64,000 nt of DNA. It comes from Rhytidiadelphus loreus (taxonomy: Eukaryota; Streptophyta; Bryopsida; Hypnales; Hylocomiaceae). The stretch is from NCBI GenBank assembly GCA_947034895.1, contig OX344761.1, positions 78,863,839-78,927,838 on the forward strand. Reading direction: 5' to 3'. A program made the position numbers and the translations under genes. Of this stretch, positions 1 to 64,000 are shown piece by piece (the first letter of the stretch is position 1; each line of letters starts with the position of its first letter). A model generated the notes under the pieces. It did no database searches. It saw only the letters and a list, made by a program, of their open reading frames with translations, and had not been told where the DNA came from.

Positions 1-1
1 T

Positions 2-466
2 GAGGAGTTTGCAAAAGATGCACCTTTTGTTGGTCGTAGGCGTGATCGTCCACCTCCTTCATTTCGTATTGGCCGTGATGTATATGCAGGTTACTTAGTT
101 GTTGTGCGCCCCGCTGACGGTGACCTCCGTCCATTTTGGCTTGCTCGGGCTTTAACAAATCCTAATCCAGATCCAGGTCATGTCAATTCGATTCAACTTC
201 AATATTGGACACCTACGTCTTTTCATCACACCAATGAAGAAACATATGCTGGGTGGGACACAAAACAAGGGAATTCTTGGTGCGAGGATAAGGCTATCTC
301 TCCAAGTTGGACGCATACAGACTGCATTATGACTGCTTGGAAGCCACGTTTCAAAGAAGGCACTTCTGATCCAAAAGTTAGAATTCCCAAAACACAAATT
401 GCTATCATCCAGACATCGGTGGATGCATATGTATCTGGTGAAAGCAATAATGTATCTTCGGAGTGA
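2..466 (+). CDS. C-terminal part of an unrecognised protein, 5' end outside window
   Basis: An open frame enters from the left edge and stops with TGA at 464-466, giving about 154 residues. I do not recognise the family. Early residues are rich in Arg and Pro. A PFWLAR...YWTP stretch follows, reminding me of the small beta-barrel (chromo/BAH-like) modules with a PFWxGxV...hWY pattern at the C-termini of some plant and mobile-element proteins. Trp and His are frequent (GWDTKQGNSW, SPSWTHTD, MTAWKPR), and the end reads IPKTQIAIIQTSVDAY. Codon use and composition differ from the AT-rich DNA after it, so the frame is probably real. It could be the last exon of a host gene or of a repeated mobile-element gene; the window does not decide. 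Confidence 0.5.
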   Translation, partial: EEFAKDAPFVGRRRDRPPPSFRIGRDVYAGYLVVVRPADGDLRPFWLARALTNPNPDPGHVNSIQLQYWTPTSFHHTNEETYAGWDTKQGNSWCEDKAISPSWTHTDCIMTAWKPRFKEGTSDPKVRIPKTQIAIIQTSVDAYVSGESNNVSSE

Positions 467-1592
467 AGATGAATAGTTTGTAGGCATAGGAAATCATGAG
501 GAGTTTTGCGAGTTTGTACGTTATTTTCTTAACTTTAGGGAGGATGACAAAAAAATATGGAAAAAAATAAATTATAAGGAGTTGTAGAAGTTGATAGTTT
601 CTTTGATTAGGGCAAAAAAAATATAATAAAAAGTTGTTAGAAAAAAACATGTGGAGAAGATGAAATAGATTTAGTTTTTTTATTCTTTTAGTTCATTGTT
701 TTGATCATTTTTTATATTATTTTAGAATTTGATGTTATAGATGTTGTATAATATAATATATTTTTATTTTTATTTCTTGTATGGTATTGTGTATTTTGTA
801 AGTTCTTCATTGGAATTCTATTGTCTATGACATTTGTTACGGAACACGATGAGTACTAATGTTTTCTATACAAAGTAATTATGAACTTCTCTATCTAAGC
901 ATATGTCAAATTCTTTACTTTGACATTGTAGTTTTTGATCAGGCTAGGTGTACAAATGTATTCTATCATGGATGATTTCAAAAATCTCTACCTCACTATA
1001 TGTCAAACTATTTACTTAGATATTTTAGTTAAGCACTTATTATAAATGGTTCTAGTTTCCCATCCAAAATCCCTCCTTTCAACGTCCTTCACTACTATTT
1101 TTGTCCTCCAATTTCTTATACTTGTACAAATTCTTTATTCTTCAAGCAGTTTATGGTCTCAATTTTTTGAATTGTCTCAATTTAATGGACTCTTCTACAT
1201 ACTAAATTTAGGAAGATGATTAAAATGAGAATCCACATTGTCTCAATTTAATGAATATGGCCTTAAAGTTGATGATTAATACTATTTAAAAGGCCATACC
1301 TCATTTTCAATACAATCATTTGGACTATGATTTTGTTTATTCTTATTGATTAAATTATTGAACCAAAATGTCTTTAAACTATTCTATACTATAGAGAGAA
1401 TGTTAAACTTGTTGGACTCCACAAGGTTTGCGGTTCAGTTCCTATCAATATCTATAGCTTAAGTTCAATCATCTAGTTCAATGATAGACACAAAAAACTC
1501 TTTGACATTATAGGGTGTCTCTCCAATTGGACACACTAGGGCCAAGCCAAGCCAAGCCAATTACATCTCGTTGCACTTGGTAGTGCAAGACA
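467..1592. other. AT-rich spacer without recognised gene
   Basis: AT-rich DNA with poly-A/T runs. No convincing open frame or RNA gene was seen. A short tandem run of GCCAA units lies near 1540-1560. Confidence 0.5.
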
Positions 1593-1596
1593 TTAA

Positions 1597-2173
1597 CCCA
1601 TTAACGTCCATAGTCGATTTGAGGGGTGGGTGTAGTTTTTGTATACAATTCCAAAAAAGTGCTATTTTGTGCCTTCTTGATAAATGTAATTTTAGATTGG
1701 ATTGAATAGATAAATTCTATGAGATAGATTCTTGAACCACATAAAAAATGAAAGTGATCCAACAGTTCACATCTTTGTAATAACTCTTCAAAGATTGATG
1801 TGCCATAAACAGCCTTTTGCACTAGTACAAAACTAGGGTTTGCTACAATTGGGCATAAATTTGCGTAAATCGTCCGAAAATTGATCCAAAACCTTTCAAC
1901 TAATTCCTTCACACATATTAATAGTTGTCTTTTGAAATAAATATGCATTTTTCATTGAAAATTCCAATATGAAAGGTTACGCTATTTCAAGTTTGAACAA
2001 GCACAACTCACTCATTTTTGCACACATTCTCTTGAAGTTGGTTTTGTTAGGAGCATATGAAGACACTTTAAATGCGTTCCTCTTTAAGTTTTTGGAAATC
2101 AAATGTTGTACAAATTGTAGGAGACAAAAAGTACCAAAATCGACCAGAAAGTGGTCGACCGGTCCTTAATGGG
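1597..2173. mobile_element. piggyBac-like MITE, copy 1 (577 bp)
   Basis: The element is flanked on both sides by TTAA (1593-1596 and 2174-2177), the target site always duplicated by piggyBac transposases. Its ends start CCCATTAA on the left and, reverse-complemented, CCCATTAAGGACC on the right, the CCC...GGG form typical of piggyBac termini. The right end continues in a sequence matching the left end of the copy at 55974-56353, and the left end shares GATTTGAGGGG with that copy's right end, so the two copies lie in opposite orientation. It encodes no transposase and is presumably mobilised in trans. Confidence 0.72.
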
Positions 2174-2735
2174 TTAATAAAAGTGGTCACTCAAAGTCTA
2201 CATCCTATGTTTGTCTTCCCCAAACCAAGGGTATATTTAAAGAATCACCTCTATTTTCAGTGTTTGCTTAGAGTCTTATATTCTTCACCTCTCCTAGCTA
2301 AATTGGGGTCTTTAATTCCAAAATTCCAATTTTTATCATAGGTGGCAAAAAATAAATAATTACCAATGTTTCCTCCACGAGTAAAAACGCAAACTTCAAA
2401 TAAGCACTTTAATGTCCTACCTTGGTATCATTTGCCAATTTCCTAGGATTGAATAAAAACATATATGAAACTCAAATTGGATGGATGGATTTTTTTGCAT
2501 TCTCTGTCAATGAATGTTCAATGTTAAGCGATGACTGTTCCCCGGCCACTCCCAGCTTGCCTGGTCTGACCAACACAATCCCTCTGCCCACCCACCTGAT
2601 GGCTCTGTGCTAAGATGCTGTCTGTTTCCCGTGGACTCTCTCTAGCCAGGCTTGACGGAGATTAGCACTCAGCACTGCCTGCTTGAAACATGGGGACTGG
2701 GGAGCAACTGAACCTCAAGTACACGACTAGTCTCC

Positions 2736-3405
2736 TAATCTCCTCACCCAAAACGAAAGCTTAGGTAGTACGTGCCGAAAGACTGCCATTGCAACACCCT
2801 CAGGTCACTGGCATGGACGGACACACAGCTAGCTAGCTAGCTTCACCGATGGATTGATGGAGACGGAATTTCTGCCTAACTTTAACCAGCAATCAAATCA
2901 AAACTAGCTAACTATAGCTGCATTTAAAAGCTCATGAGTTTTGAACCTCGTAAGCTCAAAACTCTACTCGATCGATCGATCTGAAATCTCCTCACCCCAA
3001 ACTAAACTTAGGTTAGTACGTGCCGAAAGACTGGCAATTACACCCCTGGCTGGACGGACACCTCCACCGATGATGGAGAATTTCTGCCTAACTAGAAATC
3101 GAAACTACAACATTAAAAGCTCATGATTTTTAACCTCGTAAGATCGAGCTCTCAAAACTCTCAACTCTGGAATCTCGAAATTGTGAAAAGGTTTGCACAG
3201 TTGTACGTGGCCTAAAGACGTCTGGGAGCACCCTGGAGAATGTCACCTTCACTGATGGAGAATGTCTGCCTAACCAGAAATCAAAGCTACACAATTAAAA
3301 AGCTCATGATTAATTTCGAGGTTTTTTTCACCTCCGTCGTAAGCTCAAAACTCTCAACCCTGAAATCTCCAAATTGTGAAAAGTTTTTCACAATTGTAAG
3401 TAAGA
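2736..3405. repeat. Degenerate tandem repeat, about 3 units of 190-250 bp
   Basis: Three imperfect units run in the same direction, roughly 2736-2981, 2982-3170 and 3171-3365, then a partial fourth. Shared landmarks in order are an AATCTCCTCAC or GAAATCTC start, TACGTGCCGAAAGACTG (or TACGTGGCCTAAAGACG), a GATGGAGAATTTCTGCCTAAC block, AAAAGCTCATGA, and AACCTCGTAAG with CAAAACTCT. The units are less AT-rich than their surroundings. Short frames inside are not conserved between units, so I see no coding function. Confidence 0.6.
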
Positions 3406-5016
3406 CTAAGAAGAGAGATCAGACAAAGGACGGACTTCTCAGCTTGAAAACTGATGTGTTGACTACAGGCAAGACAAAGTGTCCGTAAGCTTAGCCCAGT
3501 GCATGCAGCAGGCGATAGTAGACTGTCATCTGTGACAGACAGCTTTCAGAGAAATAATGGCCAAGTCATCAGCTGTACGGGAGGAGGACCAGAAACATCA
3601 CGAATCCACGCTGGCAGCTACAAGCGGTCTGCATGCAGACATGAACAGTAAAAAGTGGTACAAAAATCCAGAGCATAACATTATTAAGTTAGTCACAGTA
3701 ATACGACCAGCAACAGTAATAAATATACTCTAATTATAATGAAATTTAGTGTAACGGCAGTAATTGATTTGAAAATACTAGAGTTTTTTAGTCTTGACAA
3801 AAGTTTTTACCAACATATAGATATCAATATTATTTGAAGAAGGGAGTTGGTAAAAATATTTATTGAGAATAATGAGAGTAAAAACTTGAACTTCAAAAGA
3901 AATATTTTCAACTCTTCCCAAATGGTTAGGTTTAATCTTTCTAACTTTTTACTTGAAAGTATATATTCTACAACTTGCATCTCTCCATAATACGTTGAAG
4001 AAATAAGTTGAATACATATCAAAAAATTCAAGTCTTATTTTTCATATTCATGCTTAAAAGAAATAGTAAGTAGAAAGAAGTACATATAAAAAGGTCAATA
4101 TTGTTAAAGAATTTAGTTATAGAATTGAAAATTTTCAATCCCAACAACTATAATGTTGTAATAAAAAAAATCCGCATCTTATGTTTTATTTTATTTTTCA
4201 AAAATATTGAAAATTGAATTCAAAACAAGACTTCAAAGTTTATTTTGGATAGAGATTTCATAATTGCCTACAAACTAGAATTCTTAATAACAATAATGTC
4301 ATTCATCAAAATATAATGATTTAAAAGCTTTTCAAATATAAATAAATATAAAAATTAAGTTTATATTTTTATTTTAAAAAATAAAAATGATTTTTTTCTA
4401 AACTACCCAAGCTGTCCAAACATTAAAAAAAAACTACATATCATACAACTTCTTAACCATGTAGTCAAATGTTATAAAAATTGTTGTGCCTTGAAGCTAC
4501 TCCTCAACCACATGTGTAAAAATTTCAAAGAAAAAGAAATTGAAAATTCCATCCATAAATGGATGATCGAAACTCAACGTTGCCAAAATAAACCGTACTT
4601 CAAGGCTTTAGGGTTAACACTAAATTTCATTATTAGTGCAAGTGATAAGCAGTATACCGGTATGCATACAGACTGGAACACAACCTTAGTTTCTGTTCGC
4701 TATGCGAGCATGAGAAACAGCTTACGCAGTTGCTTGCCTTAAACGTAGGTGAACAAGGAAACAGGGTAATACATGGTCAATGAACTTACCCAAGCGATTA
4801 AACTAACAAAAATGGAAGATAAAACACAAAATTGAGCGACCATCCTTATTGGAAATTCATATTACAGGCTTCATGTAGTGATAAACATGAAATCTACTCA
4901 AGGAATCCACCAGAGCATAACCGGATTGAGGTTAATCAGTACCGCAGAAGAAGAGCATTCAATAATCTGACAAGTTTTCAATTCCCTCCTACCATCAACC
5001 ATGGATGTCTATATAG
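3406..5016. other. AT-rich spacer
   Basis: Mostly AT-rich sequence after about 3640. Short frames at 4491-4742 and 4832-5245 show no domain, and the second runs into the MITE at 5020. No gene supported. Confidence 0.45.
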
Positions 5017-5019
5017 TAA

Positions 5020-5476
5020 GAGCATCTGCAATGTGCCCGTCAACAGTGCCTCCATCGGCACTTTCCCGGGCAAAAAGCCGTTTGTATTAAAAATTGTGCT
5101 CCAATGCAACCTCTATGGGTCCCGTCACTTTCACGGTCTCGGTATGCGACCTCCCCACTCCGGCAAATTTCCAAAATTTGAAGGGCCCGCAAGTTGGCTC
5201 CCGGTAGAAATAATAATGATTGTCAATCCTTTTCCACATTGTTAAGCGTGCCAATCAATTCAACCTTCCCTTGATTCAATGAAAAGTCTTTTTTTAATGT
5301 AAGATTCTTTTCTTTCTTTCTTTTTATAATGCAAAAAGTCCATTTGACGTTTAGATTGCCGGTTCCGCATTGGGTCTTCTTGTCCCAAAAAAAATCGGCA
5401 CTGTGGAGGCCTCGTGGAATGCCCCTCCAGTTTGCCAGTACTGGGCTGTTTTACTGTATTTGCATTGCAGATGCCC
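5020..5476. mobile_element. PIF/Harbinger (Tourist-like) MITE, 457 bp
   Basis: Terminal inverted repeats read GAGCATCTGCAATG on the left and GGGCATCTGCAATG on the right (reverse complement), one mismatch in 14. Both ends are bordered by TAA (5017-5019 and 5477-5479), the 3-bp TWA target duplication characteristic of PIF/Harbinger elements. No transposase is encoded. The interior is richer in GC than the flanks. Confidence 0.7.
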
Positions 5477-5479
5477 TAA

Positions 5480-7042
5480 GTGTTCAAAGACAGTACTCGC
5501 TATATAAGCTTACAATAGCCAGAAGAAAGTTTCATGTCTTTGCGAGCGGCAAGCAAACATTCACATCGGAGATGGCATAGGGACACATAGACACAGGCAT
5601 CAACACCGCAGCCACATTCGCTAACAACAGAAGATGACATTTTCAATAGAAAATACATAACACTAATTAAGCATAACAAGACTTCTGGATTCAATAATTA
5701 GGTCACACGCTTTCCACTTTTCCTGCACTATACAGGTAATTAAAATACACAGCTTACAGAACCTCCAAGAAAATAATACAGTCCAGACTCAATTGCCTCT
5801 CAAAGCAAATGACTGCTGTAAGGAAATTCCCCGCAACATTGTGCTAGACCGTAGAGAATACATGACGTGCGTTACAGTGGAAAGCTACGTGCACCACAGA
5901 CGTAAAGAATTGCTATTCATTGATAGAACATCACGTTGACAGCACCACATTGACAGAGAAATACCACATGTTTACCACAGTTCACGACAAGCGGAAAACA
6001 GAAGCTAGAGCCTTCGCATACCATCACACCAAAGGTACTGAGATTGAAAAATCCAAGCAAACCTTACCTCCACACGCCACAGCAGCCTGGATAACTGGCT
6101 TCCCAAAGACTTGCTTCAGCTATTTTCAAGCCCCGACCATTATTTGCAGCTCTGCCGTGGTCCCCATTCCGTTCCACGCTTCAGAGTTTGAAATAGATGG
6201 GGCTTTGAACACACTTCACATAGAAACAATTACAAGATGAAAAGGATATTTCATTGGAGAAAAGAATTGCAATGTGCCTGTTGATGGAGGATGTGAAAGC
6301 GGTTAAGAGATGAAATTGAGAAAATACAAATAGTGGAGCAGAGTGAAACAAGTCTGAATGCACAAATGCCGATCTGCAACCTCTTCACTTCCATTGTATG
6401 TTGTAACATGATGGATTTCTTAGAAGGTATGGCCTTCCTTGCACTACTCGGATACACTAAATCTCCAGCAGCAGGAAAACTAATAACAATTTCGACATCC
6501 AAGCATTGGCACCACATAGGCACCAATCACATGGAATTACGCTCTGACAAGAATACGCGAGACGGTAAACAGAAAGATCGAAATATTTTACAAGACGGAT
6601 TAAAACGAATCATCCAAAATCTGAACAGAAAGTATTGGTGGAGATAAAAGAAGATAGACATACTGAAATGTATGTTTTCAAAGTTCCGACCCCGAAAAAT
6701 TCCAACTGTCCACTGATACGAGAGAATTACTTTAAAATAGGGATCGATTAATAGACTACTGTATGTCCCTAAATAACCTTTCTGAGGCTCCTTCAACGCA
6801 AAAAAAACACAGTAACAAGGGCGTCTCACCAAGAGATAATATCAAGAATTTATCTCTTTCTCAAAAATAATTACATGATCGGCGAGCTGAATCACCTTGA
6901 ATGCGCGCACCACCGCTCATACGACTTTCTTCAGTCAAATGAAACGCGCATATGCCAAAATTGCAACTGCGAAGAGACAGAATTATGAAAAATTCAAAGC
7001 ACGATTTCTCCACCCTCCCGATTCTCACGAACTCGTGCGGAT
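5480..7042. other. 3' flank of the DJ-1 gene, no gene recognised
   Basis: This lies between the Harbinger-like MITE and the DJ-1 stop codon and probably includes the DJ-1 3' untranslated region on the minus strand. Near 6065-6125 (minus strand) there is a short non-AT-rich stretch ending in a splice-donor-like GGAG|GTAAGG, but its frame is closed just upstream and I cannot tie it to a protein family. Confidence 0.4.
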
Positions 7043-8587
7043 TCAAAGATAATCGAAGACCATTGCTTCAGCTATCTCTTGTGCTTTGGTGCGGCCGAAG
7101 AGCTTTTCGACAATATTGAGGGTGAATTCCATTGCAGTTCCGGGGCCTCTGCTGGTGATCAAGCGCCCATCAATTACTACCCGCCCCTGCACGGCACTCT
7201 GATCTGCCAATTTACTTGAAAATGCTGGATGACTTGTTGCCTTCTTGCCCTGCAGAAGACCATGAACTTCAAGAACCACAGCAGGTGCAGCACAAATTGC
7301 ACCATACAAACGTCCTCCTTCAGCCTGACCCTTCAGAATCTTCGTGAGCTCCTCCGATGCATTAAGGCGATCTGCCCCAGGCATACCTCCAGGTAATACA
7401 ACTAAATCAAAATTCGTATCAAGAACCTCAGAAAGAAGAGTGTCGGCCACAAGCTGCACATTGCGAGAAGCTTTGATTGTCGTATCACTTTCCACAGAAG
7501 CTACGACCACTTTCGCACCGGCTCTCCGCAAAACATCAACAATTATAACGATTTCCATCTCCTCTGAGCCATTTGCAACGGGAACCAAGACCTCAGGAAT
7601 CGACGGGGTCGACCACTCATGATCGTTAAATTTCAATGCGCCAGAATCAAAGCCGTCATCCAGTGGAAGGAGCATTGGTCCAGACACAGCCTGAACTTTC
7701 TCAGCACCATAAAGCTGCTCCACAAGCGCCAACGCAAACTCGAACGCGGTGCCAGGGCCACGGCTGGTCGTCAACAGACTATCTCGAACCACTCCGCTCT
7801 CCACCACAGCTTTATCCTCCAATTTCCCCGCAAAGCTAGGATGACAAGTGGCATGCAAGCCTTTCAGCAATCCCCAAGCCTGAAGAGCAACCACTGGAGC
7901 TGCACAAATCGCCGCGAACATCCGCTTCTCCTTCACCTGATTCTCGGTTATGCTCTTTAAAGACTCGGAATCACGAAACCGCTCCGCACCAGGCATTCCT
8001 CCGACCAACACCACGAGATCGTAATCTTCACTCTCGCACTCCGAAATCAAACAATCCGCCAAGATATTCACACTGCGGGAGGCCTTGATCTGCTTCTCCC
8101 CGTCTTCCACGGATGCAACTGTCACCGTCGCGCCAGCTCGCCGCAACACATCGATCACGATGACGGCCTCCATCTCCTCGGTTCCATTCGCCACGGGCAC
8201 GAGCACCTTCTTCTCGGCCGGCGCCGTCTCCGTGGCCGGATTCATCTGCGTCGCTAAAGCATGAATGTCCATTTTCCTACTACCTCTCACACCCGCTCTC
8301 AAACACTCCTTCGCCTGAATTGCTCGCACCTGTTGTTGAAGAGATTTTTGGGATGGAGTACAAGGCACTGCAAGGGAATTTTGTAAAGAACAAAGTGCCG
8401 GATAAACACAACGGCTACAGGAAGAATGGAGAAGGAACGAGACGTGTCGAGGTACCACTCGGGACATAGCTGGCATGACTACGGACGGGGTCGTGGCCAT
8501 GGCCGCCATAGTCGAGGTCGGTTTGCAATTGGAAGGGGCCCGTGGAAACCAACAATTCCTGTTCGCAGACATCCTTTTCTGGAGCAT
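7043..8587 (-). CDS. DJ-1/PARK7-like protein, two DJ-1 domains, plastid-targeted type
   Basis: A 514-residue intronless protein. Residues ~1-120 are rich in Ser, Arg, Cys and Ala and poor in acids, as expected of a chloroplast transit peptide. Two tandem DJ-1/PfpI domains follow, ~127-300 and ~332-510. Each has the VPVANGxEEME start carrying the conserved Glu (138 and 343), and the nucleophile-elbow cysteine in AICAAP (Cys228 and Cys432). Domain 2 keeps the PGGMPGA loop; domain 1 has VGGMPGA. Both end with SRGPGTA(F/M)EF. Plant DJ-1 proteins (Arabidopsis DJ1A-C) share this tandem architecture. DJ1C is plastidial and needed for chloroplast development; the family is linked to oxidative-stress protection and disputed glyoxalase/deglycase activity. 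The ATG is the first in frame. The gene diverges from DRC1 across 1.7 kb. Which DJ-1 paralogue this equals is not settled. Confidence 0.93.
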   Translation of the reverse strand: MLQKRMSANRNCWFPRAPSNCKPTSTMAAMATTPSVVMPAMSRVVPRHVSFLLHSSCSRCVYPALCSLQNSLAVPCTPSQKSLQQQVRAIQAKECLRAGVRGSRKMDIHALATQMNPATETAPAEKKVLVPVANGTEEMEAVIVIDVLRRAGATVTVASVEDGEKQIKASRSVNILADCLISECESEDYDLVVLVGGMPGAERFRDSESLKSITENQVKEKRMFAAICAAPVVALQAWGLLKGLHATCHPSFAGKLEDKAVVESGVVRDSLLTTSRGPGTAFEFALALVEQLYGAEKVQAVSGPMLLPLDDGFDSGALKFNDHEWSTPSIPEVLVPVANGSEEMEIVIIVDVLRRAGAKVVVASVESDTTIKASRNVQLVADTLLSEVLDTNFDLVVLPGGMPGADRLNASEELTKILKGQAEGGRLYGAICAAPAVVLEVHGLLQGKKATSHPAFSSKLADQSAVQGRVVIDGRLITSRGPGTAMEFTLNIVEKLFGRTKAQEIAEAMVFDYL

Positions 8588-8639
8588 TTCTGAATTGAAC
8601 TTAATTACGTAATCCCGCCCAGCGTTCGGGAATTTTTTT

Positions 8640-8665
8640 GAGTTCTACCACTGAGCTATTTTCCC
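8640..8665 (-). other. tRNA-like 5' fragment with A box
   Basis: On the minus strand the sequence begins GGGAAAATAGCTCAGTGG and continues TAGAAC, a standard tRNA acceptor/D-arm start with a perfect A box (TAGCTCAGTGG). No matching anticodon stem or 3' acceptor strand follows; only a weak GTTCAATTC appears ~65 nt on. It is best read as a tRNA or SINE-head relic, about 55 bp upstream of the DJ-1 ATG. Confidence 0.35.
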
Positions 8666-10274
8666 TTAATTTCCATATTGAACTGTTTTTTCTTCATTTT
8701 TTTCTCTTTTTTTTTACTCTAAATAGAAATTTTATAAACTTTTTCACTGGGTTTTTTTCTCGATGCTTTCAAATTGCAACTAGGATTTTTCCCAATTCCA
8801 CCGGTTAACATTGAACTCATCGGTGGTTCTCCCCAAATATTGATCCCGATCATTCTATGCCTTTTCGCCTTCAATCCAAAGGGTATAATTCCAATGTAAA
8901 AAATCAACCAAACTTTGCAGAGAGGACAATTTTTTTGGAATTCTATCTGGTAGTGTGCAATATTTGCAAGAGGAAAATGGGAATTCTTGGTTGACAAAGC
9001 TATAGTGTTCATGACTTGTGGTTCCAACTAGCATGAACACATCAGTAATTGAAAATTGAGAAGATTTTTTTATCAATATTCCACAATGTTCCTTTTTGAC
9101 CATACAAAAAAGTTATATTGTTGCAAAATTAATTTCCAAAATTTTGGCATCTATGTTAAACCCTAAATACCCCAAGGTCTTTTTTGAGCTTCTAGAAATT
9201 TGTTCTAAATTGGACAAAAAGTCAACATTTTGATAAATTGTGTCAATTTTTAAAAATTGTAACTATATTTAATTCAAATTTGACATGTTAGACATCCCAT
9301 AAGAAAAGAAAACACAACAATGTATATCACTTCTGGATTGAAAGATTGTAATGTTTGATTACGAGTGTGTTAAAACCCATAAAAGGATTTAAAGTCTTTC
9401 AATCTTCTTTTCACATGTCAAATCTAAAAAGTTGGTTACAAAAAAATATGAGGATAAAAGGCCTAACATGTATAATCCCTATCAATTTATGGCTTCTCAA
9501 AATCTACTTTATAATTTTTTTAAATGAATTTCTCATGTGATTTTTTCTTCAAGATCTAGTGTATTTTGAGGCTCATTTCCAAACACCCTCAACACTGTGG
9601 AATGTCAAGATTGCAATGGACACCCTTGTACAAATCTTGAATAGAAAAATCATAATCAATCATTTTCAAAATCAGATTTTTGATGCTAAAACTAAACTTC
9701 AATTCTTTTTTTCAAAAATATGAAATATTAAAAATAGAAAATTGGTTAGATTTTATTTAACTTCAAAATATTGTTGACACCAAAATTTGATGCCTCGGGC
9801 ATTTAGGGGTTAAGAAATACGGCTTTTTGCCGATCCTGACCACTAGGTACAGTACTCTCCGTAATTACACATCCCCCATTTTGTCATACACAGCAATTTT
9901 GTGACAGTGCAATTAGAGAGGGTTAAGTTTAAACAGGCATAAAGGAGATTCAACTGCTTCGCGGTGTTCACAGGAACCCACGCTCATTACTCTTGGGTTG
10001 TTGCTTCGCATGCAATCTTAGAAAGAAAGAAAAGTTTAATTTAAAATTTTAAAAATTAGAATAAGATTCATGAGGTATTATGATCCAGGGACTCTCTCAA
10101 GTCAAGGTGCAATTGTGCAATAGGAGAGTTGTTTCCGTGATCAATTGTTGTTTTGCAGCTAGATGAGACTTTTGATTAGGTTTTGTGATCAAGAGCATCT
10201 CCCAATTTAACGTGGTGTGGTAATTGCGCACGAGGGGGGGAGAAGAGGAGGAGGAGTGTGTAGAGGCGACAACA
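8666..10274. other. Divergent intergenic region between DJ-1 and DRC1
   Basis: AT-rich, no gene seen. Presumed to hold both promoters. It contains an 18-bp string, CAGTGCAATTAGAGAGGG (~9905-9922), that recurs near the right edge of the window (~63627-63644), suggesting a dispersed repeat. A G-rich purine tract lies just 5' of the DRC1 start (10229-10259). Confidence 0.4.
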
Positions 10275-13200
10275 ATGGCGGAGTTGGCGGCTCGTGATGC
10301 TCGAATTGCAGCACGGAGAGCGCGTGTTCAAGCCCGCCTTGCGGCCGCCAATAGTGTTAAGAAAGATCGTGAGCCCTCGCTCTCTAGCTTTTGCATTGTC
10401 AATTTCGAATAAAATCATTGTGATTTCTTAAAGCCCGAAAATGTTTTGAAATTCATTTTTAGAAAAGGGAAACACTTTGAATGAAAACTTAAGGATATTG
10501 ATGTATTGCCAAAATTTATATTTTGAAATTAATGGAATATTCGATTTTGGCTTTGTCAATGGTAAGTAGCGTGGAGAGGTTTGTGAATTGCTTTCAAATT
10601 TTGATACTGACCTAACTTTTTGCACAAGTTTTCTGTGCCTGTGAATTGCTACATTGACACACAATGTTGAGTGAAGCTTAATTACCTTTAGGCATTGTTA
10701 TTGTTGGCTTACTGGTCCTAGCGATGTAGTCAGAAGGTGGCTTTGGTATTGTAAGAAGGTTTTGGATTCTTGACTTCGCACTTTATGATGATGATCGAAT
10801 TAGAAAGAAGTTACAACGTTATTCACGAACAAGTATGAAGAGTCAAGAGTTTATGCTCTGCTATGACTTTACCTAACTTTAGATAAATGGCTTGAAGATT
10901 CTGAAGTCATGCATCTTTGGGGCATGTTTTGCAGATCGCAAGTCAAGACTAGAAATCGAACAGGATGCAGGAGTTGGGGATAGGCAACTGTCGAAAAGCT
11001 TGCACAGTCTTGCCGAGTTTAGGGTACGCAACTCCATGCAACGTAACATTAGGCAGACTTTCAAAGGCAACGACTAAGCATAATTCCATACTTCATGTGT
11101 TGTTTTAGTGATCCAAGTGCATGCCTCCTGCGGCCCTGGATGCTTGTGCAAACATATGTTTTCAGCATGATTATTATTTGATTTCCCATTTTGCAGAGAA
11201 AGCTTAAGGAAGAAGTGAAGGCACTGCGCGATGGAGCTGATTTCCGTGAGTATGAACATCGTACGGGCGAAACGAGCAAAGGGGAGGTACTTTAGGGCTT
11301 GTTATCATCCATTTTATTTGTTACGTAATATTTTACCTGGTTTTATAAATTCTACGACTATTTTGTTTACAAGGGATGCGGTGATTGACTGGCTAGAAAT
11401 TTTTGAGCAAGTTTTGTTTCATTATTCATGAAGAAGATCTTGAAGTGTTGGATTTGGAAACAAAAAAAGTTCTATCATTGGGTGCCTCATTAGAGTTGAA
11501 AACTGTCTGATGTGTGTACCTTCACTGAAAATATGAGATTGCAGAAAAGTTTTTGTGAAAACTTGAGCAATTGTATATTTGTTGCGTCTTTGAAAAGCTA
11601 ACATTGTAAGCTACTCAGGTTCTTGAAAAGAGGATGAGACTGGAGATACAAGACAGCAACAGTCACAATGAAGAAATAGCTGAGAAATGGAAAATAATCC
11701 TAGAGCTTAATGGTCCACAAGATTTGGCCAAACAAATGGCCGAGCAGAAGAAGGTTCCCCACCAACTTTTCCATATCGAACTCCAAGTCACCGATGATCT
11801 AGTGGCTTAGCCACCTTGCATCTCTGAATAATGTTAGGTACAAGCGTTGCCTAGATTGTTGCAATGCCATTGATGGATATCATTGACTAATGTATTGACG
11901 TTTCAACCTCTATATCTCAAACCTTTAAACTCATGGCTAAGTTTCTAATTAAGCGTTCTTCTCGACCTCAATTGTTTTAGAAACTAGCCACAGTAATGGT
12001 TTCTCTCTACCGGTCTTATACACACAACTTTTTAAAAGTGTTAATTGAGAATTCTCTTATTGAATTGAAATTGGAATTGTTCAACAAGCTTATTCTGTAA
12101 AGGTTCGGTTTTTGGTAATTAAGACACCTATTGCTTTTAGTATTCTTATTGTGATATTTTGCACCTTTTAAAAGATAATTGGTTGAGTTTATTTGTAATA
12201 TCCATATTCCATTGATAAGCAGGCATGTGATGCGGTGCTTGCTTCTAAAGATTCAGTAATTAGTGAGATGGTTGCTGAATTGAAATGTAAAGATGAAGAA
12301 TATCAGATTGCTATTGAGCAACAATCTAAAGACATTACTGACCTTGTAGCCATCATGGGACGCCAGGTATGACCATAACTTTTCTTTATTGCTAATGTGA
12401 ACTTACTATTTGATCTTCAAATGATGTCGAGGGGAATGATTATTTTGTGAATTCTATACTTCAATTTTCATCTAAAGTCTTCTCTTTTTATTCTTAATTC
12501 TCATATTTGTTTAAAATAGTTGGAGTTTATTTCCTTTTCAGCAACTTTTTGTAAGGAGTTTAGGCTTTTGGATACATTCATGAACAGGTGGCTACAATGA
12601 CTGAGACACACCGAAAGGAGTTGACAGACATTGAGCTTGCATTACTTGAGCAACGTGCAACTCTCCTTGCTAGGTTATCTTTTATTCCTGGTTATTGCTT
12701 ATTAGGACACACTCATTCTTTAGTCTTTTGTCTGTTATTGTGAACATACGGAGTTGGAGTTTTTTCCAAAGGGAAGTGTTACTCAGTCATTTACAGAATA
12801 TTTTTTGTTTATATGTCTTGTGCAATTGTAAGTATATCACTCCAAAAAGTTGGGCATATACTAGATCTTGTTGAAGATGTTGATTTGAAGGGTTTTAATT
12901 CAATACCCAGTTTGAGAGTAACTTTATTGCAATGTATATTTTGTTGTTGATAAAACAACACTAGTAGAATGGTGCTCTTTGGGTACCAAGCACTAGTAGA
13001 AAACAATGTCCAAATCAACAAAATATTGGCTTCATTCATTTCTGATTTAAGTCATTTGAAGCAACAGAACATGTAGATTCAGACATTGCTTTCTACTAGT
13101 GTCAGAGTGTGATGCCCAAGGCCCACATTGGCACCAAGTTAGTGCCAATATGGGCCTTCGGCACCACAATTTGGCATTGTTCCTTGGTGCCCAAAGATCT

Positions 13201-16200
13201 CCCTTTCTTCTAGTGCGAGTTCTGAGTCAGATTCTATTTGATTGTTGAATGTTTGCAATGGATAAGTCAATCAAAACTGACAATTATGAAATTGTCTTCA
13301 ATTGACAGCAACAAAGAAGAAATGTCAAGGTTGATACAAGAGCGCCGTGATATGGAAGCCAAGTTCCAGGAGGACATGTTAGCCAAAAAAGAAGAGTTTG
13401 CTAAGATACTTGAGGATATTCGTGATGCTGATGCGGAGGAGTATAACAATCTAAAAGTGCGTTTGGAGACGGACATGCAAACTCTTGAGCAGTACCATGC
13501 AACCATGCAGGTAATCAACTTTTTGTTACATTTCCCCTCCATCGTTGTAATGTTCTACTAATATTACAAATGTTAAATTATTAAGTTCTTGTTTCCATAT
13601 GTAATAAAATAATATATGGTTTCTCTTTGAATGTAGGCTGTGTATCAATTCAATACAGAAAAATTGGAATATAACCATCTGGTATTGGTTGAACGAGACC
13701 GAGAAAATTATGTCACAGCAAACCAACAGAAGAGGAAGCTCAATAAACAACGAGACACGTTGGCTGTCCTTAAAGGTCGATACAGTGAGCTTGAGAAACG
13801 TTTCAATGATCAGAACTCCACTATGGGACATGGTTTTGCACATGTCACCAAGCTTCTGCAAGATCTACAACATAAAGAACACTCGCTTCTTGCATCTCAC
13901 GCAACTTCTCGGCGCAATTTCTTTCTAATGCATCAACGCGCTCTTTCTATCCTCGTTTCTAAGATTCTCCAGGTGTGTTACACTGTTCAAGTAATCATTC
14001 AAGTATTAATTAATGCTTTAATGGACTAGGTAATTCCAAAGCAAGCCAAGTTATCAATCATTGTTTAGGACCTATAGAGTCATGGCCGGCGAGGTTGGTA
14101 CTGACCTGAGATTATTTTGATGACGTTACCCACTTTGCAATCACTAGACATAATCTCAATGTAGGAGAGTTGAACCATTTGACTTCTTTGATGCTTAACC
14201 AATCAAAACATGCCACAACAACAAAACTCTCCTACATTTAGATTATTTTAGGTGGATTTGCACTCACTGAGTTAATACCAATTGATAGTAGACAGTAAAA
14301 ATTTCTCTCAATTTTTCACTGTCAGACCAATGAAATTTCTAGTTCATACCCACCCTGTTGAGCAAGCAAGCAATGAGCATTATCAGTCTTAATGTGCCTC
14401 TCCTTAACCAATCAAAACATGCCACGATTGTGAAACTCTCCTGCATTGAGATTTTGTGTAGAATGGTTCGTGAGAAATTCTATTCAATTATACTAGATCA
14501 AAGAGTCTACGGTATTGCTGATTGAAAAAAATTCAACCCAAGGAAGGTTTGTGAGAGGTTTTAGGAAGATCACGCAATATTTAGAGAAATGAAGTTACTG
14601 GAATGTTTCTATTGTAACGGAAAAAAGTACTCGCAAATACTCGCAATGGAATTGTGTCCTTGGAAACGTTCACTTGGATGCTTTATTGATCTGACTATTG
14701 ATTCCTTTCTAAGTTGACTTGTGTTGAGAGGTTTGTTACGTGTTTTGTGTTTTGTGTTCTAGCGGTCGCCAAACAGGCCGACAAGGACATCCTGGAGAAT
14801 CAACTTGGATGGCATTGGATGGCTCCAAGTGACCAAGTCTTCATTAACTTTGGGTCCGATGAGCTTCTCGATGATGGTCCGAAATCAGAGCCTGAAGTTT
14901 CCGATGACTTGGCTGCAACCATGAGCGAAGAACAATACTCTTCCATGCTTGGGACGTTGTGTGATGAAGCCCATTTCCTTGTGGACGAGAAAACCAAAGA
15001 GGAGCTCCCCACTCTTGTTCCGGCTCATCAAGATTGGGTTCAGTGCGTGTCCATCTTACATGCTTTGGGTATTAAAAATGGTGCAGGTCTGGAGAAGCTT
15101 AGAATTGTTCTTCGAGGTATAAATCTTCGCATTTGCTTTCACAATTTTTTTTGGTTATGGTGATATTCTCAAATACTTGTGTCAATATATTGAGCATTTA
15201 ATGACCACTAGCAGAAAATAGGGTCCTAATCAAGACGTTTGAACCAACACAAAACATCTGAATCAACACAACTACGTTCAAAATTGTGGAATCAAGACGT
15301 TTGAATCAATTAACCATTGTTGATTTGGGTCCTATTTTCTGGTAATGTGGGGTTTAAAGATTGTTGTTCTACTTATTTGTGATAATGAAGATGGTCATTT
15401 ACAAGCCAATTTTTGCCCCATTTGTTTATTGTCTCTATCCAATATTGGAAACTAGAACATGGTTTGAAAATGAAGAAAAAGTTTTGGTAACCTATAGTAA
15501 TGGGACTTGTTAAATGATAGTGTTATAAGGACTAATTAATACAAAAAATGAAAATTTCATATCTATTAGAATTACGATTTGTGTTTATAGGAATAGTGAC
15601 ATCTAAGGTTGTCAGATGAGTTTTTTTTGGTTTTTAATCAATGAAGATTATATTGAATATCACACTTACTATAGTTATATAGAAAGCTATGCATTTTTGT
15701 TTGGGATAAACTGAGACACTTGTGGCTAATTTATTGAAAGTCCTAGACCTTTTTAGATTTTAGATTTGTTTGATTACTAAACTTTTGAATAGCCCATAGG
15801 ACAAGAATCTGAGTTAAAAGACAACGATATTGACAAGTATCTTAGTGTCTATTTGCACAATGAAACCAAAAGGATTGCAAATCAAGTAGCTGCAGTTGAA
15901 ATCATAGTGTATGATCCAAAAGCCCCGCCGGGTACTAGGTTGTCCAATGAAGGCATCAAAAAGTTGAAATGGGAGAATTATTGGAAGAGTTTTACTACTA
16001 TCATCAATTCAAGAACGCAACGAGTTTGGGGTCACCTTGAGCAAGGGTTGATAGCTTATAACAAGCTTCTCAAGGATCGGTATGATTTTTTCTTACTTGC
16101 TTCTACTAATTATTGCATGAACTTTTACTTTCTATTATTTATCAAAAATTGACTCTTGAAGCCATTTGACCCTTCACAAAAAACTTTAATGCTTGTAATT

Positions 16201-16578
16201 GAAGAGAAGATTTTTTGACATTAAGACATCACCGAGAAGTTATAATGAGCATATCCATAGGAGTAGTAATCTTTTTATCGTCATAAGTTCTAATAAATCC
16301 ATTACATATTGTTTTTTTGATAATTGTAAGAAACAAGTTATTAATTAGTTGTTATCTTGAATTATATATTTGTATTTGGTAATTGTAGTAGTTTAAAAAA
16401 AATTATTTACGCTTTGTTATTGTATTCTTAATAATTACATACTATGATCTAATGGCACATAGTTGCTTTCAATGACAGGGTGTTTGTGACATCAGAAGTG
16501 ATCTCTTTGAGGCAACAAAATCAGGCCCTTCGACAAGCACTACATGATTGCTTGAATAAGGTTGAGATTTTTCTCTAA
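10275..16578 (+). CDS. DRC1: Dynein regulatory complex protein 1 (DRC1/CCDC164), 11 exons
   Basis: DRC1 is the scaffold of the nexin-dynein regulatory complex linking outer doublets in motile cilia. Exons by splice site and phase: 10275-10368, 10935-11023, 11197-11286, 11619-11753, 12223-12366, 12588-12673, 13309-13510, 13637-13972, 14777-15116, 15800-16079, 16479-16578. All phases agree and sum to 632 codons (631 residues plus stop), near the usual 650-750. The N-terminus is Ala/Arg-rich (AARDARIAARRARVQAR). Almost everything after is coiled coil. Family landmarks in order: NGPQDLAKQM...QKK/CD...KD (~120-150), LKCKDEEY, LKVRLETDMQTLEQYHATMQ then YQFNTEKLEYN (~265-295), ENQLGWHW (~400), and the C-terminal NYWKSF...RVWGHLEQGL block (NYD-SP28-associated, ~560-598). 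An alternative last splice, 16560 to 17096, would end the protein in GKK. Presumably expressed in spermatogenous tissue (inference). Confidence 0.9.
12959..13215. mobile_element. CACTA-type MITE in DRC1 intron 6 (outer element)
   Basis: Ends are CACTAGTAGAA on the left and CACTAGAAGAA on the right (reverse complement), followed by paired blocks CTCTTTGGGTACCAAG and GATCTTTGGGCACCAAGG. A second CACTAG-ended element, 12991-13101, lies inside it directly after the left arm, so this is a nested pair. Confidence 0.6.
12991..13101. mobile_element. Nested CACTA-type MITE, 111 bp
   Basis: Left end CACTAGTAGAAAACAATGTC and right end (reverse complement) CACTAGTAGAAAGCAATGTC differ at one position in 20. 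It sits inside the outer element 12959-13215. No clear 3-bp target duplication remains. Confidence 0.6.
14023..14250. repeat. Dispersed repeat R1 in DRC1 intron 8 (uninterrupted copy)
   Basis: This stretch is similar, in reverse complement, to the sequence flanking the big CACTA element (35168-35203 plus 48740-48955). The part 14153-14247 is a small foldback: ATCTCAATGTAGGAGAGTT at one end and ATCTAAATGTAGGAGAGTT (reverse complement) at the other, so it may be a short MITE inside the larger repeat. A further partial copy of the AACCAATCAAAACATGCCAC segment occurs at ~14407-14426. Confidence 0.6.
15206..15349. mobile_element. CACTA-type MITE in DRC1 intron 9, 144 bp
   Basis: The left end CACTAGCAGAAAATAGGGTCC pairs with a right end reading, in reverse complement, CACATTACCAGAAAATAGG. 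The interior has two direct copies of AATCAAGACGTTTGAA (or close variants). No coding capacity. Confidence 0.5.
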
Positions 16579-16887
16579 GTCTTTAGTCTCAAACCTTCCA
16601 TATTTAATTTAAACATTATTCTAGATAAAAACTTTTGTGAATTAAGTGCTTATTCTATCTTTAGAGTGTTCAATTTTGAATATAGAGCCTAGGTTTAATT
16701 TCCTCATTATACTACACACTTAATAACTTCTATATCTATTTCTTCTATTGCATTATATGCATCCCTAAGGATCTCTGTATGATTGGTGAGGTGTTCAATA
16801 TACCTTAGAGCCCATCTATTGTTGATCAAAGTATACATAGACATACTACATATTGTACTTCAATGACAATAGAAGTAACTCTTACTA

Positions 16888-17025
16888 CATAGTAGTAGGA
16901 ATCTAAATTAAAAAACACATTTGAGATTATGGTTTTGTATTTAAAAAAATAACACACAACAATGTTTAAATTAACAAAAAATCATTATTTGGGCATGGAT
17001 TTTTCAATGTAGATTTCTACTAGTG
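16888..17025. mobile_element. Probable CACTA-type MITE near the DRC1 3' end
   Basis: Imperfect inverted ends: AGTAGTAGGAATCTAAATT on the left and CACTAGTAGAAATCTACATT in reverse complement on the right. The left end has drifted. It lies just after the DRC1 stop used here, or in the last intron under the alternative splice model. Confidence 0.35.
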
Positions 17026-17107
17026 ATATAATTTGAATGTTTTAGTCATTCTACAATAGACAAGAAGGAAATTCATTTGATTGTTGTTTTGGCAGGGAAA
17101 GAAATAA

Positions 17108-19324
17108 GAAAACAAATGTTCAATCACTTTGTTAAGATGCTTCATGTTCAAAAAGTTATACATTGCACTAAATGTCTTCTCTCGTATCTTCTTTTATACT
17201 TCTAATGTGAAAGGTGTTGAAGTGGGGTGACATACTTGAGATAATTATGCATGTAAATTCTATCCATACCATCTAACCTAGAAGAGATTAATTATTCATT
17301 CAATGATACCATTTGAGCATCCTTATTGGAATTGTGGTTAATTAATTTTTGAAATGATAATGTCTAAAAAAGATATAAATGTAAAAATTACAAATTGCTT
17401 ATATTGGTAATAAAATCTTGTATTGAAGCATTGTTGAAATGCAACATTTAAAAAAATTGAATTGACTTTCAAGTACATATTGAATAATTATTTCAAATGT
17501 GATGTTGAATTATTATAATATATAAGCTTATAAGTATTCAACTCCTGTAAAAACACATTGTATTACATATTTTTGTTATGTATGTTGGTTTGTTGGTTCA
17601 ATTTAAAGTCATTAAACTAAATTTATATAAAATATCTCACTTTTATTTAATATTTAATACATTAAAAAACCTTTAGATGTGTTTTTAGAAACTTTTGATG
17701 AATTTTTTGTATCTTTAATTAAAATCTTCACCCTACTAATTTGATATAGTACATAGTAGATGGATTACATTTCAATCCTTACGGTACAATATACCCATCT
17801 ACCAAGGGGTTTGTTTTTTTAGAAAATCTTTAGAAAAACTCTTCCAATATTCAACTATATATGAATTTTTTTGATATCATTCTCTTTGTCTTCAAAAGAT
17901 GCATCCAACAACCTAAATTTGACTTGGATTTTGAATCACAATTTGAACTTGTAGTTTTTGCATTAGAAAATTTGATAATTTTTTTGAATAGTGGCTTTGA
18001 GGTTGCCCATAACCTTGAGGCCGGAGGGAGACAACTCATCATTGATTGGTCATTTGAATAAGCTACATAGTGTCCATCTAAGAAAGATTCCAAAAAAACT
18101 CAAGGGCAAAATTGATCAAAACTACCTCTTTTAGGGTAGCGAGAAACAAATGAAAGTAAAAGATTTTTTTATAAAATTCAACTCCACAAATTTGTATTAG
18201 AATACCATGGGGGAATGTGTAGAATTTTTTTTGAGAAACTTTCACTACATGGATTGTCAATATTTGAAGCTAGAAAAAAAAGTTTTTTTCCAACCTTGCC
18301 CAACAAGCTCAATAGACTTTAATTTCTCCTAGAGTGAGATTTTTGCACTACATATGGTATTTTTTTTTTACATTTGCAAAGCGTTACTATGAGCATTCTT
18401 TAGGAAGGAGAAAATTTCTTTTCTTCTTATCATGTTAGGATAGATGTAAAAACCTACTTCCTATTTTAGAATGGTTAATCCATCAACAACGTTGATGATA
18501 TTTTTCAACTGATGAATGACAAAGAATCTCTCCATGTGTGACAAAAGTGCAACCTATTCATCTTCCAAATTTTGTGTGAAAAGGGAACGTCTTCTATAGT
18601 AGTTTGACTTTCAATGAGTTCTTTTGCATTTTTTTTAAGCCAACAATTCACATGGTTTCAAATTAGTTGATTTCCACGGTGACCAGCTTGTTGTTTAAGG
18701 ATTACTCATGTATTTTGTCAACTCACCCTATGAATTTGGAATCTCTCACTACAAATATGAATTCAAAATTTTCAATTTTTGGTAAATGATTCTTTCCTCT
18801 ATCTCTCCTAAAGCTAAAAACTTTAGAAAAAATAACGATCCAAATTTCTCCCCTCTGTGAAATGCTTTGCACCATTGTCCATGAAGATCACATATGACAA
18901 GAAAGTTCAAAACTTTCATTTCCATGTCAGATTCTTAAGGGTCCATATCATCTTAAACCAATCACGAGATGACACGTGCCACCTTTTGACAATACTCTAG
19001 AAGGATCCCTATGGCCACCCGCTAATGAAAAAGTTGTGGCTCTGCACTCTTGCAATTCATCGCATATCATCACTGGATCGCCGTCGTCGTCGTCACCGTC
19101 TTCACCAACAATCGGGCCAGCGATTCACCGCCATTGAGGTTCTTGAAGCTTCCCCAACAATCTGTTGTCAAATTTTTCTTTCAGAAAACATTCGAGTCTC
19201 CGAGTCTGCGCTCCTGTTGTAGTTCTCCGCACTTTCTTCGTGTCTGCTGTTCCATTTCGTGAGGTGGGCGTGGAACTTCTCGCGAAGCAGCTGATTCACT
19301 CATTTCGCTCTCATCAAGTACAAA
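17108..19324. other. AT-rich intergenic region and MSRB promoter
   Basis: No gene seen between DRC1 and MSRB. The last ~350 bp become GC-richer and probably contain the MSRB promoter and 5' untranslated region. A G-box-like ACACGTGCC lies at ~18972-18980, shortly after a CCAAT at ~18959, elements common in stress- and light-responsive plant promoters. Their use here is inference. Confidence 0.4.
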
Positions 19325-21542
19325 ATGGTCGTCGACAGTGTAGTGCTGTGCAGGAGCAGTATTGTAGTTGCGGTTCAAAACGTTGCAATTGGCGAAGTGT
19401 GCGTGAGGAGAGGATCAGGGAAGACTGTGTTTTGGGGAGCTCAAGTGCTGAAGGAAAAGGAGAAGAAGAAGAAGCAGACGATGGGGGCGTCGTCTTCGCG
19501 GTCATCTGGGGACCGAACTCCAGCTGTTTCAGCAAGTGCTTCAGGAGGTGAGTGGAATTTCGTAGATTCAATTGTAATGGCTTTCATAATTTGGGAGCTT
19601 CGTTGTAGTGTGCGTGAGGTATTTTGTGAGTTTGGAGCTTCATTATTACCACCCTTGACCTTGGCATAGCCAATTCCTCGTGCAATGTGTTTCCCGAAGG
19701 TCGGTTCACTTGTTGGGACTGAATCTTGCAGCAATGTGAAACTTCTAGAGTCGTCTTCTTGCGTTAGAATTTCTTGGTGCAATTTGCGCCGTTTTCAATA
19801 ATTTTCGGGAGAGTAAATGGAAATTTCCTGGAAGCTTGTTTTTTTTGAGGTGAAATCCCTACACGACTTCGTGCTTGTGGAGATTTTTTCCGCTGGAATT
19901 GGGTCAAACCCTAGATTTCGGAGGTGACTATCTCTTTTCTTTGATGCTATGACCAATCTCCATGCCGCAGATTTAATGGGAAATGAGGAAGAGGAGACTG
20001 TTTGCGTGACTTGAAGCATTATTACCAATATGTAGGATTGTGCTTTTTATTGGGAGATCACTCAATTGAGCTTACTGGAGAGATAAATTAGGCACAAGAG
20101 GCAAAATCTCTTGAGATTACATATTCGTCACTATGTACGAATTTCTTATGCAATTGTTGAAATCGGGAGGTGGAATTGACAATAGAGAACGCCATTTTAA
20201 TCCAAAGATCAGTGGCCATAGATTTTCATTAAAGTCATTCTCACGCCCAACTTGATAATTGAAGGCTAATCCAGTGTATTGGAAGAGCTGAATTGCTGTT
20301 CTGACAAGTTTCATAGGTATAGGAAACGGGCATCATGTCGTAACGGTTTTAGTCTGAACCTTAATGATTCTATGTGAGAATTGTATGTGACTGAATCTTT
20401 TCTGGAATGGTGCAGATACCTCTCAGCAGATTGATTACAAATCAGTGAGTGCTGAGGAATGGAAGAAGCGCCTAAGCCAACAGCAATTCTATGTCGCACG
20501 CAAGAAAGGCACTGAAAGGGCATTCTCTGGGTACGAACCTTCTTATTCGTCAACAGTTTGTGCATACCACTAATAAAATTTCCCTTGGTATTTGTTTTTT
20601 CCCCCTCTTATATTACATTTCGTTTAGTGAATCGGGTTCGAGGATGATTTTGTGATTTCACTTCGTCATTGTTGTTGATGTTGCAGAGAGTACTGGAACA
20701 CCAAAACAGCGGGGACGTATATGTGTGTTTGTTGTAAGACACCGTTATTCAGGCAAGACTTTTAATTATCCTTTCAATAATCTGTTTTTGGAACTTTTAG
20801 GCAGCATCATCAAGAAAAGTTTCCTCATAATTCATGGAGATGTCTCTCTATGGTCGTACTAATCACATGAGGCCGCCCAATGTATCATGTGGAGGCAACG
20901 AAATGTCCACTTCGACCTTCTCATGAATCATGGCAATGAGTTTCTCTATGATGCATGTTGTCTACAAGTGTCTGAAATAGTTCACTGGAAACACTAATTT
21001 TTTTATTTCATTTTATTCAAACATACTTGAACGTTATGAGGTGCAGGATCTGTTGATAACTTGTACTTTTGGGTTTGGAATGTTGTGCAGCTCAAGCACG
21101 AAATTCGACAGTGGTACTGGGTGGCCATCTTACTATGAGTACATCGGCGATAATGTGAAATCACACATGGATTTATCGATTCCGTTCATGCCCCGCACTG
21201 AAGTCATTTGCAATGTGTGCGATGCTCACCTGGGTCATGTTTTCAGTGATGGCCCAAAACCTACTGGAAAACGTTACTGTATCAACAGGTAAGCACTTTG
21301 CTCGGACTGAAGCTTGGTAATTCAGCCTGTGATTGCTGTTGCTCTTTACAATAAATTTTAAAATGATTTATGTTACCTTCCAAGCAATGCCTGGACGGTT
21401 GATGATCTGTCTTAGTCACCATTTCAAATCTAGCGTTGTGTACATTTCGAGGTTTTATGCCCACACTGAATTGTGCTTTTGGATGATTCTTTTGTTCTTG
21501 TGCAGCGCGGCGCTGGATTTGAAGCCAGAAGAGAGAAAGTAG
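19325..21542 (+). CDS. MSRB: Peptide methionine-R-sulfoxide reductase, MSRB1 type, 5 exons
   Basis: It reduces the R-epimer of methionine sulfoxide in proteins. Exons 19325-19547, 20416-20530, 20687-20752, 21091-21288, 21506-21542 are phase-consistent and give 212 residues. Residues 1-74 are basic and hydroxylated, fitting a plastid transit peptide; a second ATG at 19481 would drop 52 of them. The SelR domain runs ~88-205: [17 protein letters not shown], zinc cysteines C126/C129 and C175/C178, [10 protein letters not shown] (139-148), HLGHVF, and catalytic Cys198 in RYCINS. The resolving-cysteine site in GxGWPS is Thr144, as in plastidial Arabidopsis MSRB1, so recycling probably uses glutaredoxin or a special thioredoxin rather than an internal disulfide. 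Intron 3 starts GCAAGA, a GC-AG intron. Convergent with the kinase gene, 738 bp apart. Confidence 0.92.
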
Positions 21543-21597
21543 GTGTAAGCTTGGATAGATTCATTTTAACAAAGTAGTCTGTACCAATGTCACAATA

Positions 21598-21670
21598 GTT
21601 TTCAGTGTACTGAATCTCTTGGATTGATGTAATATATGGTGTTTTCAGTGTATTGAATCTCTTGGATTGA
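21598..21670 (+). repeat. 30-bp direct duplication in the MSRB 3' flank
   Basis: Two copies (21598-21627 and 21641-21670) share the pattern GTTTTCAGTGTAYTGAATCT followed by CTTGGATTGA, differing at one base. They lie 56 bp past the stop codon, probably in the 3' untranslated region or at the polyadenylation site. Confidence 0.6.
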
Positions 21671-22280
21671 ATGACATGGGTTTTATTTATATCACACTAG
21701 GGCTTTGCAATGCTGTTTGAATATTCTAAATATGAGTTTTTGCTAAGTAGCTCTACGTTTTTCCTCTCTTGTTTATCAGAATTGAAGTTTTAATTCTTGA
21801 GCTGTAATCTCCCAGTTGAAATTGAAACATGATGGAAACGAGGTTCTGATTGACCATAAACCCTAATCCCTAAAACCGTATAACACTCCTGAGGTCCAAC
21901 TCTTAACTTGCCTTCTTCACGATACACTCTCCTTGGGAGGCTCTCCAGTCGTGATGAGAGTCCTTCATTGTGATGTTTCCCCGAGTTTCAGATTTTCGAG
22001 GAAGGCGCCTGAAGCAAAGGACAGGAAAAGCAAAACACGAAATCAATTAATGGAATCTCAGATACATACGCGTTAGCACAAGTGCCTAACCCCTAAAATA
22101 TCAACAAACCAGATTCTGATCCACAAAGAGACTAGAATTTGGTTGCTTGGAGAATTCGGGGTTAAGCAATTGTGATCATTTGCAACATGAAAACTGAAAA
22201 TTCAGTCTAACTTAGGTGTTACAAACAATACTTGGGCACAAGAAATTCTTATTAGCAACAAGTCATCCAACAAATCGCAA

Positions 22281-24692
22281 TTAATTATTTACCTCAACCA
22301 GCTTCTCATCGTCCATCATCAATGTGGCAATGCGCTGCTCAGAACGATACGTCAGCATCTTCTCAATGTAATCTGATTGCACCCCTTCACTGGCATCTTC
22401 AATCGGTGGTCTACTCCATTGCATGCCCAGAATCTTAGACCGTAAATTTATCGTCAGAAGGTCTTGTTTGTACTTTTCGAGCTTGATGCAGATGGACGTA
22501 AAATCGGGTCTTTCCTTCGGGTCAGTAGCCCAGCACATTTCCAGAAGCGGAAGCAACTCATAATTGGGGCACTTCTTTGGAAGCTCCGGCCTTAGATTGC
22601 ATTCCACAATCTTCTTGAGCAGCTTGGCTGGATGCTCAGCTTCCACCAGAAAAGGCTCCTTCAAGGACAGAATGGCTGCGCAAGTCAGAGCAAAGCTGAA
22701 AACATCCGCCTTCGACCACTTCACCCTCTGATAGCCTCCTTCTGGAGACTTGGGATTGATCTCTGGAGCTCGGTAGATCAAGGTGCCACACCCCTTGTGC
22801 GATATAGGATTGGACTTGGAGACTTGGATTTTGGTCTTGGACAAATCGAAGTCCACCAACTTCACACACGTCACACACTCCCCGTTTGGGGAAACCACCT
22901 TGGAAACCACCACATTGCCCGGTTTCACATCACGATGCACAACCCCGAGGTCATGCAAGTAGCACATCCCACGCGCAATTTGAAGAATGATGTCCAGACC
23001 TTCTTCACTGGAGAAGTACATTCCCTTTGCTTTATGCAGATTGATCAAGTCAAGCAAGCTCATCTCCATCAGCTCCATGCCGATGAAGCATTGGGGCTTT
23101 TGTAAGTCCGTGCTGCTGAAACCCGAACTGGAGGGCTTCCTCGGCTTGTGAGTCGACATTGCCAATTGTGAGCCTGGCTGCCTAATCGGTTGTGAGTCAT
23201 TGCAGAAGTGCTGCACAAAAGTGGACACCGCTTCAATGCAGAAGCTTGACGGTCTCTGATGGCCGCTGAAACCCTGCAGCCTCTCTTGTAAGTCATTGCC
23301 ACAGCAGAAGAATTTGATGATATTCGGGTGGTTTAGGGCTGCGAGAAGCTCCGCTTCCTTCCTGAAACTGACATTCGCAGCGTCGATGTCAAGGAAAGTC
23401 TTCTTGGCGCAAGGGATGCCGAGCCATTTGGTGGCATCCACACAGATGCCACTGGAACTCGATAAAATCTTTCGGTTCACGTCCCACATTCGTTTCGTTT
23501 CAGTTTCAGTCGCCTGCAATAAAATGGGATCAGATGTGCCAAGGTCGTTTGGGATGAGGTGATCAGCGTCAGAATTGTTCCCTTTCAGCCGATCCATGAG
23601 CTGTAAGTATTTGGTAAAGCGTCCCAGCAGGTACCTTGACATCATGTGATCATCTGAGGAGACGGGATTCTTCACCAACCAATCCTCCAGTCTTTTCCGC
23701 AGGGTTTGTTGATCTTCAAGAACCTGAACGTGAGTTGGATCTGTTAAAATGGCGAAATCTCAAGAGATTGGCAAAATCTGGATATAATCTCAAATCTGCA
23801 CTGGTTAGTTTTCAGGGTTTAAGGTTTGGGCCCTACCTCATGTGCCTGTGCTGGCAAGAAGGTTCCAATTTGGCGAAGGTCTTGCACTTCGCCTGCCTTT
23901 TTCACCAAATTGACCCTCTGTCCCCACTGGGCTTGCTCGTAAATGGCATCGTAGCAGAAGCCTACCTAGTGGAACGATTCCATGAAACTGGCAATTTTCA
24001 GTTGAAACTACATTTGAAAGTTTTGTACAATTGACCAAAATGCATGTAAATCTCTGTGTCCTAGTCATCCAAGGCATATTAAACCGCTTGAGATGCATCC
24101 CATTAGAAATTACAATTCTCAAATTCAATTGCATTGACCTGACCTCCAGCAAAATCTCCCGAAAACTCTCTTCATTTTGAATCTGAAACACGGAGGCTCT
24201 CTGCCAATTGGCTGCGGAGCAATCCTCCACCAGCAACCACGCCTTCTCCAAGATGACGCAAAACTCCTCCAGCGCATTTTCGAAGAGAGAGTCGCGATGA
24301 TCGAATTCGAATTGGATGACGAGTTCCTGAACATTCGTGCTGGTTTTCACGAGCTTGAAAGAGAGATCCCGGCACTGATTCTCGGCGAGGAGGGTTCCAT
24401 GACCTGCTTTGTTCACGTGATCAGCAATGCGCTTCGCATATTTGAAGCTGCGGGACAGGGGATTGCGTTCTTCCTCATTGACAGAGCCGAGTCCATTGCC
24501 ATCCAAGAGGCGAAACCAAGCGGGGGATTCTTCATACTCCAGGCCTAGTCCAATGCAATCCAAAAATCGACACCACATGGACTGGCCATCTGGGTCTGTG
24601 GGTCGAAGATGACAGTCTTCGATTGAGTCTCGGGGCCAAAAATGCCAGACATCTGATTGCCGGGAACGGAGAAGGGTGGTTTTAAACAACAT
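22281..24692 (-). CDS. Serine/threonine protein kinase with atypical DFD motif, 2 exons
   Basis: Exon 1 is 24692-24144 (183 codons) and exon 2 is 23723-22281 (480 codons plus stop), joined in phase at GAG|GTCAGG...TTCAG|GTT; 663 residues in all. Residues 1-183 are an acidic N-terminal domain I do not recognise. The kinase domain lies ~260-600: Lys in PCAKKTF, alpha-C Glu in FRKEAELL, HRDVKPGN, LVDFDLSK, RAPE, and KADVFSFA. The glycine-rich loop is not recognisable (SSSSGICVDATKW in its place) and the DFG glycine is Asp. The catalytic Lys, HRD Asp and metal Asp remain, so activity is possible. A ~60-residue Ser/Gln-rich insert separates beta-3/alpha-C from the hinge (FIGMELME). The C-tail is charged. 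It resembles lineage-expanded moss tyrosine-kinase-like proteins; the function is unknown. Confidence 0.8.
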
Positions 24693-24730
24693 CGGGAAAA
24701 CCGAAAGAGCTCTTATACCCTGAAACCTAA

Positions 24731-24750
24731 AACCCTAAACCCTAAAACCC
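24731..24750 (-). promoter_or_regulatory. Telo-box in the kinase 5' region
   Basis: On the plus strand the run AACCCTAAACCCTAAAACCC lies 39-58 bp upstream of the kinase ATG (24692, minus strand). AAACCCTAA telo-boxes are known plant promoter/leader elements bound by Myb-type telobox proteins. Too short to be a telomere remnant. Confidence 0.5.
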
Positions 24751-27744
24751 TTCGTGGTGGCAGAATCTGCGACAGCAACGAATGTACTTAAGAACAGACC
24801 AGCGCAGCAATATTACATGGAACTCTATATCCCTCAGGGTGGAATTCGAGCATGTCTTAAGCACTCGTGTTAGACTGCTGTGAGTTATCGACACAAAAGT
24901 CCATTGCAAGGCACTATTGAAATGACGATTGTATATACAACCAGAAGGTCAGAATAAACTGGGTTTATGCTCTCATTTTACCTACATAGACAACCTTGTC
25001 AATATCAGAAAGATTAGGCTGTGAATACAACTTGCGACTGTGAATATCAGAAAGATTAGGATGGCAAAGTATGTGTGCATATCAGTACTAAATAATGAAA
25101 CTAGACCCCCCAAATGGACTAGATAGCATTCAAGATTTCAAGAGCGGAGTGGCTCTCAAGGACGTTATCGAACATAACGCTAAGTTGTAATCTTGAATGG
25201 CAAGGTACTTTTGGGGTTTATCAGATGCATGGCTCACATTGAACACAGCATGATGCGTTAATTCTAATCCTCCCGTCAATCTACAATTACTACCAAGAAA
25301 TCTGATTGTAGATTGACGGGTGCTCAACCAAAGAAAACTTGTCGCATCTGCATTCACTCTTCAACTTGGTGTAAATCCAAGATACAAATCCGAGATGTAA
25401 TGAAATCAAAGAGCTACACAGGCTTCTACGCCAGACACTTGACTTATTCAATTCCAAGCAACGAAATACGACAAAATTTTTAAATCATGGGACCGAGAAC
25501 ACTCTCGTCCGAAAACACCCGTCAATCTACAAGTACTTCCAAGAAACAGAAAAAAGCACGATCAAATCTGGATGTGCTAAACCTCATGCACCTGGATCGC
25601 GCAGCTACAGTACTGTCGGTAAGTTCAGCTTGCATGTAACTATATGTGAAGTATCGTTTTCAAGCTCTTCATTCTCCCAATGCAAGTTTGATCACACACA
25701 ACGCACCTGATCATGGAAAATACTCCACGGTGCTCTGAAAAGAAGCTACCAATGAACTGCTAAACCTCGAGATCGTCACATAACGGATTACTGGAGAACT
25801 ACAGCGCAGGATGACAAACATAATCTGAGTCTACACAAAAATCTGATGATTTGGTTAGTGACTTACAGTCAACCCAAAGCTGTCTACCAAGCAAGCCATT
25901 GATTCACACAATCTAAGTAACTCAGAATTATATAGGAAGTACTCGAACTGGGCAAGCTAGCTAGCTAGCAGCAACCTAAGACGGCACCAGAGCATGGAAA
26001 ATGAGGCAATTTATATACAAAAGCGAATGCAATTCAACTTAAGTATCAGTGAAGATTGGTATTTTCTTGGTTTAATTCTAGTTCAAGATTTTCATTAATA
26101 TATAATTAAGCGCCCACATCCAACAGAGAATGTTTAATTGAGTTGTAAATAAGTAACGGTTGAGTGAAACTGGCAAAATGCTGTCACTTGCGTCTATATG
26201 AGTCACAGGAGTCTATATCTGTCCTAGTTATCCAAGGAAAAACGTCTGTGTGTACGTGTCTCATTTTCTTCAAATTTTTTTTCTTTTGAAACCTACTGTA
26301 TTAAGGATATAAGTGTGTCTCATTCTTGGCAATTAAACTGGGGGCTCAAAATATTTTAATTGAAATTGCCTACAATATTGCAAACGAGATTGAGCTGTGA
26401 CAGCAGTTGGTAGGAATAAACGGCGTACCCATGCTTCAAAATTCTGCTTTATTGTTTTTATTGTTTTTTGCTAGTTTATGAAGACAAGTGGAAATTAATT
26501 ATTCCACTTGCAAATGGCGGTTCAGTCAATCCTGCTAGTAAGTCAACCGCTTTAGATGGTCCTTGCATCTAAAACGTGGGCAATGTTGGCCATCACAAGA
26601 TTTATTTATTTTAAATTGGTTTAAACTAAAAAAGTGAAGCTTTTCAAATTAAAAATAAAATTATATGTCATTTTAGTTTTATATATATTGAAAAAATTGA
26701 TATACTACCGGTAATATATCCGTTGTAATTTCTATGATTTGAGGTGCAAAAAAATTGTAGCTTGGAAATGCAAAAGTGGGACCAAAATTTCAATTTGGGG
26801 AGAAACAAGTCAATGTCACCCAGGTATATGCAATCATGCCTTTTTTGTTGTTCCAAAAAATAGAAATCAATATTCAAATGCAATCTAGAATTGATACTAA
26901 AAAATGGACCAAATGAAGGACAATATGTTAACTATCACTTTTAAGATAACTTTATTGTACGAACCTTGCCATTGACTTTTCTCATAATTTTTACAACAAT
27001 ATTGTAGATTGTGTTGATTAGAGAGGCCTATTGTATACATCTATTGTATCTATAAATTGAAGAGGCCTATTTTAGCATTCACTACATACGAAGTTTTGAT
27101 ACCTCTATAAGAAAAATAAATTTTCAAGTTTCTTTTTGCCAATTATAAATATTTATTCTATTAGTGAGGGTATGAATTGGTATCACCTGCAAAATTACTA
27201 TCACTGATTTTTTTTATTAGATTGATGGAAATAGTAAAAATATACTAATTAATTCAACATGTGATAATTTGAGGTAGTGTAACCTTGATAAATTAGTGTC
27301 TCACACAAGTAAGAAATGTCATTGTAGTGAATAGAACATTAGAAATGGAATCAATCTATTGTAATGTGTCTTGGGGAGATATTTATGACTTATAGATAAT
27401 TTAATATGTTGATATGATAGTTATCAATTACTATGCAATACATTGTTAGTTTCAAGGCTCCTCTCTTTCCATGTTAGTTTATAGTTTCAAAATATACGAA
27501 TACATAAATTAATAGAGACAATGGCAATAAATGAAAAATAAAATGTTTTGTTACTAGAATAAAATGGTGTTTGAATTAGAACACTTGGTTGATGCTACTA
27601 AAGGAATGATTTAGACATGAATTCATAGTTGTATTGATCTAGTTGTGTTTTGAATTGATTTGGTAAATTGAATTTGATTTGGACAATATTTTCTCCTAGA
27701 ATATGTTTTCAAGAAGTTGCAGTATCCCTTGAGAACTAAACTCG
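24751..27744. other. Intergenic, increasingly AT-rich, no gene recognised
   Basis: Apart from the inverted repeat at 25272-25320 and its third copy at 25518, no structure was identified. Composition shifts to strongly AT-rich after about 26040. Confidence 0.4.
25272..25320. repeat. Perfect 16-bp inverted repeat with 17-nt loop
   Basis: CCCGTCAATCTACAAT (25272-25287) and its exact reverse complement (25305-25320) flank a 17-nt loop. A third copy of the left arm plus part of the loop (CCCGTCAATCTACAAG, then TACTTCCAAGAAA) is at 25518-25546. The hairpin could be transcribed or could be a foldback relic. Confidence 0.6.
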
Positions 27745-30132
27745 GGGGATGCACTTAGTTGTACTACAACAAACCACATGCGAACAAGTGGTTTCTAATA
27801 AACTATAATTTCAATCTAAAATTTTGACCATTGTTTAATAATGACTATAAGTTTCTATTGCCAAAATTTCAACCGAACTAAAATATGAAATGATTTTCAA
27901 AAGAAGTTGAAATTTAACTAAAATGGCATGTTTTTCAACTTAAATAATTTTAGAGAACACATTTAGATGACCATTGAATCAATATTCAACTCAAAATGAG
28001 CTTTCAATAGAGAGTTATTTTTAAGATTTTTTTTTCATTTTTTAGATAATTTTTTCTTGTGTAATATAGGGGTGTGAAAAAATATTTTCCAATTCTATAG
28101 TGTATCTTTTTACTTCAAAAATTTATAACTAATTATTATTAACAAATAAAATATCAATAATTCAAATTATAAACTTTCAAAGTAGGAAAATCTATTCATA
28201 TTTATTTTTATTTTTTTAAATTTAAAATTCAAAAAGTATGTAGGAGGTCCAAAGTTTTGTTCGCACGTGGTTTCTAATGGATACTCTAAGTGAACTCCTT
28301 GAGGAACTGAAAGTGGTGACTATGAGCATATAATTTTGATTAATGTAGAATTTGTCTAGATTTAGAATTTTGTACAAATTGGATGGATGTTATAAATCTA
28401 TATAACATTAGATGGTATAAGAATAGCCACAACGTGGGCTAATACATCATAATATTCAATTGCATATTGATAGCATATGCAACATTTTTTATATGATCAT
28501 AAAGTTGGCAACTTAGCATTTAGCTATTAGAATTGACCTTCAAATCTTGTACTTAGTATAATTATGAGTTATTACTAGAAGCATGTATAAACATTGAGTC
28601 TAAACTTCATATAGGTTCCATTTTCTAACTTTGAAGTCATTTAAGATCAATATGTAAACCTCCTTGCAATGTATCATTGGAAAGCTTTAGATGTCTTACT
28701 TCACATTTAGGTTTGATTCACTGAATTTAAAAAAAAAATGAGATCTCTATTTTGCTATAAACATTATGAGATCATTGGGTAACTGTTAGGCCATATGCCT
28801 TGTTGTAAAAAAAATCTAATACAAAGTGCACCATTCATTTGGATGTGCACCAGAATCTATACTACTCTTAATTTTTCAAAGGTTTGCTCAGACGAATGTC
28901 ACAAATTTGGGTTGTTTGTAGAATTCTACCAATTTAACTATAAAAGTGAAAGATTTTTAGAATATATTAATTATAGGGATTCAACGGGAATACATGCATG
29001 TACAAATTCTGCATCATTTACTGACGGCTGCTCAATGCATATGACTATCACTACCCCCATTGATATACTATGTGTCTAGAATTGGCAGTAACTGCCATAT
29101 AATATACGTATATATAGATTCAGTACCTTTGGCTCCAGTAGTGGAGCTATAGGACTAAAACAATATAAAAAAATTAAGAATTAAACACATCAACACCTTT
29201 ACCCTAGAGTTCTATCTACAAGCTATATATCTCTTGATCGTCACCAATCTTCGCGGAACTGAAGTGGATTACAAAACTTCTTTTCCAAATAGCTGCAGTT
29301 AGTTAATGAATTGCGATTCCAGTGGACCTCCCCTTCTTGTTAGAATCAGAATTCAGAGCTGTGAATAGAAGCGTCAAACTCTCATTCATTGCGTAGATTC
29401 ATGAGGAACAATCCTCGCCTTTGAGACTAATTTTTGAGCTTTTGAGAAGTTTGCGTCTGCAATTCCTAAACCTTTACTGCTTGATTTGTAGGAATTTACA
29501 ACTTGCTACATTTGAAGGAAGACAATCAATGCATATAGAGCACTAAAGAGATCAATATACGTGACGCTGGGCTTTGGTAGATACCTAGCTCAAAAAACTT
29601 GAAATCTGAAATCAGTGGTATTGTACTTTTTTGGATGAGTGATTACCAACACTTCGTTTATTTTTCTAGAATACAGTTTGGATGGTATTGTTTTAGCGCC
29701 TTGATCTATGTTTTAGCGACTCATCACGGTCCGTCAATCACGAGTAATGCCACCAATCACGAAAATGAGCGCTTTACTGTAGGTAAGTAGTATGTGCTAA
29801 AAAATTCGAATTTGATCTTGGGTAAGTAGATCTGTATTCGATTTAATGTCGTCTCTTCTATTGCAAGGGGAAAACAATTTCATTGCGATAGAATTAGGGT
29901 GACCTTCACAAGAAGTTTGAAGTCTGCCAGTCTAGAGACAGCTAGGGTTGAATTGGATCGATTTAGGTTTTGGATTCTCCTACAGTTTGCCACTTTCAAG
30001 CAAAGTTTGGAAATCAAGTCAAGTTTCATCTACAAAAATCCGTTTGAGGTTTGGGCACTCCACCTAAAAGTTATGGACAAATTTCAGAGAAGGTGTTTGA
30101 AAATGTCAAAAAAATGTCCGTCCACTGCCAAA

Positions 30133-30222
30133 CCGTCCACTATCCACCAACCCATCTGCCACAATCCGTCTGTAAGTCCGTCCATTGTCCGCCAACCCAT
30201 TCGCCAAAGGCCGTTCGCAAGT
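30133..30222 (+). repeat. Tandem duplication of a 45-bp unit
   Basis: Two adjacent 45-bp units (30133-30177, 30178-30222) both begin CCGTCCAYTRTCCRCCAACC and end in AAGT. They keep a frame open, but it is closed around them, so this is read as non-coding repeat expansion within the decayed element. Confidence 0.55.
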
Positions 30223-32469
30223 CTGTCTGTTGTTTGCTAGAAGTTGTTCGCTGGTGCATCCATTTATCGTTGTCTGTCGTGCTAAACCGTCCGCCCATTA
30301 TGATTTTTCAACAGTGGCTATCTGACGCCGACATAAAGTCCAGTGAGTTTGGACGTCCAAAAAATGGACGTGATTTTGCCTTGGACATAGGAATTCGTCA
30401 ATTCTGATGTCATTAGGTAAAGGCTTCTAATGCAAATTTCATAGTTTTATAGAGTTTTTATCCTATATGCTACTAGTTGACCATGGCCACATTACAAATT
30501 CTATACTTCATCATTGAAACAACAAACAACTTAAATAACTCGTGAACCCTAAATTCCTAATCTCCGCCCACAATTCGTAAGCCCTAAACTTCTAATCTAT
30601 GCTTCCAACTCACAGGATGAGCTAATGGCAATGGATGCTTCTTTGTAAACTTCCTACTACCGAAAGCCCTTTCACAATTGCCTTATAAAACAAGACAAAA
30701 ACCTTAGAAAACCAACAATCCGGCCTTTTGCAATCCCAAGTTTATATTGCTAAATATCTTCTCATTAGCTTATAGTCATGGAGTTTCTTTTGAAACTACG
30801 TGCAAAAGAAATGGTGAAGGTTGTAGCCTTTTTTTTAGAGAATTCACACCATCTATTGACTGTTGCTTCCTCCTCTACATCAACCATTGATCATGTATCC
30901 TCCGTCATCCCTTCTTCTCCATCCAATTCTCACCCCTCCGCCGCTTCTCAACGTCCCTCTTCTATTTTTCAACTCTCTCTTTCAATCTATTGAATGTCTC
31001 CCTTAGCCTCTAGTGTGCCTCTTCCATCAACCCCTATGCACCCCCCTCTTTTTGGCCGTGTGCAACCTCAACTCAATTCTATTCAAGCGCAAGTTCTTGC
31101 CCCACCGCTATACAATGCTCCTATCTAGTTCGAACTCAATACACATACTTGTACATTGACCAAGCCATTTGTAAAAAGAAGGATTTGTACTCGTCCTAAA
31201 ACATAGAGCCTCAAAATTTCAATAGGAAAGCATATTTGAGCACTTGAACATCACAATTGAACACCCTCGAACTGTCCAAAATAAGAAATGACAAAAGATA
31301 AGGTTCACAGCATCTACAAAACATAGAGTTTGACATTTACCAACCCTTGTTTGTTGGAGCGATTAACCCACCTCAGCAATGGTCAAGTGCTTGACACGAG
31401 GTTGATTTTCAACGTGAACTACATCCACATTCGTGCGAAGAAGCAGCTCCACCACCTGTCCAAACAACATCCATCCCATCCCACACAAATGAAAACGGGC
31501 ACCCTAGACCTTTGTAGGAACATCTTCTGATCAGAAAGCTGGGAAAAGCTGGGAAGAGGAGCGGTTCACAAACCATTGCTTCCATATTTCTAAGGTATGA
31601 GCTGGTCTGTTGGTGTCATATCTAAGAATTAGGCTTCCAAATCCTTCACGGTAATCCTGCATTGGCTGTTGGGAAATGCGACTAAGCCCAAACTATGCAG
31701 GTGCTGAAGTAGGACCACGGGCTCTCCTTGTCGAAGAGAGACACTCCCTTGCTTTATCCAAGCAACTCTATTTGCAAAGGAAGCCAGATGATGGAGAAGA
31801 GGAGCTAAAATTGCAAGTTTGGATTGATACTCTTGCGAATCCAATATCTCGATCATGAGTAGAGCACACACACTAGATAAAAGGCCAGGGACTAGGGACC
31901 AAATGACCTTTGAGCCGCAAGGGACATTAACCCGCCGCCATTCTTTTTGGTTTGTTAGAGCATTGCCACCAGTTGTCTCCAAAGGTCTCGACAACGGTAC
32001 ACATCACTTGCTGTGCTTGAAAATGGCTCCACACCAACACATCGTCATTGTACTATTTTTGTCGTTTATCCCGTCACTTCTACATTTGCTTGGCAATGAA
32101 GGGCCTTTGTAGAGGGCAATATTACACTCATGCTAACTTGGTCAACGAAGACTATGGGCACAGTAGATGTCAACGTGGATGCGATGGAGGATAATGGAGA
32201 ATGTGAAGAAGGGGAAGAACTTTTGTGAGGATGAGGACAAGCAACTGTGCTCTTTTTTTTAGTAGATGTGTTATTCTATTTATTAGATTGATTAAGCAAC
32301 TACATATGAAAGACAAATTTTTATTTTATTTTTTAGAGATGAAATCATATGTTGAATACAAGTCTAACAAAATTCATATTATTTTTTCAATTTCTGTAAT
32401 CATTATGAATATTTAAAGGAAAAATATAAAAACATAAAATTCAATTATAAACTTTATTCCAATGCAAAA

Positions 32470-33760
32470 CCTTTAAGTATGAGGACAAAAGGGGTTGTAT
32501 CTTCAAATGTCAGAGTTGTAGTGATGGTTGTAGAGGTAGATCCAAGGCCAACCTATGAACGCATATTTTGAATGAAAGCCCCCAAGTACTCCAAAACTGC
32601 AAGCAACGATAGTCTTTATGGCAAAAAGTACCTTCAAACTTATCATCACTCTACATATTTAGCTTTTCTTGATGCGCAAGCTAAAATCAATTGGTAGTTT
32701 ATAAATCCTATTGATGAAGAGGTTTACGATGTTCTATTTTCAAACTATAAAAACAACATAGATGTTAGAAAAAAAATGAAATAAATTCATTAATACTAGA
32801 AGAAGCCCATATTTTTTTGAATTTTCTGATGTCAAAGTTGACAGATTTTGCTAGACATCTTTTGTAACAACTTGTGTTTTTATGTCAACAATGACATCTA
32901 ATGTAACATCTTGATGTTACATTAGATGTCATTGTTGACATAAAAACACAAGTTGTTATAAAATATGTTTAGCAAAATCCATCAACTTTAACGTCTAAAA
33001 CATTCAAATAAACACAAGCTTCTTCTAGTGTAAACATGGAATTGACAGTTTGGGAGTACTTCAATTTGTTATCAATGGTTTATCTTCACAATTACGTTGG
33101 GAAGTAGATGATGTCTATCTCTATTTTATAGATCACAAACAAAACTATAAAAAAATATACAACATTTGAACATGTAATAAGACTAACGGAGGATACATGA
33201 ATCATTGAAGATGTAGAAGGAGAGAATGATGGTTTAGCCCATATTATTGTTGACGTTGACAATGTTGTAGAAGATGAAGACATCAATGCAAGAAGACAAG
33301 TTGTCAAGAAGACATCACTATGAGCAGAGAAGGCGTTCCTATGGGACAAATAAGAAATGTTGTAATTGAAGAGGATGAAGGAATCTCCTAGAAGAGTTAA
33401 CAAATAAGGAAAGGTGGTCCTTCGACATCTAGAAAAACAAGAAAATCTACGATGTATCTAAAGATTAATCTATAGAACTTAGATGGGAGGAGTTGACATC
33501 TTTTGATAAGACAACTTTAGTGCAGAAGTTCATGGGTGTAGATTCATGAGTAGATATAGAGAAATTTTTGAGGATGTGGATTGAAGATAGAAAGAAAATT
33601 CGCGAGTCCTATCCAAAAATAAAAAATATAAGGTCTATGGAAGATTCTTCACTCATTGAAGCAATTGCAGAATGGTCCTTTAAAACCAAGAAAGTGGTGT
33701 CTATAGGCACCGAAGGTATTAGTTTGGAGGATTGGAAAGTCATTTAGAAATAACTAATGT
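32470..33760 (+). pseudogene. Broken transposon-like coding relic
   Basis: Translated pieces interrupted by stops: a Cys-rich piece near 32480-32600 (GCIFKCQSCSDGC, followed after a stop by THIL) that loosely recalls a BED-type zinc finger, and a charged piece near 33480-33750 containing WEELTSFDK and KKIRESYPKIKN. The hairpin MITE at 32794-33030 sits between them. I could not assign a family; the location beside the right arm of the 27745-33913 element suggests it belonged to that element. Confidence 0.3.
32794..33030. mobile_element. Hairpin CACTA-type MITE, 237 bp
   Basis: The ends are TACTAGAAGAAGC on the left and CACTAGAAGAAGC on the right (reverse complement), flanked by TAA on both sides (32791-32793, 33031-33033), a 3-bp target duplication. 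Nearly the whole element is a palindrome; the central ~65 bp arms (about 32848-32912 and 32915-32980) are almost perfect, around ACATCTTGATGT. The transcript would be a long hairpin. Confidence 0.72.
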
Positions 33761-35200
33761 TCTAATCATTTCATACTTTATTTGAGTTGGAAATTTCGGC
33801 AATAGAAACCTATAGTCATTATTAAACAATGCTCAAAATTTTAAGTTGAAATTATAGTTGATTAGAAATCACTTGTTTGCACGTGGATTGTTATAGTAGA
33901 ACTAAGTGCACCCACTGAGCTTGATTCATAGAGAGCTGCCTAAAATCACTATGTTTCCTAAAACCACAAATTAGGGCTTTAGGGGTTAAATTGTACAAAA
34001 GTAAATACTGTAGACTTTGTATAAAACACACTAATCCCAAAGGTGAGATTGTTCAAGGAAGAAAACTAAACCATTCAAAACTTTTATTCTGGAAGAATTG
34101 TAAAAACTTCATTCACAAATGAATCCTACAAGAAAATTTTCAAGAAGATGCTTATATTGTCTGAAAAACAAAATTGTCCATATCTTTCACATCTTTTATC
34201 CAAATGAAATGAATCAAAACTTCCCATGTAGATAAAAATAATTATAATCTATGAGAAAAAAAAATTCAAATTTTTGTTTGCTACCCAATCTCCCCTGCTT
34301 AGTGCTTATTTTTTCATAACTTTTGTTCCCGGTCACAAATTGAAAAAAACATAATATTCCCACGAAGATAATTGGTGATGGAGTCAAAAGCAAAGAGGAG
34401 CTGAGGTGAACCGTGTGGACATGACGATCCATGCAAGAAGCCTTTTCTCGCCCTCCTGTCAAGACGAGAGACCACACGAAAGCTTAGTGATGTGTTGCTG
34501 ACGAAAAGCATGCCGAAAGTGCGAACAAAACCCTAATTTGGTCAACTCAAATGCTTGCTACTCGGTCTCTAACACGAACCCAAGCTATAAACGGACTCCT
34601 CAATCAGCATTTGCTTAACCTGATCAATGAATATGCATTCATGCTCTTCTAAATATGCAAACATTTGATATATTCAATAACATTAGACTGTTTTAGATAG
34701 CATCATAAAGAAATTCTCTGCCATGCTTCACGGGAAGGTCTCCCTATGATGACAAATGATCATACAGAGACCTCCCTATGTAAGCTTATTACGGGCTGCA
34801 CTCTCTAGGATCAATATGACCACAGGGCGAGCTCTCATGAACCATGACAAAGATTCTCTTAAAGATGCTGTCTAAAAGTTCTTGAAACAGTCTAATTGTA
34901 ATGAAAACCCTGTTATTGCTACATCATATTCTCGTCACACAACAACAATGTATGTTGAAGTCTCTACACAGCAAATGTAGGTGTCCTTAACCTCCTGATG
35001 CAAGCTTAAGATCAAATGGAAAGTCAATGACCCAACCTGTTCTTGAAAGTAGGTGAAGAAGTCATTCCAAGATTTATGCACCTTCACCACCACATATATG
35101 CTCGCATTTGCCTTGAGAAGGATTAACTAAAAGCACATGTATGCATGCTCTTCTAGAAGCTACACAAGCATCTAAATGCATGAGATTTTTGCCGTTGTGA

Positions 35201-35203
35201 CAT
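35201..35203 (+). other. Target-site duplication CAT, left
   Basis: CAT directly precedes the CACTA left end and is repeated at 48737-48739 directly after the right end. Three bases is the normal CACTA duplication. Confidence 0.85.
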
Positions 35204-36131
<928 letters not shown>

Positions 36132-39100
36132 CTAATATCCTTCCTGTGCTAATAAATTCTCTTCCTCCGTCAATTCGATGGCCCTGATTAGATTAACCAT
36201 CTGTGCCGGAACTGGTAACCTATGGGGAGCTCTTAGTCCGTTGCTCTCTATGTTGGTGCTGATGAATGCATCCGACGTGTCCACGACTTCACGGTGTGCT
36301 CTGGCTTCTTTGCATAAGACTACTTTCCAGCCGGGTCGTTCCGGAACATCTGAAAAGAATACTTGCGTCGCTTGGCTTGGAAAAATGAAGGGATCTTGCA
36401 TGCAAGGCAGTTTATGCCGACAGTTCACCACAAGGAAGCCGGACTCGTCTCTAGTGTATGTGTGATTCCCTCGATTGTCCTGGGTTTTCACCCACTCACA
36501 GCGCAAAAGAATAATGCGCGTACTCAGTGCACCATAATCTAGCTCTAGAATGTCCTTCAGGACCCCCACGTAGTTCACAGATGAATCCTCAATTTGGGAT
36601 GATGGTTCCTGAAAAACAGAAGCTACACCACTATTGTAGCTCACAAAATGCGATGTACTTTCATCTTCTACTCTGAAGTGCTTACCAAACGCAGTGACGC
36701 GTGTGTACCGAGTGGCTCTCTGTGCAGGCTTCTTGCTTAGAAGAAATCGGTCCATGTCTATCTGGTTCCGCAAATCTAAGTCGGCATCTTGCATCGTGCG
36801 TTGAATCCACTCTGACAAAGTGGCGGTTTCTGGATTTGTGATGGATTCTGCCCTCCAAGACCTACAAAAGAAGAGTCACAATGACAGTATGAGATCCAAA
36901 CTTGAAGACATATACAGATCATAATGCCGTCCCATTTGGTTGGCGAACCCCACATTCATGAGGGGGTTCAAGGTTGTTCTCTGACTCTCTCCTCATTGTA
37001 GATAGTCACCACCAAGTCATTCCTAAGTCACGAAAAGAGAGCTTGCAACTTCCAAATGACTTCAAAACATCTAATGAACAACTCTGGCACTAGCATGTGC
37101 ATGGAATCCACAAAGAGTACAACTCTATTCACAGAGCAACAGTGGATTCAGGTGGGCATCGCATACACTAATTGTGCAAAGCACTTACGTCACCAAGTCT
37201 TGCATAGCAGTTGAATTGGATAGCACATACTGGTGGGCTATGTCTCTCAGCTCCGGGCTCATGATATATGGCCAGCCCGCTCCTTGTAAAACCTCCTCCG
37301 CATCTCCATACTCTTCATCTTCATCCCATATACGCCGTTGAGTCTCCTCAAATCTCTGGAGGTATTCAGTAATGAATCCAAGGCATTCATCTTTCAAGTA
37401 GCCCTCTGCCATGCACGCCTCCGGGCGGGCCAAATTGCGGACATGGTTCTTCAACACCTTCATGTAACGTTCCACTAGATACATCCACCTCGCACTAACT
37501 GGTCCACACAAGTCCAACTCTTTTGCAAGATGGTAGGGAAGATGTGTCATTATGTCAAAAAATGATGGTGGGAATTCTATCTCCAACAACGCCATACTTT
37601 CTGCCACATCTGCTTCTAGTGATTGAAATTCCGCGAGATTGTACACCTTCGTGCACAAGCATCTGAATACCCTGCACATTCTCATGATAGCCATGCGAGG
37701 ACCAGGTTGCATCAAGCCGCGAAGCGCAAGTGGCATTACCTATTGCATTAAGACATGGTAATCGTGGGACTTCAATCCTCCAAAGTTCTTCTTCCGGATG
37801 CACTTCCCTAGGTCAGAAGAATAGCCAGAAGGTGTCTTCAAGGACTCTATGCACTTAGCAAATTTTTCAAACTCCTCTTCGGACAACACATACGAAGCAC
37901 GCGGTTTCACCATCTTCCCTGCCTTTCGAGGGTGTGGGGTGAGCCACAAGTGCTTCCTAACATTGCGCCTTTGCATGTCTCTCCTGACTTTGACTGTGTC
38001 TTTCTTCCCTGTTATAGTTTTTAGGAAGTTCTTTGCCAGATTCAATTCGCAATGCATGACGTCCAGCATGTACCGAATGAGGAGATCCTGGCAGTTCTCA
38101 CATCGCACGCACATCTCATGGTCAAACACTAGTGACTATGTCATATACTAGTCATACGTTAGTCATTAATCATGACTTCAACTGGACTAATACTATAAAA
38201 TGACTTCCTCATCACTCACAAGTGGCATCATAGTCACCTATTAGTCACAGGCAAGTCATTTTTCATGGCCGTGCTGCCGACCAGTGATATTGACCTTCCA
38301 ATACAGCAAGCGGAAAAGGATGCTCAGTCTTTTCAAGCCATATATTTTGGATGGTCCCCTGCAGCACCGTCTCTATTTCCTGCTGCTTTCCACGCCTCGC
38401 ACTCCAAGGCATGCTGAATTTGTTCCTCTACTGTCACTGTGCGTGGTTTGGGGCGGGTTTCAATTGATCCGTTGAAATGGTCCTTCATTTCTGCTGATCT
38501 GTAGGGATGATTTTCAGGGAGCCATCGCCGAGTACCACTATAAATTTGCTTACCAAGCTCTGTTGAATGCTCAGCACCCAAATCCACGCCACACCACGGA
38601 CATGCTGCATACCCTTGATGAGAGAAGCCTCCTACTGTGCCATACCCGGGAAAGTCGTGGATAGTCCATAGCAACATGGCCCTCAATTGGAAAGACCTTG
38701 ATCCTGCATCTTTTGATACATCATATGTTGGAACCCCGGCCCACAATTCCAGCAATTCATCCACGAGAGGCTCTAAATATACGTCAAAGACTTCACTTGT
38801 GACGGACTCTCTCCCTGGAATCAGAAGAGCCAACATAATGAAGAACTTCTTCGTGCTCAACCACAGTGGGAGGTTGTAATTCAACAACACAACGGGCCAT
38901 GTTGACCATGCTGACCGGTTTTGTTTGAAAGGATTCACTCCATCTGCTACCAAGGCAAAGTGAGTGTTCTGTGGATCACTTGGAAAGGAAGGATCCACGT
39001 TCTCGTCAAAATGTTGCCACGCTTTGGAATCGCAAGGGTGTCTGACTAAGCCATCCCCTCCTTCTTTGTTGCTTCGATTGTTTACATGCCACACCATCAA

Positions 39101-40057
39101 CTTGGAAATTGCTGGACTCATGAACATTCGCTGGAGTCGTGGGATAATCGGAAAGTGACGGAGGACCTTCACTGGAAACCGACGGCGATCTGGATCTCGG
39201 TATCTACGACCACCACATTTAGGGCAACAAATGGCATCTGCATTGGATCCACGAAAAAGTACACACCCGCGCTCGCATGCATAGATAGTGTTGTACGTCA
39301 AACCCAACTTGCCAGTAAGTGTCTTCGGTGCATGGTGGGTTCGAGGCAACGTATTGTTCTCCGGCAAGAGATGGGAATGCAAAATGCTGAAGAGTTCGTT
39401 CGCGCACTGATTGCTAACACCGTGCACGGTGCACAAGTTCATCAGCAAAACTGTGGCCGCAAGCTTGCTGGACCGAGCTCCAGCATACAAATGCTCCAGC
39501 GACTCCTCCAACGCCCTCCCATCAAAATTGGGATCAACATCGCCCTTATTCGGGCCCATGTCGGGAGCCACCTGGTCGTCACGACATTCTTCACCCTCTG
39601 CAGCATAACCACCGTCCACTTCCATGAACTCTGCATGGATAGAGTCTGCTGTGGCAAAAGCGTCCATAACTTCCTCCTGAACTCTCTCTGCTGAACATGT
39701 TTGAACTTCTTGTGGATGTAGTGTTTGGTCGACCATCCCACGAGTATTAATTGTAGCATCCAATTCCTCCGGCTCCACTACAACTGGTCCCCAAAACTGT
39801 TGGTCCCATTCCTCGTCTGAGGAGTCTCGTGCACCTGGGCCTCTCCAAATCCTGGACTGTGGATCTCGGCCGTGGCGGATGAGGTGCTGCCGTACGTTTC
39901 GTATGAAAAGTCTCTTACGACCTCGACAGTTGGTGCATGGGCAATGCAACTTGTTGACATTATACTCCCTGGCCCTCTGCAATTCTCTAAGCCAAAGACG
40001 GTCATCTCGTAGTTGCTGCCTGCGAGTGTCTGATAGGGGTAGTCTGGTGGGTATCAT
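36132..40057 (-). pseudogene. CACTA transposase (TNP2/TNPD type), 3 exons, two lesions
   Basis: Cuts and joins CACTA ends. Exon 1 40057-38295, exon 2 38087-37189, exon 3 36861-36132; about 1130 codons. N-terminus: transposase-associated zinc-binding type (CPCTNCRGRKR...HLIRHG). Mid-exon 1: the TNP2 core (HFALVADGVNPF, TWPVVLLNYNLP, LLIPGRES, GYAACPWCG). Exon 2: LDVMHCELN, SHDYHVLMQ, then DUF4218 (FFDIMTHLPYHLAKEL...RWMYLVERYMK). Exon 3: DUF4216-like (YVGVLKDILELDY, CEWVKT). Lesion 1: near 38335 the frame must shift by one base (a missing base) to continue into LKRLSILFRLLYWK before the exon-1 donor. Lesion 2: TAG at 37740-37742 between VLMQ and VMPLALRG, where relatives read on. Everything else is open, so the damage looks recent. 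Splicing or readthrough around the TAG cannot be excluded. Confidence 0.88.
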
Positions 40058-41565
40058 GTCGTGTGTGATCCCGGAAGCTGAGCCACGTTAGCCACCGCTG
40101 CTAATGACCCACTGTCACGGACAATGATTTGGCTGAATGTACTTGTGTACAGTGGGTAATGACTGATAAATGGCTTCTGTAACTGGAGACTAACTAGAAA
40201 ATGACTTACTCAACTGCTGAATAACTGCAAAATGAGAAAATGTGACTTGTAAGTGACTAGCACATGTTAGCAAAATGATCACGATCATGAGCAACGTTAG
40301 ATCCAACGACATGCATATGAAAACTCAAAAGGAATTCCTTTGATTTATTTTATAAACTTGGTGAATCTTGAAAATGTAAGGGTTCCAAGTAAAAAATGAT
40401 GACGAACCACGATGGAAACATCTCATAAAGGCTACTGCATGCCCAGGCTTTTAAATGAAATACTTCAGTGTACAGTAGAAGGCGACGTTCAAATGCGACA
40501 TAAATCACATTTTTTTTTCTAAGTGACATGGTAAGTACACAAGAAAGAATTGAACGGATTTGCCCGGACTTTAGTATTATCCACTGGTACTTAATTACAC
40601 TTGGCGGGAAAATGTCATACGTAAGTCATATGTAAGTCAGAAATGACAACTTCATCTTAAATATGACTACCAAATAACTAATTCGCAAGTTCTTGGTGAC
40701 TCGAAAGTGCACAAGAAGTCACCCTGAAGTCATTCTTGTAGCCTACATCATTTCTAAACGTAGAAATGCTCACGTCGAATGTTTCTAGGATTCCATTGCC
40801 CACCCACTCCAAAAAAGAAAAGCACCCAAAAACTCTTCCACCAGTACATTTTTGTAAATGAACTGAGATTGTAGCTTACCTCTCCATGAAACTCTTAGCA
40901 CGAAACTTCTCCTTGGGTGTTTACAATCTGTAAGAAACTCCTCTGCATGTAGTGGTACTTGCTCTGCAAAATGCATCCGAAGTGAATTAGGGTGGCGACA
41001 TCTTCTGAATCGTCAATGTTCTTCCACATCGCATGCATCTCATGAGAGATCTACCTCAAGCTAAAACGTGGTCCATAAATGGTCCCGTTTTTTATTTCAC
41101 GTCTTCGATTGGCCAAGTATGTAATTCAGTGGAAATAGTTGCCCAACTAGGAGCAGCAACTGCAGCCTTCTTTTCCCACGACCCTAAACCACTGAATGAC
41201 TGAGTGCAGTGATCCTGCAAAGTTGAACTTCGAGTAAAAAATAACTACTAATTGCTAGGTTCAAAACTTAATTAGGAGCCGCCAAAATGCGCCTACCTCA
41301 TCATGTGGACGCTCTCCTGTGGCTGCCTAACAGTCCCGTCCGTGACCTGGACAACTCATTTCCAGGGTCTTAGCTTCAATGCTGAGGCGCTAGGCTTTGT
41401 TTGCCTATCTTGGACGCCGATTGTGAATCCTCTCAAATTTGCAAACGCTCGAGGTGCGCGCCGGGAAGCCCATGTCCACAGCAGTCAGATGTGCTCCGTC
41501 CCTAGAAGCGGTTCCACACGACCAACGTTCAGGAAGCGAGCCAAGGAAGTGTGCACAAGACAATC
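40058..41565. promoter_or_regulatory. Divergent promoter region of the CACTA element
   Basis: About 1.5 kb between the two element genes, which start in opposite directions. It contains further TGACT/AGTCA motifs (for example AAATGACTTACT, GTAAGTGACTAG, AATATGACTACC, GAAGTCATTC), as at the element ends. No core promoter was pinpointed. Confidence 0.45.
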
Positions 41566-44500
41566 ATGGATGACCTATCAAGTAGAGATTTCCTGATGGA
41601 GGAAGCTGAACCGAAGAAATCAGAGTACGAGCTCCTACGTGACAAGAACGTGGCTGAGGTGCAGAAGTTGTTTGCTCCAGTTGTGGAGGCAAGAAAAGAG
41701 TTGTAAGTTTCAAGAGCACTTGCGTCTATGCTCATGAGCACCTGTCGTGCCTTCCCAAGTGCACAGCATGGATTAATTTTGATCGTGGAGGAGGCAAAGG
41801 GGTACTAAAGGGTCTAGACTGCAGAGGTTCAAGAGCTTTCTACCGTCCTCAGGTTGTGGCAGAGCGTCAGGAGCACTACTTGCAAAGACAGAATTACCAT
41901 TATCTTTTGAGTTTAGGATTGCACAGTCTTCGAAGCAAGCAGGCGACGCCTCTCTAGGGTTTTGGGTAACGAACACAGTGGCTGAGGGCATTCAAAGTCC
42001 CTTCAGTTGTTCTGAAGTCATTTTTGAGTGAATCGGAAGTTGCTTTACATGCCTCGTGACTCCTACGCAACTTGTCTGTAGTCATAAAGAAGTCACGGAG
42101 AAGTCGCGGACTAGTCGCATGGGTTTTAGGGTAATCGTGATGCCACCATAAATACCTTGGCGGCCATGTGGTTGCACTCCTTGCACGTTGCCTCAGAAGT
42201 GGACCCCAGGGGTTTGGGTGCCATATCCTATTGTTTCTCTTGCTTCCCACCATTGCGCCATTGTCTCTGCTAGTTTTGTTGATTTTGTGACGTGGTAGGC
42301 ATGTTCAATCACGCTCCCATTTTTTAAGGTTTAGGGCTTTCCATTGTTGACGGCGCAGGGATGACGACGTAGCGAAGAAGAATCCTCCTGAATCTTGCGC
42401 ACCGGTGAAGGGCCTTGAAAGTGGTCCACGAAGGAGTGGAAGGCTGCGTGGCCTTGAAGGACGGGTAGGCAAGAGGACGAGGAGAGAAAATCGTGTCACC
42501 GACTCCGATCCAAACTTCAATCCGATGAGCAGTGCACGGGACTCTTCATCGGATGCCACGAAGTCCGATGGCGAGGCCATCGCCACAGGTATGATGCATC
42601 TTGCAATTGCTTGTACCCATGTAGAGTGGCAATCCGACAAGGAGGCTGAAGCCACAGGTAATCGCTGGATCACACTTCTTTACTCTTTGGTTGGGCTTAG
42701 GGTTTTGCGCTGTACATTTTGAATTGCAATGTTTGTTCTAGTCTTTACTCTTTAAGGCAATTGAGATTTCCATCTCAATCATTCATGGTTGATTTCAAAA
42801 TTACTCCTCGCCAATTCAGAGTGCATCGGCATATTTTCCTAAAACCACTGATTTAGACTGATGAATGACTTGTCTGAAGCATTGTGTGTGGGCGATGCTC
42901 CTATGTAGAATTTCGCCAGGATGCCTTCGACTCGTCCGATGACGACTTGGCACGGGACGAGCGGGAGCCCCTCATTGACAAAAGGAACAAGAGAAGAAAA
43001 CAGGTTGTGGAAGAGGACCTGTACCGCGACGACAACGACTCCCCTGTAGACCTCCGTCTGAAGAGAAGAAAGCAGCCGGTAGTGGACACATTGCCACAGA
43101 AGGCTGTGCCACTTCTGAATCCCACCTCCGATCCAAATTTCTACGGCCCGTCAAACTGCCTTTGGGTCCTGGGGCACTACATAGCAAACCAGGCTCCCGC
43201 ACAAGGTCATTGGGCTATAGGTCAGCCTCCACCATTCCAAAGTGCATGGACAGGCGCGCCCTTAGGTTTGCCAAGGCCATGTGCACCTGTTGCATCACAA
43301 GACAGTGATGACCGCTTCCTAAGGCGCAAGAGGAGAACCAGTTATGACATGGCACGGACGCAACGGGCTACTGTAGGAGCGAAGCCAAACCAGATGATGG
43401 TACTACCAGGTGGAGAGGTCGATTGTACCTGTGAAGGCAAAAATGCCTGGGACGAAGCACTGCGTGACCTGGTTCCCAAGTGCTTGGACATAAGCATTGT
43501 GGAGTGGTCCAAGCACGAGCCTCACAAGTTGAAGAAACTTCGAGCTGCCTTGGACTCAGAGTTTGAATACTTGGGTTCTCCCCTAAGTATGACTGGATTC
43601 CGATTGGCTGTCACCCGTTTTCTGAAATCAGAAAGATCCCGCTTGAAATGCAGGTACTTGAAAGGCATTGACAGTCCACCTCTTCACGTGGACAAACCAG
43701 AGTGGGATCGATTGAAGCAGTACTGGAACACGGACGCACAGAAGGTGAAGGCACGGAAGATGTCCATAGCGCGGTCTAACGTGAAGAATGCCACGTTTGT
43801 AGGAAGGAGAGGGAAGGCTGGGAAAGAAGCCTTGCTGGTAAGTCTGTATTCATTTAAGGTAAGTCTATATTCAGCTAATGTATCCAATAACTGCTACCGT
43901 CATATTTGGTGTGAGGATGTGTGTATGTATGAACATGCCAAAATTTTAACCCATGCCCCCGATGAATTCATTCTTATGGCTACCTTATTAGAGAGAGGGC
44001 ATGGAAAATCGCCCAGACGTCATGCATGGAGGCGAGGGCAGTTTCCCAAGTGCACAGCAAGGAACTAGGAGCCATGTAATTTACAATTTACCTTTCTCTA
44101 TTTCTTCTCCTTGCACTATCGTTTGTTCATCTTCCTTCAACATCAGCCTAAGTGAGTGAGGTACTCTCTCCACTTGTTCCAAAGTTAGGTCTACTTGACC
44201 AATGCGTGATTGTAGGCGAGCTCCCATTGTAAAGCGTTGAGGAAGAAGATTGTATTCCATATTGCAGTGTGTTCCTCGGTACCACTGTATTGGCTATCGG
44301 TTTGAACTTGGGCGTTTTTGAGATGGTGTCCACAGTTGCCTTCATGTCAATGTTTGGTCCTCACGGAGCTTGTGCGAGCGTAAGGAAGGAAGTAATTCAT
44401 ATTGGATAGAGAGTCACGAGAGTGATGAGACTTGAAGGCAAAGTCTGGTTGTCGTCATGTGACTGAGGAAGCGATGTAGTTGTTGAACTCCCTTTTTTGA

Positions 44501-47500
44501 AGTCGCACTGCAGTGACATTGTAGTCGCGCCGAAGTCGGTTTTCAGTCACGCTGTCAAGTCTCAGTCATTCATGTGGTCTGCGAGAGTTGAAGTCAAACT
44601 GTGTGACTTTTTGGTAACTCGTCCATGACTTCCGCCGTTGTCTTTGGTGCGTGTGAATAGATCGCGGAGGCAGGGGAGTCGGCTCGTTGGGAAGCCATGG
44701 AAACTTGGAAGAATGAGGTGGATGTGAAGGTTGGGCAGTTCCTTGCCAACTCAGTAGCTCAAAATGCAGCAATTGATGAATTGCGCTCCATGTTCCAGAG
44801 CTTCATGGGCTCCCGTGAACGTCTACAAGATGGCAGCCCCTCCTTTACGCAATCTGCGTTGGAGAACCAAGGGTCCCGTCCTCGGCATCCTTCCGTGACA
44901 GAAAAGAAAGGGCCCGGCGGTGGAGCAAGACAAAAGCACCACTCCAGGGTTATAGCAAGTCGAGCAGACATTACCCTGTCGGATTCTGGGTCAGATCTAA
45001 CTGCCAAACCGGAAACACACATGCGTGTTGCGCCCAGGGCACCGAAGTCCAAGGTGGCCTTGCAGCCTGTAATTGAGATGACACGGGAGTCTGAAGTCGA
45101 GTTACTTGCCCAACCCCGCATCGAGGGTGCGTTGGGGACCTTGGAGAAGGCTCAAGTGCTGCAGGATGACCTAGTAATTGCAGAAACTCCCACGACCAAT
45201 GAAGGCACAATGGCGTTGAAAGGAACGGCGGGAGTGGTTGAAGAGCGAAACAAGAGTGCAGACCCCATGCCAAACGAAGACACCAAGGCTGATGAAGTTG
45301 GTGTCTCACCAGAATGCGTCCCGCCCACGCCCGATAGCGGTGGTCCTTCTTGTCCTGGCGACGATGGTGAGGAGTTGGAGTGCGGAGGGGAACCCGACCC
45401 TGTGGTGAAGAAGAGCCCTGTGAATACAGACGAGGTGGACTCAGCAGCCGACGCTGGCAAGGCAGGACAAGACGACCCTGTGCTGAAGAAGAGCCCCATG
45501 AATACAGATGAGGTGGACTCAGCAGCCGGCGCTGGCAAGGTAGGACGATACGACCCTGTGGTGAAGAAGAGCCCCGGGAATACAAACGACGTGGACTCAG
45601 TATGTCGACGTTGGCAAGGCAGGATGAGAAGGTGCAGTTGCACCGTCGCAGTCGCCGCGGAATTCCAAGAGAACCCCCACTTCACCGGCGAAGGTATTTT
45701 CCCCTCCCGGCGTTCTTCAACGTACGCCGAATGAGGTGAGACCTTCCGGTGCTTCTTGGCCTACAATTCGTTTTAGGGGTGACAGGGAGTGTAAGTTAGT
45801 TATTTTCAATGTGCACGGAACCTTATTAGACTGCAGCAAGCTGTGTGAGAAAAATCCGAACCCTGCGATCTGTAGTAGCACAAAGACCGGTCAGAGGAGA
45901 GTGGTTTTCCGTCCATGGGTGAAATCCTTCCTTCAACGATGCTTTGCATCCTTTTCAGTCGGTTTCTGGGGAAGTGGCAGTGCATTACACATGGATGACG
46001 TGTTGCCAACGCTCCTTGGGGGATTCAAGAGTATCAATGTTGTCCCATTATTTGCATGGTCTGCCAAAGACTCGGAAGCTGCAGACGTTGGAAATGGTTG
46101 CATGACTGGGCAGGGTAAACAGTTGGAATTAGTGTATGCAACTTGGCCTCGTTTTTGTGCGGCAAACACATTGATTGTAGATAGTAAGCCAAGTAGAGTC
46201 GAGTGCAACCCTGACGCTAATGTCATCATCACTACCCCTTTCTATGTGAAGTGGATTTCCAAATTGCCAGATGATAAGGAGTACCTGAAACGGTATCTGT
46301 GGCCGTTGTTGGAGGCTTTTAATTCATGCCCGGACGTGGCTGCTTTCCGATTTAAATTCCCCGAATTAGTCAACGAATCCATGTTACAAATGATACAAAG
46401 ACGCCGAGCCGGACATGCATATGAGTTTCTGGACATTGTGGAAGGTGAGGGGACTCACAAACCACACGGTTGCACCTATGACGGCGTCCCCTCATCTTCC
46501 TTTGATCTGCATTTCTAATTAGCTTGCGCATGCATGTGTAGGTAAAGGGACAGAAGCGGGAGGTGAAGACCAAGCCGGCAGCTGCGGTCCCGAAAAAGAA
46601 TTCCGGACAATCAACGAAGAAGGTATAGTCACCAGAAATTGTAATGTGCATTTCCTTCATGTCCTGGCGAAGTCATTTTCAAGTTCCGAGAAGTTGTTTT
46701 CTAGTCATTCCTAAGTCACCGAATCCTGAAAAAGGAAATTCATGTTGCCTTCCGTATCGTTGTAGTGACGTACGTGTCATACTTCAGTCGTTTGGAAGTT
46801 AGGTTCTAGTGATTGTACGCCCCTTCAACCTGCCAGGCAAAAGTCGTGGTCATCTTCGACCCTTGAATATTCGCTCTATACCATCCGAAGTAGAATCATC
46901 TTACGAGACTATAGGATTGAAATCCTCTTGAACTGGGCTTGTTTTTCCTTTGTATGCCTTCAGGCAATGGCCATAATCCCGCGACGTTGACGGTTATTCG
47001 TTGAGTGTCCTTCACTATTTCGTGTTGGATTTGTGTGCATTATTGGGTGTGCCTTTCCCAGACACAGACTTAGGTAGCTACGCAATGCCTTAGTCGAATA
47101 CAGTAAGAGCACACCTTAGCACAAGTCGTGCTCCACCCTTACCCTAAACATGCTGTTCAATTCCCGTGTGCGGGCATGTTATACCTTTGGGGTCGAAGTT
47201 GCGTGGAAGTAAAGTTTGAGTTACGACAGACATCCAAGTCATTCAATAGTGGAATGTGTGTTATGTGTCAGTCACGTGGAAGTCACGGAGAAGTAGGTAA
47301 GTAGAGGAATGTGTGTGCAGTAACCCTTGTCCGGTTTCTAACCCCACCCTTATATTATCTAACCTAAACCCTTCTCTACAGTATCGGCTTGGAGACGAGG
47401 TTTTCCTCATAAACCCACGTGCAACAAGGCAGAAAGCAGCGGTGGGCAAGATTAGCGGTATCCCAGGGAAGCACAAGTTCCATTTCATGGACATTCCTGA

Positions 47501-47648
47501 GACATGGTTCAAAGTAGACATCAAGGAGGTTTTCCACTCCGAGGTGCCACTGATGTATCCCAACGACGCGGCTGACCAGGAGAAGATGGAAGATGTGAAG
47601 GGGACCTCCACAATATGGGACCAGAAATACTTGAAGCTTACACTTTAA
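41566..47648 (+). CDS. CACTA accessory protein (TNPA-like) containing a degenerate FCP1/HAD phosphatase domain
   Basis: Proposed exons: 41566-41702, 42359-42588, 42625-42657, 42909-43837, 43992-44075, 44661-45599, 45694-46444, 46542-46622, 47382-47648; roughly 1,120 residues. Phases agree except at the exon 7/8 junction. Order: a YELLRDKNVAEV motif; basic RSGRLRG...GKRTRREN; a Transposase_24 (Ptta/En/Spm)-like domain (LRAALDSEF...WDRLKQYWNTDAQKVKARKM); a helix/coiled coil (exon 6 start); 26-residue repeats; an FCP1/NIF-type HAD domain (exon 7); a basic linker; and a C-terminus resembling TNP1/EN/SPM Transposase_23. In the HAD domain LVIFNVHGTLLD replaces LxxDxDxTLL, so both catalytic Asp are Asn and His; VVFRPWVKSFL, FSVGFWGSGS and NTLIVDSKP keep the fold signature. 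Probably binds element DNA; the HAD part presumably acts in protein contacts, if at all. Confidence 0.72.
45396..45629 (+). repeat. 78-bp (26-residue) tandem repeats in the CACTA accessory gene
   Basis: Units at 45396-45473 and 45474-45551 encode DPV(V/L)KKSPxNTDEVDSAA followed by a Gly/Ala/Lys tail. A third unit (45552-45629) begins the same way but changes at 45600: one extra base and a TGA appear relative to units 1 and 2. That stretch is either a broken unit or the start of a 94-nt intron (45600-45693, GTATGT...AAG) that restores frame exactly into exon 7. Confidence 0.75.
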
Positions 47649-47799
47649 CGTGGGCTTGGTCAATTAGATGGCATTGTTGGGACTCTTGAATGATGACTAT
47701 GCTATTGTAAATATTGAAGCTCAACTGCAGTGAAGGCTTCTCCTACCTCAGGAACCGCCTTTCGTTTTGCCATGTTTGAAATGTAAATGGTAGCCTATG

Positions 47800-48736
47800 A
47801 ATCCATTCTGATGTTGCCTCAGACATGTTAGACACTTAGACTGAATGACTGTCTTGTATGTTTCTTTGTGATTTCTAAGAGTGCGTCTTTGTATTGCCCT
47901 ACCTTCTTCCTTCTTCCTTGATATAGCTTGATGAATCCTCTATAGTAAAAAAATGTCCTCTGAACCGAAACCAACACGCAAGAAGGACCCATCTCCCTAA
48001 TGACTTCATGGCCACTCACCCCCGCCCAACTTTCACTTCGCTATTGTAGCACAACTCCCGTAAGACTTCGGTCCGACTTATGAATTACTTGTGAAGTGCA
48101 TCCCACATTGCTTCTTGATATCAGAATTAGAACGCATGGATAACTTCACACAGCCATCAATACCGTCACAAAAATGACTGTTCCACATCTACCAAATGAC
48201 TGGGCAGTCGTAGAAGATGACAGTCACCGTAAACCAAAACCCAACTCCATCATGACTCAAGAATGACTCCGTATTTTAGTACCTCGGGGTGTACTCGACT
48301 TGAATTGCGACTGAAGAACGACTGTAAAATTTCGTGACGTGGATGTCCATGTCAACATCAATGTGACTTTATTATGACTTGTAAATGACTCCGGAATTTG
48401 CTGACGTGGACGTCCACCTCAGCAGTCGTGGGACTGCATCACAACTACAAAATGACTACGAAATCGGTTGATATGGCCGTCCACGTCACGAGAATGTCAA
48501 TGCAGTTGGTCAGCTGCCCGACCCCTTAACAAAATTCCCATCAAATTTTCAAACCCTGTCATCCAATCTTCATCCAAGTCCACAGTAGATGGTGCTAATA
48601 CAAATGGCGCAGTCATTAGCCGTGACTGGTCCACAATGACTCTAGGACCCCAAGTTGTTTTCCAGTCATTTTTGTCCGAAATGACTATTTTGCAGTCATA
48701 TATCACAGTCATATATTACACTGTTTTTTTGTAGTG
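47800..48736. repeat. Right subterminal repeat region and terminal inverted repeat
   Basis: From ~47830 to the end TGACT/AGTCA motifs recur (CTGAATGACTG, AAATGACTGTTCC, AAATGACTGGGC, GAATGACTCC, AAATGACTCC, AAATGACTACG, CAGTCATTAG, CCAGTCATTTTTG, GCAGTCATATATCACAGTCAT), closing with CTGTTTTTTTGTAGTG, the exact inverse of the left terminus. Confidence 0.8.
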
Positions 48737-48739
48737 CAT

Positions 48740-48955
48740 GTTGTGATTGGTTTAGCAATCAAAAAAGTCAAACAGTTCAACTCTCCTACATAGGCATTAT
48801 GTCTAGTAATTGCACAAGAGGCCAAGTCATCAAGAATAATCGCAGGTCAGTACCAACCTCACCGCCCTTGGCTTGGTAGGTCCTAACCGGCAATTATTCT
48901 TGATAACTTGGCTTGCTTTGCAATTACTTAGTCTACACTGGCTATTGTTGGATTT
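48740..48955 (-). repeat. Right part of repeat R1, target of the CACTA insertion
   Basis: Similar in reverse orientation to 14023-14230 in DRC1 intron 8 (shared GGTCAGTACCAACCTC, TAACTTGGCTTGCTTTG, CAACTCTCCTACAT). The missing end of the repeat (ATCTAAATG...GTTGTGACAT) is at 35168-35203, on the other side of the CACTA element. Confidence 0.65.
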
Positions 48956-51900
48956 AGGAATGACTTGGCTTTCAAACGATGTTGTTTATAACACCAATGC
49001 ATTTTCTCTTGAATTATGAGAAATACAAAACCACAAGTATGTCCATTCAAGGATTTAAGTTAAGGTAGACAAGCCTATTACCACCCACATTTGGAATCGG
49101 GACATCTTACAGTCAATTTCAAGAGGGGAACATTTTTTCAAAGATTTCGCAGATCAAAGCCAAATGGAATTTGCATATTTTCTTGTTGGGTAGATTTGGA
49201 TATTTGAATAGATGGAATTGGGGCCAAAAGTAGGTTACAAAATTAAGCAACGGACAGAATTGGACTAGCAGCTACTATAGCCTCTAGCATGGCATCAATG
49301 AGTCCATTGGTTCCTATCCTCCATGGCTTGCCATTTGAATATTGTTCTTGGCTTCCATATATCTAGAATTTCAAGTTGTCACCTCATTGATCTTGCTAAA
49401 CAAGAAATTTGAGAATGAATAATATCTATGGTAATGTGTAAAAAATATTAAAAAATAACCATATTGCATTGATTCTTATGTTTTTGTTCATGGCCATTAA
49501 GAAATGTAAAGATACACATTGACATTGGGTCCGAAAACAATTCTAAAATTTACACAAAGGAATTATATAAAACCTATCTTTAAATTCATATAGCTTTCTA
49601 ATCCAATGCCTTTCACTCCGTGAACATTTCATCTAATTTGAGCTTCATATTCTTTAATTTGATTACAAAACTTAGAGGTGTGTCATTTGTGCTTGTTGCC
49701 TTTAAATTAATACTCCTACAATACAATTATATGTTTTTTGGGTAAATTCGGTATATACAAATATATGGTTAAAAAATAATAAAAACTATTTTTATCATCA
49801 TACTTGACTATTAGGATGAACACTTCATGTTGAATATTTAATTAAAGTTAGAAAAATTAATTTCTCAAATGCTAAAAATAGAAATATTTCTTCAAAATCT
49901 ATATTTTTATCACATAAAAAAATATTAAATAAATAGTTTTTTTAACATTTTGATATCTATTTTTAGAATCAATTTCTTTTTACCCTTTAAGACAATTGTG
50001 ATATCTCAAACTCATGTTAATTGAAAATCATATATGATTTAAATTTTTTTTAAAGAAGATGCAAAGAAGAAGGCTTTATGCTACTAGCATCTGTAGGCTT
50101 AAATTTGTCATTTATTATTTCTTCATAAAGTCATTGAACACACTTTCATTCATTGAATGTAACTCAAATAAATGTATTCCTACTATAAATGTCATTGTTG
50201 ATTTTCACTATCCAAATCACCATCGTATTATTTTTGTATCCAAATCCATTTTATTATGTATAGAAGTTGGTCAAATCATTTACTTCTACTAAAAAGCTTG
50301 ATTTTTAATAACTAATCAACTTTTCTTTGTATGGATTAGTAATACATGATGACAAATGCACAATTTATTAATAAAAGAGTGGAAATGTGTCAAAAATAAT
50401 TGAGATACACTATTTTAATCTGAACCTCAAAAGGACTAAGGTCCTATTTTGATTATTTCAAAAAACCCAAAGGACTAAGGGTCTATTTTGATTATTTCAG
50501 AAGCGAGGTAGATTCTATTGGCTTCATAATTAGAGTTTTTTCTTGAAATCTTTAGGGTAGATGCTAATCATTTTAATCTAAACACAAAGATTTATTTCAC
50601 ATTATACCAATGAATATTTAAAAAATTTATATTGCAAGCTTTTTAAATTTCAATGTCAAAGCATGCGCACATGTGTTTTTTTCTAAAAACATTGAAAGAT
50701 AGAACTTCACCTTTTGAAAGGGTTAGAAAAACTATTTTTTGAAGTTTAGGCACTTTGAACTTGTAATGGATGGGAATTTTTACTCTAAAATATTAGAAAA
50801 ATGTATTTGAACAAGTTAACAAGGCCCAAGGCCATTTTTTTTTGTCAAAAACCACTCAAAACTGCCATTTCTACTACGTTTGTCCAAAAGAAAAAAAACT
50901 TTTTTTGAAACTAAACCATAGGATCTTGAACTTTACTTGTTGGAAATCATGTGATAAAAATTTGTACTATAGAATTTGAATGTAAAATTTACTATGTTGA
51001 AGAATTGAGTTGGGAGTCTAGGAAAACAAATTCAAAAAATAACAACTTTATTTTCATACTTCAAAAAATTGTCAAGTAGAAGTAGGTCCAAGATTGAAAG
51101 AAAAACTAAATTGTTAATAGCTCTTAGATGGGATTGAAATACAATAATCCCAATGGTGAGATTGTTCTGGCAAGAAAACTTAACCTTTTAAAAAAAAATT
51201 TGAAAAAATTTGAAAATTGCATTTTGAAATGAATCTAATTAGTTATTTTTTTAAGAAAATGTTTAGACTGCCCAAAAAATAAGATTATTCACAACTTTCA
51301 CATCAGTAATCAAAATGGAATGAATCAAAGCTTCACATGAAGACAAAAATATGATCTACAAGGAAAAAAACTGAAAAATATAATTTCAAGTTTTTTATGG
51401 ATTTATTTTTTGCCCGTTGAGTTAAATTTTTTTTTTTTTGTGGTATAATTTTTGCTTTGGGGCACTGATTGAAATAAAAATTATATTCCCACAAAGCTTA
51501 TCAACTTTTATATCTTAAAAATAATTCAAAAAACTAGGGTAAAATTTTAGCATGTAAGAACCTGCCCAAATTCCAAATTTCCCCTTGAGGGGACAATAGG
51601 ACTTTAGGGGTTAAATAAAGATTTCTAAAATATAATATGTTAAAAAATAAATATAGATGAAGGTTTTAGATCTTCTTTGGGTACAAATATTTTGAAGTAG
51701 TTTTGGGCCTAAAACACCGTGCTCTCATCCTGTAAGGTTTAAAAGTGATAAGCATCAACTAAAATATGAGGCCTATTAGGTGAAAATCAATAGTTAACAA
51801 AATGTTGACCATTTCTAAACCATTAGTTTTATTTAGCCTTAAATTGTCTTATTAACCTTTATATCCAAAAAAAATTATCATTTTCATTTTCTTAAATACC

Positions 51901-54900
51901 ATTATTTGCAACCAATATATTTGGTTTTATACAATTATCCTAATTTTTTTTTAAATTTTGTGATAGATTTTCAACATTTGTTTATATAAAATTTCAATAT
52001 TCTTATTTTTTAATGTTTACTTTTAAATATATTACATCAAAGTACTTGACTTTCTAAATTCAAAAAATGGCCCTATATAACTAATTAACTTCAAAAGAAA
52101 TGATTTAAGAAGATTATAAAATCAACATAATTCTAGTGATCACCTTTAGGTTGGAATTGGTTTATGCATTGATTTATATAGGATTCATTTTTTTTTTACT
52201 TTTAAGCAACCAAAGGGTCTATTTGAAGTATGTAGTATTCAGCCATGGAATTTTGAATTGACATGTCCCATTGCTTGATTTTAAAACTTGTGGAGTTTTT
52301 GGGCAGTGTACATGTTCATTGAAGGCTCATAAAGAAATGATATGATAGATGAAAATGACTCTAAAATATTTCCAAGTTATAATACCCATAAAATTTCAAG
52401 AGCAACCAATAGGACTTGAAGAGTTCTTTCAAGGAACCAAAAGAAGTTGAAGCTTTAAGGGTGTCTATTTAGGGAGAATGTACCAATAGTGGTATGTAGA
52501 GGTATTCCAAGCTTTAAACTTTTAAAATTAACAAAATATTTTTTCGTTGTCCAAAAATTTAAAACAACTTAGTTGGATTCTTCTTATAACCTCTTTGAAG
52601 AAAATAGAATTTTAACCATAAGAGATTGTAGTACTCTAAAAATGGCACTTTGAAGGTGCTTGTACCTTAACTATTTGAAGACCTAATGTATATTCAAAAT
52701 CATCAATTGGTTAGTGAAACCTTGTATCAAATATTGTACTTTATAACTAGAAAAAAATTTGTGTAAGAAGTACTAATCACATTCAATCCATAATCAAAAT
52801 TTTATAAGCTCTGTAAAATATAATTTCAAATTTTTTCTATAAATATTGTATTTTACAGTTTTAGATACAATTATGTAGATACAATCTATAAACTGTCTTC
52901 TATAACTTTTGTTTGAAGGTTATCATAAATTATAAAGCACTTTACATGTCTTCATAATTTTGGAGATTCTGAATATTCCTACTGTCCTTTCCAAGTTAAT
53001 TGAAGTTTTTCTTTTTCAAATGTATAAATTTTGAATAATTTATATACAATTATAAATTTATCAAATTTTGAATACCTTGGAAATTTAAAAAAGTAAATAA
53101 TTGAAGTGTTATTTTTAATTACTTTCATTTTTTTTCAAATTCACCTAATCGTTTGTAATTTATTTTTTTAAACTTCTTGTGAAATTTTGTTTGAATACCA
53201 AAAAATACCAAATTGAAGTCACACATGCAAAATAGTTCATCAAATTGTGTAAAAACATTGTGAGTTTAAAAGCTATTTAGCCAATCTAACATTTTTCATC
53301 TTATTTTGTTTGAATTCTTCAATTGAATTAGTGGTGCCGTTTCAAAATTATGTAATAATATTTACAAGTGTTGCACCCCTCTATCAACAATTCTCTTGAT
53401 GGATACAAATGTAAATGTATATTTGTAATGAAAATGCCAATTTTATATTAAATAAAAAATCAATCAAATTATATTATATAGATTTTTAATATATAATAAG
53501 AAAATTTAGCATCCTATTAGAATTTTATAATAGTTTTTTTGATAAATAGATGTGCATATTCAAGGCAAAGTAAAAAAATGTTATTAGTGCAAAATATCCT
53601 AGCATAACAAAAAAAATGACATAATACATGTGATTTAAATAAGCTATTCAAAAGAAGTTTTAGTGTAGTGTTCAATCAAAATATATTTATCTATATAATC
53701 TATAAAATGAATATAAGGGTTAATATATATTATTTCTTTGAATTTAAGTTTGTATAAAATTAGATATCCAATATTTTTATAGTGAATTATATATTTATTA
53801 AAAAAAAATATATGTCATTCAAATTTTAGTAGTGAAATTTTAGTTTCTAATAAATTTAACATACATTTCATTGCAAATGATTTTCAAATGACACAAAGTG
53901 TAGTAATTATAAAGATGATAATTACAAAATTTAATGACATATTTCCTAAGTGCAGGAAATATTTTGTAGACAAAGAGTCCAATTAATAAGTATACTAGAA
54001 AAATATGCCTCCTCGAAGAGATTTATTTTTAAGACAAGTTGTTGTAGATAGAGTAGAAAATAGAATGGATACAAGCAAACTTAAAAGCCACTTTCGAGAA
54101 TTTTTGTTACGATTTATTCCAGGGTATATTAATTTCGAAGGTGACATTAACTTTTTTTGGTATTAAATCATATTTAATTCAAAATCCTTTTGTATAATGA
54201 AAATATCTAAAATTACTTTTTCAATTGGAATAATGCATTTAGTTTAATGGGTCAAACTTATTATTAATTATTTCAACAATTCAACTTGAAAAAGTATGTT
54301 ATTAAAATATCAATATTAATGAAAAAATCGATTGTTTTTAAAAGAAATCCTATCTACAATACTATAAAATGACATGTATTGTATTGTGCTATTATAGATA
54401 CAATGTTGGACAAATATGTGGAGACAATAGGAAAGTGGGAAGGATTGTTGTTTTTCTTTTTTGGTATTGTTTATTTGTTGCAAAATTTGTTTATTGACGA
54501 AGGATTAGATTCTCGTCAAGAGGGTTAATTTTTCAATAAGAATAAGTTTTAACTAATCTCAAAGATAATAATTTTTATCAACTAATCAAAATATAATTAT
54601 TGTTGTATAATTATTTATAAATTCTTAATACATAAACATAATATGCTAATATTTCGTGATATAAACAATGCAAATGGATATAAACAATATTAGGTTAAAT
54701 ATTAGAAAGAAAATTTGGATATTTCATTAATATATCATTCATATGGATATGCTCATTTTGCAAATTTGACAATATTGGATGAACTATTTCAAATACATAA
54801 GTGTATTTAAAAGGTACACTATGTAATTTAGAAGGTAAATACATTTTTATTTTAAAATTCAAGGAAAAAAGGGATTATTTGTCCAATCAAAGTCCACCTG

Positions 54901-55969
54901 ACATCATGCCTCAAAATGAATGAGAAAAAGATGTAGAATCTAACATATCCTATAGGCTATTATCAGGTTGAAAATGTTGTTTCACCATTGTTAAAACAAG
55001 TTTTATTATTGAAATTCAATTGAATTATTAGAAAAAATTTAACTATTGAAAATGAAATTTGTCACAGTCATTATATATTTAGTATAGTAAATATAACTTA
55101 GTTGATCATTTTTATATTTTATTTGTAGATAATGCAATTTATTTTCTAATATATTTATAAAATGATTCAATTGTTATATCATACTATTAAAATAATAACA
55201 TGGACATTTGCATGTTGTTTTTCTACTTCAACTATTGAATGTGATCAAATTCTTTAAAAGAAGTTTTCCTTCATTAAAAGTTTATCTTCTATTGATTTCC
55301 ATTGCAAACCTACTTGTTGAAATTCTATTGGAGGTGAGACAGGAAAAGAAAAGGGAATAGGACTAAAGAATTGAGAGGGAGGAGAAGGAAGAAAAGAAAG
55401 AGATAGATAGTTATTTCAATATTTACACCCCTAGTTTAGGATTTTTTTGGCAAATCAATATTCAAGCAACTTACATGCGAATACTAGATGTATTCTAGGT
55501 AGTAATTCATGACATCAATAGAAAGACGTCAAACCCTTATTTATTCTAGATACCCTTGTTTCATACCTCAAAAATTCATGATATAGCTAGGAGGGCAAGA
55601 GGGGATCCAAATAGCACTCACCCTTGTTCAATCTACAAGTATCGATTAAATTGCTACCTATATAAAATTGATATCCCAGATGCTATATCAAAAGTGTATA
55701 AGTGCTAAAACCAACCATGAGAGAAAAACACTAGAAATATATCTTTTTTTTTTTTGCTTTGCACATGCTCTTGAGACTCATCAATCAATCTTGATGCCTA
55801 GTATTGTAAGCTTCACATGAAAAGTGAATACAACATATTGGAATAAGAAGCAAGAAAAATCAATTGTCGTGATTGTAGAGCTATACTCCAATCTTAGGAA
55901 GTCACTCCTCACCTATGCCCATGCCAACCCAACAAACCACAGTATGTCAGAGGATGTACAACAAGTGCC
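48956..55969. other. AT-rich desert
   Basis: About 7 kb of very AT-rich DNA with frequent poly-A/T runs and no supported gene. A 37-bp-period direct repeat (AAGGACTAAGG ... CTATTTTGATTATTTCA, two copies) lies at ~50430-50499. A small plus-strand frame begins with ATG at 54005 and runs ~52 codons (PPRRDLFLRQVVVD...KSHFREFLLRFIPGY); I cannot assign it. Confidence 0.5.
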
Positions 55970-55973
55970 TTAA

Positions 55974-56353
55974 CCCATTAAGGACCGGTCAACCACTTTC
56001 TGGTCGAAATTGACACTTTTTCATTGGTAGAGAGTTTTACAATGAATTTGGATATGGACGAAAGAAGACGGGTTTGGGAAATTGTGAACCAAATGCATTG
56101 GGACAAGAATCATGACAATCTGTGTTAGTATGAGATTTTGGGGGTAAAAAAACGAACTAAATATTGGCTGAAAATACAAAAATCAATACAAAACTTGTCA
56201 TGCATTTACTACAAAATCCCAAGCATTCATGCAAAATCCATCGGTTAGGTCAAATCTCTAGAATGCATCATTATTTGGTATTTTTTTCCATGTTCTGCTT
56301 AAGACTACAAATTGTCTTGCTCGCCCCTCAAATCAACCACGGTCCTTAATGGG
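55974..56353. mobile_element. piggyBac-like MITE, copy 2 (380 bp)
   Basis: Perfect 14-bp terminal inverted repeats CCCATTAAGGACCG bounded by TTAA at 55970-55973 and 56354-56357. Inner left sequence (GTCAACCACTTTCTGGTCG) matches the inner right end of copy 1 at 1597-2173. Non-coding. Confidence 0.78.
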
Positions 56354-56357
56354 TTAA

Positions 56358-59300
56358 GTGTGGCTTTACATTGTTATCTGAAGCAAAGATTTTAGTGTAT
56401 AATAAAATCACAATTGTAAGTATGAACCAAAGAGCATATAGAAATACAATTAAAATAATGTTGCACATGGACATCATCTTGTAGATAGTCAAGTTGGAGT
56501 GTAATTTTGAACTTTTGGGTGTACATTTGTGTGTGTTTTGCTCATTTTTTGACTAGTTTGTGTTCCAATTTGGTTGTTTTATGTGTAGTTTTACCAATTT
56601 GGAGCTATTTTGTGGTGCTAAGTTTGAGAGGTTTAATTGGATTATATGACAGTTCTACCAAATTGTAGATAATGTAGCCTAATAGAGTGTAGCAAAGGTC
56701 CAAGTCAATTTGAGGTATAATTGTCAAATGGGTAGTTAGTATTTGTAGTTGTGATTCCAAGTTGGAATTATAGATTATGGTACACTGACAGCCAAAATGG
56801 AGTACAAAGTTGAAACGTTTTCATTCAAACAAGCACACCATAAGCATCATTGGACAAAGTCCAAAAGTACATATACTAAAGTTATAGTGTGCAACATACT
56901 ACATGTCACCATGGAAGTTTGAAGAAAAAATTAATTGTGATTTGAAAGAAAATCAATTTCAAAGTTAGCCATGTCAAAAACTCAGTTTTGTTCAACATGA
57001 TTTGGAATTACTTTATCTTTTGCCAATTTTTTCATAGAACTCCAAAAATACTTTTTGTACCTTAGTATGTTGGTATACATCATTTCAGATTGTTGCACAC
57101 AAAAATTGTAGGAAATTGACATTTATAAAATTTAAAATAACAACAGTTTGACAAACATACAAATGTTGTTGGTTCTTACAATATTTGAATTATTTTTTGG
57201 AATTGAGAGCATGGGGATAGCATTAGCCATTGCAAAGAGAGTATGGGCTACAATATAGACCATTGTTACATCTTAACATCCTTGCATTTGAAACATTTGT
57301 TGAATTGGGCAATGCATTCAATTTATATTTCATAGCCATATAATGCATTTTTAATTTCAATACCAAAGACTAGAGTTCATGGTGCACATAATTGATATAA
57401 CAAATAAATAAATTAAAAATGATCATTGGCAATATCATAAAAAAATTGAAGATTACCAAAAATTACACTATCCTTTATAAAAAAATTGGTTTTTTGAATT
57501 TATAATATATATTAGAATAATCTGAGATTTTTACCAAAAATGAAGGTTAGAATGAAAAACATAATTTTGCAATTTAAATTCTAAAAAAAAAACTTTAAGA
57601 GAAGAAAACTCAAATGAAAAACACACAATATGGTGCAACATGGATTTTGACACTTGAAGCTTGCAATTGCAATAATTCTTTCACTTTCTCAAAATTTTAA
57701 AATGGGATAGAAATTAAACTTGTCAAGCTTCATTTCTTAGTTTAAAACACATACTAATAGTGAATATTTTGAAAGTTACAATCAAGGTTGACCAATGGGC
57801 ATCCACTTTTTGGATGCGCATACCTTAGAGGGTCAAAGGAATAATACTTGATTTTTGTGAAAGGTTACTAGATAACAAACTCTAATATATTATCCAATAA
57901 AAGGAGTTGCACTAGATTTAGGTGCACCCATTAATTTTTGTAATTAATTTTTGTTTCTAAACACTTCATTTCTATTCTCTTGGTACAAAAAATAGAAGTT
58001 CAAATGACTTTTCTATGATGCATTATCAAATGAAAGTAATTGCACTAGATTTGGGTGCATTATTGAATTCTAAACTTCTTATGTGTTTCTTTGTTTTTCA
58101 TCCCTATTCTCTTGCCATACAAAAAGGAAGGTTAGATGACAAGCTCTAAATAATGCATTACACATGCACACTAATTGCTCTCTCCATGAAATTAAAATAA
58201 CTCAAACCTTTTTTTTTAAGTTACATATAAATTAAAAATATATAATTCATCTTGGGTTCCACGCCAGAAGTTTAGCCTTCTTGCTCTTCAACTTTGAATG
58301 AATGGGATTTCAACTTTCAACGACAAGCACTTACTCAAAAACTCTAAAAAGTAGACAACATCTTTTATTCGTCAAGGTGTATAAATGAAAGAGTGCACAA
58401 CCATGATATTCTCAATCATTAGGTTGCCCCACACTCAATTCCCTGCACATTTCTCACTAATTTTTGTAATTAATAAAATGAAGAATGAAATACTTTTCAG
58501 TTTCTATTATGTATCCAGGTTGTAGATTTTGGAATCCAAATTTCTCATCATGTACCCATATGTTAGATTGGGCGACCTAATGAGACTACAATGAGAGTAT
58601 CCAGTCTACTTTACTGTTCCACTTCAGAAAGTGAACTTACAATTTCCAAGCCCAGAATATGCTCCACAAAACTGCATCCATACCTCCGAATTCCCAGGAA
58701 AAAAGACTCCAAGCCTGGCCTCTCTCACACTGCCATAAAATTTCCAAAAAGAAAAGGAAAAAACAAAAAACAGTAAAGAAATTGGTGGTAGCCAAGCCAG
58801 TAGGAGGAAGGCAGAGGAAAGACGGAAGGAAAAGCCTCACCCAAAGTCACGGCTTTCGCAGCTCTGGGAGTGCTTAGTTGTAAATTTGTCATGGCTTGCC
58901 ATGCCACTCGTCAAGCCGGCTTTTCTATGCATTCCTCCTTCCCATGCATTGTCCCAACTCTTCCGTCTCCTCTCAACAACAACAACAACAAGAGTTTCAC
59001 ACAGTCGATCACTACCTTCCTTAACTTACAAATTTCCTCACTTGGTTGCTGTTGTTTTGAAGGTAAAGGAAGCTCTCAGTTGTTGAGATATTCGTACTTC
59101 GGAGTAGAACAGGATCGGCACAGACTTCAATTCAATTTGCTCGGCTTGCTTGTGTTTAATTAGTGGTGAGGAGTTTGGTTGTTGATCGCATGTGATTTCG
59201 TGTCTTTGGGTAAGGTAGACGTGCTAATCATCGCACAGACAGACTTTGAAGCTTTCTTCCGAACAAATTCGAAGTCAATTTTTCTTGGAATTTGGTGCAC

Positions 59301-59938
59301 TGAGTCCTTGTCGAGTGCAGAATCTGAAGATAATCGAATCAAGCTATGAAAATTCAACACAAATTGCAAATCTTGTCAAGAAAGGGTTGATTTTTATTAA
59401 AAAAAATTCCAACAGCTAGCGCTTCACAGTCTACCTTAGTCGAACTCTGAAGGTCGTAATGGGACATTCACAGTAGGCCTTTTGGAGAGGTTTTACATAA
59501 CTGTTACGACACAGAGTGACTTGATTTTTGGTGTGAGTGTTTGGAATTCATGGATATTGCTAGATGGGTGTGATATTGAAGTGGTTTGAATTCTTGCACA
59601 TACTTTGAGGTCTTAAACTCATTTTGGAACTCGCCTACCACTCGTTGTGAAGGTCGCATATGGGTAGCTAGTACTCGCAATGTTTGTGTATGAGTGTAGG
59701 TAGTCGAACTACTCCAAGCAGACTTTTTGATCACTCTGACTTGCTCTTCCTAGGATGAGAGTTATTATTATTATTATGAGAGTTTTTCTTCCTCTGGTAG
59801 TGTATTGTATGTGTTAAAAAAAATCCCCTGTTTAGTAGCTTTGTGGTGGTGAGAAGCGTTGTTCTTTTGATCATTTTGCCTGGGGTGCTTTTTAAATTGC
59901 TAGTTGGCCTGGATTGCAGCTACTTCAGACAGGACAGA
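56358..59938. other. AT-rich spacer and GAPN upstream region
   Basis: No gene seen. A diverged direct duplication of ~120 bp lies at ~57905-58150 (landmarks TTGCACTAGATTTRGGTGCA and CTATTCTCTTG). From ~58600 the sequence becomes less AT-rich and likely includes the GAPN promoter and leader, with an (ACA)n run near 58975-58993 and an (ATT)n run near 59762-59776. Confidence 0.45.
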
Positions 59939-62900
59939 ATGGCAGGTCAAGGGTTTTTTCAAGATATTGTGGATGGTGATACATACAAATACTACGCTGA
60001 TGGAGAGTGGAAGGTGTCTGTTTCTGGGAAGTCGGTGGGCATTATCAATCCCTCCACATTGAAGACGCAATATAAAGTGCAAGGTTTGAGCTTATTCCAT
60101 TAGAAGGAACTGGGGACATTTGGTCCTTGAGCGGAAGCATTCTGTCCTTAAGTCGTAGTTGACAATGATTCATGTGTAAATATGGCAAACACTTGTCAAG
60201 GTTCAGAGTTTTGGGTTGTGCTGTTTGTAGCCTGCAACCAGGATGAGGTGAACAAGGCAGTCGAAAGTGCTCACGCTGCTCAAAGAGTGTGGGCCAAGAC
60301 CCCCTTGTGGAAGCGAGCTGAAACCCTTCACAGATTTGCTGGCATCCTCAAGGACCAGAAAAATGCCATTGCTGAAGCTCTTGTGAAGGAGATTGCCAAG
60401 CCTCAGAAGGACTCTGTCACAGAGGTGGAAAAAATGGCCAATTTACACAGAAATCTTTGTTGAATTTTGGTTGAGACTTCGAAAATTTCCAGCTTAATAT
60501 GTTGCGCTTGCTCATTGATGAGATTTTTTGTCACTTATGTAGTTAAATTTGGCGATTGTAGGTCGTCAGATCTGGTGACCTAATCTCATATGCTGCAGAG
60601 GAGGGCATTCGAATCTTGGCTGAGGGTAAGTTCTTGGCGTCGGACAGCTTCCCAGGAAATGGCAGAAGTAAATTTTGCCTCGCATCAAAGGTGCACCACT
60701 TTCTTCACCTTGCGTCAAAGATTTTATTGTGAAATTTCCTTCAGTTTCATGGGACTGACTTTACTTTGAGCCCTACTCACTGAGGAGATTCAATGTAAAA
60801 ATTAATAACGAATTTGAGATACTTGAAAGGAGAGTATCATGTCTGTTAAACTTTCTATTATGGAAGTACTTCTTAGGTTACTCAACCACCATGTATATTC
60901 ATACATATATATTCAGACTACGGTACCCTAATAAAACCCTAATCCCCCTCAGACTTGCTCTGCATTTGGTGTAAATAGTACATACATTTTCCAGTGGTTA
61001 CTGTACTAAGAAGTTTCATGACTACCTGTAGATTCCACTTGGTGTGGTACTTTGCATTCCCCCATTCAACTACCCAGTCAACCTGGCAGTGTCCAAGATC
61101 GCTCCAGCTCTAATCACAGGCAATGCTGTCATTTTGAAGCCTCCAACCCAGGTATACTGCAGTCTGCTCACGATCACAAACTTAATACATATTTTAATTT
61201 TTTAGTTGATCCAAACCCCAAATTCTTACATACTCTATCCCATAAAACATGATGAGTTTGCATAAAATTTTGTCGAAACTACTTGATTTTGTTCAAGCAC
61301 AATCTATTGTTTTGCAATATTGTAATATATCAGGGTTGCAGTATTCACTGTGCTCGTTTCCAATTCCCCCACGTTCAATATAGTGTCAGATTCTTCTCCA
61401 TCAGACACCGTTCCTATCAAAATTGCTTGCAAAGTTTGGTATCTAGATTTTGTTGTGCTATCTATATTGGATGAGGCGTTGGGGCGGGGGGCGTCGATTG
61501 TCATCATGACGCCCTGTGGCTTGAACAAAGAACTACTCTAGAGTGAGATCATGGTACCATAAGTCAAAATATTACTCCGTACTTACAAGTCACCTTACAT
61601 TTCTCAATTGCAGGGTGCAGTGTCGGCCTTGCACATGGTGCATTGCCTTCACATGGCTGGGTTCCCAAAAGGTTTAGTTGCTGCAATCACAGGAAAGGGT
61701 TCGGAGATTGGAGATCTGCTCACCATGCACCCGGGAGTCAATTGCATAAGGTACAGAATTGGTAGTCGATTTTCTGTGCATCAGATTTTCATTCCGAAGC
61801 ATGATCATATTCGTTAAACTGGAAATGTGATCTCGAAGTGGAATCAAAGTGGTTTGAGACTCATCTGAAATCCAATAATTAAAACCTTCCTAGATTTTTC
61901 ATGCTCCGATGCTTCAGATGGGCAACTGAAAGTTCTAATTTTCAGCAACTGAATGCTAAATTTTGGCACACCGAAATTCACCAAAAGATTCGGTATGAGG
62001 TTAATTTAACCTAGTTTTATATGATGTTTGAATCAGTTTCACAGGTGGTGATACGGGTATTTCCATCTCAAGGAAAGCTGGGATGATCCCACTTCAGATG
62101 GAGCTTGGAGGCAAGGATTGCTGCATCGTCCTTGAAGATGCTGATCTTGAACTGGCTGCTAACAATGTCATCAAGGGCGGATTCTCCTTCAGGTTCGTGG
62201 CTTATTTTATACACAAGCCACATGAGTTTCTCTAGTTATACAATACATAACCTTCGAGAAATCGGAGGCTCAATAAGATTATTAGACACAATGCAAAATC
62301 GACTTGAACATCTAGATCTATATTTCTGGTTTACCCAAGGACTTACTTCGAGAAAAAGGGTTACGCGCTAATCCTCCAGACATGACCCTCTCTTTTAGGC
62401 TAGAGTAGGATCTTTAGATATCAGAGAACTGCATCTTTTTGAAAGTTGAAAGGAGGATAGTTGTTATAACAAATAGACTCTTCTCTCCTTATTCCAACCG
62501 CAATACGGTATATTTATGGTCACAATGAAAATAACAGGAGAGGGTTATGGATTATAGTCTTCTTCTTCTAATCAACCTGCGAGAGAGTGACAAAGTTGCC
62601 TCAAAACTTGGACTTGGCTGTATGGTTTCTAAGCCTTGAGCTTTTGTGGAATTTTGTATCGCAGTGGTCAAAGGTGCACGGCCATCAAGGTGATATGTGT
62701 CATGGAGTCAGTTGCAGAAGAGCTGGTGAAAAAGATTAATGAGAAGATGACGAAGCTCAAAGTTGGAATGCCTGAAGACAACTGCGCTATCACTCCCGTG
62801 GTTAGCGAGTCGTCAGCGAACTTCATTCAGGGTCTTGTGGAGGATGCGAAGGCCAAGAAGGCCAAGTTCCATCAAGTATGTTCCATCTTCAAAGTCCTTT

Positions 62901-63385
62901 GTGATTTTTGTTTTTAAAGCGAAGTCTCCTTTTTTCGGTGGAGAAAACAGCTGAGATCACCATATCGGGCACCATATACAACATTCTTGAACCTTTTTAC
63001 AGAGTTCAATTCTTCAATGGTCCTATAGATAGAACATTTTGTCTATAGACTATTGAATTCAAGTTTCTCATGCCACAGATGCTTTCCATCTTGAAATAAA
63101 AAAAGGACCTAGTTGACAGAATGTTCAAGAATGTTATGTTGTGAAGAAGTTTGATGAACTCTTTATTTGACCTTCGGATGCTGACACTGAAACTTGTTGT
63201 TGAACGGCGTTATGCAGAAGTGGAAGAGAGAAAACAACTTAATATGGCCAATCCTCATTGACCACGTGACACCGGACATGAGAATTGCGTGGGAGGAGCC
63301 CTTTGGACCAATCATCCCTGTCCTCCGAATCAAGACCGTGGAGGAAGGCATTTACCACTGCAATGCAAACAACTTCGCACTTCAG
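59939..63385 (+). CDS. GAPN: NADP-dependent non-phosphorylating glyceraldehyde-3-phosphate dehydrogenase, first 8 exons
   Basis: Cytosolic ALDH11-family enzyme that oxidises glyceraldehyde-3-phosphate to 3-phosphoglycerate, making NADPH. Exons 59939-60083, 60231-60424, 60562-60690, 61032-61151, 61614-61750, 62037-62192, 62665-62875, 63218-63385; all phases fit, giving 420 codons. Start [19 protein letters not shown] is the family N-terminus. Landmarks: [53 protein letters not shown], catalytic Glu264 in MELGGKD and nucleophile Cys298 in SGQRCTA, then WEEPFGPI. Plant GAPN proteins are ~496 residues, so ~76 C-terminal residues remain; the expected GCVFTKD-type exon was not found in the last 615 bases and should lie beyond the window. 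No disrupting change was seen. Confidence 0.95.
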
Positions 63386-64000
63386 GTATGATCTCCAAAG
63401 AATTTCACTAAAGAAACAGACACAAGAAACAGAACCTGTATTGTACAACCTCAAACCTCTTAATCTGATAACTCTTAAGTACCTGCTAACAATCTCCCAG
63501 ATGTAGTAATCAATCCTCCACAACTCATTTTCTCTAATTCCGAATTCGGATTGGATAAATCTGATTGGACAACTTCCACATGCCAAGATTTAAGCACATA
63601 TCAGAGTGCATTATTTGTTCTCAAGGCAGTGCAATTAGAGAGGGCAAGATGCGAAATTATGAATGATCCTCCAGTTGTGAACAATCCTTCAGTTCTTGTG
63701 AATGATCCTCCAGTTGTTGTGAATAATCCTTCAGTTTTTGTGAACAATTTTTCAGTTGTTATGAACAATCCCCCAGTTGTTGTTTCAGTTGTTGTGAACA
63801 ATCCTCCAGTTTTTGTCAACAATTCTTCAGTTGTTTTGAACAAATCTTCAGTAGTTGTGAACAGTTCTTCAGTTGTTGTGAACAATCCTCGAGTTCTTGT
63901 GAACAATCCTCCAGTTGTTGCGAAACATCCTTCAGAGTTCTTAGGAACAACGATCCCCCAGCCCGTTGCTTTGTTGAGAAGGATCCATCCATTCCCCCAG
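63386..64000 (+). other. GAPN intron 8 or following DNA, with a long open frame
   Basis: After the GAPN exon-8 donor the plus strand is open from 63479 to the window end (174 codons), including the minisatellite. The frame has no similarity to the missing GAPN exon. It could be an unspliced intron, or part of a mobile-element coding region inserted in it. Confidence 0.4.
63661..63936 (+). repeat. 21-bp minisatellite, about 13 units
   Basis: Units follow GTTGTGAACAATCCTYCAGTT with point changes; one unit is cut to 12 bp. Because the period is 7 codons the plus frame stays open and would encode a (V)VVNNPPV-type heptad repeat; a minus frame is open too. No conserved CRISPR-like spacers are present. 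Confidence 0.75.

What the first reader, a model, noticed from the sequence alone, without database searches (positions are those of the whole stretch)
45694..46444. FCP1-like phosphatase domain with a dead active site inside a CACTA transposon protein
Seen: the exon encodes LVIFNVHGTLLD, VVFRPWVKSFL, FSVGFWGSGSALHMDDVL, FAWS and NTLIVDSKPSRVECNP in that order, matching the FCP1/NIF/TIM50-type HAD layout. The catalytic DxDxT is N-V-H-G-T and the later DD pair is V-D. Known: CACTA elements can capture host gene pieces, and TNPA-like proteins bind subterminal repeats. Inference: a captured phosphatase domain lost catalysis yet kept its fold, perhaps to bind RNA polymerase II C-terminal-domain-type partners or other host proteins. 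In-frame continuity with the upstream repeats suggests it is a fixed part of the element, not a chance insertion.
Basis: partly seen in the sequence, partly recalled or inferred. Interest (0 to 1): 0.88.

Follow-up and report, generated by a model that had tools for sequence, protein, structure and literature searches.

The report
Dead phosphatase domain in plant transposon
A family of plant jumping genes carries, in what looks like its helper protein, a phosphatase-shaped domain whose catalytic residues have been replaced but which natural selection keeps intact, so it probably now works as a gripping rather than a cutting part.

Summary

Corrections: in this copy the domain is out of frame with the upstream repeats, with a TGA between, though 11 of 11 other close copies read through that junction in frame. 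Motif IV is D-S, not V-D. Function is inferred: most likely a binding module in a TNPA-like helper. RNA polymerase II binding is untested. Other repeated NIF types (DxN motif) exist in the genome.

The parts
35204..48736 (.). Complete CACTA (En/Spm) element, 13,533 bp
   Evidence: Inverted termini CACTACAAAAAAACAG at both ends and CAT/CAT duplication; 4 of 5 other copies tested have both ends with their own matching 3-bp duplications
35201..35203 (.). Target site duplication CAT, left
48737..48739 (.). Target site duplication CAT, right
35204..35233 (+). Left terminal inverted repeat
   Evidence: 30 nt, 87% complementary to the right end
48707..48736 (-). Right terminal inverted repeat
47737..48736 (.). 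Right subterminal region rich in ATGACT/AGTCAT: 15 in 1 kb (8 in the left 1 kb), 0.62 expected from base shuffles
38333..40087 (-). TNP2 transposase, main exon ORF
   Evidence: PF02992, 215.9 bits
37740..38135 (-). Further TNP2 exon ORF, closed by a TAG after which the same frame goes on open; looks like a nonsense change unless an exon ends there
41566..41702 (+). Possible first exon of the second (TNPA-like) gene
   Evidence: inferred by eye from an ATG and a donor-like site; not tested
42878..44068 (+). ORF holding a probable further exon of the TNPA-like gene
   Evidence: ORF only; no Pfam match at E<=1
44661..45734 (+). Exon ORF with a helical, coiled-coil-like start (by eye; no prediction run) and an acidic linker
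   Evidence: the same order up to the NIF domain is open in other copies and in long homologues; no Pfam match
45396..45629 (+). Three 78-bp tandem repeats; the frame breaks in the third
   Evidence: junction in frame in 11 other copies
45628..46518 (+). Open frame encoding the NIF-fold domain
   Evidence: PF03031, 41.7 bits
45784..46443 (+). NIF-fold pseudophosphatase domain as modelled and compared
46445..46541 (+). Probable intron after the NIF exon
   Evidence: inferred by eye from GT/AG signals
47382..47648 (+). Possible last exon of the TNPA-like gene
   Evidence: open frame to a stop; no Pfam match; resemblance to TNP1-type C-terminal domains is recalled only

Best explanation
This is the second (TNPA-like) protein of a plant CACTA transposon family. 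It contains a NIF/FCP1-type HAD domain that has lost the residues for phosphatase chemistry: nucleophile Asp to Asn, second Asp to His, motif II Ser/Thr to Gly. The fold and a conserved pocket signature (N-x-H-G-T, Lys, Asp) are kept. The domain is fixed in the family and kept by purifying selection while the element multiplies. Shown: membership of a CACTA element, predicted fold, loss of catalytic residues, linkage to TNP2, dN/dS below 1. Inferred: the TNPA-like role (from position), and that the domain is a binding module (possibly a reader of phosphorylated peptides or another host-protein contact) that helps the protein act in transposition or regulation. The present copy appears damaged in both genes and is probably not autonomous.
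Against: No binding partner, expression or biochemical evidence. TNPA-like identity rests on position: no Pfam match for the three other ORFs tested. 16 of 75 TNP2 places had no NIF exon found, and 73 of 132 NIF matches had no scored TNP2; only 132 of 257 NIF and 75 of 787 TNP2 candidates were scored. Within young and middle groups dN/dS is higher (medians 0.48, 66 pairs; 0.72, 15 pairs), and 10 of 41 copies have stops in the domain. dS is near saturation for older pairs. Most external homologues come from unnamed metagenome contigs.
Confidence: 0.68

Rival explanations
1. A recent, passive capture of a host phosphatase gene fragment that is simply decaying inside one element.
For: This copy appears damaged; a soybean CACTA element carries gene fragments (PMC1947982, title and abstract start seen in a search listing).
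Against: Asn signature in 41 of 41 genome copies examined and in homologues down to 25% pairwise identity; linkage at 59 of 75 TNP2 places; dN/dS 0.17-0.27 between groups.
Confidence: 0.04
2. The domain still catalyses something using the altered site (different chemistry or nucleophile).
For: Lys, Asp, Asn and His at former active-site positions are among the better conserved columns.
Against: Both motif I Asp residues and, in most copies, the motif II Ser/Thr are gone; in SCP1 the first Asp is the nucleophile (PMC7281111, passages read).
Confidence: 0.1
3. The domain is a pure structural spacer or dimerisation element, with no partner in the old pocket.
For: Structural core columns are conserved as well or better; motif IV second position is variable (H, N, S).
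Against: Former catalytic positions are fixed to new identities while the codons of N, K and D vary synonymously.
Confidence: 0.18

Closest known systems
En/Spm TNPA and Tam1 TNP1 (CACTA helper proteins)
   Same: Second protein of a CACTA element beside the TNP2/TNPD transposase; the element has repeated subterminal motifs, the kind of site such proteins bind (PMC2613891, passages read)
   Different: Contains an NIF-fold domain; no Pfam match links the other ORFs to TNPA/TNP1; gene is divergent from TNP2
SCP1/SCP2 small CTD phosphatases
   Different: Both DxDxT aspartates and motif II Ser/Thr replaced
UBLCP1
   Different: Enzyme with intact site and ubiquitin-like domain (recalled)
Tim50
   Different: Mitochondrial presequence translocase subunit, not in a transposon
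Baculovirus 38K (Ac98) and giant-virus NIF phosphatases
   Different: Virus proteins, distant in sequence

Membership tests
CACTA (En/Spm) transposons | Terminal inverted repeats starting CACTA | tested here: met
CACTA (En/Spm) transposons | 3-bp target site duplication | tested here: met
   CAT/CAT; 4 of 5 further copies AAT, TAA, TTA, TCA; the fifth showed only its right end
CACTA (En/Spm) transposons | TNP2-type transposase | tested here: met
   PF02992 4.7e-64
CACTA (En/Spm) transposons | Repeated subterminal motifs | tested here: met
   8 and 15 ATGACT/AGTCAT in the end kilobases, base shuffles 0.62
TNPA/TNP1 helper proteins | Sequence homology to known helper proteins | tested here: inconclusive
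   No Pfam match at E<=1 for the three other ORFs tested
TNPA/TNP1 helper proteins | Binding to subterminal repeats | not testable with these tools
   needs protein and DNA
NIF/FCP1-type HAD domain (fold family) | Profile match over curated cut-off | tested here: met
   41.7 against 21.8 bits
NIF/FCP1-type HAD domain (fold family) | NIF fold | tested here: met
   predicted models:
Active FCP/SCP phosphatases | DxDxT motif I | tested here: not met
   N-V-H-G-T here; N 120 of 124, H 121 of 124 in homologues
Active FCP/SCP phosphatases | Motif II Ser/Thr | tested here: not met
   Gly here and in 117 of 126 rows (D 7, S 2); 35 of 41 genome copies Gly, 3 Ser
Active FCP/SCP phosphatases | Motif III Lys | tested here: met
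   112 of 116
Active FCP/SCP phosphatases | Motif IV Asp (first) | tested here: met
   102 of 106
Active FCP/SCP phosphatases | Phosphatase activity | not testable with these tools
   -

The most novel reading that the evidence does not exclude
NIF-type domains are a recurring host-interface module of plant repeats. In this CACTA family the D-to-N change turns the enzyme into a non-hydrolysing phosphopeptide reader that ties the transposon helper protein to a phosphorylated host partner such as RNA polymerase II, while at least three other repeated sequence types in the same genome carry a different, half-altered (DxN) form acquired separately.
Probability: 0.2. Interest if true: 0.86.

Novelty: new variant of a known kind. 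Interest (0 to 1): 0.68.

Why it matters
The helper proteins of CACTA transposons are known mainly as DNA binders (PMC2613891, passages). A conserved pseudophosphatase fixed in one, in scores of copies and under selection, points to a host-protein contact that transposition or regulation may depend on. It also gives a natural series of site changes with which to study how NIF enzymes turn into binders.

Tried and rejected
The single protein against PDB sequences gave only weak matches to unrelated proteins, best E 0.55; the family profile was needed. Scans of viral and prokaryote genome contigs and plasmids confirmed no relatives. No Rfam match over gathering scores in the window. Paper searches: searches returned nothing and one parasite-intron paper; some searches listed papers, none of which, judging by the titles and abstract starts shown, describes an NIF domain in a CACTA element. 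So no prior report was seen in these ten searches of an open-licence library; more cannot be claimed. Passages of PMC8774115 and PMC4350670 were read and not used. Recent decaying capture was rejected. The SCP1 CTD-proline pocket (Phe106, Val118, Leu155, Tyr158, Arg178; PMC7281111 passages) was only compared by eye, with recalled SCP1 numbering, on the alignment: Leu155 falls on Ser, and Tyr158 on His in this copy (Tyr in 90% or more of the 21 rows). This does not favour SCP1-type CTD binding but is weak. Host species not identified: the named TNP2 relatives in the list of 120 are two liverworts at 38 and 40%. One member of the 221-aa NIF type lies near a TNP2 gene, noticed by eye in the lists; no linkage is claimed.

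Full report
Observation. Pfam reports one family at E<=1, NIF (PF03031), E 1.2e-10, 41.7 bits against a cut-off of 21.8, residues 56-237.

Element. The window holds a complete CACTA transposon at 35204-48736. The ends are inverted CACTACAAAAAAACAG repeats, flanked by CAT on both sides. ATGACT/AGTCAT motifs number 8 and 15 in the end kilobases against a mean of 0.62 in base shuffles. TNP2 (PF02992, 4.7e-64) lies on the - strand; the NIF-bearing gene runs divergently on the + strand. Its exon structure is inferred by eye.

This copy appears damaged. A TNP2 exon frame is interrupted by a TAG, unless an exon ends there. The repeat ORF and the NIF ORF are in different frames, and a TGA precedes the NIF frame. 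A 52-nt GT-AG stretch could bridge the frames; this is untested, and such a short plant intron would be unusual (recalled). In 11 of 11 other close copies the junction of repeats and domain is in frame (79 to 375 open residues upstream of the domain), and two of them (L009, L014) are open as a 618-residue frame from the coiled-coil-like start through the domain. The claim of in-frame continuity therefore fails here but holds for the family.

Active site. In SCP1 the first motif I Asp is the nucleophile and the second assists (PMC7281111, passages read). Here they are Asn and His. The two protein searches with this domain returned 24 and 170 homologues (120 of the 170 listed). In 128 aligned rows from the 127 proteins obtained: N 120 of 124, H 121 of 124, Thr of HGT 118 of 124, motif II Gly 117 of 126, motif III Lys 112 of 116, motif IV first Asp 102 of 106, and motif IV second position H 80, N 13, S 10, Y 2, Q 1, never Asp. 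After dereplication to 66 rows (mean pairwise identity 47%, minimum 25%) the altered positions are among the better conserved columns: His rank 23, Asn 31, Gly 40, Lys 15, Asp 27 of 219. This is a conserved signature, not random decay.

Same genome. The window's genome (407,041,205 bases, 489 contigs, five large scaffolds) gave 132 scored matches out of 257 candidates: 12 at 96-100% identity, 8 at 86-89% (two of these partial), the rest at 48-62%. I fetched 40 of these besides the window and compared these 41. The Asn is present in 41, His in 37 and Gln in 4, Lys in 41, Asp in 41, motif II Gly in 35; 10 copies have stops in the domain. Codons for Asn, Lys and Asp vary synonymously. Median dN/dS: 0.48 among 12 young copies (66 pairs), 0.72 among six middle copies (15 pairs), 0.27 between these groups (72 pairs), 0.17 for comparisons with or among the 23 older copies (205 of 276 and 192 of 253 usable, dS 1.7-1.9, near saturation). 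Low values between groups and higher values within young groups are what one expects of elements selected while active and relaxed after insertion. In six long homologues the domain is 72, 68, 62, 55, 53 and 59% identical to the window; the aligned part of the upstream linker is 31, 31, 47 (73 columns), 33 and 39% (54 columns) identical in the first five and has no significant match in the sixth.

Linkage. TNP2 gave 80 matches at 75 places (787 candidates, 75 scored). 59 of 75 have an NIF exon in the divergent orientation 4.4-14.1 kb away, 55 of them within 6.8 kb. None is convergent and 3 are on the same strand within 20 kb. Random placement on the five large scaffolds gives a mean of 0.31, maximum 3, in 200 runs. 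One linked pair, on small contig C437, has the same scores as one on C2 and may be an assembly duplicate. 59 of 132 NIF exons are linked, including 10 of the 12 closest; 16 TNP2 places had none found. Of five further close copies whose ends I fetched, four have both CACTA ends with distinct matching 3-bp duplications (AAT, TAA, TTA, TCA); the fifth showed only its right end and has no linked TNP2. Outside this genome, three contig lengths (379697, 392240, 27963) occur in both the NIF and the TNP2 homologue lists, compared by eye, which suggests the same contigs.

Other NIF types. A PF03031 search of the genome had 1000 candidates; all 150 scored were over cut-off, and the tool's 14 control genomes (not named in the answer) gave none. 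One (L059) is a host SCP-like exon with LDLDET, FTAS and VDNN. Judging from recurring open-frame lengths, most of the others are repeats. I read 33 loci (29, 4). Motif I is visible in 28 and is DLN in all 28: the first Asp is kept and the second is Asn. They fall into three types, about 266 aa (VLDLNGI), 221 aa (VLDLNGV) and 283 aa (FDLNGV); four loci were truncated and one (L066) was not read. In a tree of 23 sequences these types plus the one host sequence separate from the CACTA family with ultrafast bootstrap 100. So NIF domains have spread in several repeat types here; whether by separate captures is not settled.

Mechanism. TNPA of En/Spm binds subterminal repeats and is required for transposition together with TNPD (PMC2613891, passages read). 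The most likely reading is that the NIF-fold domain is an added binding module of such a helper protein. The Asn-for-Asp change at a nucleophile is of the kind used experimentally to trap substrates (recalled), which makes a phosphopeptide reader plausible, but the loss of motif II Ser/Thr and the second Asp weakens it. No partner is shown.

Novelty. CACTA elements and NIF domains are both known. A conserved NIF pseudophosphatase fixed in a CACTA helper gene was not seen in the ten paper searches made. I rate it a new variant of a known kind.

Noticed in passing
L060-L088, for example C4:1927499-1928068 (L062): A large repeat family with an NIF domain of DLN type (first Asp kept, second Asn; motif II Ser/Thr and Lys kept, motif IV mostly DD). 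In the copies read in detail (L060, L062, L072) an upstream ORF is glutamine-rich and coiled-coil-like by eye. Element type unknown.
   Followed up: partly
L089 (C4:1921000-1926100): Upstream of one such copy are ORFs with an 'INGQHSIEASKYMF' stretch and a 'YSGYAGGKLTCAA' stretch that look ParB-like and methylase-like by eye; no matching Pfam family.
   Followed up: partly
L090, L091, L093 (221-aa type) and L092 (283-aa type): Two more repeated NIF types, also DLN; the L090 copy lies about 6.3 kb from a TNP2 gene on the same strand.
   Followed up: partly
window 7043-8644 (-): Long uninterrupted ORF with two DJ-1/PfpI stretches.
   Followed up: no
window 22281-23759 (-): Protein kinase domain ORF.
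   Followed up: no
window 60152-60463 (+): Aldehyde dehydrogenase exon-like ORF.
   Followed up: no
window 27733-27870 and 33790-33927: 138-nt inverted repeat pair, 87%, 5.9 kb apart: possibly another mobile element.
   Followed up: no
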